From Kordiimonadaceae bacterium (GTDB taxonomy: Bacteria; Pseudomonadota; Alphaproteobacteria; Sphingomonadales; Emcibacteraceae): a stretch of 45,743 bases of DNA. Location: the NCBI GenBank assembly GCA_018660225.1, contig JABJKT010000070.1, positions 1 through 45,743 of the forward strand, in the 5' to 3' direction. Position 1 is the stretch's first letter; every line of letters starts with the position of its first letter. The notes below the pieces were generated by a model. That model ran no database searches. It was not told where the DNA came from and was given only the letters and a program-made list of their open reading frames with translations. This document shows, piece by piece, positions 1 through 45,743 of this stretch. The position numbers and the translations under genes were made by a program.

Positions 1-364
1 AACCATTATAGGCGGCATCACCAAGGATGCGCAGTGTAGCGGTGAAACGGACACCAAACGCTTCATTGTGCTGACCCCCGTTTCAACTGAACAGTCCTCA
101 ACAGCAAGTTATTACCGTGGGCTAATTACCCTTGCCGGAATCGGCAGTTCAGCCGTAAACGAAAATGGCAGCCCGGAAGCATGGTTTGATACCACGAAAG
201 AAATAACCGTTAGCTTTATGCTCCCTGGCGGCGATCAACAGGATATATCAGGAACATTACCGCTTTATCATAGTGTAATCACTGGCGGCTCTGAATACCG
301 CTTCAGCATTACGGCGGGCCGAACAAGCTTTGTTGATGCCAGTGTTATGCAATGTGACTTATAG
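1..364 (+). CDS. 3' end of an unidentified protein (5' end outside the window)
   Basis: The frame is open from base 2 to the stop at 362-364, so the gene begins upstream of the window; the internal GTG at 68 is probably not its start. About 120 C-terminal residues are visible. They are rich in Ser, Thr and Gly with alternating hydrophobic residues, as in a beta-rich extracytoplasmic or prepilin-like domain, and hold two Cys (one in the segment DAQCSG, one three residues from the end) that could form a disulfide. I do not recognise the family. It is convergent with the glutathione S-transferase gene, with only 16 bases between the stops. Confidence 0.6.
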   Translation, partial: TIIGGITKDAQCSGETDTKRFIVLTPVSTEQSSTASYYRGLITLAGIGSSAVNENGSPEAWFDTTKEITVSFMLPGGDQQDISGTLPLYHSVITGGSEYRFSITAGRTSFVDASVMQCDL

Positions 365-380
365 GTGATTTATAAGCGAT

Positions 381-1034
381 TTAAATTCTGGCATCCGGCT
401 CGGCAGCATCATTAGGGTCTGCCCCATCGAGCCAAGCTTTTACACCTGGATGATCTACCATAACCTTAGAGTAGTTCTTTAAAATTTCCGGCAGTTCTAT
501 TTGATAACTCAAAAACCTGAAAACAATTGGTGAAAACATCATATCTGCTATAGAATATGTGCCAAACAAGTAGGGCCCCTGTGCGGCGTATTTATTTCTG
601 CATTCGCTCCATATCTGGGTGATACGGTCAATATCCTTTTTCAATTCACCTTCAATTTGCGGTTTTTCAAAAATACTTAGGCACGCCATCGGCATACTTG
701 AGCGAAGAGCAGCAAATCCAGAATGCATTTCTGCTGAAACGCATCTTGCATGGGCTCTGATATTTATATCATCAGGCCAAAATAGTTTCTCAGGATAAAG
801 ATCATTTAAATACTCACCAATTGCCAGACTATCCCATATATAATGATCACCGTGAAGCAGTGTCGGAACTTTCCCCGCTGGCGTAAGTCTATCGAGCTTT
901 TCCCGGTCTAGTATCGGTCTTAAAGAGACAAGAATTTCTTCAAAATCCACCCCGGCATGCTTTAAAGCAAGATAACCGCGTAGCGACCAGGTAGAGTTAT
1001 TTTTATTGCCAATAATTAAAGTGAACTCAGACAT
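381..1034 (-). CDS. Glutathione S-transferase family protein
   Basis: About 217 residues, the usual length of a cytosolic GST. The N-terminal thioredoxin-like half has the segment NKNNSTWSLRG near residues 10-20, the cis-proline motif KVPTL near 55-59 and the Asp-Ser pair (IWDSLAI) that holds the glutathione gamma-glutamyl group. The C-terminal half is helical. I start at the ATG at 1034, which has AGGA about eight bases upstream, rather than the TTG one codon earlier. It would conjugate or isomerise electrophiles using glutathione in the cytoplasm. The substrate cannot be read from sequence; the maleylacetoacetate-isomerase-like class is possible. It is divergent from the aminopeptidase gene, with about 70 bases between the starts for both promoters. 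Confidence 0.85.
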   Translation of the reverse strand: MSEFTLIIGNKNNSTWSLRGYLALKHAGVDFEEILVSLRPILDREKLDRLTPAGKVPTLLHGDHYIWDSLAIGEYLNDLYPEKLFWPDDINIRAHARCVSAEMHSGFAALRSSMPMACLSIFEKPQIEGELKKDIDRITQIWSECRNKYAAQGPYLFGTYSIADMMFSPIVFRFLSYQIELPEILKNYSKVMVDHPGVKAWLDGADPNDAAEPDARI

Positions 1035-1105
1035 CAATTAATCCTAACATTTTTTAAAGTCTCATATTACAGTGGCTAAGATAACTCAGAACAGAAGGAT
1101 TTCAA

Positions 1106-2515
1106 GTGCTCAATCACATCAACATCAAAGAGGTCAATTGCCTTAAGTCCGGCAAGGCAAAGAATACCGTTCCCATATGGCTTATCGGTACTGACGGTTT
1201 CAAAGTATGGAAGAAGAAGCTTTCTAAATCCGAACAAACTTGGGTCAATGCACATGACTTTACTGGCTCGCACGGTCAGGTTTTAGTATTTTCAAACGAC
1301 AAAGGGGCTGTTAGTGCTGTAGCTGCGGGATGCGCGTTAGAAGAAAATGATCCATGGCTTTTTTCAACAATTGCCCAGTCCGTCCCTGATGGCTCATACC
1401 ATATTGAAAGTGAACTAGAAGGTAACGTGCTAAAACTGGCCGCTTTCGGTTGGGCCATGGCCCACTATAAATATGATCATTATTTAAAAGATAAAAAAGT
1501 CAAAAAAGCCGTCCTTTACGTTTCTAAAAAATGCGACTTGAAATCTGTTGGAAGCTTGGTTAGAGGCACGGCCCTTGCAAGGGACCTTGTCAATACACCT
1601 ACCTGCGATATGGGCCCGGATGAACTAGCTGATGTCGCTAAAAAACTTGCCAAACATTTTAAAGCAAAAATAAAAATTACAAAGGGGCAGGAGCTTCTTA
1701 AAAAAGGATATAATACAATTCACACAGTCGGGCGTGCCGCAGAAAAAGAACCGCGTCTGATTGATATGATCTGGGGAAATGAAAAATCACCAAAGGTTAC
1801 CCTTGTTGGAAAGGGAGTATGTTTTGATACAGGCGGCCTTGATATAAAGCCATCGGGTAGCATGCTTATCATGAAAAAAGATATGGGCGGAGCGGCGCAT
1901 GTTCTGGGGCTCGGTCAGATGATAATGGAAAGCGGCCTTGATATCAGGCTGCGCATTTTAATACCGGCTGTGGAAAATAATATTGCCGGCAATGCTTTTA
2001 GGCCGGGTGATATAATTAAAAGTTATAAAGGCACAACCATCGAAGTTGGCAATACCGACGCCGAAGGGCGATTGGTTCTTTGTGATGCCCTTGCCCTTGC
2101 CAGCGAAGAAAACCCTGATCTAATGATGGATTTTGCCACCCTTACCGGTGCGGCGCGTGTTGCTATGGGCACGGACGTTCCGCCCTATTTTACAGATGAT
2201 AAAAATCTAAGCGATGGGCTTATGAAACATTCAACACTTGAACATGACCCCCTTTGGCCCATGCCGCTCTACGCACCATATAAGAAACTGCTGGCTAGCC
2301 CTATTGCCGATATCAATAATGTGGGAAGCACCGGTTTCGGCGGCGCCATAACCGCTGCACTATTTTTAAAAGATTTTGTAGGTCCGGATATCCCGTGGGT
2401 ACACCTTGATGTATATGCTTGGAATGTCAGTGCGCGTCCCGGCCGCCCCAAGGGAGGCGAAGCCATGGGACTAAGAGCCTCTTTTGATTATTTGTCAGGT
2501 AAATACGGAAAATAG
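1106..2515 (+). CDS. Leucyl aminopeptidase family protein (M17)
   Basis: 469 residues. The C-terminal catalytic domain carries the full M17 metal and active-site set: Lys236 (VGKG), Asp241 (CFDTGG), Lys248 (DIKP), Asp259 (KKDMGG) and NTDAEGRL at 316-323, supplying Asp318, Glu320 and Arg322. It should be a cytoplasmic two-metal exopeptidase that removes N-terminal residues from peptides. The start is GTG at 1106, supported by AGAAGGA at 1093-1099. The N-terminal domain is shorter and more divergent than in E. coli PepA, as in the short M17 proteins common in alphaproteobacteria. A MarR regulator and an NlpC/P60 peptidase follow on the same strand. A link to peptide or cell-wall peptide turnover is inferred from this neighbourhood. 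Confidence 0.93.
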   Translation: MLNHINIKEVNCLKSGKAKNTVPIWLIGTDGFKVWKKKLSKSEQTWVNAHDFTGSHGQVLVFSNDKGAVSAVAAGCALEENDPWLFSTIAQSVPDGSYHIESELEGNVLKLAAFGWAMAHYKYDHYLKDKKVKKAVLYVSKKCDLKSVGSLVRGTALARDLVNTPTCDMGPDELADVAKKLAKHFKAKIKITKGQELLKKGYNTIHTVGRAAEKEPRLIDMIWGNEKSPKVTLVGKGVCFDTGGLDIKPSGSMLIMKKDMGGAAHVLGLGQMIMESGLDIRLRILIPAVENNIAGNAFRPGDIIKSYKGTTIEVGNTDAEGRLVLCDALALASEENPDLMMDFATLTGAARVAMGTDVPPYFTDDKNLSDGLMKHSTLEHDPLWPMPLYAPYKKLLASPIADINNVGSTGFGGAITAALFLKDFVGPDIPWVHLDVYAWNVSARPGRPKGGEAMGLRASFDYLSGKYGK

Positions 2516-2594
2516 TAACGGGTGCGAAATAAAATCTTGAAAAATTCCTCATTACTTGGCAGTATCTAGTAAAAATAATAGTAAAGGGTAAATC

Positions 2595-2945
2595 ATGAAA
2601 TTAGAATTAAGCGGTCATGCAGGCTTACGTCTTTGGAAACAAACCTTAAAGAATATTGTTTTAAACAAGGGCCCTGACCTGACAACGCGGCAGATAAGCG
2701 TATTGCTTGCTGTCTATCTTGAAACAGGGGAACATACAGTACGCGGCCTCGCCGCTTATATTGATGTATCCAAACCGGTTATTACCAGATGTGTTGATAG
2801 TTTAAGTATATTAGGGCTCGTCAAAAGAGTCCGTGATGAAAAAGACCGACGCAGCGTTTTTATTCAACGAACCGTTAAGGGCGCGGTTTTTCTTACTGAT
2901 TTTGCAGAGATGATTGAAAAATCAAACGAAGAAGCAAAAGAGTAA
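2595..2945 (+). CDS. MarR-family transcriptional regulator (short form)
   Basis: 116 residues. The central part is a winged-helix DNA-binding domain: ligand-proximal helix (TTRQISVLLAVY), recognition helix region (VSKPVITRCVDSLSILGLV) and the wing with the family signature DEKDRRS near 94-100. MarR proteins normally have about 140-150 residues; this one is short at the C-terminus, where dimerisation helices usually lie, so the dimer interface may be reduced. ATG at 2595 has AAAGGG upstream. It sits 79 bases after the aminopeptidase and 21 bases before the NlpC/P60 gene, so it probably controls one or both. Its ligand is unknown. Confidence 0.87.
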   Translation: MKLELSGHAGLRLWKQTLKNIVLNKGPDLTTRQISVLLAVYLETGEHTVRGLAAYIDVSKPVITRCVDSLSILGLVKRVRDEKDRRSVFIQRTVKGAVFLTDFAEMIEKSNEEAKE

Positions 2946-2966
2946 TTTTTACACACAAAACTAGAA

Positions 2967-3842
2967 ATGGATTGGGGTATGACTAAGAAACTACTGGATA
3001 AGCGTATAAACGCTTATCGTGACGACATAGCGGATATCGGGCTAAAAGATAAAATTCAATCCAAGGAATTTGTCGAACCTGAAAAATATCAAGCTGCCAG
3101 AGGACTAACATCCCTTTACGGCAAAGCTGATGAAACAAGCCCGCAAATAAGCCAGCTTCTTTACGGCGAATATTTTAATGTCTTTGAACTAAATGGAAAC
3201 TGGGCCTGGGGCCAGTCATTAAAAGACGGCTATGTGGGTTACTGCGCTTTAAGCGATTTAACCCCTGACCTTCTTAAAACAACTCATCATGTCAGCGCGC
3301 TTAGCAGCCATATTTTTCCTAAACCGAACCTTAAATCTAGCCCGGTTGATATTATTCATATGATGTCGGATGTATCAGTCGTTGATGAAAAACAACAGGA
3401 TGGCTTTGTTCAACTCGCCGACGGCAACTGGATTTATGCAACCCATATTTCCAAAGATTACGGCACAGACCCTGTTTCAGAAGCCCTTAAATTTCTCTAT
3501 ACGCCTTATCTTTGGGGTGGGCGCAGTAATGCGGGCATTGATTGCAGTGGGCTTATTCAAAACGCTTACGCTTCCATTGGCATCGCTATACCGCGTGATG
3601 CAGATTTACAGGAAAAAATGATCGGCACAACTCTTGAGGAAGATCAATTTCCCGGCCACGGCGATCTTGCCTTTTTTCCGGGTCACGTTGGCATAATGCT
3701 TGATGATATGCACCTGCTTCATGCGAATGCCCATCATATGCGCGTAAGCATTGACCCGCTCAAGGACGTTATAGACATCGTCAGCTTTCAGACGGATAAA
3801 CCACCGCTTAGCTGCATAAAACGGATTTCATTAACGCTTTAG
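2967..3842 (+). CDS. C40-family peptidase (NlpC/P60) with SH3-like domains
   Basis: 291 residues. The N-terminal half contains two SH3-like modules (around 45-100 and 110-163) and the C-terminal part is an NlpC/P60 domain. Visible catalytic residues are Cys193 in IDCSGL, His240 in PGHVGIM and His252 in LLHANA, with the family segment YLWGGRS at 181-187. These enzymes cut peptidoglycan stem peptides, often between D-Glu and the diamino acid. No signal peptide is seen, so it may act on imported muropeptides in the cytoplasm; the leucyl aminopeptidase two genes upstream fits such recycling (inference). The start is uncertain: ATG 2967 has a poor ribosome site, and ATG 2979 is an alternative. Confidence 0.9.
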   Translation: MDWGMTKKLLDKRINAYRDDIADIGLKDKIQSKEFVEPEKYQAARGLTSLYGKADETSPQISQLLYGEYFNVFELNGNWAWGQSLKDGYVGYCALSDLTPDLLKTTHHVSALSSHIFPKPNLKSSPVDIIHMMSDVSVVDEKQQDGFVQLADGNWIYATHISKDYGTDPVSEALKFLYTPYLWGGRSNAGIDCSGLIQNAYASIGIAIPRDADLQEKMIGTTLEEDQFPGHGDLAFFPGHVGIMLDDMHLLHANAHHMRVSIDPLKDVIDIVSFQTDKPPLSCIKRISLTL

Positions 3843-3845
3843 ACA

Positions 3846-3881
3846 CAAAAAAAGCCGCTCAATAAATAAGCGGCTTTAATG
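3846..3881. terminator. Bidirectional intrinsic terminator
   Basis: A perfect 9-bp stem (3851-3859 with 3869-3877) with a 9-base loop sits between two convergent genes. On the minus strand it is followed by a run of seven or more T, making a strong terminator for the cytochrome gene. On the plus strand the T run is weaker but could still end the NlpC/P60 transcript. Confidence 0.85.
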
Positions 3882-3897
3882 TTAGTTTCGTTACAAT

Positions 3898-4491
3898 TTA
3901 CATTGTATCTGGCATTGCTTCTACTACTGCTTCAACTGCTTCAACAGTAGCTACAACCGGAAGATCAATCGGTGCATCTGAAAGCGACCGTAAATACAGA
4001 ATAACTGACGCACGGTCAGAACCTTTTTTAAGACCGGCAAAAACCATTTTGTTTTTCGGGATCGCATCTTTTGGCTTAGTAAGATATGTGTTCAGGAACT
4101 CATAAGTCCAGTTACCTTCCTGAGCAAGCATTGCATTAGAATAACCAAAGTCACCGTTAGTAGCGATATCACCACCGAGCACATTCCAAAGGTTAGGACC
4201 AATTTTTGCTCTGCCACCGCTTTCTGGTGTATGACATGCTGCACATTTCTTAAAGACTGTCATGCCTTTATCAATATTGGCAGTTTGCATCAGCTCTTCA
4301 ATAGTTGGGCCCACTTCCATAGCGACATCTGCAACACTTGCAGAAGCAACAGCAGAAACATCAATAGGAAAAGCGTTTGCAGCCATTGCTTCCTGATGGA
4401 AAACAGCTTCAGTTAAATTATGAAGGCCAATAGCAAGCAGAAGGAACATTAAAACGCCCATTGCTGCTTTATTAAAATCATGTGAATTCAC
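3898..4491 (-). CDS. Membrane-anchored class I c-type cytochrome (CycM-like)
   Basis: 197 residues. An uncleaved N-terminal membrane helix (about 9-23) precedes a cytochrome c domain with the haem site CAACH at 83-87 and the probable axial Met149 in NKMVFAGLKK. This is the layout of alphaproteobacterial bound cytochromes c that carry electrons from the bc1 complex to oxidase. The start is GTG at 4491 with GGGA about seven bases upstream. Beyond residue 175 there is a tail dominated by Val, Ala and Glu (VEAVEAVVEA) that ordinary CycM proteins need not have; its role is unknown. It is divergent from pheA, an arrangement often seen in alphaproteobacteria. Confidence 0.9.
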   Translation of the reverse strand: MNSHDFNKAAMGVLMFLLLAIGLHNLTEAVFHQEAMAANAFPIDVSAVASASVADVAMEVGPTIEELMQTANIDKGMTVFKKCAACHTPESGGRAKIGPNLWNVLGGDIATNGDFGYSNAMLAQEGNWTYEFLNTYLTKPKDAIPKNKMVFAGLKKGSDRASVILYLRSLSDAPIDLPVVATVEAVEAVVEAMPDTM

Positions 4492-4680
4492 GGTAAATCC
4501 CAGTAATTGTTAACGGTTAAATTTAAAAGAGTTTTATTGTCCCTGAAAAAATCCAGAATCGCCACCCTTTACTATGCCTCTTATTTACAGATTTTTTTCT
4601 GCCGAGACAAGGGTCATTTAAGCATAAAATCATTAAATATCCTTAATATTGACAGGAAAAAAAATTTATTTGGTCTTTCA

Positions 4681-4709
4681 TTGACAGAATTACACTAAAA
4701 ATGAATACT
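4681..4709 (+). promoter_or_regulatory. Probable sigma-70 promoter of pheA
   Basis: A perfect TTGACA at 4681-4686 is followed after 17 bases by AATACT at 4704-4709 (four of six matches to the -10 consensus). Transcription would begin near 4716, giving a leader of about 20 bases. The rest of the 4492-4734 gap is A+T rich. A second TTGACA at 4649-4654 lacks a matching -10, and no leader peptide or attenuator was found. Confidence 0.5.
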
Positions 4710-4734
4710 GCCTCAGAATTAGAGAGTGGAAAAA

Positions 4735-5595
4735 ATGGCGAATAAAAATAGTGATAATCTGGTTTCTTTCCAAGGGGACCTAGGCGCATATTCTAATCTG
4801 GCAGCAAAGCAAATGTTTCCGGATATGGATGTTTTGCCGTGCCGCACTTTTGAAGACGCTCTTGCCGCCGTTGATGAAGGCGCCGTCAAATATGCCGCTA
4901 TTCCCATTGAAAATAGCGTAGCGGGCCGTGTTGCCGATATTCACTATCTTATTCCCCATTCTAATCTGCACATAATTGGCGAACATTTCCTGCGTATTAA
5001 TCACCACCTTTTGGTTCTTCCCGGCACCAAACTTGAAGATTTAAAAGTTGTTCGTAGTCATGAACAGGCGCTCGGTCAGGTTCGCCGCACCATGGATGCA
5101 CTTGGCATTAAGCGTGAAGTTTTCGCTGATACGGCGGCGGCAGCTAAACATGTTTCAGAACTCGGCGATCCAACGGTCGGCGCGGTTGCCTCATCGCTTG
5201 CCGGTGAAATTTATGGTCTTGAAAGCATTAAAAAAGATATCGAAGACGCGAGCCATAACACGACCCGCTTTGTTGTTTTTTCCCGCGAACCTCTTAACGA
5301 CCTGCCAAAAGATGTGCCGACTATGACATCATTTATCTTTCAGGTGCGCAACACCCCTGCCGCTCTTTATAAAGTCATGGGCGGATTTGCCACAAATGGC
5401 ATTAACATGACCAAGCTGGAAAGTTATCAGTTGGACGGTGAAATTAGCGCTACACAATTTTACGCGGATATCGAAGGACACCAAGATGATGTTAATGTGA
5501 AACGCGCCTTCGAAGAATTGGCCTTTTATACTAACGAATACCGCATCCTTGGAAGTTATGCCCAGTCACAATACCGTATTGACAAACGTGGCTAA
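4735..5595 (+). CDS. pheA: Prephenate dehydratase
   Basis: 286 residues from ATG 4735; a GTG at 4726 in the same frame would overlap the purine-rich ribosome site. This is a monofunctional enzyme that converts prephenate to phenylpyruvate for phenylalanine synthesis. Seen motifs: FQGDLGAYSNLAA near 12, the PIENSVAGRV stretch at 57-66, the TRF signature at 177-179 in SHNTTRF, and an ACT domain from about 197 with TKLESYQ (the ESRP-type phenylalanine-binding position is ESYQ, as in many alphaproteobacteria). Feedback inhibition by phenylalanine is expected from the ACT domain. Its stop overlaps that of nudC inside the tetranucleotide CTAA. Confidence 0.96.
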   Translation: MANKNSDNLVSFQGDLGAYSNLAAKQMFPDMDVLPCRTFEDALAAVDEGAVKYAAIPIENSVAGRVADIHYLIPHSNLHIIGEHFLRINHHLLVLPGTKLEDLKVVRSHEQALGQVRRTMDALGIKREVFADTAAAAKHVSELGDPTVGAVASSLAGEIYGLESIKKDIEDASHNTTRFVVFSREPLNDLPKDVPTMTSFIFQVRNTPAALYKVMGGFATNGINMTKLESYQLDGEISATQFYADIEGHQDDVNVKRAFEELAFYTNEYRILGSYAQSQYRIDKRG

Positions 5596-6479
5596 CGACT
5601 AAGCCAATGATCCAGAATATGTCTTGCGATGGCGAGCTTTTCCGGTACACAAAAATTTTCATCGCCGCCTGATTTTATAACTGCAGCAATCTCTGCTTTA
5701 GTGAACCACTGCGCATCTTCAAGTTCATCATTTTCTATATTAATCTGATCGCTAAGTGCTTCACCGATCACCCCGATCATAAGTGAAGATGGAAATGGCC
5801 AAGGCTGACTTTTTATGTATTTAACCTCACCGACAGTAATGCCTGCTTCTTCCAACACTTCGCGGCGGCAGGCCTCTTCGATGGTTTCGCCCGGTTCCAT
5901 AAATCCGGCCAGTGCCGAATAAGCCCCCGCACGAAAATGTGGGCTGCGGCCAAGTAGGCATTTTTCACCATGGGTGATCATCATAATTACAACCGGATCA
6001 ATACGGGGGAAATGTTCAGTATCACACTTCGCACAATAACGAACATAACCGCCTTTTTGTGAAACACTCTCGGCTCCGCAATTAGCGCAAAATTTATGGC
6101 GCGCGTGCCAATCCAGCAACATTTTGCCACGTGCTAAAAGAGATGGGCCACTGGAAAAACCGTCATTCGAAGCAGCTCTGGCAATCGTTCTAAGATCAAT
6201 AAATTCACTCTTCTCAGGTAAAACATAATTTTCCCCCGCCGTAGCGGCAAAATAAGCATGGCTTTTATCTTTGCCGAGAAAAATCATTTCATTGGAGGCA
6301 GTGACAGTGGAATAATAAATTTCACCAACACTTTTCATCAGAGCTTCGCCCTTTGAAAACAGAATTAACCTGCTATCCACATTGCTTTTTAATTCTTCCA
6401 GTGCCTTTTCATCACCACGAAGATAGTCGCAGGGGTCAAGGGGAAATTCAGCAAAAATACACGAATTTTCGAAATACAT
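5592..6479 (-). CDS. nudC: NAD(+) diphosphatase / RNA-decapping Nudix hydrolase
   Basis: 295 residues. It has a zinc ribbon with Cys131, Cys134, Cys149 and Cys152, a complete Nudix box at 192-213 (GFMEPGETIEEA onward, with REVLEEAG), and the family signature SQPWPFPSS at 224-232. It cleaves NAD(H) to NMN(H) and AMP; in E. coli NudC also removes NAD caps from RNA. ATG 6479 is preceded by AAGGA at about seven bases. The gene is convergent with pheA with no space between the stops, and its start faces the SRP RNA promoter region. Confidence 0.96.
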   Translation of the reverse strand: MYFENSCIFAEFPLDPCDYLRGDEKALEELKSNVDSRLILFSKGEALMKSVGEIYYSTVTASNEMIFLGKDKSHAYFAATAGENYVLPEKSEFIDLRTIARAASNDGFSSGPSLLARGKMLLDWHARHKFCANCGAESVSQKGGYVRYCAKCDTEHFPRIDPVVIMMITHGEKCLLGRSPHFRAGAYSALAGFMEPGETIEEACRREVLEEAGITVGEVKYIKSQPWPFPSSLMIGVIGEALSDQINIENDELEDAQWFTKAEIAAVIKSGGDENFCVPEKLAIARHILDHWLSR

Positions 6480-6588
6480 TTATGTTCCTTTTTAAAACTA
6501 TTGACATAATTTTCAATAAAACACCAGTTACTAACAAATTCCGTTAAAATTTATCTTGAAATCGTTCCAGAAAAAGACCATATAAAGC

Positions 6589-6680
6589 GCGAGAGGTTGG
6601 CGGACAGTTTACTCGCCAATCCGGCCAGGCCTGGAAGGGAGCAACCGTAACGAGATCACTGGGTCGTTCAATCTCTCACT
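6589..6680 (+). ncRNA. ffs: Bacterial small signal recognition particle RNA (4.5S type)
   Basis: A closing helix pairs 6591-6599 with 6669-6677 (one G-U). Inside it is the conserved SRP domain IV core: CCAGGCCTGGAAGGGAGCA at 6625-6643, with the GGAA-type apical loop and asymmetric internal loop, followed by ACCGTAACGAG and GGGTCG. A T-rich stretch follows (6681-6686). TTGAAA at 6556-6561 and TATAAA at 6581-6586 could form its promoter, with rather long spacing. The RNA pairs with Ffh in targeting membrane proteins. Its place just upstream of dnaX is typical for alphaproteobacteria. The rest of the 6480-6789 gap holds nothing else I can support. Confidence 0.93.
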
Positions 6681-6789
6681 TTTATCATAAAATATTCAAA
6701 ATAAATTCATATGCCTATAGCATTCGAGCGACAGTAAATTTATAGTCATTCCAAGAACGATTCATTTGCTTTTAAGGACAATAAATTTA

Positions 6790-8595
6790 ATGCCTGATAA
6801 TCCCGATAAAGATGACCATTACAGAGTACTGGCCCGTAAATATCGCCCGGTCGATTTTGCGGAACTTATCGGTCAGGACGCCATGGTCCGCACCCTTTCC
6901 AATGCTATCGAGACGGGAAGACTTGCCCATGCCTTTATCCTTACTGGTGTTCGTGGTATTGGTAAAACCACTACCGCACGGATCATTGCAAAAGCGTTAA
7001 ATTGCATCGGCTTAGACGGCAAAGGGACGGCCACTATTGAGCCCTGCGGCGAATGTGAAAACTGCCGTTCCATCAGCGAAAGCCGCCATGTGGATGTGAT
7101 GGAAATGGATGCGGCGAGCCGTACCGGCATTGATGACATCCGCGAAATTATTGACGGTGTTAAATATGCCTCAACCACGGCACGCTTTAAAATATATATT
7201 ATCGATGAAGTTCATATGCTCTCGAGAAACGCTTTTAATGCGCTGCTTAAAACGCTTGAAGAGCCACCGGAACATGTGAAGTTCATTTTTGCCACCACTG
7301 AAATTCGCAAAGTCCCGGTTACAGTTCTTAGCCGCTGCCAAAGATTTGATCTAAGGCGCATTTCCATCGAAGAACTGATGGGACATTATTCAAATATCGC
7401 CATTAAAGAAAACTGCGAAATTGAAGAAAGTGCCCTAGCGATGATCGCCCGTGCTGCCGAAGGATCGGTTCGCGATGGCTTGTCACTTCTTGATCAGGCT
7501 TTTGCCCACGGCGCAGGCAAAGTTAGCGAGGAACAGGTCCGCGATATGCTAGGCCTTGCGGACCGGGCGCAGATATTTGACCTTTATAAAGATATTCTTG
7601 CGGGTAAAACCGCTGATGCACTAGCTAAACTGCGCCACCAATTTCATCACGGTGCTGATCCGGCAGTAATTATACAGGATATGTTAGAGCTTACCCATTG
7701 GCTTACCCGCTTAAAAGTGGTGCCGGATGCTGGGGATGATCTGGTAACCTCTGAAGCTGAACGCAAACATGGCCTTGAAATGGCGCAGGGATTATCTGTT
7801 CCGGTACTGACACGTACTTGGCAAATGCTGCTTAAGGGAACGGGGGAAGTGCGCATTTCGCCAAATCCTATCTCTGCGGCAGAAATGGTTATTGTTCGCC
7901 TTACTTATAGTTCTAACCTTCCAACACCTGAAGATCTGGTGAAACAGATCAAAAATAACCCTACTAGTACCGCCCCTGCCACAGGAGCTAGAAATGGAGC
8001 GCCGAACAGTTCCGCTCAACAGCCTAGCTCCACAATGAGTAATGGGCCAACAGATCAAGATGCGCCACAAGCCTTCAGTGTCATACAGGGAAGTGGTCAG
8101 ACTGCTGTTAGAATTGCCGACCCATTACCTGAAGCCGATGAAGATTTTATCGCCGCACCAGTAAATTTTACGGAACTCGTAAAGCTGTTTGAAGATCAGG
8201 GCGCGCCTGAAATTGCTTATCAACTAACCGATAATGTTCGTCTGGTCAGCTATGATATAGGCCGAATTGATATCACGCCTAATGACCGGGTGCCCAAAAA
8301 TATTGCTGGCCGGATGGCCGCAGAACTTAAGAAATGGACTGGTGAGAACTGGTTTATTTCGCTTTCAACGGAAATTGGTGAAGAAACTCTTCATCAACAG
8401 GACATCGCTGAACAAACGGCGCTGGAAAAAATGGTTTTGGATAATGATTTAATTAAATCGGTATTGAATAGTTTTGAAGGTGCCAAAATTTCCGACATTC
8501 GAAAACTGGTCGATCAGTTTTTAATTTCTACAGACGACGGTGACAGCAATTATTTAATCAGCGCCGATGAATTTGGCCTTGATTATGAAGATTAA
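6790..8595 (+). CDS. dnaX: DNA polymerase III subunit gamma/tau
   Basis: 601 residues from ATG 6790, which has TAAGGA at 6773-6778; a TTG 24 bases earlier lies before that site and is rejected. It is the clamp-loader ATPase of the replicative polymerase. Seen: Walker A GVRGIGKTT at 53-61, the zinc cysteines around 71-92 (CGECENC), the Walker B box IDEVHML at 138-144, SRC at 181-183, and a long Pro/Ser/Asn/Gln linker around 395-440 before the C-terminal tau-like domain. No obvious A-run that would cause programmed slippage to gamma was noticed. It forms a cluster with ybaB and recR. Confidence 0.97.
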   Translation: MPDNPDKDDHYRVLARKYRPVDFAELIGQDAMVRTLSNAIETGRLAHAFILTGVRGIGKTTTARIIAKALNCIGLDGKGTATIEPCGECENCRSISESRHVDVMEMDAASRTGIDDIREIIDGVKYASTTARFKIYIIDEVHMLSRNAFNALLKTLEEPPEHVKFIFATTEIRKVPVTVLSRCQRFDLRRISIEELMGHYSNIAIKENCEIEESALAMIARAAEGSVRDGLSLLDQAFAHGAGKVSEEQVRDMLGLADRAQIFDLYKDILAGKTADALAKLRHQFHHGADPAVIIQDMLELTHWLTRLKVVPDAGDDLVTSEAERKHGLEMAQGLSVPVLTRTWQMLLKGTGEVRISPNPISAAEMVIVRLTYSSNLPTPEDLVKQIKNNPTSTAPATGARNGAPNSSAQQPSSTMSNGPTDQDAPQAFSVIQGSGQTAVRIADPLPEADEDFIAAPVNFTELVKLFEDQGAPEIAYQLTDNVRLVSYDIGRIDITPNDRVPKNIAGRMAAELKKWTGENWFISLSTEIGEETLHQQDIAEQTALEKMVLDNDLIKSVLNSFEGAKISDIRKLVDQFLISTDDGDSNYLISADEFGLDYED

Positions 8596-8610
8596 AGCAA
8601 GGAATAGCCT

Positions 8611-8934
8611 ATGAAGAACCTCGGCAAAATGATGAAACAGGCCCAGGAAATGCAATCCAAAATGGGCCAAATGCAAGAAGAACTCCAAAAATCCGAACAT
8701 ACCGGCACATCCGGCGGCGGTCTGGTTAATGTTACCCTAAACGGTAAGTTTGAAATGCGCTCCTTAAAAATTGATCCAAGTATTTTCAGCGGTGATGACG
8801 CGGAAGTGGTTGAAGATTTAATTGTCGCCGCGTTTAATGATGCCAAACGTAAAGTCGATGAATTTAATAAAGCCGAAATGTCAAAGCTCACTGGCGGGCT
8901 TGATCTTCCTGAAGGAATGAATTTACCGTTTTAA
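8611..8934 (+). CDS. ybaB: YbaB/EbfC nucleoid-associated protein
   Basis: 107 residues. The family layout is clear: an N-terminal amphipathic helix rich in Met and Gln (MMKQAQEMQSKMGQMQEEL), a Gly-rich turn (TSGGGLVNVTLNG), and the C-terminal helix around ALIVAAFNDAKRK-type sequence. YbaB proteins are dimers that bind DNA without strong sequence preference. The gene starts 15 bases after dnaX and ends 16 bases before recR, so the three are almost certainly one transcript; dnaX-ybaB-recR is a deeply conserved order. Confidence 0.96.
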   Translation: MKNLGKMMKQAQEMQSKMGQMQEELQKSEHTGTSGGGLVNVTLNGKFEMRSLKIDPSIFSGDDAEVVEDLIVAAFNDAKRKVDEFNKAEMSKLTGGLDLPEGMNLPF

Positions 8935-8950
8935 AGGCATATTTTAACTC

Positions 8951-9559
8951 ATGTATAAGTCACCTTCTAATAATAATGAACTTGATCATCTGATTAGTTT
9001 GCTGAGCAAAATTCCTGGCCTTGGACCAAGGTCGGCGCGCCGTGCCGCCCTACAGCTTATAAAGAAAAAAGATAGCCTGATGAGACCGCTTGCCGGGGCA
9101 TTATCGGACGTTGCTGAAAATGTTCACCCTTGCGTCACATGTGGTAATCTTGATGTTGAAAACCCTTGCCATATTTGTGAAAGCGCCAAGCGGGACAGAT
9201 CAATAGTTTGTGTGATTGAGGACGTCTCTGATCTTTGGGCGCTAGAGCGCGCAGGATCATTTCGCGGACTTTATCATGTCATTGGCGGTACTTTATCTGC
9301 CCTTGACGGTGTGGGACCGGATGATCTTAATATTAAGGCCCTTATTGAGAGAGCCAGTGACCCCGACTTAAACGAAGTCATTATCGCAACAAACGCCACA
9401 GTAGACGGTCAAACCACAGCCCATTATATCACCGAACAGATCAAAGGTTTTGATATAACCGTAACCCGGCTTGCCCACGGCGTTCCTATTGGCGGCGAGC
9501 TTGATTATCTTGACGATGGAACCTTAACCACTGCCCTTAACGCGAGGAGGCCATTTTAA
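8951..9559 (+). CDS. recR: Recombination mediator protein RecR
   Basis: 202 residues. Seen: an N-terminal helix-hairpin-helix ([17 protein letters not shown]), a zinc site with Cys61, Cys64, Cys73 and Cys76, and a Toprim domain beginning near 85 ([15 protein letters not shown]), followed by the conserved [16 protein letters not shown]. RecR works with RecO (and RecF) to load RecA on SSB-coated single-stranded DNA in gap repair. Length and motifs are complete. The last codons overlap the GAGGAGG ribosome site of the next gene, suggesting coupled translation. Confidence 0.97.
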
Positions 9560-9561
9560 TC

Positions 9562-9945
9562 ATGACTATTCATAAAGGATCATGCCACTGCGGCGCTGTT
9601 ACATTCGAAGTGAAAGCCCCGGCTGATATAAAAGTAAGCCGCTGCAACTGCAGTATCTGTAGTGCATCTGGTTACGTTCATCTAATTGTTGATAAAGAAT
9701 ACTTCACCCTGCTAACGGGCGAAGATGATATTACGACATATAGTTTTAACACCCATACCGCCAAGCACACATTTTGCAAACATTGCGGCATAAAGTCATT
9801 TTATACCCCTAGATCGCACCCTGAAGGAATCAGCGTTAATCTAAACTCAGTAGACCCTTCAACCATAGATTCTATCGAATATGGCACGTTTGATGGTAAA
9901 AATTGGGAAAAGAATGTCGAAGAACTCAAGAAATTCTTGTCTTAA
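9562..9945 (+). CDS. GFA-family (CENP-V) zinc protein
   Basis: 127 residues of the GFA / CENP-V fold. Zinc-binding cysteines are in the expected three clusters: Cys8 and Cys10 (GSCHCGAV), Cys28, Cys30 and Cys33 (RCNCSIC), and Cys72 and Cys75 (FCKHCG). The family was named for glutathione-dependent formaldehyde activation, but most small members have no proven reaction, so the function is left open. The ribosome site GAGGAGG at 9543-9549 lies inside the end of recR, with only two bases between recR's stop and this ATG. It may be cotranscribed with the replication-repair genes without being related to them. Confidence 0.88.
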   Translation: MTIHKGSCHCGAVTFEVKAPADIKVSRCNCSICSASGYVHLIVDKEYFTLLTGEDDITTYSFNTHTAKHTFCKHCGIKSFYTPRSHPEGISVNLNSVDPSTIDSIEYGTFDGKNWEKNVEELKKFLS

Positions 9946-10030
9946 ATCAATTTTAAGGCTCTTTTTACTGTTACATTCAATTTGTAACTGGAACTTATCA
10001 TTTTTATTTTATATAGTAATTTTAAGTTAA

Positions 10031-10147
10031 CAGCTCTGAAGCCTGATTGCCTAACTCTTTAATGACATGGTGGGCAGGCCGTGGAAATTACTCCGCCGGG
10101 TTATCATGGAAACATTGTAGCCTCCCGTATTTGGAAAAGAGAAACAC
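10031..10147 (+). promoter_or_regulatory. Molybdenum cofactor (Moco) riboswitch upstream of moaA
   Basis: The 200-base leader before moaA holds the conserved blocks of the Moco RNA: GGCAGGCCGTGG at 10073-10084, CTCCGCCGGG at 10091-10100 and GCCTCCCGTATTTGGAAA at 10120-10137. The last is almost identical to the same part of the E. coli moaA leader as I remember it. Its 3' end runs into the moaA ribosome-binding region, so ligand binding would most simply block translation. A TATAGT at 10012-10017 could be a -10 element. The reading frame that can be drawn through this RNA (from 10047) is an artefact. Confidence 0.88.
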
Positions 10148-10148
10148 A

Positions 10149-11123
10149 ATGCTTGTTGATAAATATAATAGATCATTCCCCTACCTGAGGCTTTCCATCA
10201 CTGAAGTGTGTAATTTCAGCTGCAACTATTGTCTGCCCGATGGATATAAAAAAACAGGTGCCGAACATTTCCTAAATCAAGACGAGATAAGACGTCTAGT
10301 CGATGCTTTCGTTGAACTCGGCGTTTGGAAAATAAGACTTACGGGCGGCGAGCCAACAATCCGCAAGGATTTCACGGAAATTGCCAAAATGATCGGTGAC
10401 CGGCCGGAAATTGATACGCTTGCCTTTACCACAAACGGCTACCGTCTAAAAGAACGGGCGCAGGAATGGCATGACGCCGGCCTTAATGCCATCAATGTCA
10501 GTATTGATAGCCTTAATGCCAAAAAATTCCACGCCATTACCGGCCACGACCGCATGCAAGAAGTGCGTGAAGGGATCGATAAAGCCATAGAAGTGGGCTT
10601 TAAGGATGTTAAAATTAACGTGGTGCTTTTAAAAGGTGTTAATGATGATGAACTTGATAATTACCTTGAATATGTAAAAGACACCCCTGTCAGTGTTCGT
10701 TATATAGAACTAATGCAAACCGGTGATAATCTTACTTACTTTAATAAATTCCACCTCTCTTCTGACACCGTAAAAGATAAGCTTCTCGCGCAGGGTTGGG
10801 TTGAAAATATTCGGGCTCTGGGCGCAGGCCCCGCGGCTAATTTCACCCATGCGGATTATGCCGGATCTATTGGCCTGATCGCGCCCTATTCCAAAGATTT
10901 CTGTACCAATTGTAATCGCCTTCGCATTACATCATCTGGCGATCTTAGACTTTGTCTTTTTGGCAATGTTGGTATTCCACTACGCCATATGCTGCACAAT
11001 GATGATCAAAAGGGCGATCTGGTCGCCGCTATCTCTAAGCAGCTTGATTATAAAGCGTCCTCACACTTCCTTGCCTTGGGTGATACCGGGATTATGACAA
11101 ATCTTTCTTCTACCGGAGGCTAA
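10149..11123 (+). CDS. moaA: GTP 3',8-cyclase MoaA
   Basis: 324 residues from ATG 10149, directly after the riboswitch; 34 extra codons upstream in frame belong to that RNA. It is a radical SAM enzyme doing the first step of molybdopterin synthesis, GTP to 3',8-cyclo-GTP. Seen: first Fe-S site Cys21, Cys25, Cys28 (CNFSCNYC), GGEP at 66-69, second Fe-S site Cys252, Cys255, Cys269, and the C-terminal Gly-Gly (323-324) needed for catalysis. All key residues are present. No other moa or moe gene is in the window, so the partner MoaC must be elsewhere. Confidence 0.95.
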   Translation: MLVDKYNRSFPYLRLSITEVCNFSCNYCLPDGYKKTGAEHFLNQDEIRRLVDAFVELGVWKIRLTGGEPTIRKDFTEIAKMIGDRPEIDTLAFTTNGYRLKERAQEWHDAGLNAINVSIDSLNAKKFHAITGHDRMQEVREGIDKAIEVGFKDVKINVVLLKGVNDDELDNYLEYVKDTPVSVRYIELMQTGDNLTYFNKFHLSSDTVKDKLLAQGWVENIRALGAGPAANFTHADYAGSIGLIAPYSKDFCTNCNRLRITSSGDLRLCLFGNVGIPLRHMLHNDDQKGDLVAAISKQLDYKASSHFLALGDTGIMTNLSSTGG

Positions 11124-11134
11124 GTCGTCATTCC

Positions 11135-11464
11135 ATGAAAGTAAAACTTGAAGCTCAAAAGACTAGCATACGTCTTAGTAAAGATGAATTTCAAAAGCTA
11201 CTCAATACTGGGTTGCTGGATGAGCAGACCACCTTCCCCGGCGGCAATTCACTGACTTTTAAAATTGAGCTGGATATTGAACAAAATTTCAGCTTTAAAG
11301 ATAATGAAATGCTGTTCGTGCTGCCAGATCAGCTACTCCATGCCTATAAGCCAAGTAAATCCGGATTATCTTTAAAATTCCACGTTGATAGTAATCAAAA
11401 ACATGAACTTGTTTTTGAAGTGGATATAAAAAAACCGCCCCTTAGTAGCAACAATAAATCTTGA
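11135..11464 (+). CDS. Small uncharacterised protein following moaA
   Basis: 109 residues, 11 bases after moaA and so probably under the same riboswitch. I do not recognise it with confidence. It starts MKVKLEAQKTSIRLSKDEF and is predicted to be mostly beta strands with no Cys, His cluster, signal peptide or membrane segment. The opening resembles a group of small conserved proteins (DUF7009-like) that I recall, but the match is weak. Its position suggests a helper role in Moco synthesis or in a Moco enzyme; that is inference only. The 230 bases downstream hold the next operon's promoter and no clear terminator. Confidence 0.7.
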   Translation: MKVKLEAQKTSIRLSKDEFQKLLNTGLLDEQTTFPGGNSLTFKIELDIEQNFSFKDNEMLFVLPDQLLHAYKPSKSGLSLKFHVDSNQKHELVFEVDIKKPPLSSNNKS

Positions 11465-11593
11465 TAATTATTTTTAATTTAATACTTTTATTTTCTATAA
11501 AACTCGATATTTTACAGGGCTTATTGGGAAATTTACTGAAAATCAAATTTCCTCATTTTTTTGACATATAGAAGAATTTGCATTTTAGAAGTA

Positions 11594-11617
11594 TATGTTA
11601 TATGATAACGTAACATA
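11594..11617. promoter_or_regulatory. Nested palindrome, candidate operator of the amine oxidase operon
   Basis: TATGTTA (11594-11600) and TAACATA (11611-11617) are perfect inverted arms, and a second perfect palindrome GTTAT-ATG-ATAAC (11597-11609) lies inside them. The element ends about 36 bases upstream of the extended -10 box, i.e. around -50 to -75, a position typical for activator binding. The regulator is not identifiable from this window. Confidence 0.4.
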
Positions 11618-11652
11618 AAAATCACAAACTTATTCATTTTTTGAAATAATGT

Positions 11653-11661
11653 TGATATAAT
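11653..11661 (+). promoter_or_regulatory. Extended -10 promoter of the amine oxidase operon
   Basis: TGATATAAT at 11653-11661 is a perfect TGnTATAAT extended -10 box; the -35 region is poor (TTCATT at 11633-11638). Transcription would start near 11668, leaving a leader of about 27 bases with the ribosome site AAGGGA at 11684-11689. A weak -35 with an extended -10 fits a promoter that needs an activator. Confidence 0.55.
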
Positions 11662-11694
11662 GAATATATATAGAAGAATACCTAAGGGAACAAA

Positions 11695-13326
11695 ATGACT
11701 AAGACTGAAAATCCACGTCTTGAAGGCACACTAACTGCCGGAATGACAAAAAGATCTTTTTTACAATCTGTCGGCATGGTTGGCGGAACCGCTGCCGTAA
11801 TGACGGCCATGCAAGGCTGGAACATTGGCTTTGCCTCTGAAATGGACCGACCGCCGGCCCTTTCAACGGACGGTAAAGGTAAAAAGGTTATTATTCTTGG
11901 TGCTGGTCTATCCGGAATGGTGCTTGCTCATGAAATGAGCAAAAAAGGTTACAACTGTCAAATTATTGAAGCCATGCATTATGCTGGCGGACGCTGTGTA
12001 TCAGCACGTAAAGGATCTACCATTGAAGAAGTAAGCGGTGAAAAACAAACCTGTAACTTCGCCGACGGAAATTATATCAATTACGGTCCGTGGCGCATTC
12101 CTGCAGAACATAAATCAACAATTTATTATTGCCGCACCCTTGGTGTTCCCCTTGAAGTGATGATCAACAAATCAACTAAAGCCTATTACTATTATGAAAA
12201 CCAAGGCGGTCCCTTTAAAGGAAAGCCCGTCCGTCAGGGCGACGCCGATACCGATTTTAAAGGATATTCAACGGAACTTCTTGCCAAGGTTGCCGATCAG
12301 GGCGCCCTTGATCAAGCAATATCACAAGAAGACAAAGAAAAATTATTAGAACATTTAAAAGCGTCCGGACTTATTGACCGTAAAGAACTTAACTACCGCG
12401 CCAACCGAGCACGCGGGCACAAAGTATATCCGGGAGCCGCAACAAATTTTGGTGAACTTTCAGATCCATATACCATGGCTGATGTCTTTAGCATTAAAAA
12501 TGCAAGCCGCAATGAAACGGCTGATCATCCAGCCGTTATGTTCCAGGCCGTTGGCGGTATGGACCAAATTGCACAAGGTCTAAAAAGAGCATTAAGCGCG
12601 GATACAATCCGTTATAATTCAGAAGTAACCGATATCATTCAGGATGATAATGGTGTTGAAGTTACTTATAAAAATACAAAAACCGGTGCCGTTGACGTTG
12701 AAAAAGGCGACTATTTAATTTCAACAGCCCCCCTTGGTGTGATGGCAAATATCAACACCAACCTAAGCGAAGAATTTCAAGCAGCGTTAAAAGCAACCCG
12801 CAGCAGTCCCGCCTGTAAAATGGGCGTTGAAATGAGCCACCGTTTCTGGGAACAAGAAGAAATGATTTACGGTGGGTCTTCAAACACGGACATTACGGGC
12901 CAAAGACTTCTTAGCTATCCATCAGGCAACATGTTCGGCACGGCCCATGGTGATACGGGTGTAATTCTTGGTTATTACCCAACGGGCGCCTCATCGATAC
13001 CGGTTAGTAATATGAGCGTAGCAGAACGTATCGAATTTGCCCTTGCGGCCGGTGAGAAAGTTCACCCTGGCAAATATAGAAAGAACTTCAGCGGTGAAGC
13101 GATGTCTGTTGCTTGGCATAAAATGAAATATGCTCTTGCCGGTTGGGAAAACTGGTCAAGGCGTGGTCGTTCTCGTGCATTTCCTGTCATGCAAAAAGGT
13201 GATAACCGTATCTTTGTATCTGGTAATATCGCCTCTCCTGCTCTTGGTGGCTGGATGGCTGGTGCTATTGAAGGGGCGTGGTCAACAATGGAAGTGATTG
13301 ACAAGCGCGTCGCTGAACAGGCATAA
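11695..13326 (+). CDS. Exported flavin-dependent amine oxidase / dehydrogenase
   Basis: 543 residues of the FAD amine-oxidase superfamily (monoamine oxidase, L-amino acid oxidase, NicA2). Residues 1-48 look like a Tat export signal, but with Lys19-Arg20 (TKRSFLQS) in place of the usual Arg-Arg, followed by a small-residue hydrophobic stretch. The dinucleotide motif is GAGLSGMV (69-76) with AGGRC at 97-101. The C-terminal FAD segment is VSGNIASPALGGWMAGAIEGAW. The start has AAGGGA upstream. A cytochrome c and two exported RidA proteins follow, so I infer a periplasmic enzyme that oxidises an amine or amino acid to an imine and passes electrons to the cytochrome rather than to oxygen, as reported for NicA2 with CycN. 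The substrate is unknown. Confidence 0.88.
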   Translation: MTKTENPRLEGTLTAGMTKRSFLQSVGMVGGTAAVMTAMQGWNIGFASEMDRPPALSTDGKGKKVIILGAGLSGMVLAHEMSKKGYNCQIIEAMHYAGGRCVSARKGSTIEEVSGEKQTCNFADGNYINYGPWRIPAEHKSTIYYCRTLGVPLEVMINKSTKAYYYYENQGGPFKGKPVRQGDADTDFKGYSTELLAKVADQGALDQAISQEDKEKLLEHLKASGLIDRKELNYRANRARGHKVYPGAATNFGELSDPYTMADVFSIKNASRNETADHPAVMFQAVGGMDQIAQGLKRALSADTIRYNSEVTDIIQDDNGVEVTYKNTKTGAVDVEKGDYLISTAPLGVMANINTNLSEEFQAALKATRSSPACKMGVEMSHRFWEQEEMIYGGSSNTDITGQRLLSYPSGNMFGTAHGDTGVILGYYPTGASSIPVSNMSVAERIEFALAAGEKVHPGKYRKNFSGEAMSVAWHKMKYALAGWENWSRRGRSRAFPVMQKGDNRIFVSGNIASPALGGWMAGAIEGAWSTMEVIDKRVAEQA

Positions 13327-13429
13327 TTTTTAACGGCCTTATTGGCTTAACCTAAGGACATAATATCATCACAAATTTTTAAAATACTTAAAATGTGAGG
13401 ATAAATTAAAACAAAAAATGTGGGTAAAA

Positions 13430-13822
13430 ATGAAAAATTATTATAAATTACTATTAGCCCTTGTGGGAATTTTTTGCCTTTCTTCAAACGCTTATGCGCA
13501 AGAAACCGGCGAAGAAATATATACTGATTACTGCGAAGCCTGCCACCAGCCGGGCGGCGAAGGATTTGAAGATACTTATCCTGCACTAAAGGAAAATGTC
13601 TTCGTTCTTGGTGATACTGAAGAGCTAATATATCTAATGCTTGAAGGTCGCGGCGGGATGCCGACATTCATCGAAGATCTGGAAGTAGAGCAAATAACAA
13701 CGATCCTTAATTACATCCGCACCAGCTGGGGCAATGCGGGCGACGAAATTGATCCGGCGGTCGTAGAAGAAGCCTTTGACTTTATTGCCGAAGAAGATGA
13801 CGGTTTTGGACCCGGTAACTAA
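13430..13822 (+). CDS. Small periplasmic c-type cytochrome
   Basis: 130 residues from ATG 13430 (GTGGG just upstream); an ATG four codons earlier is possible. A cleavable signal peptide (cut after AYA, about residue 23) is followed by one haem site CEACH at 35-39 and the probable axial Met77 in GRGGMPTF. The mature protein is very acidic, mainly in the C-terminal third. It follows the flavoprotein gene by about 100 bases and precedes two ridA-like genes. The likely role is electron acceptor of the amine oxidase, passing electrons towards the respiratory chain (inference from gene order and the NicA2-CycN precedent). Confidence 0.88.
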   Translation: MKNYYKLLLALVGIFCLSSNAYAQETGEEIYTDYCEACHQPGGEGFEDTYPALKENVFVLGDTEELIYLMLEGRGGMPTFIEDLEVEQITTILNYIRTSWGNAGDEIDPAVVEEAFDFIAEEDDGFGPGN

Positions 13823-13892
13823 TTAGATAAAGCCCAATTAATTACCTGAAATCATTGCCAAATAAAAAGAATGCTATAAGTTAACAACGAAC

Positions 13893-13909
13893 GGTGCGCA
13901 CGCCGCACC
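13893..13909 (+). other. G+C-rich hairpin between the cytochrome and first ridA genes
   Basis: GGTGCG (13893-13898) pairs perfectly with CGCACC (13904-13909) across a 5-base loop. No T run follows, so it is not a standard terminator. It may protect or separate mRNA segments so that the operon's proteins are made in different amounts. Confidence 0.4.
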
Positions 13910-13937
13910 CAATGAAATAATTCCTAGGGAGAAAATT

Positions 13938-14456
13938 ATGTCAAACTTAACTAAAATTGCTGTTGCACTTCTTATAAGCTGTGTGGCATCACTAACCGCG
14001 AGTGCACAAATGATCGAAAGAACAAGTAAAGGCTTTCTTGATCCGGGAATTGTAATTCCTGCTGGAGCAGAAACCTATTATATGAGCGGTAAAGGAAATC
14101 ATGCTTGGGCCGAAGGCTGCAAGACACGTGATGAGCGTACTGCAAAAGGCGACCAGTGCAAACCGGGTGATATGTACGCACAAGGACAAGCTATTTTTGC
14201 GGCTTTCAAAACTCAACTTGAAGACGCTGGTTGGTCACTTAGCGATGTTGTAATGCTTCGCATTTTTGGCATACCTGGCGAAGATGGTAAAGTTGATACT
14301 GGTGGCTTCAATAAAGCCTATCAAGAATATTTCGGAGAAAATTCAACAAGTGGCAACACAAATCTACCGTCACGTACTTTCGTTGGCGCTCACACTTTAG
14401 TGGTGCCAGGATGGCTCGTGGAAGTAGAAGCGCGTGCCATTCGCATGCCTAAATAA
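13938..14456 (+). CDS. Exported RidA-family protein (copy A)
   Basis: 172 residues. A signal peptide (1-23, cut near ASA-Q) directs this RidA/YjgF/UK114 domain to the periplasm; most RidA proteins are cytoplasmic and about 130 residues. The imine-binding arginine is kept (Arg146 in PSRTFV), as is the acidic EVEARA strand (Glu162, Glu164). Compared with ordinary RidA it has an insert around 54-80 with Cys61 and Cys74, which could form a disulfide, and another around 112-121. RidA proteins hydrolyse enamines and imines to carbonyl plus ammonia. Here it would act on the product of the upstream flavoprotein (inference). It is 23 bases from copy B. Confidence 0.88.
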   Translation: MSNLTKIAVALLISCVASLTASAQMIERTSKGFLDPGIVIPAGAETYYMSGKGNHAWAEGCKTRDERTAKGDQCKPGDMYAQGQAIFAAFKTQLEDAGWSLSDVVMLRIFGIPGEDGKVDTGGFNKAYQEYFGENSTSGNTNLPSRTFVGAHTLVVPGWLVEVEARAIRMPK

Positions 14457-14479
14457 TAAATTCTAAGGAAGAAAATAAT

Positions 14480-14974
14480 ATGACTAAACTAATTAAAATC
14501 GCAATTGCTGCTTTCGTAGCAATGACAATAGCTGCTAACGCACAAAGTGTTATCAAACGCAACGACGAAGGTCGTATGTTCTATTCAACGATCGAAGTGC
14601 CAGCACATGCTGACCAGCTATTCGTTAGTGGTAAAGGACCAGGCGCCGTAAATCCTGACGCACCGCGTGCTGAGCGCACATACGGCAACACAGAAACACA
14701 AGCCCGCAGCACATTTAACAGCATCAAAGCCGCCGTTGAAAAAGCAGGTTGGAGCATGAGCGACGTTGTTATGGCGCGCGTCTATCTTGTTGCTGATCCA
14801 GCAATGGGTAGCATGGATTTTGGTGGTTTCAATAAAGCATTCCTAGAGTTCTTCGGTACAGAAGACCAACCAAACAAACCGGTTCGCGCCGTTGTTGAAG
14901 TTGCCGGCCTTGCCGTTGGTGGATGGCTAATCGAAGTTGACGTCCGCTTAGCAAGAATGCCTGCTGCTAACTAA
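14480..14974 (+). CDS. Exported RidA-family protein (copy B)
   Basis: 164 residues. It is a diverged tandem relative of the preceding gene, also with a signal peptide (1-21, cut near ANA-Q). The RidA arginine is present (Arg136 in PVRAVVEVAG). In the final strand the second acidic residue is Asp154 rather than Glu (IEVDVRL), a conservative change that could alter activity. It lacks the two-Cys insert of copy A. The pair may form homo- or hetero-trimers, since RidA is a trimer with active sites between subunits. TAAGGA precedes the ATG. A double hairpin ends the operon right after it. Confidence 0.88.
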   Translation: MTKLIKIAIAAFVAMTIAANAQSVIKRNDEGRMFYSTIEVPAHADQLFVSGKGPGAVNPDAPRAERTYGNTETQARSTFNSIKAAVEKAGWSMSDVVMARVYLVADPAMGSMDFGGFNKAFLEFFGTEDQPNKPVRAVVEVAGLAVGGWLIEVDVRLARMPAAN

Positions 14975-14985
14975 ATACAGATTTT

Positions 14986-15045
14986 CAAGATTTAACGATC
15001 TTGTTTGCATAAGAAAGGCGCTGATTATTTTCAGCGCCTTTTTTT
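14986..15045 (+). terminator. Strong intrinsic terminator of the amine oxidase operon
   Basis: A perfect 11-bp stem (15014-15024 with 15031-15041) with a 6-base loop is followed by T residues to 15045. A smaller 6-bp hairpin with a following T run (14986-15003) lies just before it. The large stem ends five bases before the stop of the convergent lipoprotein gene, and may also act on that strand. Confidence 0.92.
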
Positions 15046-15049
15046 ATTG

Positions 15050-16315
15050 CTAATTATTCCACTGGAAAAATTCAACCGTATACCCACCCGGATCGCGGAT
15101 TAGGAAAGCTCTTATCGGCGCCGTCGTGCTATCGTAAATTTCATGTTCAATTTTAACATTTTTAGCGTTCTTAATAGCCGCGTACCATTTATCAACATCT
15201 TTTGAAACAATACTGACCATTACGGCGCTTTCTTTATTCGGGTGATGAAAGCCGCCTTCGCTATCCATAACCACACCGATAAAGGCTGTATCCGTTAGCT
15301 TATAAATCTTCACCCAATCATCATCAAATGTTGCCGTTAGTTGAAGGTCTTTTGCGTAAAACTCCGCTGCTCTGGCAAAATCTTCTTCGCTATAATAAAG
15401 CATAGTAATCTGCTCATCAATTTTCGGTAAATCCATGGTTCCGTAAACGCTCCTGTCTGTCTGGCCTTTATCCATCTGCACCGGCAATGCTGTACATTCA
15501 TTCTGGCTCACGCCGCTTGTATTAAAATCAAGAAACGAAGTCGCCGCATAGGTGGCGATTGTCGGCACATTGCCCACATAATTGGTGTCCATTACTGCAT
15601 GCTCAACGGAAATTTGAAAAACTTCGCCCGCTGATAAAAGATCACTAGAAATAGTTACATTCTGATCGGCGTAGGTTAAATGAGCCCCGCCGCCAAAAGG
15701 CACCCCGCTATGGGATATCTTCTCACCTTTACAATTCGCCATAACGGCGAATATCAAATCATCGACAAAACCGTTTTCATCCGGACCGCCTTCCAGAAAC
15801 GGCGTCCATGAAATTACGATATCCTGATCAGGATCAACGCTGGCCGCGGATACCTCACTGCCATTTTGACTGATGGTAATTATTGGTGAGGCGGGAATGC
15901 GGGTATTCCCATCATCCCGGTCCGACATAACGACCGGAATATGCAGCACAGTGCCGCCGGTTTCCGTATATTCGTACATATATTCCCCGTTGGGATAAAG
16001 CGCGTTTAAGTCTTCTTCATTGTTATAACGCCCGCCGTGGGTTTCTAAGGTCGATGGATGATCGTCAAAATTCATCCTATCAATTGCCGGATGGCTTAAG
16101 GTGCCGTTTGTCACAGCCCCGCCTTCTTTTACAAAAATTTCAGCAAAGAAATGATAATTGATCATCTGCTGCGCGCCCGAATTGTCTTGTCTGTAATTGG
16201 CGGTTTTTCCTACCACTAGAAACTGGGTATCCGTGCTATTCACTTCATTTTGAGCGCAGGCACTTAGCATTAAGGCTGGATAAATCATAAATGCGATCAG
16301 CCATTTTTTCAGCAT
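15050..16315 (-). CDS. Lipoprotein with an uncharacterised N-terminal region and a C-terminal VOC domain
   Basis: 421 residues from ATG 16315, which has GAGGGAAGAAG upstream; a longer frame starting 28 codons earlier is rejected. The signal ends in the lipobox LSAC (Cys20). Residues about 25-295 are beta-rich and not recognised. Residues about 305-421 form a glyoxalase/bleomycin-resistance (VOC) domain with MLYYSEEDFARAAEFYAKDL at its start and DPGGYTVEFFQW at its end. A VOC domain on an envelope lipoprotein is unusual. It is convergent with the amine oxidase operon and divergent from the MtnA-fusion cluster. The function is unknown; binding of a small ligand is the most one can say. Confidence 0.75.
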   Translation of the reverse strand: MLKKWLIAFMIYPALMLSACAQNEVNSTDTQFLVVGKTANYRQDNSGAQQMINYHFFAEIFVKEGGAVTNGTLSHPAIDRMNFDDHPSTLETHGGRYNNEEDLNALYPNGEYMYEYTETGGTVLHIPVVMSDRDDGNTRIPASPIITISQNGSEVSAASVDPDQDIVISWTPFLEGGPDENGFVDDLIFAVMANCKGEKISHSGVPFGGGAHLTYADQNVTISSDLLSAGEVFQISVEHAVMDTNYVGNVPTIATYAATSFLDFNTSGVSQNECTALPVQMDKGQTDRSVYGTMDLPKIDEQITMLYYSEEDFARAAEFYAKDLQLTATFDDDWVKIYKLTDTAFIGVVMDSEGGFHHPNKESAVMVSIVSKDVDKWYAAIKNAKNVKIEHEIYDSTTAPIRAFLIRDPGGYTVEFFQWNN

Positions 16316-16392
16316 TACTTCTTCCCTCATAATTGTTTTCACTTTATGGTCAGACCTTACCGTAATAATTAAGCAGAATAAAGAAATAACAG

Positions 16393-17808
16393 ATGACAAA
16401 AAATATTGAACGGCTGGTGGCAGAAGCCAATTCGCAAATCGAAACCATCAGTATTGATCAGGCAAAACTGGCGCTAGATGATCCGGGCACTACTTTCGTC
16501 GATCTGCGCGATATTCGCGAACTTCAGGCAAGCGGCACGATCCCCGGCGCTTACCATATGCCGCGCGGCATGATCGAATTTTGGGCCGATCCGAGCAGTC
16601 CTTATTTTAAAAAAATATTTGGCTCCGGCACTAAATTTATCTTTTACTGCTCAAAAGGATGGCGCAGCGCCCTTGCTACACAGTCAGCAATGACCGTCGG
16701 TGTTAAAAATATCTGTCATATTGACGGCGGCTTTACGGGCTGGGTTGATAGCGGCGGACCGGTCGCTGAAAAACCAGCCGGAAAATCGCCTGCGATTAAG
16801 GAAGGCATTTATGATCTTCTGCCCTTCGTCGTAAACCCCGATAACATAGCAAGATTTGAAGAAGGCAAAGTGCTAATCGGCGATAGGCGTAAATACCCTT
16901 TTTCAAAAGAATTTTTCGTCTGCGATACTGTTAGCGATGTGGCGCAAGCGATCAAGGATATGGTCACCCAAGGCAGCGGCCCGTGGATGGCAGCGGTAAA
17001 CGCGCTAAGGATGGTCTCAGGTCAAGGAACAGACGCGCTAAAAGCAGCCTGCGACGAGCTTGTAGCGACCCGCCCGACCAACACGGCCATGAGCCTAAGG
17101 CTTGATGACGTGATCAGCCAAGCGGCACTCGCCGAAGAGCAAGGCTCAGACATTGATCAGGCGATAGAAAACAGAATTGAAGCGATCAAAAACACCATTT
17201 ATGATAATTACGCTATCCGCTCCCGGGCCATGGCCGACTTGATTGAGGACGGCGACGGGGTGCTGACCATGTGTTTCGGTGAAGCGGGGTTTCTTCTCTC
17301 CCTCGCCCTCGCCGCGCGCGACGGTAAAAAAATCACCGCCTACGCCCCTGAAACAAGGCCTTACCTGCAGGGCGCAAAACTAACCGCACCGTCCATTCAT
17401 GAACTTGGCATAGACGTTAATCTGATCACTGATAATATGCCGGCCCATATTATGTCGGAAGGCAATATTCAAAAATATATCACCGCCGCCGACCTGATCA
17501 CCGTTGACGGTCATGTCTGTAATAAAATTGGCACTTACCAAAACGCCATTACCGCCCACGCCCATGACATCCCCTATTTCGCTTTTGCCTGGGGCCGCGA
17601 CGATCAAAAACAAAGCCGCGCTGATATTGAAATTGAAGAACGCGACCCGGCCGAAATAAGACAAGCACTCGGTCAGCCAACCACCATAGACGCCGTAGGC
17701 GCGCGCTACCCTACGTTTGATATCACCCCGCCCAAATATGTCGCTGGCGTGGTTACGGTTCACGGCGTCGTTAGCCCATACACCCTAAAAAATTATAAAA
17801 ACTGGTAG
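16393..17808 (+). CDS. Rhodanese domain fused to an MtnA-like S-methyl-5-thioribose-1-phosphate isomerase
   Basis: 471 residues in two domains. Residues about 15-128 are a rhodanese with an intact active loop CSKGWR (Cys86 to Arg91). Residues about 138-471 belong to the MtnA / eIF2B-related isomerases. Kept there are the catalytic Cys294 (TMCFGEAG) and Asp367 (AADLI), ETRPYLQG at 320-327, DNMPAH at 348-353, NKIGTY at 378-383 and the C-terminal ERDPAEI. The usual substrate-loop RGAPAIG is QGSGPWM (193-199), and HCN is MCF, so the substrate may differ from MTR-1-P. It would turn an aldose 1-phosphate into a ketose 1-phosphate for the aldolase two genes on. The rhodanese hints at sulfur or persulfide handling (inference). 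Confidence 0.87.
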   Translation: MTKNIERLVAEANSQIETISIDQAKLALDDPGTTFVDLRDIRELQASGTIPGAYHMPRGMIEFWADPSSPYFKKIFGSGTKFIFYCSKGWRSALATQSAMTVGVKNICHIDGGFTGWVDSGGPVAEKPAGKSPAIKEGIYDLLPFVVNPDNIARFEEGKVLIGDRRKYPFSKEFFVCDTVSDVAQAIKDMVTQGSGPWMAAVNALRMVSGQGTDALKAACDELVATRPTNTAMSLRLDDVISQAALAEEQGSDIDQAIENRIEAIKNTIYDNYAIRSRAMADLIEDGDGVLTMCFGEAGFLLSLALAARDGKKITAYAPETRPYLQGAKLTAPSIHELGIDVNLITDNMPAHIMSEGNIQKYITAADLITVDGHVCNKIGTYQNAITAHAHDIPYFAFAWGRDDQKQSRADIEIEERDPAEIRQALGQPTTIDAVGARYPTFDITPPKYVAGVVTVHGVVSPYTLKNYKNW

Positions 17809-17816
17809 GAGAAAAA

Positions 17817-18569
17817 ATGACTGTAGCAATTTTAGGCGGCACCGGCATTTATAACCTGCCAAGAATAGACGTATCTGAAAAAAAAGTCAGCAATGAATAC
17901 GGCGATGCGGTTATATATGAGGGCCAAGGCGATTATTCAGACGTCATCTTCATGACCCGCCACGGCGCAGATCACAGCACCCCGCCCCATAAAGTCAACT
18001 ACCGCGCCAACATGAAAGCGCTAAAGGACCACGGGGTTAAAAGGATCATGGCCACCTACGCCGTGGGATCGATCACCACTAAATATCAGGTACTCGATAT
18101 TGCCGTGCTTCGCGATTTTCTTGATTTTACATCAGGTAGAGAGTTCAGCTTTTTTGATAGCATCGAACGCGGTATCGGCCATGTAGAAATGAGCGTGCCG
18201 TACTGCCCGGTGATGAGCGCAAAGATACTCGAGCTGGCAGGGAGCCATAATTTAAAGGCCCATGACGGCGCGACCTATGTAGCGACCAACGGGCCACGTT
18301 TTGAAAGTCCGGCCGAAATAAAATTTTATCAAAAAATGGGCGGTGATGTGGTTGGTATGACGGGCTGCCCGGAAGTTTATCTGGCTGGTGAGCTTGGCAT
18401 GGTGATGGCGGCGGTTGCGCTGCCGATTAACCTTGCCGCAGGGCTCGAGGAAAAAATAACCATTCATGAAGGTAATATTGATCAGGTGCGCGAAAACATG
18501 GTCCGCTTAATGCTTGGCGTGCTAAAAAACACCAGTGATGCCGACTGTCATCCCCCAAAGCTATTATAG
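17817..18569 (+). CDS. MTA/MTI phosphorylase family protein (MtnP-like)
   Basis: 250 residues, normal for the family. Seen: phosphate-binding GGTGIY at 7-12, RHG at 48-50 with PPHKVNYRAN, TNGPRFESPAEI near 157-168 and the sugar-site MTG at 181-183. It cleaves a 5'-modified purine nucleoside with phosphate to base and sugar 1-phosphate. At the base-recognition position it has Asn205 (PINLAAGL), not the Asp of adenine-specific MTA phosphorylases; Asn usually goes with 6-oxopurines, so methylthioinosine may be preferred (family rule plus inference). It is eight bases after the fusion gene with AGGAG upstream and supplies that enzyme's substrate. Confidence 0.92.
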   Translation: MTVAILGGTGIYNLPRIDVSEKKVSNEYGDAVIYEGQGDYSDVIFMTRHGADHSTPPHKVNYRANMKALKDHGVKRIMATYAVGSITTKYQVLDIAVLRDFLDFTSGREFSFFDSIERGIGHVEMSVPYCPVMSAKILELAGSHNLKAHDGATYVATNGPRFESPAEIKFYQKMGGDVVGMTGCPEVYLAGELGMVMAAVALPINLAAGLEEKITIHEGNIDQVRENMVRLMLGVLKNTSDADCHPPKLL

Positions 18570-18577
18570 AGAACGCT

Positions 18578-19399
18578 ATGAACGATAATTTTGCAGAAAT
18601 TTACCCGCTTGATGAATTTGCCGAAGTGTGCGAATGGCTCGCTTTTAAAGGATGGTCAGAAGCCGAAGGCGGTAATCTTTCACTACGTCTTGAACAGGAT
18701 CAGGTCCCAGACCCGTTAAAAGAAAGCGACACCGAGCCGGTAAAATTACCGCTTAACGTTAAAGAGCTGGCCGGAAAATACCTGCTGATTACCGGATCAG
18801 GCACCCGTTCGCGTGATATCGCTACCGAGCCGCAAAATGATATCGGGCTTTACCGTATTTCTGATGATGGCGCATCTTATCAGTGGATTTTCGGAAATGA
18901 TAAACCGACCAGCGAAATGCCGTCCCACTGCTTGGTCCAGAATGAATTTGTAAAATCCCGCCCTGATTATAAAGCAATTATCCATACCCATCCCACGAAG
19001 CTTATTTCGCTCACCCATGTGGCGGAATTTAAAGACCCGAAAGTCCTAAGTGATTGCATTCTTGGCCTTCAGAGTGAAGCACGTATTCAGCTTCCCGAAG
19101 GAATTGGCCATCTGCCGTTCTGCGTTCCGGGAAGTTTAGAGCTCGGGCTGTTATCAGCCGAAGAAATAAAGCACCGCAACGTGATCCTGTGGAATATGCA
19201 CGGCGCGCTTAGTGTGGGAACATCACTCAATCATGCGCTTGATCAATTGGAAGTGGTTGAAAAAGCGGCAGAAATTTATTGGACCCTGAGATCCGCCGGT
19301 CTGCCCACGGGCGGAATGGAACAGGAAGACCTATTAAAATCAATGGATTTTTTCGGACGCGTAGATCGTTACGAAAAAGCCTTCAAGGATAAGAAATAA
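18578..19399 (+). CDS. Class II aldolase, RhaD-like
   Basis: 273 residues, close to the 274 of E. coli rhamnulose-1-phosphate aldolase, which it resembles more than the shorter FucA type. Seen: phosphate-binding GGNLSLRL at 31-38 and TGSGTRSRD at 72-80, catalytic Glu113 in TSEMPSH, zinc ligands His136, His138 (IHTHPT) and His208 (NMHGAL), and LPFCVPGS at 179-186. It should split a ketose 1-phosphate into DHAP and an aldehyde. After MtnP and MtnA, that would be methylthioribulose-1-phosphate to DHAP plus methylthioacetaldehyde, or 5-deoxyribulose-1-phosphate to DHAP plus acetaldehyde. MtnB dehydratase is an alternative of the same superfamily but fits less well. Its stop overlaps the next start. 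Confidence 0.88.
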   Translation: MNDNFAEIYPLDEFAEVCEWLAFKGWSEAEGGNLSLRLEQDQVPDPLKESDTEPVKLPLNVKELAGKYLLITGSGTRSRDIATEPQNDIGLYRISDDGASYQWIFGNDKPTSEMPSHCLVQNEFVKSRPDYKAIIHTHPTKLISLTHVAEFKDPKVLSDCILGLQSEARIQLPEGIGHLPFCVPGSLELGLLSAEEIKHRNVILWNMHGALSVGTSLNHALDQLEVVEKAAEIYWTLRSAGLPTGGMEQEDLLKSMDFFGRVDRYEKAFKDKK

Positions 19400-20679
19400 T
19401 GAGCAAAAAAACTAAAAGCAGAGTTAAACCAGAGCATGGCATGAGCACCGTGGTTAATCATGTCGGCGAAGGAAGCCATGACAAGCATGCCCATCTGATG
19501 CCGATTTACCAGACGTCTACCTTCAGTTTTGACAGCGTCGATGAAGGGGCGGATATTTTCGCTGGCCGCAAAAAAGGCTATGCCTATACCCGGACCCATA
19601 ATCCCAATCATGATCATCTGGCCGGAAAAATCGCCTATATGGAAGGCATCGATTTGATCAGACAAAACCCGGACAAGGAACCTGCCGAGCTCGTCGCCTG
19701 TAAAGTCACCTCATCAGGCATGGGCGCAACAGCGGCGGCGGTGTTAGCAAAAATTGGCGCTGGCGATAAAGCGATTGTCCAAATGGGGCTTTACGGTAAT
19801 ACGTTTAAATTTTTCAACCTTTTGGCGCCAAGGCTTGGCATCGAAGTTGTGTGGGTCGCCGACACAGATAGCGCGAGCTTTGAGCGGGTCATTAATGATA
19901 ATCCGGATGCTAAACTGGTTTACTGCGAAACGCCGTCAAACCCGAAGCTTGAAGTGATTGACTTGGTGAGCTTAGCTAAAGCCGCTCATAAACACGAAAT
20001 GTGGGTGATGGTCGATAACACTTTCGCCACCCCCTACCATCAACGCCCGCTTACCCTTGGCTGTGATGTGGTGGTCCACAGCACGACCAAATATATTTCC
20101 GGTCACGGTCAAGTCATCGGCGGCGCGATCGTCAGCACCCATCTTGATTATATGGCACCGGGCGGCTCAGGCGTTGGCCTTACCTATAAAATGCTCGGCG
20201 TCGCCCCAAGCCCCAAAGACACATGGCTGATTGCCGCCGGCCTTAAAACTTTTGAGCTACGCATGCAGCGCCACGCCAAAAATGCACAACTCATCGCCAA
20301 TTGGCTCGCCGGTCACGAAAAAGTAGCCGCCGTTTATTACCCGGGTTTAGAAGACAACCCCTATCACGATCTGGCGAGGGCGCAGATGATAAACGGCTAC
20401 GGCGGCATGCTGAGCTTTGAGCTAATAGACGGCAAGCGCGGCGGCGCCGAAAACGGCAAAGCCTTCGCTAATGCGGTGACTATTCCGACATTGGCGGTGA
20501 GTTTAGGCAACGTAGACAGCTTGATCCAGCATCCAGCTAGTATGACGCACAGTGCGACTACACCGGAAGCGCGGGAGCAGGCGGGGATAACGGATAGTAT
20601 AATTCGGTTGAGTGTTGGGATTGAGAATATTGAGGATTTGATTGGGGATCTGGAGGAGGCTATGGGGAGTGTTGGGTGA
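19399..20679 (+). CDS. Cys/Met metabolism PLP-dependent enzyme (methionine gamma-lyase / homoserine sulfhydrylase group)
   Basis: 426 residues. Family features: YAYTR at 61-65, SSGMGA at 105-110, VDNTFATP at 205-212, the PLP lysine Lys231 in HSTTKYISGH, and C-terminal HPASMTHS. Members either lyse methionine to methanethiol or add sulfide/methanethiol to activated homoserine. The residue equal to the special Cys of methionine gamma-lyase seems to be Asn134 (LYGNTF), which tilts towards a sulfhydrylase or synthase, but the reaction is not settled. It overlaps the aldolase gene by one base, so it is translationally coupled. An insert around 85-100 lengthens it. The last 35 or so codons switch to GAG, GGG and TTG, unlike the rest, and it ends in TGA. 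Confidence 0.9.
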   Translation: MSKKTKSRVKPEHGMSTVVNHVGEGSHDKHAHLMPIYQTSTFSFDSVDEGADIFAGRKKGYAYTRTHNPNHDHLAGKIAYMEGIDLIRQNPDKEPAELVACKVTSSGMGATAAAVLAKIGAGDKAIVQMGLYGNTFKFFNLLAPRLGIEVVWVADTDSASFERVINDNPDAKLVYCETPSNPKLEVIDLVSLAKAAHKHEMWVMVDNTFATPYHQRPLTLGCDVVVHSTTKYISGHGQVIGGAIVSTHLDYMAPGGSGVGLTYKMLGVAPSPKDTWLIAAGLKTFELRMQRHAKNAQLIANWLAGHEKVAAVYYPGLEDNPYHDLARAQMINGYGGMLSFELIDGKRGGAENGKAFANAVTIPTLAVSLGNVDSLIQHPASMTHSATTPEAREQAGITDSIIRLSVGIENIEDLIGDLEEAMGSVG

Positions 20680-20746
20680 GTGGGGGGAAATAGTACAAGA
20701 GTAAAGATCGAGATATGATATCGAGGGACACAATACTTAATTCGGG

Positions 20747-20910
20747 TTAAAGGGGGCAGATACACTTGATTTTCTTCTTCGAAGAAATAGGTGTCCTGAG
20801 AACTTAGGTTTTTAATTTAATGGGGGGCTCGCCCCCCGGTCTCGCGACCTTCCCCCCACCTCGCATAAGCTCGGGCGGGCGGTCGCCCTTGCCTCAGCCC
20901 CTAAGGGGCT
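20747..20910. repeat. Palindrome cluster with a REP-like half element
   Basis: The 20680-20993 gap (314 bases) has no supported gene. TTAAAGGGGGCAGATACACT at 20747-20766 resembles one arm of the perfect inverted repeat at 22171-22227. A 12-base palindrome lies at 20775-20786. A G+C-rich run of hairpins follows: 20822-20828/20831-20837, 20838-20841/20846-20849, 20877-20881/20884-20888 and 20896-20901/20905-20910. It sits between convergent genes and could end transcription both ways, though T runs are weak. The pattern resembles repetitive extragenic palindromes; copy number in the genome cannot be seen here. Confidence 0.6.
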
Positions 20911-20993
20911 TCGGATTGGATCATGAATGGGTAGTTCTATGATGGGGCTGAATTATAAATGGAAAATTTTATTTGTGTTGGGGGTTTTAGATA

Positions 20994-21533
20994 TTAAAAT
21001 ATGATTGAAGATTTGCTGGTTTTATACATAAACTCCGTATAGCCAATTGCCATATTTACAACATTGCCCCCCTTACACATGGGAACGACTATGCTGGTTG
21101 AGTTTAGGTGTTCTTTATCTTTATCAACATAATCTGACCATGTATATATCGGTGCTTTAATTTCATACATTTTATTTACGATGATTAAAAAACGGTCAAA
21201 AGAAACTTTCAGCTTAGCTTGCATGCTTTCATTACTATCATCGGTGATTATGTTCTGATTTGTCCGTTCGCCAAATACTTTAACCAGTCTGGTACCCTCT
21301 AACCGTACTTTAACATCTCTTAAGGTTCCGTCCTGATCAATTATCAAATCTCCCATCCATATGTTTGGCAGAAATGTTTGGAACGATATAGGATCGAAGT
21401 CTGTTCTTTGAATTGATGTGGCGGAACTGTCATCACCGAATAATTTTTGCCAGAATATTTTCTGTTGCTCAGTTAATTCTTCTAGGTGATCGATCACTGG
21501 TCCACAGGTAAAGGCTTTTGACTGCAAATTCAT
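20994..21533 (-). CDS. PAS_5-family protein
   Basis: 179 residues with no signal peptide. The central segment FLPNIWMGDLIIDQDG, then DVKVRLEGTRLVKVFG, is the typical core of the PAS_5 family, which is almost confined to alphaproteobacteria and usually stands alone without an output domain. Such proteins are thought to sense small signals, but few have been studied. The ATG at 21533 has GAGAGA upstream. It is divergent from the histidine phosphatase gene and convergent with the PLP enzyme gene across the palindrome cluster. Confidence 0.82.
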   Translation of the reverse strand: MNLQSKAFTCGPVIDHLEELTEQQKIFWQKLFGDDSSATSIQRTDFDPISFQTFLPNIWMGDLIIDQDGTLRDVKVRLEGTRLVKVFGERTNQNIITDDSNESMQAKLKVSFDRFLIIVNKMYEIKAPIYTWSDYVDKDKEHLNSTSIVVPMCKGGNVVNMAIGYTEFMYKTSKSSIIF

Positions 21534-21677
21534 TAATTATTCTCTCGAAAATAAACTTATAGTACCACTATATAATATTAATTATGAATAACAGGTTATC
21601 AAAATTGATTTATCCGCTCGTAAAATGTCGCTAAATAATGTAAAAAGTTTTTTTAGTTTATTGTTTTGGAGATTTTT

Positions 21678-22163
21678 ATGAAAAAGATTTTGTTTGTCGT
21701 TTTAAGTTTTTTTGTTTTTGGCTCACCTTTAGCTTATGCCGATAGCACTTATTATGTTGTGCGCCATGCGGAGAAACTGGACGGGGATAATCCGGTACTT
21801 ACGGCCAAAGGGGTTAGACGCGCGGCGCATATTGTGACCATGCTTGAAGGCGTTCCTATCAATGCGGTTTATTCCACCGAAACCTACCGCACCGTCATGA
21901 CCGCAACGCCGACGGCGGCCGACCGCGGGCTTGAAGTGAAGCTTTTTAGCACCGAAGATCTTGACGCCTTTTCAAATGAGCTTAAAGCGATGGACGGGAC
22001 ATTTCTAATTGTCGCCCATAGTTCAAGCACACCGGATCTGGCTTCGCTGCTAAGCGGAGTGAGCATCCCCAAGCTTGAAGAAACGGATTATGAGAAGCTT
22101 TTTAAAGTTGTGATTACGGGCGGCGAAGCTAAGCTTACCAAGATGGTTACGACGTTTGAATAA
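21678..22163 (+). CDS. Periplasmic histidine phosphatase family protein (SixA-like)
   Basis: 161 residues from ATG 21678 with TTGGAG just upstream; a TTG four codons earlier lies inside that site. A signal peptide (1-21, cut after YADS-type AYA-D) is followed by the phosphohistidine motif RHAEK at 29-33, Arg71 in STETYRTV and the second His114 in VAHSSSTPD. The domain is short, like SixA, and lacks the long insert of true phosphoglycerate mutases. It would remove phosphate from a small or protein-bound periplasmic phosphoester; the substrate is unknown. The gene ends just before a 25-bp perfect inverted repeat that can end its transcript. Confidence 0.87.
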   Translation: MKKILFVVLSFFVFGSPLAYADSTYYVVRHAEKLDGDNPVLTAKGVRRAAHIVTMLEGVPINAVYSTETYRTVMTATPTAADRGLEVKLFSTEDLDAFSNELKAMDGTFLIVAHSSSTPDLASLLSGVSIPKLEETDYEKLFKVVITGGEAKLTKMVTTFE

Positions 22164-22170
22164 AGCAGTC

Positions 22171-22227
22171 AATTAAGGGGACAGTATACTTATATAGATT
22201 TGATATAAGTATACTGTCCCCTTAATT
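22171..22227. repeat. Perfect 25-bp inverted repeat, 7-base loop
   Basis: Bases 22171-22195 are exactly complementary to 22203-22227 around a 7-base loop; the arms carry the core AAGGGGACAGTATACTTAT. It lies between convergent genes, reaching the last bases of the DUF1905 gene. As RNA it folds into a very stable hairpin on either strand and can end both transcripts. The GGGGACAG core recalls repeats moved by REP-associated tyrosine transposases (recalled, not searched). Confidence 0.9.
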
Positions 22228-22549
22228 ATAATCCGGTTTTTATTTCTAGGTTGATCTCTACTTCATCGCCCACAGCTACGCCGGTTTTCTTTCTAATCTC
22301 GGCTTTTACGGGTAGGATGTATGTTGCGCGTTCTTTACTGGGGAAAATGGACGTGCTCCATGTTTGCTCGCCGATGCTCGCGGTTACTTTGACCGCCCCC
22401 CAACCGCGCCTGCGCCTGCCTGTTATGTCGGGCGAAGTGAAAAATTTTATTTGTTCTGATTGCTCCGTGGGGACAGTAATGAAATACCAGGCGCCCTTGC
22501 CCTGATAAAGCCAGAGCGGGGCGGTGAAGGTAAAATCAAGTTCTTCCAA
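22226..22549 (-). CDS. DUF1905 domain-containing protein
   Basis: 107 residues. Family features are plain: FTAPLWLYQGKGAWYFITVP near 9-28, the RRRRGWGAVKVTASIG stretch and the C-terminal KTGVAVGDEVEINLEI. DUF1905 proteins are small beta-barrel proteins of unknown function. No ATG is available; it must begin at TTG 22549, three bases after the stop of the phosphoribosyltransferase gene, so its translation is probably coupled to that gene. Its stop lies inside the long inverted repeat at 22171-22227. Confidence 0.87.
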   Translation of the reverse strand: MEELDFTFTAPLWLYQGKGAWYFITVPTEQSEQIKFFTSPDITGRRRRGWGAVKVTASIGEQTWSTSIFPSKERATYILPVKAEIRKKTGVAVGDEVEINLEIKTGL

Positions 22550-22551
22550 CG

Positions 22552-23124
22552 TTAGTTACTTTCACATTCTTTTCTTAAGCCGACCAACATTTCAGCGTCA
22601 GGTTTTTTGGCTATTATTTCTTCATCGGTCAGGCCGTCAAGCTCATGGGGGAAAACCAGCCAGTCTTCGGTTTTATGGACAAAGTAATTGGGAATTCTAT
22701 CGGTGAGGTTTTTGCTTGGTTTATAATAAACCGTACCAACCCGCACATCAATCGGCATGTTTTTGCGCATATGAACTTCAAGTTCGTGAATAATCGCGCG
22801 GATGCTGCGCCCGCTATCAAACACATCGTCCAAAATAAGCAGATTATCGCTCGAATTCATATTATCGATCAGATAATGAAGGCCGTAAACCTTAACATGG
22901 GCTTCCTGTTCGGCGATACCGGTATAGCTTGAAGTGCGAATGGCGATATGGTCCGTTTTGATATGGCAGTAATCCAGCAGTTCCTGCACTGCAATGCCAA
23001 CCGGGGTGCCGCCGCGCCACACACCAACGATAAAATCTGGCCGAAAGCCGTCTTTTATAATGATCTGGCCCAGCTGCAGTGATAAGGAGAGCAGTTCATC
23101 AGCGGTAATATAGGTTTTATTCAT
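22552..23124 (-). CDS. Purine-type phosphoribosyltransferase
   Basis: 190 residues from ATG 23124; an upstream extension of 22 codons is hydrophobic and basic and is likely noncoding. The PRPP-binding loop LLILDDVFDSGRS is at 95-107, and GVWRGGTPVG at 34-43 is typical of xanthine/hypoxanthine-type enzymes. It would join a free purine base with PRPP to make the nucleotide. Whether it prefers xanthine, hypoxanthine or guanine cannot be told. With the exported adenosine-deaminase-like protein and the 6-oxopurine-type MtnP nearby, purine base recovery may be a local theme (inference). It is divergent from the ABC importer genes. Confidence 0.87.
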   Translation of the reverse strand: MNKTYITADELLSLSLQLGQIIIKDGFRPDFIVGVWRGGTPVGIAVQELLDYCHIKTDHIAIRTSSYTGIAEQEAHVKVYGLHYLIDNMNSSDNLLILDDVFDSGRSIRAIIHELEVHMRKNMPIDVRVGTVYYKPSKNLTDRIPNYFVHKTEDWLVFPHELDGLTDEEIIAKKPDAEMLVGLRKECESN

Positions 23125-23252
23125 AATTTTTTTCGTCCATTTCAAATTCCACTTTAATATAACCGCTGCGAATGTAAAAAGGAATTTCAATTTAGTGTAA
23201 GCTTGCTACAATGATAAAAAACGCTGGAAAGCGTCTCTGGAGAATTATTGGC

Positions 23253-24563
23253 ATGATCAAGGCGGCAATGATATTTGTAATTGTGGTGCTAGGCTACGCG
23301 CTGAGCCAGGCCATGTCTGATAAAGATCATGACCCGAATAACCTGCTGATCGTTGAAGTGAACACCTCACCAGAGCGCACAAAGCTTCTACGCGGGCAGC
23401 TCGACAGTTTTGAAGCCGCAAACCCCGGTATGACGGTTGACGTGATCTCGCTATCCTGGGGGCAGGCCTTTGAAAAAATCGCCATGATGGTCGCGGGTGG
23501 CAAAGCACCGGACGTTGTGGAAATGCCGGACTTCTGGCTTTCGCGTTATGTAAGTGCCGGGCAAATCGCCGATATGACGCCTTATATAAACGAGGATGAT
23601 TTTGATGATGATCTGGAAGCGGATACTTTTGATTATGGCAGCATCAATGAAACGCTTTATACCATTCCATATGGCTATTACCTGCGCGCGCTGATTTATA
23701 ACAAAAAGCTTTTTGCCGAGGCCGGCATTGAAAAACCGCCGCTTACGCTGGATGATTTTTACAATACCGCGGCAAAATTATCAGAACTCCCCGGCGTATC
23801 AGGATTTTGTCATCACGGCGGGCGCGGCGGGCCGGTATTTTTTTACTGGATCATGACCACCATGAACGGCAACGTTGATTTTTTTGACGAAGCTGGCAAC
23901 AGCACCTTTTATAATCAGGGCGCCATTGACGGCCTTACTTTAATCCGCGATATTTATAAAAACGGTTACGCACCAAAAGACAGCGTCAATTGGGGCCTTA
24001 ATGAAACGGTATCGGGCTTTTATTCCGGCACCTGCGCCATGCTTCATCTAACGCCGGATAGCCTAGCCGCGCTAAATACACGCATGGACCCGGATGATTT
24101 TGCCTCAACGCCAATGCCGCTTGGGCCATCGGGGAAATCATTTCCGCATCTGGGTTATATTGGCTGGTCGGTGATGGAGCAATCTACCAAAAAAGCCGCC
24201 GCCTTTAAACTGGTCGAACATCTGCTTGAACGTGAAAATCATAAGCAGTGGGCCGAACTTTCCGGACTTGTACCGATTTATAAAGAAATATTAGAAGATA
24301 TTTTTGACGAAGACGGTATCGGCGCAGGCTGGCTTAAAACCACGCAGGATGATCGCTGGTCTTATATGATTAACCCAAATTACCTACCGGAAATCGCCGA
24401 ATTTGACAGCATCACCGTCGTTCAATCCGGTCAAGCAATGATGCTCGGCGAAAAAACACCAGAAGAAACCGCAAAAATGTGGGCCGATTTCCTAACCGCC
24501 GCGCAGAAAAAATATATCGCCGAAAATGAAAATCCCGAGAACGAAAGTAAAGCCAATGAATAA
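23253..24563 (+). CDS. ABC importer solute-binding protein (family 1, sugar type)
   Basis: About 436 residues from ATG 23253 (GGAG at 23239-23242); ATG 23211 gives 14 more residues but has no ribosome site. The N-terminus has a hydrophobic signal or anchor (AAMIFVIVVLGYAL) with no lipobox. The rest is a family 1 binding protein as in maltose or trehalose uptake: SPERTKLLRGQLDSFEAANP near the start, GGKAPDVVEMPDFW, YTIPYGYYLRALIYN, and aromatic-rich C-terminal half. The ligand is likely an oligosaccharide or polyol but is not determined. Two permease genes follow directly. Confidence 0.88.
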   Translation: MIKAAMIFVIVVLGYALSQAMSDKDHDPNNLLIVEVNTSPERTKLLRGQLDSFEAANPGMTVDVISLSWGQAFEKIAMMVAGGKAPDVVEMPDFWLSRYVSAGQIADMTPYINEDDFDDDLEADTFDYGSINETLYTIPYGYYLRALIYNKKLFAEAGIEKPPLTLDDFYNTAAKLSELPGVSGFCHHGGRGGPVFFYWIMTTMNGNVDFFDEAGNSTFYNQGAIDGLTLIRDIYKNGYAPKDSVNWGLNETVSGFYSGTCAMLHLTPDSLAALNTRMDPDDFASTPMPLGPSGKSFPHLGYIGWSVMEQSTKKAAAFKLVEHLLERENHKQWAELSGLVPIYKEILEDIFDEDGIGAGWLKTTQDDRWSYMINPNYLPEIAEFDSITVVQSGQAMMLGEKTPEETAKMWADFLTAAQKKYIAENENPENESKANE

Positions 24564-25422
24564 AGCATGGTTTTATCTCGCGCCGACGCTGCTGTTTATT
24601 TTCCTGCTGGTGCTAGTGCCGCTCGTGACCGGAATTTCATACGCCTTTTATGATTTTGATTTAATCTCGGGCACCAAAGAATTTGTCGGCTTTGACCAGT
24701 TCAAAAGAATTCTCAGTGAAGACGAAATTTTCACCATGAGCCTCGTCAACACGCTGTTCTGGACTAGTTCATCACTATTTTTCCAGTTCACGTTCGGCTT
24801 TGCGCTCGCGCTAATCCTCAACAGCGGCTTTAAGGGCATAAAGTTCATTCAGCCGCTGCTCTTCGTGCCGTGGGCGGTGCCGAGCTTTCTTATTGGCCTG
24901 ATGTGGGTGTGGATGTTTAACCCTGTGACCGGTCCGCTTCCTTATATTTTTGAAGCCATCGGCCTCATGGACGCCCCTGAAAATATTTTAAGCGACCCTG
25001 ACCATGCCATGTGGGGGCCAATAACGGCCAATGTATGGTACGGCATCCCGTTTTTCACCATCATGCTGCTCGCCGCATTAAAATCAATCCCCGGTGAAAT
25101 ATATGAAGCAGCGAGCATTGACGGCGTCACCCGCTTTCAGGCTTTTCGTTATATAACCGTGCCGCTCATCGCGCCGACCATCATCATCACTCTGCTGATA
25201 CGCGCGATCTGGATTTCAAATTTTGCCGAAATTATTATCGTCATGACCGGAGGCGGCCCAGCAAACTCAACCCAGATCGTCTCCACCTATATTTATGATA
25301 CCGCCTACCAGAAAATGGATTTTGGCTACGCGTCGGTGTTATCAATCGCCCTTCTTTTCATGTTGATGCTTTACGGCCTGACCCTTGGCCGCATCAGACG
25401 GAAGATGATCAGCTATGTTTAG
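24556..25422 (+). CDS. ABC sugar importer permease, MalF-like
   Basis: About 288 residues from ATG 24556, which overlaps the end of the binding-protein gene by eight bases; an ATG at 24526 would add ten basic residues. Six membrane segments are predicted, starting with WFYLAPTLLFIFLLVLVPLV. The EAA loop that contacts the ATPase is EIYEAASIDGVTRFQAFRYI near 180-200. It forms a heterodimer with the next gene's product in the inner membrane. No ATPase gene is found in the window, so an ATPase encoded elsewhere (MsiK-style sharing) must drive it. Confidence 0.91.
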   Translation: MNKAWFYLAPTLLFIFLLVLVPLVTGISYAFYDFDLISGTKEFVGFDQFKRILSEDEIFTMSLVNTLFWTSSSLFFQFTFGFALALILNSGFKGIKFIQPLLFVPWAVPSFLIGLMWVWMFNPVTGPLPYIFEAIGLMDAPENILSDPDHAMWGPITANVWYGIPFFTIMLLAALKSIPGEIYEAASIDGVTRFQAFRYITVPLIAPTIIITLLIRAIWISNFAEIIIVMTGGGPANSTQIVSTYIYDTAYQKMDFGYASVLSIALLFMLMLYGLTLGRIRRKMISYV

Positions 25423-25431
25423 GGGCCCCCA

Positions 25432-26244
25432 ATGAAAATAACCAAAAACGCATTTCTTGCAGGCTTTCTGATCTTCACGCTGTTCCCGGTTTTCTGGATG
25501 CTGAAAATATCCCTTACCCCGGACCGCCTTCTTTTTACCGAAGGCATCGTCATGTGGCCAAGCCGCATCACCTTTGATCATTATTACGCGGTACTGCTCG
25601 AGGGAAGCTTCCCCGATTATTTCATCAATAGCTTCATCGTTTCCTTCACCACCGCCGCCATGGTAACGATCATCGCCGCACTGGCTGGTTATGCGCTTTC
25701 GCGTTTTGATTTTAAGGGCAAAACCATCATCATCACTCTATTACTGATTACGCAGATGTTCCCAATCGTCATGGTCATCGCCCCTATTTATAATGTGCTC
25801 ACCTTTATAAATCTGGTGGATAGCTTGGCAGGATTGATACTGGTCTATACCGCCTTTAACCTGCCCTTTGCCTGCTTTTTAATGCAGACCTTTTTTGACG
25901 GCATCCCAATAGAGTTAGAAGAAGCCGCCATGATCGACGGCTGCACCCGGCTTCAAGCACTCGAAAAAGTAACCTTGCCGCTCTGCCTTCCCGGTATCGG
26001 CGCAACGCTAGGTTTCGTCTTCACCGCCGCATGGTCAGAACTGCTTTTCGCGCTAATGTTCATAAATCGCCAGTCCCAAATGACTTTCCCCGCCGGCATA
26101 ATGAATTTCGTCACAAAATTTTCGGTTGATTGGGGCCAAATGGCGGCGGCAATGATCCTGGCGTTGATCCCGGTATGCTTGTTCTTCGCTTATATCCAAA
26201 GGTTTATTGTGCAGGGACTAACGGCGGGTTCGCTTAAGGGCTAA
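25432..26244 (+). CDS. ABC sugar importer permease, MalG-like
   Basis: 270 residues with six predicted membrane segments. The EAA loop is LEEAAMIDGCTRLQALEKVT near 160-180. It starts nine bases after the first permease; the spacer GGGGCCCCCA supplies a modest ribosome site. It pairs with the MalF-like subunit. The end of the gene overlaps the stop of the convergent deaminase-like gene in the tetranucleotide CTAA, so no terminator fits between them. Confidence 0.91.
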   Translation: MKITKNAFLAGFLIFTLFPVFWMLKISLTPDRLLFTEGIVMWPSRITFDHYYAVLLEGSFPDYFINSFIVSFTTAAMVTIIAALAGYALSRFDFKGKTIIITLLLITQMFPIVMVIAPIYNVLTFINLVDSLAGLILVYTAFNLPFACFLMQTFFDGIPIELEEAAMIDGCTRLQALEKVTLPLCLPGIGATLGFVFTAAWSELLFALMFINRQSQMTFPAGIMNFVTKFSVDWGQMAAAMILALIPVCLFFAYIQRFIVQGLTAGSLKG

Positions 26245-27767
26245 TTCAAATACCGCTGCTCAAACAGTGTAAAACTCTGCCTGAGCCTATTCGTCAGAAT
26301 ATCCTTCACCCTTGGACTAGCGAAGCTGGTGCTTATACTGTTGTAGCTCATGGCTTGAAGCTCTGAATAGGTCACGTCCGTCGTACTAACAGCGGCGATG
26401 CATTCCTTGGAGATATTAGTATCGAATATGCCGTCATTATCGGTTGATAAACTGACCCCAAGCCCAAGTCTTAAAAATTTAAGAAACGGATGCGGGGCTG
26501 TGTTTTTATCATATACATTTAGCTGGTGATTGCTGTTGATGTTCATTTCGATAGCAAGACCGGTGTTTCTGGCATATTCAAGGGTCACTAGGTCGTCTTT
26601 TAGTAGCACACCGTGACCAACGCGAGAGGCACCCATAATCATAGCGTCCCGGACATTGCGCCAGTCGCCCATTTCGCCTGCGTGCATGGTCATTTCAAGC
26701 GGATGTTCGGGGTTAGCGCGGTTATAGCCGTTTAAATAGCCGTAAGCATTTTGTGCTTTTTCAAGGGCGGGATTGCCGCGCTCTATAGCGTATAAATCAG
26801 TGCCGACGATTGAAATGCTCGGGTTTTCCGCGAGTAGCTCGTTCCAGTTTGTCATCAATTCTGCGTTCATTTCACCGGGCAGGAACCTGAGCTGGCCTAG
26901 ATTCCAGCGAACGACAATACCGGTTTCAGTAAAAAATTTCTCTGACCAGTTATCAAGCTTTTCAATGCTCTGCACGCTCGGCGCGAAGCCATTGGTAAAT
27001 TCGATATAGCTGATGCCGTGGCCCGCGGCGCGACTTAGGAAATCGAGATAAAGGGTTTCCATTTTCTGGTCTAAAAACTCATCTTCAACCATCCATATGA
27101 CAAAAGCGAATATGGCATCAAAGCGGGTAAAATCATGTGACACCGGATCGGTTGGCAGGAAGAAATAATCCATAAAGAGGCTTTTATCCGCGTCACTTAA
27201 GTCGAGAAAAGGCGAAGACGGCGGAAGGCTCCGCAGTGCTTCAATTTCATGATCATATAAAACCTGGCCTTGGTTTTTGACGGTCGTGATAAAATATTCC
27301 GGTTCAATGAGCGGGTTATATTCCGTTAAAATTTCAGAAATAATGTTGCGGGTGAAAAGTCCGTAAGGATGAACATGAAGCATGCCGCCCTTGGGTATAG
27401 AATAACAAAATTCGGCAAGCGCGGGCGCGTCAGTGCGAAGCGGTGCCAAATCAATTAGCGAACTTCTAATCGCTGCTTGTTTGCTCTGCTCGATAAGAAG
27501 TCTTTGATTTTCTTCCAGCAGTCCTATTTCAATATCGGTAAAGCGGTCGCCCTCATCCATAATAAAGAGCGCGTCCCATTCTTCGCGTGCGATAGGATTT
27601 TTCTGATCAAAGTTTCGCTCAATCATCAGCGTTTTAGCCTGATCATATTTTTTAAGATGCGCGGCAAGCTTAATGTTGGCTAAATCCTGTTCAGAACAGC
27701 TGACAAGCGAAAAAGCCCCTATTAATATTACACAAAATATTAAGCGATATTTATTATTAGCCCACAT
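26241..27767 (-). CDS. Adenosine-deaminase-family lipoprotein
   Basis: About 508 residues from ATG 27767 (GAGGG upstream; a TTG one codon earlier is also possible). A lipoprotein signal ends in LVSC (Cys24). The rest is an amidohydrolase of the adenosine deaminase superfamily, long like secreted ADGF-type enzymes rather than the cytosolic 330-residue form. Metal and catalytic motifs: LHVHPYG, MHAGEMG, RVGHGVLL and STDNDG (in place of the usual SDDP). It probably deaminates adenosine or a related nucleoside, such as a 5'-modified one, at the cell surface; the exact substrate is inference. It is convergent with the ABC permease gene. Confidence 0.85.
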   Translation of the reverse strand: MWANNKYRLIFCVILIGAFSLVSCSEQDLANIKLAAHLKKYDQAKTLMIERNFDQKNPIAREEWDALFIMDEGDRFTDIEIGLLEENQRLLIEQSKQAAIRSSLIDLAPLRTDAPALAEFCYSIPKGGMLHVHPYGLFTRNIISEILTEYNPLIEPEYFITTVKNQGQVLYDHEIEALRSLPPSSPFLDLSDADKSLFMDYFFLPTDPVSHDFTRFDAIFAFVIWMVEDEFLDQKMETLYLDFLSRAAGHGISYIEFTNGFAPSVQSIEKLDNWSEKFFTETGIVVRWNLGQLRFLPGEMNAELMTNWNELLAENPSISIVGTDLYAIERGNPALEKAQNAYGYLNGYNRANPEHPLEMTMHAGEMGDWRNVRDAMIMGASRVGHGVLLKDDLVTLEYARNTGLAIEMNINSNHQLNVYDKNTAPHPFLKFLRLGLGVSLSTDNDGIFDTNISKECIAAVSTTDVTYSELQAMSYNSISTSFASPRVKDILTNRLRQSFTLFEQRYLN

Positions 27768-27875
27768 CAATCAGTTCCCTCTATTTAATCAATCAAAACC
27801 AAAAGCTAGCCTAATTTATTAAAAGGGCGCTGTCTATGTCATCCTGTGTCACCGCCGTTTTTTATGCCAACATAG

Positions 27876-30800
27876 CTATTCTTCTTCCATGGCGAACAGT
27901 TCGGTATTACCGCCTGTTGCCACCGTGTTAATAGTCAGGGTTTTTTCTGTGGCAAAGCGGTATAGATATCTTGGCCCGCCAGCCTTTGGCCCGGTGCCGG
28001 ATAACCCCTGCCCGCCGAACGGTTGAACACCAACCACCGCACCAACGATATTGCGGTTAACATAGGTATTACCCACATCAAGGTTCTTAAAGATATATTC
28101 CGCGCTGTCTTCAATGCGGCTATGAACGCCGAGTGTAAGACCAAAACCGGTATTTTGAATTTGCGCGAGGATATCATCAAGTTTCGATGCTTTATAACGG
28201 ATCACATGTAAAATGGGTCCGAACACTTCTTTTTTCAGTTCATCAAGTGATGAAATTTCATAAAGCCTTGGGCCAAAGAATGTACCGTTATAATCCGCTG
28301 GTGCGTCAAGGGCGTGAATTAAAGTCGCTTGCTTGTCCATTTTGGTGGCGTGCTTGACCAGAAGCTCTCTTGCTTGCTTATCAATCACCGGCCCAACATC
28401 TGTAGAAAGATCAGCGGGATCACCCATGCTCAGGCAGTCCATTGCCCCTTTAAGCATAGGGATGATCACGTCCGCCACGTCATCCTGCACATAAAGCACT
28501 CGCAGCGCAGAACATCTTTGCCCGGCCGATTGGAAGGCAGATGAAATCGCGTCATCAACCACCTGCTCGGGCAGTGCGGTGCTATCAACGATCATCACAT
28601 TCTGCCCGCCAGTTTCTGCGATTAATGGCACGATCGCCCCTTCACGGTTTGCTAGGCTTCTGTTGATGATCTTGGCCGTATCGGTGGAACCGGTGAAGGC
28701 AATACCGCCAATGCGCTCATCAGCAACCAGCGCAGCACCAATGGTTACCCCGTCCCCGGTCAACAGATGCAGTGCGTCAACTGGAACGCCTGCTTCATGA
28801 AGAATTTTCACCGCCTGCGCAGCGACAATCGGTGTTTGCTCCGCGGGCTTGGCAATAACCGCATTACCGGCGGCTAGGGCGGCGCTTACTTGTCCTACAA
28901 AAATGGCCAGTGGGAAATTCCACGGGCTTATGCATAAAAAAGTACCGCGCCCCTGCAAAAAGAGCTCGTTTCGCTCGCCAGTTGGTCCGGGAAGAAGCTT
29001 TCCGCCTTCAAAATCCTCAACTGCCTGCCCGGCGTAATAACGTAAAAAATCAACCGCTTCACGCACTTCGGAAAGACCGTCCGCCAGTGTCCGGCCCGCT
29101 TCTTCAGCAATAAGCGCCATAAATTCTACGCACCGCGCTTCCATAAGGTCAGCCGCATCATTTAGAATGGCCGCGCGCGCGGCGCCGCCGAGCATGTTCC
29201 AATTTTTCTGCGATTTTGACGCCGCCGTTAAGGCCGTTTCAATATCTGCGGGTGTGGTATTACCAACCATACCGACCACGTCGCCAGTGGTTGGGCTAAG
29301 CACTTTTTCGGCCGTCTCGAAGCTCATTTTACCGCAGACAATTGGCCCTGCTTGGTATTCAATCTTTTCGCGCAGGCTTCCCTTTAATTTTTCAATTTCA
29401 AGCGGGTCACTAAGCTCAAAACCGGTGGCATTTTTACGGGGGAAAGCTTCCCTGGCGCTGTAGCTGATAATATCTTTTGGCAGCGGGATCATGCTATGGC
29501 GTTTTGGTGATTTTTGCTCGACCAGTTTAACTGTGTCCTGCATTAAGTCCTCGACCGCGACATCTTTATCCATGAAGCGGTTAACGAAGGAGCTATTCGC
29601 ACCATTTTCAAGCAAACGCCGCACCAGATAAGGCAGCAGATCTTTATGAGCGCCAACCGGCGCGTAAACACGAATGTTAAAATCCGTATCGGCATTTTGT
29701 TTGACCATATCATAAAGCAGATGGCCCATGCCGTGCAGACGCTGAAATTCAAATTCATCTGCTTTCACGTCCCATTTCCTCACAAGCTCAAGGATCAGCG
29801 CAACCGAATAGGCATTATGGGTGGCGAACTGCGGATAAAATTGATCGCGCGCCGTCATTAGCCGCTCGGCGCACACCTGATAGGAAAGATCGGTTGATTG
29901 TTTGCGCGTGTAAACCGGATAATCGCTAAGACCCATTTCCTGTGCATGCTTAATTTCGCTATCCCAGTAAGCCCCTTTAACAAGGCGGACCATAAATTTA
30001 CGGCTCGTCTCCCGGCCAAGCTGCTTTAGCCAGTCAATAACATAAGGCGCGCGTTTTTGGTAAGCCTGCACGACTATGCCAAGACCGTCCCAGTTTTGCA
30101 GCTGTTTTGACCTTGCCAGTACTTCAAATATATCAAGCGAAATATCAAGCCGGTCTGCTTCTTCAGCATCAATGGTAAAGCCGAGCCCTTTTTGTTTAGC
30201 GAGCGCAGCAAGCGCAGTGATGCGCGGCACCATTTGATCCATCACCGTTTGATGATGGGACATTTCATAACGTGGGTGTAGTGCCGAAAATTTTACTGAT
30301 ATGCCGTTTGCACTATAGGGGTCATTTTTATCATTCTGCGCACCGATTTGCATAATCGCCGCTTTATAGGCTTCAAAATAACGATCCGCATCATCCATAG
30401 TGCGCGCGCCTTCACCGAGCATATCAAATGAAAAACGGGTATCGGGTGTGTTTTCTTTGGTGCCGCGTTTTATTGCTTCATCGATGGTGCGGCCTAGTAC
30501 ATATTGTCCGCCCATAATGCGCATGGCTTGCATAATGGCGGTGCGCACAACAGGCTCACCGGTTTTCTTGATGAAGTTTTTAAACCAGTTATCGGTGTTT
30601 CCCTTCACCTCATCACCAAGCTCGACAAATTCGCCGGTCAGCATCAGGCCCCAGGTGGACGCGTTGACAAAGCTACTCTCTGAATGGCCTTTATGTTCGG
30701 ACCAACGTCCGGCGCTTATTTTTTCTGAAATTAGTCGGTCTGCGGTTGCGCCGTCCGGAACGCGCAGCAAGCTTTCCGCCAGACACATAAGCGCGACGCC

Positions 30801-31055
30801 TTCTTTGTTGGATAAATCAAACTCCTGCAGGAAATAATCCATCGTGCCCTGGCTGTCACTTTTATCGCGTGACTTATCGACATAGTGGCGCGCCGCACCA
30901 ACAAGGCGGTTTCGCTCACCAATTGTAAGCTCGGTAGCCAGAAGGAGGTTCTCAACGCATGTCTCCTCGTCACCGTGCAGCATTAGACGCAAATCATGCC
31001 TGATAGAGCCAAGAGATAAACTTTCAATTTTTTTCAGATCATTTAAAATATACAT
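27876..31055 (-). CDS. putA: Bifunctional proline dehydrogenase / P5C dehydrogenase PutA
   Basis: 1059 residues from ATG 31055, with GGTGA six bases upstream (an ATG four codons earlier has no ribosome site). It oxidises proline to glutamate in two steps. The N-terminal FAD proline dehydrogenase barrel includes RLVKGAYWDSEIKHAQ. The C-terminal aldehyde dehydrogenase has LFISPWNFPLA-type CISPWNFP, AETGGQN and the catalytic Cys848 in GQRCSAL. There is no ribbon-helix-helix DNA-binding domain at the N-terminus, so it does not regulate itself as E. coli PutA does; the Lrp-family gene 2 kb away is the likely regulator. It faces the same way as sdaA, 131 bases downstream of it. Confidence 0.96.
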   Translation of the reverse strand: MYILNDLKKIESLSLGSIRHDLRLMLHGDEETCVENLLLATELTIGERNRLVGAARHYVDKSRDKSDSQGTMDYFLQEFDLSNKEGVALMCLAESLLRVPDGATADRLISEKISAGRWSEHKGHSESSFVNASTWGLMLTGEFVELGDEVKGNTDNWFKNFIKKTGEPVVRTAIMQAMRIMGGQYVLGRTIDEAIKRGTKENTPDTRFSFDMLGEGARTMDDADRYFEAYKAAIMQIGAQNDKNDPYSANGISVKFSALHPRYEMSHHQTVMDQMVPRITALAALAKQKGLGFTIDAEEADRLDISLDIFEVLARSKQLQNWDGLGIVVQAYQKRAPYVIDWLKQLGRETSRKFMVRLVKGAYWDSEIKHAQEMGLSDYPVYTRKQSTDLSYQVCAERLMTARDQFYPQFATHNAYSVALILELVRKWDVKADEFEFQRLHGMGHLLYDMVKQNADTDFNIRVYAPVGAHKDLLPYLVRRLLENGANSSFVNRFMDKDVAVEDLMQDTVKLVEQKSPKRHSMIPLPKDIISYSAREAFPRKNATGFELSDPLEIEKLKGSLREKIEYQAGPIVCGKMSFETAEKVLSPTTGDVVGMVGNTTPADIETALTAASKSQKNWNMLGGAARAAILNDAADLMEARCVEFMALIAEEAGRTLADGLSEVREAVDFLRYYAGQAVEDFEGGKLLPGPTGERNELFLQGRGTFLCISPWNFPLAIFVGQVSAALAAGNAVIAKPAEQTPIVAAQAVKILHEAGVPVDALHLLTGDGVTIGAALVADERIGGIAFTGSTDTAKIINRSLANREGAIVPLIAETGGQNVMIVDSTALPEQVVDDAISSAFQSAGQRCSALRVLYVQDDVADVIIPMLKGAMDCLSMGDPADLSTDVGPVIDKQARELLVKHATKMDKQATLIHALDAPADYNGTFFGPRLYEISSLDELKKEVFGPILHVIRYKASKLDDILAQIQNTGFGLTLGVHSRIEDSAEYIFKNLDVGNTYVNRNIVGAVVGVQPFGGQGLSGTGPKAGGPRYLYRFATEKTLTINTVATGGNTELFAMEEE

Positions 31056-31186
31056 GTAAATCACCATAAGTTAGAATTTTTTAATATGGTGAATATAAGT
31101 GAAATGGCAGTAGAATGTCCTACTATATTAAAGAAATTGCCGATATATTATCTAAAAAAATGCTAGTTTGGTAGTTTTTTATGCTG

Positions 31187-32560
31187 TTAACATTCCACAA
31201 CATTAACCGCAAGACCGCCCTTAGAAGTTTCCTTATATTTGGCTTGCATGTCTTTACCGGTTTCGAGCATGGTTTCAATGACTTTATCGAGCGATACATG
31301 ATGAAGGCCATCTCCGCGAAGGGCCAATCGCGATGCATCGATCGCCTTTACCGCACCCATGGCATTTCGTTCAATGCAAGGAATTTGCACAAGCCCGCCG
31401 ATGGGATCACAGGTTAGGCCAAGATTATGTTCCATGCCAATTTCAGCGGCATTTTCCACCTGCATAACTGTGCCGCCCTTCACAGCGGTAAGCCCCGCAG
31501 CAGCCATTGAGCAGGCCACTCCCACTTCACCTTGGCAACCCACTTCCGCGCCAGATATAGAAGCGTTCTTTTTATAAAGTGATCCTATTGCCGTGGCGGT
31601 CAGGAGAAAATCATAAACCGCTTTCTTGTTACCATCGCGGTTATAGAAACGGTCATAATATCTAAGTACAGCTGGAATAATCCCCGCTGCGCCATTAGTC
31701 GGTGCCGTCACAACGCGGCCACCGGCAGCATTTTCTTCGTTAACGGCTAGTGCCCAAAGATTGATCCAGTCCAGAATTACCGACGGGTCACCAAGCTGCT
31801 TTTCCTGCGCATCTTTTAATGATGATAAAAACTGTGCCGCCCTCCTCTTTACATTAAGAGCACCAGGCAATATTCCCTTGGTAGCGCAGCCGCGGTCAAT
31901 TGAAAAATTCATTGCGCCGAATATCTCATCAAGGCCGCTCTTAATGTCATCTTCCGCCATTAAGGCTTTTTCATTGGCCCACATCAGTTCGGCTATTGAA
32001 AGATTATGTTGCTCGCACAGCTTTAGGAGTTCTGCGGCAGTATTAAAGCTGTACGGTACGGGAATTTCATCAGGCTGGGCTGTGTTTCTGCCAAAATCCG
32101 CTTCGCTTAAAATTGCACCGCCGCCAACTGAATAATAATTTTCTGATACTATTTTAGCGCCGTCAGCGGAGGTGGCGGTAAAACAAAGACCGTTACTGTG
32201 ATGGGGAAGAAGTTTTTCCATATGAAACGGCATATGATCAGCCAAAATAAAAGGTATTTCTTTTTGACCGAGAAGATTAATTAATCCGGATGATTTTATC
32301 GCTTCGCAGCGCTGATCAATAACTTCTGGGTCTACCGTTGCCGGCTCGTATCCCTCTAAGCCGAGCAGTAATGCTTTATCAGTGGCATGGCCGTGTCCGG
32401 TAAGGGCGAGCGAGCCATAAACATCAACCTTAATCGACGCGACATTATCAACACCCCCAAGCGAACTTAGAAATGTTTTTGCCGCAACCATCGGGCCAAC
32501 CGTATGAGAGCTAGACGGGCCAATGCCAATTTTAAAAAGGTTGAAAACGCTGTAATACAT
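31187..32560 (-). CDS. sdaA: L-serine ammonia-lyase, iron-sulfur type
   Basis: 457 residues from ATG 32560, preceded by AAGGGTGGGG; a TTG six codons earlier lies within that site. It deaminates L-serine to pyruvate with a [4Fe-4S] cluster. Seen: [14 protein letters not shown] at 11-24, which binds the carboxylate, the C-terminal cluster cysteines in [12 protein letters not shown] and [14 protein letters not shown], and [17 protein letters not shown]. It is the single-chain form with fused beta and alpha domains. In E. coli this gene belongs to the Lrp regulon, and an Lrp-like gene lies divergently here. Confidence 0.95.
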
Positions 32561-32620
32561 GTCCCCACCCTTAATCAATTATTTTAGGGAGTTGTTTATA
32601 GAAAAGATATTAGAAGCACT

Positions 32621-32767
32621 TTATGTGCTGTGAGCAGTCTTATCAAGATTTTTAATATGCTCTAATACCCTTAACCATTTATTCGCTTCACATATCTCAA
32701 TCGCTTGACTACGACCCATACGTCGGATCAATTTTTTAGCAAGCTCTTCAATAGTTTGTTCGCTCAT
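32621..32767 (-). CDS. 48-residue conserved-looking small protein
   Basis: A short frame from ATG 32767 to TAA at 32621-32623. The product begins MSEQTIEELAKKLIRRMG and continues with RSQAIEICEANKWLRVLEH, a single charged amphipathic helix pair. The pattern (LIRRxG, Ala-rich middle, Trp near the end) resembles a group of roughly 50-residue alphaproteobacterial proteins of unknown function that I recall. ACAGG lies upstream. It is on the same strand as sdaA, 60 bases before it, and may be cotranscribed. The remaining upstream gap to lrp (32768-33041) is A+T rich and should hold both promoters. Confidence 0.62.
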   Translation of the reverse strand: MSEQTIEELAKKLIRRMGRSQAIEICEANKWLRVLEHIKNLDKTAHST

Positions 32768-33041
32768 GGTCTTACCTGTTCTTTAATACTAACTAACTTC
32801 TACTAAAAGCCATTATATACATTAAATATGGCAACATAATGCCGTAAAAAAACCATCGTTTACGCCCCTAAAATCCTAAAGTCAATCAAAGAATTCACTT
32901 TCTCTTAAATGAATTTTAAGTGCTAAAATTGAAAGTATATTTAAATCTGTTCTTTTGCAAGTATATAGCATAAAATATTGACATAAGCCGATTCTTTGTT
33001 TGTTTCGACTATTGAATCATGAATTAAAAGAGATATTCGCC

Positions 33042-33551
33042 ATGGCAAATACAAAAGACCAATTGCCGGGTCAGTCTGCTATACGCAAACTGGACAAAAT
33101 TGATCGAAAAATATTAAAATTGCTGCAAAGTGACGGCCGTATTTCCAATGTGAAACTGGCTGAAATGATAAGTTTAAGCCCGACGCCGTGCCTTGAGCGG
33201 GTCAAGCGGCTCGAAAAAGAAGGCTTCATTAAAAATTATGTCGCCATTCTTGATCCAAAAATGCTTGATGCGGATCTTGTGTCCTTTATCGAAGTATCGC
33301 TCGACCGCACAACAACACGTGCCCTTGATAATTTCCGTGCAGTGGTGCTTAAGATGGAAGAGGTGCAGGAATGCCATATGGTTGCCGGTGGCTTTGATTA
33401 TCTGATAAAGGTAAGAACCAGCAATATGGAACATTACAGAAGGTTTCTAGGCGAGCAGCTTTCAACCATTGAAGATATCAGCAGCACCCATACTTATGTG
33501 GTGATGGAAGAAATAAAGGCCAGCAGTGCCGTTAAAGTCAGTGAGAGTTAA
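33042..33551 (+). CDS. Lrp/AsnC-family transcriptional regulator (Lrp type)
   Basis: 169 residues from ATG 33042; a TTG 14 codons upstream is less likely. It is strikingly like E. coli Lrp across its length: LDKIDRKILKLLQSDGRISN at 17-36, helix-turn-helix with SPTPCLERVKRLEKEGFI at 46-63, and the RAM ligand domain with EECHMVAGGFDYL-type QECHMVAGGFDYL and THTYVVMEEIK. It should form DNA-wrapping octamers or dimers that respond to an amino acid. Lying divergent from sdaA and putA, it may act as the local PutR-type activator, as a global Lrp, or both (inference). Confidence 0.92.
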   Translation: MANTKDQLPGQSAIRKLDKIDRKILKLLQSDGRISNVKLAEMISLSPTPCLERVKRLEKEGFIKNYVAILDPKMLDADLVSFIEVSLDRTTTRALDNFRAVVLKMEEVQECHMVAGGFDYLIKVRTSNMEHYRRFLGEQLSTIEDISSTHTYVVMEEIKASSAVKVSES

Positions 33552-33557
33552 ATCATA

Positions 33558-33875
33558 ATGTCCACCCTTACCTATATTTCGCCAAGTAAAAAAGAATTTG
33601 TTGTTGAAGCTGAAATTGACCATACACTGATGGAAATAGCCGTGAAGAATGATGTTGAAGGCATTGACGCGGACTGCGAAGGATCGTGCGCCTGCGCCAC
33701 GTGCCATATTATTATCCCCGCCGAGTTTAGATCCCTAACCGGCGCTGCCGATGAAGATGAAAGTGCGCTGCTTGATTTTCTTGATAACCGCCGCGCAGGT
33801 AGCAGGCTTAGCTGCCAGATCTTAATGAAAAAGGACCTCGACGGTATGACCGTCGAAGTCCCTGAACTGGTTTAA
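33558..33875 (+). CDS. Adrenodoxin-type [2Fe-2S] ferredoxin
   Basis: 105 residues. Cluster ligands follow the vertebrate-type spacing: Cys40, Cys46, Cys49 and Cys86, with the segment CEGSCACATCH at 40-50. Such ferredoxins serve cytochromes P450 or Fe-S cluster and haem assembly; no partner enzyme is adjacent, so the role is open. It begins six bases after the lrp stop and is probably cotranscribed. The codons for KDLDGMTVEVP near the end also form an RNA hairpin that ends the opposing efflux operon. Confidence 0.93.
   Translation: MSTLTYISPSKKEFVVEAEIDHTLMEIAVKNDVEGIDADCEGSCACATCHIIIPAEFRSLTGAADEDESALLDFLDNRRAGSRLSCQILMKKDLDGMTVEVPELV
33826..33861 (-). terminator. Intrinsic terminator of the RND operon, inside the ferredoxin gene
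   Basis: On the minus strand, 33861-33849 pairs with 33845-33833 over 13 bp (one G-U) with a 3-base loop and is followed by five T (33832-33828). It starts 23 bases after the permease stop. The same bases encode ferredoxin residues on the plus strand. Confidence 0.85.
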
Positions 33876-33883
33876 GTCTTATA

Positions 33884-36800
33884 TTATTCGGCTGCTCCAA
33901 CCTCTTTACCTTCTTCGTCAACACCACGATCATCTGTAGACTTAAGGAATGATAGTTTTTCTGCAAATCCATCCTTAATATCATAGAGACACGGCACAAG
34001 AACCAAAGTAATCAATGTTGCAAACAGCACACCAAATGTAAGCGAGACCACCATCGGAATAATAAAGATCGCCTGATAACTGGTTTCAAGCATAATTGGA
34101 ACAAGTCCAACGAATGTGGTAATCGACGTCAGGACGATCGCGCGAAAACGCATCCGCCCGCCTTCTGCGATGGCTTCGGTGAATTTCATTCCTTCTTTTT
34201 TCAACTTTTTAATACAGTCCACAAGCACGAGGTTATCGTTTATCACCACACCGGAGGCGGCAAAAAGCCCCAGGAATGAATATAGGCTAACTGGCATATC
34301 AATTATTAGATGGCCGATAAGTGCGCCAACAAATCCAAAAGGCACCGCCGTCAGGATAATAATTGGCTCAATATAGGAACGCAGTCCAATAGCAAGCAGA
34401 GCATAAATGGCAAGCAGTACCAGCGAAAGATAAAAAGTAATTTCACCAAAGAAGATAGCTTGCTCTTCAACTTGACCATCCGGAATAACAGCAAAGCCGC
34501 TTATTTCACTTTTCAAATCAATGAAAATTCCATTTTCAAGATATAGAAAAGCTTCATAAGGAGAGACGATATTCTTATTCATCCGTGCCGAGACCTTAAT
34601 GATATTCTGACCGTTAATGCGCTCCGGTGAATTTAGAACCGGGGCGTAATCCATTTCGGCAACCATATTAAATGGTATTTCTCCGCCCTCAGGGGTTTTG
34701 ATATACATTTCACGAAGCGCGTTTAAGTTCTGACGTGCCGCTAGCGGGTAGCGGACATGAATATCAATGGTTTCACCGTCCCTTGGAATGCGCTGTACAA
34801 TTCGGCCATAAAAACCTAGACGCACCTGATCGCTGAGTGTGCTAAGGGTTAAACCATAATGTTCTGCTTCCGGTTTTAGAGATAGTCTGAGTTCCTGGCC
34901 TAGACGGTCACGACTGTCATAAATTTGCGTCAGTCCCTGAATATCACGCATTTCAAGCTTCACTCGCTCTACGGCCGCCTCAAGGTCACTATCGTTGCTT
35001 GCGGATACATAGAAGCTTAGATCACCACCCCGACGACCCGTGTTTCTGGAATTTCGAAGCGTAACCTCAACCGCTTCCGGCACTTCACCTACCCGTTCCT
35101 GCCAGCCGTTCATCACATCCTCAGCATCAATAACCGCCATGGCTTCTGATGACATTTCAAGGTTCATAAATATACGGGTTCCAAAGGCAAAACTGCTATA
35201 GTTCGGGAATAAAATATTACGCGCAAGTCCCGTTTTTTCTTCATATTCTTCTTCGATACCGCCCGGCCCACCGATGGCTTCTACCATTTTATCATGAATT
35301 CTTTCATGTGTTCCTTCCGGTGCCGTTTCAGAAAGCTCAATTGAATAGCGTATCATATTACTTGGTATTTCCGGATTAAAGGATGACCGGATAAACCCGA
35401 GCACATAAGCTGTTGTGAAGAGGATTAATACAGAGAAAAAGATGGCTGCAGTGAGATATTTCGCACGCAGGCATTTTTCAATAAACGGCTTATATTTATA
35501 TCTGGCAAAATCTATCAGCCACTGGGCTACTTTGCGCTGGAACTTCAAGAATTTTTGATACCATGCGTAAGGAAGTTCAAAATGTTTTGTTCCCGATAAA
35601 TGACACGGCAGAATAAGCAGACATTCCACAAGAGAGAAGATGAGAGCGCCGGAAACCACAACCGCAATATCACGCGCCTGCTGGCCCGTTTCTGATTGAA
35701 ACATGAGTAGCGGCACAACAGCCAGTATAGTCGTAAAGACGGCAAGGATAATAGGAAGTGATAAGCTTTGCGCGCCGTAAATTGCACCTTTTAGGCCTTT
35801 ACGGCCCCGCCGCTGGGTCGCGTGAATACCTTCCCCGACCACAATAGCATCATCAACCACGATCCCGAGCACCAGCAAAAAGCCGAACAGCGATATCTGA
35901 TTGATCGAAAAATCAAAGAATTTCATCACCATAAAAGCACCACTAAAGGCAATAACGATACCGAACGTTACCCAAAGAGCGAGATCAAGTCGCAGGAACA
36001 TCACTAGCAGAATGAACACAAGAATGAGGCCAGTAATACTGTTCGAAATCAACATTTCAAGGCGTTGATAAAATTCCACACTGTCATCGCGCCAGGTTGT
36101 TACGGTAATCCCTTGCGGGAATGTTGGTTCGGCAACCTCAAGATAATTTTTTACGGCCGATGTTAATTTAAGAACATCCTGACCCGGGCTGAGCTGCGTT
36201 TCCATAGTAATTGAAGGCTTGCCTTTTGAGCGGAAGATAAACGAACGCTCGCTTATTCCGTCCTTAATAGTCGCAACATCACCCAGCTTTATTCTTGTGC
36301 CATTTGATTGCTGAAAAAGCGTAATTTCCGCGAATTCCTCTTCGTAATAAGCACGGCCTTCTGCCCTGATTTGTAGTGTACCCCCCATACCTGTACTGCG
36401 GATCGAGCCAACGGAAATATCAACAGAACTATCGCTGATCACTTTCGCTACCGACGCCATGGAAATTCCAAGACGCCGAAGATCAAATTCTGAAACTTCG
36501 ATACTAATAGTCGTTGGCGGCATTCCGCGTATGCTAATCAGTGTTACATCAGGAAGCGCAAGCAAGTCTGCTTTCACGCGCCTTGCTACATTCGCCAATG
36601 TTTTTTGGTCTGTATCACCGGAAACAATAACATCAATAATATCATCATTTTGAATGTTATGACGCACCCTTGGCGGTTCAATATCACGGGGGAAGGCCCG
36701 AATGCCGTCGATACGCGACTGAACCTCGTCCATCACTATCTGAATATTGGCACCATGGTCAAGCTGCAATGTAACCCTTGAGCTGCCACGGCCGGAACGA

Positions 36801-37048
36801 GAAGACATCTTCTTGATATTGGCAACACCCTTAAGGGTTTCCTCAATAGGAATGGTAATATTTGTTTCTACTTCTGCGGGGCCCGCACCAAGATAGCTGA
36901 CACTTACAATAATTTCATCAGAGCTAACAACAGGAAACACTTCGGTTCGAAGTAGAGGTAAACTGACAACACCACCAATTATGATCAGCAGCATCAAAAG
37001 ATTAGCCGCGACGTGATTGTCCGCAAACCATGCGATTAAATTTCTCAT
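33884..37048 (-). CDS. RND efflux pump inner-membrane permease (HAE1 type)
   Basis: 1054 residues with the RND layout: one N-terminal membrane helix (LMLLIIIGGVVSLPLL), a large periplasmic loop, six helices, and the same again in the second half. The proton-relay aspartate pair is in LGIVVDDAIVVGE. It exports drugs, lipophilic compounds or similar molecules in exchange for protons, as a trimer joined by the adaptor and outer-membrane channel encoded just upstream. Its ATG overlaps the adaptor's stop by four bases. The sequence is closer to the broad acriflavin-resistance group than to metal pumps, since the metal-site methionines of CusA are not evident. The substrate is unknown. Confidence 0.94.
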   Translation of the reverse strand: MRNLIAWFADNHVAANLLMLLIIIGGVVSLPLLRTEVFPVVSSDEIIVSVSYLGAGPAEVETNITIPIEETLKGVANIKKMSSRSGRGSSRVTLQLDHGANIQIVMDEVQSRIDGIRAFPRDIEPPRVRHNIQNDDIIDVIVSGDTDQKTLANVARRVKADLLALPDVTLISIRGMPPTTISIEVSEFDLRRLGISMASVAKVISDSSVDISVGSIRSTGMGGTLQIRAEGRAYYEEEFAEITLFQQSNGTRIKLGDVATIKDGISERSFIFRSKGKPSITMETQLSPGQDVLKLTSAVKNYLEVAEPTFPQGITVTTWRDDSVEFYQRLEMLISNSITGLILVFILLVMFLRLDLALWVTFGIVIAFSGAFMVMKFFDFSINQISLFGFLLVLGIVVDDAIVVGEGIHATQRRGRKGLKGAIYGAQSLSLPIILAVFTTILAVVPLLMFQSETGQQARDIAVVVSGALIFSLVECLLILPCHLSGTKHFELPYAWYQKFLKFQRKVAQWLIDFARYKYKPFIEKCLRAKYLTAAIFFSVLILFTTAYVLGFIRSSFNPEIPSNMIRYSIELSETAPEGTHERIHDKMVEAIGGPGGIEEEYEEKTGLARNILFPNYSSFAFGTRIFMNLEMSSEAMAVIDAEDVMNGWQERVGEVPEAVEVTLRNSRNTGRRGGDLSFYVSASNDSDLEAAVERVKLEMRDIQGLTQIYDSRDRLGQELRLSLKPEAEHYGLTLSTLSDQVRLGFYGRIVQRIPRDGETIDIHVRYPLAARQNLNALREMYIKTPEGGEIPFNMVAEMDYAPVLNSPERINGQNIIKVSARMNKNIVSPYEAFLYLENGIFIDLKSEISGFAVIPDGQVEEQAIFFGEITFYLSLVLLAIYALLAIGLRSYIEPIIILTAVPFGFVGALIGHLIIDMPVSLYSFLGLFAASGVVINDNLVLVDCIKKLKKEGMKFTEAIAEGGRMRFRAIVLTSITTFVGLVPIMLETSYQAIFIIPMVVSLTFGVLFATLITLVLVPCLYDIKDGFAEKLSFLKSTDDRGVDEEGKEVGAAE

Positions 37049-38505
37049 TGGTTACCTCCTTGTGGAGCAGGTGGCTGAGCGCCACCCGCCTGTCTTGCAG
37101 CTCTACGTGCTTGCATAGCAGCGCGTTGCTCTGGGGTCATGTTCGCTACTGCCGCTCGTCTTTGTTCCGGCGTCATGTTGGCTGGATTTGGTCTTTCACC
37201 TGCCGCTGGTGGCGCAGGACTTTCTGCCGCCGCCGCTGCCGTAACACCCCCTGATGGTGCGGATGGCGCAGACGCCGCTGCAGCTTGTCTTCCGCCGCCG
37301 CCAGGACCACGGCCACGGCCGCCGGGACCACCTGAAACGGGTACGCCATCAAGGCTCGAAATTTCAGACTTCATTCCTGGAACATAAGAAAAAGGTGGCG
37401 TTGTAGTAATTTTTTCACCTTCATCTATTCCTGACAAAATAGTCACTATTAGCTGATCACGGTCAAGCACGTTTACAGGTTTAGTAATTAACTTTTCATC
37501 TTCGAAAATATAGATATTATTATCATCGCGCATGGCTTTAACCGGCACTTGAAAAACATTGCCAATTTTTGGCCCCATTACTTCAAGATCAACAAAAACA
37601 CCCGGGAGAAGCGGTGGGGTTTCTTTATCACCTTTTAAATTCATTGGGTCCATGACGGTACCGATGGCATAATAAACGCGACTTTTTCTGTCAATATTAC
37701 TTTCAATTCTTAAAATATCAGCATCCCATACAATATTATCTTCACGGGTAAGATCACGAACCTTTACTTTCAAAACGTCCGCTTCAGGAAGAATGCCAAC
37801 CCGCTTCACACTGAGTAAGTCCATTTGTTTCTGGCTAAGCGGCATACGAATTTCGGCTTCATCGGTGCCAAAAACATTGGCAAGATCCTGATTATTACCA
37901 ACGATCTGTCCAAGGTCCACTTGCTTCTCACCAATCATAAGCGGGAATGGTGCTTTCACTTCTGTTCGCCCAAGGCGTATGTTCTGGGCATCGTAATTGG
38001 CCTGCGCCCCTTTAAGCCCGGCTTCAGCTTCACGCAGTTGAGGAATACGAAGCACCAGTTCTGTTGCATCGCCTTCGCCGTATTTATCCCAGTCCTGACG
38101 GGCGAGGTCTGCTTGTTCACGTTCGACACTTAATGTTTGTTCGGCGCGAGCCACATTGACCTCGGCTTGAACAAGGGCCAGCTCATAATCCCTCGGATCA
38201 ATTCGCAAAATCACTTCGCCAGTATCAAAATACCCACCTGTCAAAAATTTTGGCGAAATATATAGAACCTGACCGGTCACTTGTGATTTTAAGGTAATAT
38301 TAAACCGGCTTTCCACAACGGCCTGAGTACTAACTTTCGGGAAATAATCCTTACGCGTTGCTGTTATAACTTCTACTCGTTCCACGCGGTCTTCCAGTTT
38401 TTCAACGGGTGCCGTTGGACGCATGATATACATACCCGTAAACGCAACAGCGGTAACAATAGCAATACCAGCAATTATCATTAGCTGTGAATTAGACTTT
38501 TTCAT
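37045..38505 (-). CDS. RND efflux periplasmic adaptor with a long low-complexity tail
   Basis: 486 residues. A short N-terminal membrane anchor (8-28) is followed by the usual barrel-sandwich, coiled-coil hairpin (about 130-190, LRIPQLREAEAGLKGAQ) and beta-barrel domains, ending near 390. The last 90 or so residues are a Gly/Pro/Ala/Arg-rich tail (GGPGGRGRGPGGGGRQ) with two copies of NMTPEQR about 12 residues apart. Such motifs resemble the LTxxQ elements of Spy/CpxP chaperones, but this may be chance. The adaptor bridges permease and channel. It overlaps the upstream channel gene by one base (TAATG). Confidence 0.92.
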   Translation of the reverse strand: MKKSNSQLMIIAGIAIVTAVAFTGMYIMRPTAPVEKLEDRVERVEVITATRKDYFPKVSTQAVVESRFNITLKSQVTGQVLYISPKFLTGGYFDTGEVILRIDPRDYELALVQAEVNVARAEQTLSVEREQADLARQDWDKYGEGDATELVLRIPQLREAEAGLKGAQANYDAQNIRLGRTEVKAPFPLMIGEKQVDLGQIVGNNQDLANVFGTDEAEIRMPLSQKQMDLLSVKRVGILPEADVLKVKVRDLTREDNIVWDADILRIESNIDRKSRVYYAIGTVMDPMNLKGDKETPPLLPGVFVDLEVMGPKIGNVFQVPVKAMRDDNNIYIFEDEKLITKPVNVLDRDQLIVTILSGIDEGEKITTTPPFSYVPGMKSEISSLDGVPVSGGPGGRGRGPGGGGRQAAAASAPSAPSGGVTAAAAAESPAPPAAGERPNPANMTPEQRRAAVANMTPEQRAAMQARRAARQAGGAQPPAPQGGNQ

Positions 38506-39959
38506 TATAAACTTTCCTGAATACTATTTGCCTGATCAGTGCCGGCCATTTGATTTATGTAATTTTCTATATTTTCACCGCCGAGCGCCAAATGAAGATC
38601 GGCGCGGTTAAGCAGTCTTCGATGCTGCACCCTGAGTAAACTTTGCTGCGATGAAATGCGGCTTCTTTGAACATTGAGCAAAGAAAGAATGTCAATAAGT
38701 CCTTTTCCGTACTGCTCGAGCGCTTTTTCCTCACTGGCAATAGCGCTTTCAACGGCAACCGTTAAGTGCCGTTCCTGCTCAGCCAGAGTAACTTCAGCCG
38801 TCAGGGCGTTTTCCGCTTCCTGATAAGCAGCAAGCACGATTTTAAGATAACTTGCCAAGCTGCTATCAAGGCTAACTTCATTAATGACCACTTGCTGGCG
38901 GCGTCTGCTGCCATCAAATATCGGCTGAACCAGATTACCAACAACGCTCCATACCAGACGGTCAATATCAACAATATCGGCCAGCTCATCACCGCTTGCC
39001 GTTGTGTTGCCGGAAATGCTGAGCGAAGGATAAAGCGCTTTTTTAGTCACCGTTAAATCATAATTTGCCTCAATCACACGGTTTTTTGCCGCAACGATAT
39101 CCGGTCTTTGCACCAGTATATTTGCCGGAATTCCCATGGAAGCCAGATTTCCAAGCCCCGGCAATTCAGCATCCTGAGGCACTTTACCTGTTGGATAAGA
39201 ACCAATTAAAGTTTCCAGAACTCTCATTCTTTCAGTAACGGTTTGTCTTTGATTAGCAATATTAGAGCGTGCCGTCGCAACATTAGTTTCAATTTGCAGA
39301 ACATCCAAAACATCAACCAGTCCGCGAGCATAACGACTATCCACCAGATCCTCAGCTTGTAGTAATTTTTCAAGATTAAGTTCAAGTAGTTCGATTTGCA
39401 AAATGGCTTCAGTTACATCAAACCAGCGCTGTGCGGTTCTAGTAGCCAGTGACATCCTAGCATATTCAAGGTCATTCTTTGCTGCGAGAACCGATTGTTC
39501 CGCTGCCCTGTTATCATTGGCTAGCCTGCCCCATATATCCGCTTCCCATGCAAGGCCACCGCGCAGGGAAAACCCCTGATTATCGGCAGTTCCACTTTGA
39601 AAATCACCACTTCGCGATGTGCTGGCGCGGATATCACCGGTAATGCTGCGCGCACCCCGGGTAATTTGCTCCTGGGCCATGGCCGTTCTTAGGCGATTTG
39701 CTGATACTCGCAAGTCCGGATTATTGGAAAAAGCCTTCATAACCACTTGCGGAAGATCTTGCACTTCAGAGGCTTCTAACCAGTTTAGCTCAGAGTTAAT
39801 GCTATCAATATCAGGGCTTTGCCACTGATCTGGTGCATTGACCATATTAAGCTGATCGTCCACATTAATAGTCCCAGCACAACCGCTAATGACTAGTCCG
39901 CCAAGAGCAATTAATCCAACCAATTTGATATTATGTCCCAAAATCATACTTAATTTCAC
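38505..39959 (-). CDS. RND efflux outer-membrane lipoprotein channel (NodT/OprM type)
   Basis: 484 residues from GTG 39959; an ATG four codons later is a good alternative. The signal ends in the lipobox ISGC (Cys27), so the protein is lipid-anchored. Two TolC-type repeats with long helical stretches follow, including SRYARGLVDVLDVLQIE and its second-repeat partner EQYGKGLIDILSLLNVQ, which mark the duplicated tunnel domains. Trimeric channels of this kind carry the pump's substrate across the outer membrane. It is the first gene of the channel-adaptor-permease operon. Only 65 bases separate it from the dimethylargininase gene upstream on the same strand. Confidence 0.93.
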   Translation of the reverse strand: MKLSMILGHNIKLVGLIALGGLVISGCAGTINVDDQLNMVNAPDQWQSPDIDSINSELNWLEASEVQDLPQVVMKAFSNNPDLRVSANRLRTAMAQEQITRGARSITGDIRASTSRSGDFQSGTADNQGFSLRGGLAWEADIWGRLANDNRAAEQSVLAAKNDLEYARMSLATRTAQRWFDVTEAILQIELLELNLEKLLQAEDLVDSRYARGLVDVLDVLQIETNVATARSNIANQRQTVTERMRVLETLIGSYPTGKVPQDAELPGLGNLASMGIPANILVQRPDIVAAKNRVIEANYDLTVTKKALYPSLSISGNTTASGDELADIVDIDRLVWSVVGNLVQPIFDGSRRRQQVVINEVSLDSSLASYLKIVLAAYQEAENALTAEVTLAEQERHLTVAVESAIASEEKALEQYGKGLIDILSLLNVQRSRISSQQSLLRVQHRRLLNRADLHLALGGENIENYINQMAGTDQANSIQESL

Positions 39960-40024
39960 TTTTCTCTATTTTCTATTCACTAATCCTTATACGCCTGAAA
40001 TCCATAAACCCTTCATTTTATTTA

Positions 40025-40786
40025 CTAAAATCTTAAAGATAAGCAGCTTAGACCGCCGTCTATTTTTCTATATTCTGAAACATTTACTTCTCTGACAGCA
40101 TACCCTGCTTTGATAATGGCTTGGACGGTTGTCGAGTACCCTTTTGGCACAAGCACCGTTGCGTTTATCCAGACACTGTTTGCTGAATAGCTCATTTGCG
40201 GATCAATTTCAATAATATCATACTTTTGAAACTCTGGCTTGGCCAAAAATTCACCGCAGGCGACGAGGTTATTATTTTCCAGATACCCGAGGCCGGTTTT
40301 CAAGTGAAGCACTTCCGATAACGTCACGACCGAGCCTGTCATACCGTATTTTTCAAGAATAGCAATCATCTGATCGGCACCTTGCTGGTTTGTTCTAGCG
40401 GAAAGGCCGATATAATAATGATCGCCGACCATCATGATATCACCAGCTTCCACAAACCCAGGCGATATTATTCTTTCTACATTTTCATAAAAGCTACTGA
40501 CCGCATCTTTGATAAGAGCCACTTCACCGCGGCGGCTTATCGCACCAGGGTTAGTCAAGATGGCGCAGTGCGGTGTCATAAGGGCCGGGTCCTCTACAAA
40601 ACAACTATCCGGATAGTCTTCGTTTGCTTCAAGCACCATCACTTCAAGACCGCATTCTTTGAGGGCCTCAATATAATCATCATGCTGCGCGCAAGCTTTC
40701 TCAAAATCCGGCTCTCCAAGATCAGCATCTGAAAGGCCTTCTATCATGGCTTTACAAGGCTTTCGCACAATAGCGTTTTTAAACAT
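40025..40786 (-). CDS. ddaH: N(G),N(G)-dimethylarginine dimethylaminohydrolase-type enzyme
   Basis: 253 residues, normal for bacterial DDAH. Seen: SCFVEDPAL at 61-69, SARTN at 129-133, catalytic His161 in HLKTGLGYLE and catalytic Cys248 in GGLSCLSLRF at the C-terminus. It would hydrolyse methylated arginines to citrulline and methylamines; arginine deiminase activity is a less likely alternative because the protein is short and lacks the deiminase extra domain. It follows an amino acid permease by 22 bases, so uptake and breakdown of (methyl)arginine are probably encoded together. Confidence 0.9.
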   Translation of the reverse strand: MFKNAIVRKPCKAMIEGLSDADLGEPDFEKACAQHDDYIEALKECGLEVMVLEANEDYPDSCFVEDPALMTPHCAILTNPGAISRRGEVALIKDAVSSFYENVERIISPGFVEAGDIMMVGDHYYIGLSARTNQQGADQMIAILEKYGMTGSVVTLSEVLHLKTGLGYLENNNLVACGEFLAKPEFQKYDIIEIDPQMSYSANSVWINATVLVPKGYSTTVQAIIKAGYAVREVNVSEYRKIDGGLSCLSLRF

Positions 40787-40808
40787 CTTTTTTTATTCCA
40801 GTTTGTTT

Positions 40809-42035
40809 TTAATTGTAAATGACCCCAGCGCCAATAATAGCAATAATCGAAAAGATCGTCGCCAAAATTGATACCAAAAGATCTAAATAGTTAATTTTAA
40901 TGCCCGCCTCTAAATCCATATACTGCAGTTTAATACTGGCAAGGGCGGCGCCGAGATAGGCAATTAAAATGGTAAATGTTGATAAAAGTATTACAAATTC
41001 AAAGGCCCCGAGCAATCCCCTGCTGGCGCTCATGAAGATTATAGCCCCGGCAAGTAAGCTTGAGAAAATAATTGATACTACGGGAGTGCCGTTTTTATCT
41101 TTTCTTTTAAAAAATGCCGGAAAGACGCCATCTCGCGCCCCGGCAAGCGGAACAATACCCGACAATAAAATCATCGAGTTTAACGCGCCTCCTATAGCGA
41201 TCAATGCCCCAATGGTAACGATCAGCGCGCCGCTTTGACCAAAAAGCATTTGAGCTGCATCAGTAAAAGGCGATACAGAATGCTGTAAATCTAACGGCGA
41301 AATCATCGCCATAACCCCGGCAATTGAAACCACATAGACGGCCGTTGTTGTCAGTACGCCAATGATCAAAGCGCGGGGAATAGTTTTTGTGGGATTTTCA
41401 GTGTCATCTGCCGGAACGGTAGCCGCTTCCACGCCAATATAGGACCACATAATCAGCAAACATATGCCCGACACCATAATGGGAAAAGGTTCGTCGTTTG
41501 GGTTTATCGCAGGAATTTCTGTCACATCACCGAAATAAAGCCCCGCAGTACCAATAAGAATGAGCGGTATCATTTTTAAAATCACTGTCACCAACTGCAC
41601 AATACTGGCTTCTTCGATCCCGCGAATGTTTACGTAGGAAAAAATAGCCACAGCACCAAGCGAGAAAAATGCCCCAGCAAGGTTATTTTCAGCAGCAATG
41701 GGGAAAAAATACGCCATATAGCCGGAAAATGAGATGGCAATTGCCGCAACGCCTGACCAAAGGGATATCCAGTAGCCATAAGCGACAATTTGCGCTGCTC
41801 TTTTGCCGAACGCTTCATAAACATAGGCATAGGGGCCACCTGCCTTTGGACTACGGCGGGTCAGTTGACAAAATGACAGAACAATAAATATCGCGCCGAT
41901 AGCCGTAGCGAGCCAACCAACAAAACTGTAGCTTCCGTAAGGGGCTAAAATAGCGGGCAATGTAAAAATACCTGAGCCGATCATTGATCCGACAACGAGT
42001 GCCCAGGAACGCCATGCCCCTATTGATTTTGACAT
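40809..42035 (-). CDS. APC-superfamily amino acid permease (AdiC-like)
   Basis: 408 residues with about 12 membrane helices. The first helix has the substrate-carboxylate motif GSMIGSGIFTLP, and SPKAGGPYAYVYEAFG follows near 60-76. Overall resemblance is to the arginine/agmatine and putrescine antiporter group. It is the first gene of the unit with ddaH, so arginine, methylarginine or the citrulline product is the likely cargo (inference). ATG 42035 faces the RluA gene, with about 60 bases for two divergent promoters. Confidence 0.9.
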   Translation of the reverse strand: MSKSIGAWRSWALVVGSMIGSGIFTLPAILAPYGSYSFVGWLATAIGAIFIVLSFCQLTRRSPKAGGPYAYVYEAFGKRAAQIVAYGYWISLWSGVAAIAISFSGYMAYFFPIAAENNLAGAFFSLGAVAIFSYVNIRGIEEASIVQLVTVILKMIPLILIGTAGLYFGDVTEIPAINPNDEPFPIMVSGICLLIMWSYIGVEAATVPADDTENPTKTIPRALIIGVLTTTAVYVVSIAGVMAMISPLDLQHSVSPFTDAAQMLFGQSGALIVTIGALIAIGGALNSMILLSGIVPLAGARDGVFPAFFKRKDKNGTPVVSIIFSSLLAGAIIFMSASRGLLGAFEFVILLSTFTILIAYLGAALASIKLQYMDLEAGIKINYLDLLVSILATIFSIIAIIGAGVIYN

Positions 42036-42097
42036 ATATACCGCTTTCTTATTTTTTTCTGTTCTTTGACGCGCAGAATATATAAGAACAATGAATT

Positions 42098-42751
42098 ATG
42101 ATAGAAAATTATAACCCACCCAAAAATCCCTTTCTTGATATTATTTATCAGGATGATGATATTCTGGTTTTCAACAAATCGGCCGGATTATTATCAGTTC
42201 CGGGACGGGACCCAAAACATGCGGACAGTCTACAAAAGAGGGCTCAGCAGAAATTTCCGAGCGCCCTAACTGTTCACCGGCTTGATATGGATACATCAGG
42301 ACTTATTATAATGGCTAAGAATAAAGCCGCACGCCGTCATTTAAGCATAGAGTTTCAGGAACGAAAAGTTGAAAAAACATACATCGCCCGCGTTTTTGGT
42401 GCCTTAATAGAAAATGAAGGTCTGATCGACCTGCCGCTGATTTGTGACTGGCCAAACAGGCCGAAACAAATTGTCGACTTTGAAGTGGGTAAGCCGTCAC
42501 AAACCAAATGGCAGGTCCTAAAAAGACAGGATAGTGAAACAAGGCTTTTACTTACCCCCATCACAGGTAGGTCACACCAACTCAGAGTTCACCTTCAAAA
42601 TATTGACCACCCTATATTGGGTGACCGCTTTTATGCTCATGATCAGGCTTTAAATATGAGTAACCGGCTCTGTCTGCATTCAAAAAGACTAACTATTACC
42701 CATCCGGTGACTTTAACAAAAGTGACTTTTGAATGTGAAGAACCTTTTTAA
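42098..42751 (+). CDS. RluA-family pseudouridine synthase
   Basis: 217 residues, the size of RluA itself, with no N-terminal S4 domain. The catalytic motif HRLDMDTSG is at 60-68 with Asp63, and the later motifs VEKTYIARV and TGRSHQLRVHL are intact. It changes uridine to pseudouridine in rRNA and/or tRNA; RluA of E. coli modifies 23S U746 and tRNA U32, but the target here is not proven. Its stop shares the tetranucleotide TTAA with the stop of the convergent gene. Confidence 0.93.
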   Translation: MIENYNPPKNPFLDIIYQDDDILVFNKSAGLLSVPGRDPKHADSLQKRAQQKFPSALTVHRLDMDTSGLIIMAKNKAARRHLSIEFQERKVEKTYIARVFGALIENEGLIDLPLICDWPNRPKQIVDFEVGKPSQTKWQVLKRQDSETRLLLTPITGRSHQLRVHLQNIDHPILGDRFYAHDQALNMSNRLCLHSKRLTITHPVTLTKVTFECEEPF

Positions 42752-43797
42752 AGCTTAAGATCACCGCTAGCAGGGATATCAAAATGAGCCATGACCATGT
42801 CAGTGCTGACTTCAGTTAACTTCTGCGGAATCCAGCTTGGGTTATGATCCTTATCAATAAGCACCGCGCGCACCCCTTCGTAAAAATCGCTATCATATGA
42901 TGATATGGCCGAAACAATTCGGTATTCCATAATCATACAATCATTAAAATCGAGCCGCGCACCTCGGCTTAGCTGTTCGCTGATCACTTTAAGGCTTATA
43001 GGCGACATTTTTTTAAGCACAGCCAGTGTCTCGCTGGCCCAATTATGATCAATATCACTGAGATGATCAAAAATATCCTCTATTGTTTTTTCACTAAAGG
43101 CCGCATCTATCAGATCCCTAAATTCATCCAGTGGTGCCTCGCCGGGATCTTCGGCGAAACGAGCAATAATATTATCAACATCTTCAGCCGAAGAAATATC
43201 CCCTTCCATTAAAGCTTGAGTAAAATCATTGATTTTTTCTGAAGCCATATAGGCGGTGCCAATACCTGCATATAGAATATCAGCCCCCTTAAGTCTCGCC
43301 CCGGTCAAGCCAAGATAAGCGCCCAGCGCGCCCGGCATACGCGGAAGAAAATAGCTTGCCCCCACGTCAGGAATGAGGCCAATAGCGGATTCCGGCATGG
43401 CGAATATGGTTTTTTCAGTGATGATCCTGTGTGATCCATGAATGGACGCGCCAACCCCGCCGCCCATAGTGATGCCATCTAAAAGGGCGATATACGGTTT
43501 TGTGAAATGATAAATGCGCGCATTCATTTTATATTCACTTGAGAAAAAATCGCGCCCAGCGACATTATTTTCCGGGCCCTGTTCTACAATAGTTCTGGCA
43601 TCCCCGCCGGCACAAAAGGCTTTGTCGCCAGCGCCTTTTATAATTACCGCATGGATGGATTTTTCCTTTTGCCACGCTGTCAATTGACTGTCTAGCGTTC
43701 GGCACATGTCCATTGACAGGGCGTTTAATACTTCCGGCCGATTAAGGGTAATAATACCAATAGAAGATTTTTCTTCAAAAATGATATCTTCGCTCAT
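42748..43797 (-). CDS. Enoyl-CoA hydratase/isomerase family, 3-hydroxyisobutyryl-CoA hydrolase-like
   Basis: 349 residues from ATG 43797. It is longer than simple crotonases and has the signature FAMPESAIGLIPDVGASYFL at 132-151, which marks HIBYL-CoA hydrolases (Glu136 and Asp144 are the expected catalytic residues). Oxyanion-hole motifs CAGGD at 62-66 and MGGGVG at 111-116 are present. It would release 3-hydroxyisobutyrate in valine breakdown. No other valine genes are adjacent. A TTG two codons upstream is rejected. It lies 27 bases downstream of the aminopeptidase P gene on the same strand. Confidence 0.88.
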   Translation of the reverse strand: MSEDIIFEEKSSIGIITLNRPEVLNALSMDMCRTLDSQLTAWQKEKSIHAVIIKGAGDKAFCAGGDARTIVEQGPENNVAGRDFFSSEYKMNARIYHFTKPYIALLDGITMGGGVGASIHGSHRIITEKTIFAMPESAIGLIPDVGASYFLPRMPGALGAYLGLTGARLKGADILYAGIGTAYMASEKINDFTQALMEGDISSAEDVDNIIARFAEDPGEAPLDEFRDLIDAAFSEKTIEDIFDHLSDIDHNWASETLAVLKKMSPISLKVISEQLSRGARLDFNDCMIMEYRIVSAISSYDSDFYEGVRAVLIDKDHNPSWIPQKLTEVSTDMVMAHFDIPASGDLKL

Positions 43798-43824
43798 TAT
43801 CAATGCACCCTATGCTGATTTTTT

Positions 43825-45609
43825 TTATAACGTTGTGATTGATTCTGTTGCTTCAAGTAGCCATGCTTTTTCTTTCCCACTTAGAAGCGGGGCGATTATC
43901 TCACGTACTTTGGCATGATATATATTAAACCATGTAATTTCAGCGGCTGACATCATATGAGCATTAACAAGCCTCTTATCGATGGGGGCCAGAGTAATTG
44001 TTTCAAAAGTGAGCATGGGCCGTTCTTCTTCCTCAAATTCACTAATGCTGACAATAACCAGATTTTCAATACGTATCCCATATTCACCTGCTTTATAATA
44101 ACCCGGCTCGTTAGAAAGTATCATACCAGGCTTTAAGGGAACATTATGGCTAAGCGGTGAAATGCTCTGCGGACCCTCGTGTACTCCAAGATAACTACCA
44201 ACGCCATGCCCGGTACCATGATCAAAATCAAGTCCCACATCCCAAAGAGGTTTGCGCGCTAGCGTATCAAGGTGTGCGCCGGTTCTGCCTTCGGGAAAGC
44301 GGGCCTGAGCGAGGGCAATATGACCTTTTAAAACCCGAGTAAAATTATTCCTTTGTTTTTCTGTCGTTTCCCCCAGAGCGATCGTTCTGGTAATATCCGT
44401 AGTTCCGTCAAGATACTGTCCGCCAGAATCAACCAGATAAAGCATATCTTTTTTCAGCTTTTTCGATGTTTCCTTCGTCACTGAGTAATGAACAATCGCC
44501 CCATTAGAGCCCGCCCCGCTTATGGTATCAAAACTGTTCCCCTGAAAGAGCGGCACATCTTTTCTGAAATCATACAATTTTTCTACAGCATCAATTTCAT
44601 CAATTTTTCCGCTCGGGCCATGCTTATCAATCCAGCATAAAAAACGGCATACCGCGACAGCATCACGAATGTGCGCCGCCCTCGTGCCGGCAAGCTCCAC
44701 ATCATTCTTGCAGGCTTTGTCGAGAAGGATTGGGTCCTCTTTTTCAATAACAACTGCATTTTCACTTCTCAAAGCTTCAAAGACGGCACTATGGGTCCTT
44801 TTGGGATCAACCATTGCCTTCTGTCCGCTTTTGCCGAGATTTTTTAGAGCGCCAACAAAATCTTCTTTAGGATAAATTGTCACCTGTTTTCCCAAGTGAT
44901 TTATCACTTCATCGCTCATTTTGTCAGGGTCAATATAGAGTTCTGCTTTTGAACTGCTATGTAAAATGGCAAAACTAAGAACCAGTGGTGTACAGTCAAC
45001 ATCTGATCCGCGAATATTAAAAAGCCATGCAATGCTATCAAGTGAGGTAATCACCAGAACGTCCGCCCCTTCGGCTTTGATTTGTGCCGCTATACGTTTT
45101 CTTTTAGCGGGTGATTTTTCACCGGAATACTGATCATTTTGAACGCGGGCCGGTGCCTTTGATGGAGATGGTCTATCAGACCATATTTCATCTATAAGGT
45201 TATTCTTAACCGCCTTTAAGGTGATGTTTTTAGCGGCCATCTTTTTCTCTGCTTTACTAAGCCACACTTTATTGTGAAGCCAAGGGTCGTATCCAATCAC
45301 ATCACCGCTTTTAAGATTTTCCATGAACCAGTCTTCCGCCGGATCTTTATGTAACTTTAAAACGTTGAATTTTTTTAAATCCACTTGGTCACGAACTTGT
45401 AGGGTATAACGTCCATCAACATAAATTGCCGCCCTATCAAGACTGACCACAGCAAGGCCGGCAGACCCTTTAAAACCAGTAAGCCATGCAAGACGATCAG
45501 CATATGAAGGTGTGTATTCACTTTGATGCTCGTCCGTATGCGGAATAAGAAATCCCGCTAATTTCTGCTCTCTTAATATTTGTCTTAAAGCACGTAATCT
45601 TTTGTCCAT
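43825..45609 (-). CDS. Xaa-Pro aminopeptidase (M24B)
   Basis: 594 residues, the long three-domain form like eukaryotic cytosolic aminopeptidase P1. Two creatinase-like N-terminal domains precede the pita-bread catalytic domain. Metal and active-site motifs: LVDSGGQYLDGTTDITRTI-type DSGGQYLDGTTDITRT, GHGVGSYLGVHEGP, NEPGYY and GIRIENLV. It removes an N-terminal residue before proline. GAGGTC lies upstream of ATG 45609. Together with the M17 enzyme and proline dehydrogenase in the window, it fits use of peptides and proline as food. Confidence 0.94.
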   Translation of the reverse strand: MDKRLRALRQILREQKLAGFLIPHTDEHQSEYTPSYADRLAWLTGFKGSAGLAVVSLDRAAIYVDGRYTLQVRDQVDLKKFNVLKLHKDPAEDWFMENLKSGDVIGYDPWLHNKVWLSKAEKKMAAKNITLKAVKNNLIDEIWSDRPSPSKAPARVQNDQYSGEKSPAKRKRIAAQIKAEGADVLVITSLDSIAWLFNIRGSDVDCTPLVLSFAILHSSSKAELYIDPDKMSDEVINHLGKQVTIYPKEDFVGALKNLGKSGQKAMVDPKRTHSAVFEALRSENAVVIEKEDPILLDKACKNDVELAGTRAAHIRDAVAVCRFLCWIDKHGPSGKIDEIDAVEKLYDFRKDVPLFQGNSFDTISGAGSNGAIVHYSVTKETSKKLKKDMLYLVDSGGQYLDGTTDITRTIALGETTEKQRNNFTRVLKGHIALAQARFPEGRTGAHLDTLARKPLWDVGLDFDHGTGHGVGSYLGVHEGPQSISPLSHNVPLKPGMILSNEPGYYKAGEYGIRIENLVIVSISEFEEEERPMLTFETITLAPIDKRLVNAHMMSAAEITWFNIYHAKVREIIAPLLSGKEKAWLLEATESITTL

Positions 45610-45651
45610 TTTGACCTCAATTTAAAAATGTTGCTCTATATTTACAGGATC

Positions 45652-45743
45652 ATGAAATATTGCAAGCAAAAGGTAGGCATTTTTTATTATACGGGTAATT
45701 TTGAGGCGGCAGAAAATGCCTTTTTGAATGAATATCAAAAATA
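45652..45743 (+). CDS. Start of an unidentified gene running off the window
   Basis: A frame is open from ATG 45652 (or an in-frame ATG at 45628) to the last base. The visible peptide starts MKYCKQKVGIFYYTGNFEAA and continues with ENAFLNEYQK. AGGA at 45646-45649 is close to the later ATG. The gene is divergent from the aminopeptidase P gene. The peptide is too short to assign, and it may not be a gene at all. Confidence 0.45.
   Translation, partial: MKYCKQKVGIFYYTGNFEAAENAFLNEYQK

Follow-up and report, generated by a model that had tools for sequence, protein, structure and literature searches.

The described systems closest to the locus analysed here are those of the DHAP shunt (MtnP or Pfs/MtnK, MtnA and Ald2; Rhodospirillum rubrum, Rhodopseudomonas palustris and E. 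coli), which likewise combine a phosphorylase or kinase with an isomerase of the MtnA family and a class II aldolase; by this likeness, DHAP and an aldehyde would be the expected products of our cluster. Pseudomonas aeruginosa and Methanocaldococcus have a methylthioinosine phosphorylase route in which deamination is followed by phosphorolysis of the inosine form, the same deamination-first order as we propose below, although the downstream genes differ; the window's own deaminase is of the PF00962 family. In the parts of PMC6079011 available to us, the drdK-drdI-drdA cluster for 5-deoxyribose disposal in Bacillus thuringiensis has the same reaction order and likewise pairs a class II aldolase with an isomerase paralogue, but has a kinase where our cluster has a phosphorylase; phosphorylase-type 5-deoxyribose clusters are also reported there, and rhodanese is not mentioned in that text. 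In R. palustris, the enzymes releasing sulfur after the DHAP-shunt aldehyde, beyond 2-(methylthio)ethanol, are described as unknown in the available portion of PMC5893883. Moreover, uncharacterised MtnK-isomerase-FucA clusters of Acetoanaerobium, Enterococcus raffinosus, Fusobacterium and Lactobacillus (L109, L110, L112, L113) share a deep isomerase clade with our cluster, together with its signature MVTQxxGP, C[FY][GA]E and AADxxxxDG[HY]xxNK[IV]GT; they differ in taking the kinase route and in an isomerase 35-41% identical to ours, and the stretches of these loci that were read hold no phosphorylase, PLP enzyme or rhodanese.

The cluster lies in a 45,743-nucleotide stretch of a Kordiimonadaceae genome (the window). 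Relative to the DHAP shunt, its isomerase belongs to another clade, as judged by a tree that includes the E. coli enzyme, its phosphorylase looks inosine-type by sequence, a PLP enzyme of a distinct subfamily is added, and a deaminase and a phosphoribosyltransferase (PRTase) lie nearby; the aldolase is RhaD-type in the window, and in some loci the isomerase is fused to a rhodanese. The genes and landmarks are as follows.

16393..17808, forward strand: fusion of a rhodanese and a divergent MtnA/IF-2B-family isomerase ('MtnA2', our label), 471 aa (domain matches, alignment, AF2 model and fold match)
16453..16749, forward strand: N-terminal single-domain rhodanese, residues 21-119
16648..16665, forward strand: rhodanese active-site loop CSKGWR, Cys86-Arg91 (alignment of fusions)
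16852..17796, forward strand: isomerase domain, residues 154-468 (NCBIfam PRK05720 over 154-468, under its cut-off; IF-2B over 213-462)
16969..16983, forward strand: QGSGP motif, residues 193-197, where the canonical enzyme has RGAP; clade signature
17272..17274, forward strand: Cys294, aligned with the catalytic Cys of M1Pi (alignment to 2yrf/1t9k; invariant in A1)
17491..17493, forward strand: Asp367, aligned with the catalytic Asp of M1Pi
17817..18569, forward strand: 'MtnP2', phosphorylase of the MTAP/MTIP family; its base-recognition residue is Asn (inosine type)
18578..19399, forward strand: class II aldolase, RhaD-type
19399..20679, forward strand: Cys/Met-family PLP enzyme of its own subfamily (LYGN, a 14-18-residue insert, no KD pair)

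The initial annotation had described a rhodanese with an intact Cys86/Arg91 loop joined to an MtnA-like isomerase, with genes for MtnP, a class II aldolase and a Cys/Met PLP enzyme after it; the two domains do lie in one 471-aa open reading frame, and the genes follow in that order. The fusion has the single-domain rhodanese fold and the CxxGxR loop, which make this domain a predicted sulfurtransferase; Cys86 and Arg91 are invariant among 10 aligned fusions, and the loop is kept as CxxG[WQ]R in all 14 fused proteins examined. RPA3614 of R. palustris (2hhg), by comparison, is a stand-alone rhodanese of about 139 residues. The second domain has the fold of the MtnA/IF-2B aldose-ketose isomerase superfamily and its putative catalytic Cys and Asp, both invariant in the aligned fusions; the positions of Cys294 and Asp367 are those we take to be catalytic from B. 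subtilis MtnA. The literature searched yielded neither a description of a rhodanese fused to an MtnA-type isomerase, in keeping with the earlier remark that such a fusion is not known as a described enzyme, nor a paper combining rhodanese with MtnA or methylthioribose.

The name MtnA, given earlier to the isomerase, does not hold by the curated equivalog model. The window protein reaches 182.2 bits on this model, TIGR00512 (cut-off 279), and the clade members scanned all fall below that cut-off (8/8, at 173-208 bits), whereas canonical controls pass (3/3); some clade members, though not the window's, do pass broader models of 'MTR-1-P isomerase' subfamilies, namely PRK05720 (L109, L112 and L113) and TIGR00524 (L071, L087, L109 and L112). 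The RGAP and HCNAG-type motifs, which we take to be hallmarks of MtnA, are present in canonical copies and are replaced in the clade by QG[SA]GP and CF[GA]E. The QG[SA]GP signature was partly built into the scan by which the clade was found; cases independent of the scan are tblastn matches with MVTQSAGP and the Robiginitomaculum-type MVTQGVGP. On these comparisons, the window isomerase is a member of a separate clade without the canonical RGAP. The isomerase tree places the MtnA of the E. coli shunt among the canonical enzymes (the sequence being that of EC958, which carries a copy of the operon studied in ATCC 25922), and thus the clade does not appear orthologous to the isomerase of that shunt. 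No measured activity was found in the literature for any member of the clade. The window's genome also encodes a canonical MtnA and a canonical MtnP.

The earlier name MtnP stands as far as the MTAP/MTIP family is concerned, but not for base recognition: an Asn, which we take to mark the inosine type where it replaces Asp, is found in 27/27 MtnP2 rows (26 distinct genomes); the two canonical copies of MtnP that were read, one each from G000 and G012, show TDYD. On the NCBIfam methylthioinosine phosphorylase model NF006599 (cut-off 223 bits), the window protein scores 207.6, L071 208.7, L082 228.0 and L087 237.1. MtnP2 also matched structure 3ozb, presumably PA3004, and scores higher on models for 5'-deoxynucleosides (MTAP/MTIP) than on PNP models. 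Further genes lie downstream of the cluster.

21666..22163, forward strand: histidine-phosphatase-family protein with a leader; its position close to the cluster is conserved in several loci of the genus
22552..23190, reverse strand: PRTase-like protein (PF00156); nearest solved relatives are purine PRTases (PDB, E about 1e-10)
23211..24563, forward strand: solute-binding protein of an ABC importer (SBP_bac_1)
24526..25422, forward strand: ABC importer permease (PF00528)
25432..26244, forward strand: putative second ABC permease (position and synteny; conserved in L034 and L037)
26241..27770, reverse strand: adenosine-deaminase-family protein (PF00962, 90.8 bits) with a lipoprotein-like leader (FSLVSCS)

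The deaminase is a distant member of its family (93 bits on TIGR01430, cut-off 216.55) and, from its leader, likely periplasmic. A gene of this family lies on the fusion's contig, at most 16 kb away, in 8/12 fusion-bearing genomes of the genus; L073, L077 and L082 also have one close to the cluster, and in Chloroflexi L085, L087 and L088 it adjoins the isomerase. The PRTase-like protein has no NCBIfam match at 1e-10; its relatives adjoin the cluster in L072 (57%) and L082 (53%), and it could, judging by its nearest solved relatives, salvage hypoxanthine. The adenosine deaminase family, the inosine-type phosphorylase, the PRTase and the sugar-type ABC importer would all suit the degradation of ordinary nucleosides, from adenosine or inosine through ribose 1-phosphate and ribulose 1-phosphate to DHAP and glycolaldehyde, as would the lack of the canonical RGAP arginine in the isomerase and the match of FucA-type aldolases, below its cut-off, to a haloarchaeal ribulose-1-phosphate aldolase model. 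That reading, however, is at odds with the model preference of MtnP2 and leaves the PLP enzyme and the rhodanese without a role; we regard it as quite improbable.

The class II aldolase named earlier is indeed in the cluster, but it is replaceable within the genus. Nine genomes each have exactly one of two unrelated types: RhaD-type inside the cluster (G000, G001, G007 and G012) or FucA-type unlinked to it (G002, G006, G008, G009 and G010), an alternation for which the genus tree provides just two independent contrasts. Because the FucA-type enzymes of the genus share 76-86% identity with the aldolase encoded immediately upstream of the clade isomerase in gammaproteobacterial L071, L072 and L090, the two types probably serve one pathway. 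The replacement is comparative evidence for aldol cleavage as the outcome of the pathway. These nine genomes, the window's included, have the full gene set of the DHAP shunt: a class II aldolase, an isomerase of the MtnA family and a phosphorylase or kinase. For some gammaproteobacteria and Chloroflexi the evidence is incomplete, as a clear aldolase is not seen at every locus: L076, L078 and L081 have just a 43-46% FucA elsewhere in the genome, matches are weaker for L085 and L087 (33-35%) and L079 (27%), no FucA match was found for L075, L086 and L088, and none of the genomes of these loci has the RhaD type.

We favour, with a probability of roughly 0.6, a role of the module in the catabolism of imported 5'-modified purine nucleosides by a deaminase-first variant of the DHAP shunt, each reaction of which we infer from observed genes, their conservation, motif-level differences and the replacement of the aldolase. 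A surface or periplasmic deaminase would convert a 5'-modified adenosine to its inosine form, which the ABC importer would carry into the cell; MtnP2 would phosphorolyse this to a ribose 1-phosphate substituted at position 5 and hypoxanthine, the latter possibly salvaged by the neighbouring PRTase; from the sugar phosphate the isomerase domain would make the ribulose 1-phosphate form, which the aldolase (RhaD-type here, FucA-type elsewhere) would cleave to DHAP and an aldehyde of two carbons that retains the former 5'-group. This group may often contain sulfur, presumably handled by the PLP enzyme, a gamma-lyase relative other than the methionine gamma-lyase of the genus, and by the optional rhodanese. 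A nucleoside-to-DHAP route of the MtnP/MtnA/aldolase kind, as first proposed, is supported, with a rhodanese-fused isomerase.

The assignment of the last enzyme to the Cys/Met PLP family is upheld, but it forms a subfamily distinct from the methionine gamma-lyase (MGL)-type paralogue that the genus keeps (4/4 genomes searched). It scores 391.2 bits on the methionine gamma-lyase model TIGR01328 (cut-off 549.7); all 22 cluster orthologues have LYGN for LYGC, lack the KD pair and carry the 14-18-residue insert, the Cys of LYGC and the KD pair being what we take to be hallmarks of that lyase. Methionine gamma-lyase models are nonetheless the nearest, with O-acylhomoserine sulfhydrylases next among its matches, and the VSLG stretch of the MGL-type paralogues, which we take to indicate a gamma-lyase rather than a sulfhydrylase, is kept. 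The initial annotation proposed here a salvage shunt for methylthioadenosine sulfur; in this scheme the PLP enzyme would re-fix methanethiol as methionine and the rhodanese would handle sulfide. The phosphorylase, isomerase and aldolase do match the DHAP-methanethiol shunt of R. palustris, as far as the available part of PMC5893883 describes it, and the PLP family includes O-acylhomoserine sulfhydrylases; yet canonical MtnA and MtnP are already in the genome, VSLG points the other way, and the absence of rhodanese from most loci is left unexplained. No support was found for a return of methylthiol to methionine, and we give the scheme a low probability. Classical methionine salvage is itself unlikely, since none of 13 genomes of the genus has an acireductone dioxygenase over cut-off (weak matches below it in 9).

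A nearest relative of methionine gamma-lyase without its hallmarks, beside a separate MGL-type paralogue, could instead act on S-adenosylhomocysteine (SAH) or its deaminated form, cutting the four-carbon amino-acid part from S-inosylhomocysteine; the 5-thio sugar would pass through phosphorylase, isomerase and aldolase, and the rhodanese, given a substrate, would take the sulfur of mercaptoacetaldehyde much as mercaptopyruvate sulfurtransferase does. In 7/9 loci labelled gammaproteobacterial (L082 is an exception, and L075 ends before this point) and in 3/3 Robiginitomaculum-type loci, the cluster has an amino-acid (APC) permease as its neighbour, which would suit such a substrate but is also compatible with plain methionine uptake. 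Chloroflexi with an isomerase locus but no adjoining PLP gene keep the orthologue elsewhere in 3/4 cases (53-54%), again in favour, whereas Robiginitomaculum-type loci combine rhodanese with no close PLP enzyme in the genome (identity at most 44%). MTAP-family enzymes, moreover, usually have small 5' pockets. Degradation of SAH seems distinctly unlikely, and very improbable as a complete, undescribed ribose-side route running through deamination, gamma-lyase, phosphorolysis and the new-clade isomerase to DHAP and mercaptoacetaldehyde, with the rhodanese forming a protein persulfide that returns the sulfur; if that were true, the fusion would be a carbon-sulfur hand-over enzyme.

The clade module occurs in alpha- and gammaproteobacteria, Acidimicrobiia and Chloroflexi, and is conserved in several groups of uncultured bacteria, with rhodanese added to the isomerase in some lineages. 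In 26/30 loci, no more than about 2.2 kb separates the phosphorylase from the isomerase (10 loci of the genus and 20 others; L042 and L043, which are cut, and L080, which repeats L038, are not counted); two of the other four (L083 and L084) start at a contig end. Fusions found widely without partner genes had been named as counting against the original proposal; instead, all 13 fused loci with downstream flank have the phosphorylase within about 2.2 kb. The fusion is present in 12/13 genomes of the genus, but 17 further clade loci yielded no rhodanese (the gene start of L084 being cut by the contig), and thus the sulfurtransferase is not part of the core. This absence would fit a rhodanese that is a mere passenger outside the pathway, fused through drift or operon compaction; the active-site loop kept in every fused protein examined argues against it, as may the isomerase tree, in which fused proteins do not form one clade and well-supported branches force at least two changes. 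Two gains would explain these changes, but so would one gain and one loss, and a single origin is compatible with the rhodanese tree (AU p 0.12); if the gains were independent, a chance fusion would be less likely. We consider a passenger unlikely.

Taken as a module, the cluster is conserved and apparently uncharacterised: its isomerases form a clade of their own, its phosphorylase looks inosine-type, its aldolases are interchangeable and its PLP enzymes make up a distinct subfamily. Database-type names such as MtnA and methionine gamma-lyase may mislead for its proteins. It also offers candidate enzymes for the gap in sulfur release after the DHAP-shunt aldehyde that the available part of PMC5893883 describes in R. 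palustris.

The rhodanese-isomerase fusion and the genes that follow it are best read as a predicted deaminase-first variant of the DHAP shunt, the route made up of a phosphorylase or kinase, MtnA and a class II aldolase; sulfur handling, which the initial annotation had coupled to that route, is the part of this reading with the least support. Classical methionine salvage is unlikely, as acireductone dioxygenase gave no match over the cut-off in 13 genomes of the genus. The isomerase of the fusion is not a canonical MtnA. A canonical MtnA, with the RGAP and HCNAG motifs, is also encoded in the same genome; the fusion isomerase has QG[SA]GP and CF[GA]E in their place, and its clade is a distinct one, supported at 100/100 on a tree from which rows L080, L090 and L042 were left out. 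The MtnA equivalog model TIGR00512 is failed by all eight clade members scanned and passed by 3/3 canonical controls. Some members pass wider subfamily models that go by the same name (L109, L112 and L113 for PRK05720; L071, L087, L109 and L112 for TIGR00524), and the window isomerase lies below the cut-off of both. The Cys and Asp that line up with the catalytic pair of M1Pi are invariant, and the clade signature is common to the isomerases of the kinase, isomerase and FucA-type aldolase clusters of Acetoanaerobium, Enterococcus, Fusobacterium and Lactobacillus.

As reference for the E. coli shunt we used the DHAP-shunt operon of EC958, a strain named as a shunt carrier in PMC10986504; the ORF upstream in this operon, WP_000788354, is the one named for E. 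coli ATCC 25922 in PMC12632272. Other papers drawn on are PMC6302742, PMC6079011 and PMC5893883. A DNA search with the Enterococcus cluster gave no match to the E. coli shunt isomerase, which was located by genomic position instead. Unlike the fusion isomerase, the MtnA of the EC958 shunt lies among the canonical enzymes, on a tree built also without L091, L114 and L088 (long or cut rows). Thus, a characterised isomerase has yet to be placed in the clade of the fusion, and the label of a clade of the DHAP shunt and of DrdI, the 5-deoxyribose disposal isomerase of Bacillus thuringiensis, was dropped.

The fusion is present in 12 of the 13 genus genomes. When 84,980 species genomes were scanned with two peptides, A[YF]HMPRGM and MVTQG[SA]GP, 38 loci were found. 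Ten belong to the genus, and three fused loci to Robiginitomaculum-type alphaproteobacteria; no rhodanese was detected in 17 loci of Gammaproteobacteria, Acidimicrobiia, Chloroflexi and other groups, and eight loci have a rhodanese alone. At L084 a contig end cuts the gene start. Both peptides were taken from fusions, so the scan favours close relatives and has the QG[SA]GP motif built in; the plasmid-record matches and the Robiginitomaculum-type loci (MVTQGVGP) are independent of that motif. At E <= 1e-45, the isomerase was found in one of 398 genomes of a phylum sample, the window's own. Of 30 loci (10 from the genus and 20 others), 26 have the phosphorylase no more than about 2.2 kb from the isomerase and 19 have the PLP enzyme nearby; at L072 an assembly gap interrupts the PLP gene. 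Synteny in the genus and the recurrence of the module in other phyla rule out an arrangement produced by chance or assembly error. Most relatives lack rhodanese, and every fused protein examined keeps the rhodanese active-site loop. On the isomerase tree the fused proteins do not form a single clade, and the starred branches force at least two changes, and the rhodanese tree does not reject a single rhodanese origin (AU p 0.12); therefore, either the fusion arose twice or the rhodanese was lost in between. No paper describing a rhodanese-isomerase fusion was found in the literature searched, a search beyond whose reach most subscription papers lie. All three Robiginitomaculum-type loci (L073:4349-7918, L074 and L077) have a protein of about 1,190-1,210 aa upstream of the rhodanese-isomerase, which in L073, the sole locus of the three scanned, is a hydantoinase A/B (oxoprolinase-like).

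The aldolase has been exchanged within the genus. A RhaD-type aldolase lies inside the cluster in four genomes (G000, G001, G007 and G012), and five genomes without it (G002, G006, G008, G009 and G010) have a FucA-type aldolase elsewhere. Neither type was found in the remaining four: G011 is 53% complete, the cluster is cut by contig ends in G003 and G005, and G004 is without the fusion. Some genus genomes have further, longer Aldolase_II proteins. A random split of nine genomes would be as clean as this with a chance of 1 in 126, a figure to which we give little weight because the genus tree holds only two independent contrasts. The stronger argument is that the genus FucA-type proteins share 76-86% identity with the aldolase encoded immediately upstream of the isomerase in the gammaproteobacterial loci L071, L072 and L090; in other genomes of Gammaproteobacteria and Chloroflexi, FucA is at best distant (27-46%) or was not detected. 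One search for the RhaD-type in 21 genomes found none, an empty result that alone shows nothing; the distribution of this type rests on a Pfam search, which detects it where present. In G009, FucA sits in an island (L142:4847-10396) with a 2-hydroxyacid dehydrogenase, an aldo/keto reductase, an FGGY kinase and a Na+/H+-antiporter-family protein; the dehydrogenase and kinase families also occur in the E. raffinosus kinase-type cluster, and the antiporter family in that of Fusobacterium.

The best model score of the window PLP enzyme is for methionine gamma-lyase (391 bits), below the cut-off of 549.7. That it serves as the cell's methionine gamma-lyase is unlikely, because 4/4 genus genomes searched have a separate paralogue of that type, which carries LYGC and KDMTG. 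All 22 PLP orthologues have LYGN where LYGC is expected, a replaced KD pair and an insert of 14-18 residues; we infer a changed pocket, which may serve another homocysteine thioether. An AF2 model from 12 sequences was poor (pLDDT 61.7), and no result was drawn from it. An orthologue with 53-54% identity lies elsewhere in three of four Chloroflexi genomes whose isomerase locus has no adjoining PLP gene; none was found in G461 (locus L086) or in the three Robiginitomaculum-type genomes. In Chloroflexi L154, a separate glyoxalase-family gene (Pfam) adjoins the PLP orthologue, and L156 has a similar 120-aa ORF at that place.

A glyoxalase domain also occurs beside the fusion, whose conserved divergent neighbour (15050-16399, minus strand) is a probable lipoprotein with this domain at its C-terminus. 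The row before it (11695-14974), largely kept beside the fusion in genus loci, comprises, in series, an FAD amine oxidase, a cytochrome c and a pair of RidA-family paralogues with leaders; to our knowledge, RidA proteins with export leaders adjoining an amine oxidase are unusual. Perhaps another version of the route adjoins an ABC importer on a Polaromonas plasmid (L114:2681-6813), where an annotated methylthioinosine phosphorylase and a LysR regulator accompany two ORFs, one for a FucA-like aldolase and a short one for an isomerase. Transport genes differ among loci, with an ABC importer in the window, MalK-like genes in L082 and three Chloroflexi loci, and amino-acid permeases in seven of nine loci labelled gammaproteobacterial and in 3/3 Robiginitomaculum-type loci.

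MtnP2, the phosphorylase of the cluster, has the base-recognition Asn in 27/27 rows, where both of the canonical copies of MtnP that were read show TDYD, residues that we take to be tied to 6-oxo and 6-amino purines, respectively. Two MtnP2 orthologues pass the methylthioinosine-phosphorylase cut-off; the window MtnP2 is below it (207.6 vs 223). In the window, a gene of the adenosine-deaminase family with a lipoprotein-like leader lies 8.5 kb downstream of the fusion. It is followed by genes for a proline dehydrogenase/aldehyde dehydrogenase (PutA-like) and an L-serine dehydratase (27876-32578, minus strand), which suggests an amino-acid catabolic neighbourhood. A deaminase-family gene is on the contig of the fusion, at most 16 kb away, in eight genus genomes and on another contig in G003, G006 and G007; none was found in G005. 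Such genes are also near the cluster in L073, L077, L082, L085, L087 and L088, and phosphoribosyltransferase relatives in L072 and L082. The window deaminase is distant from characterised enzymes, so its substrate is not readable from sequence. The gene content fits an order in which deamination would be followed by phosphorolysis and then by purine salvage.
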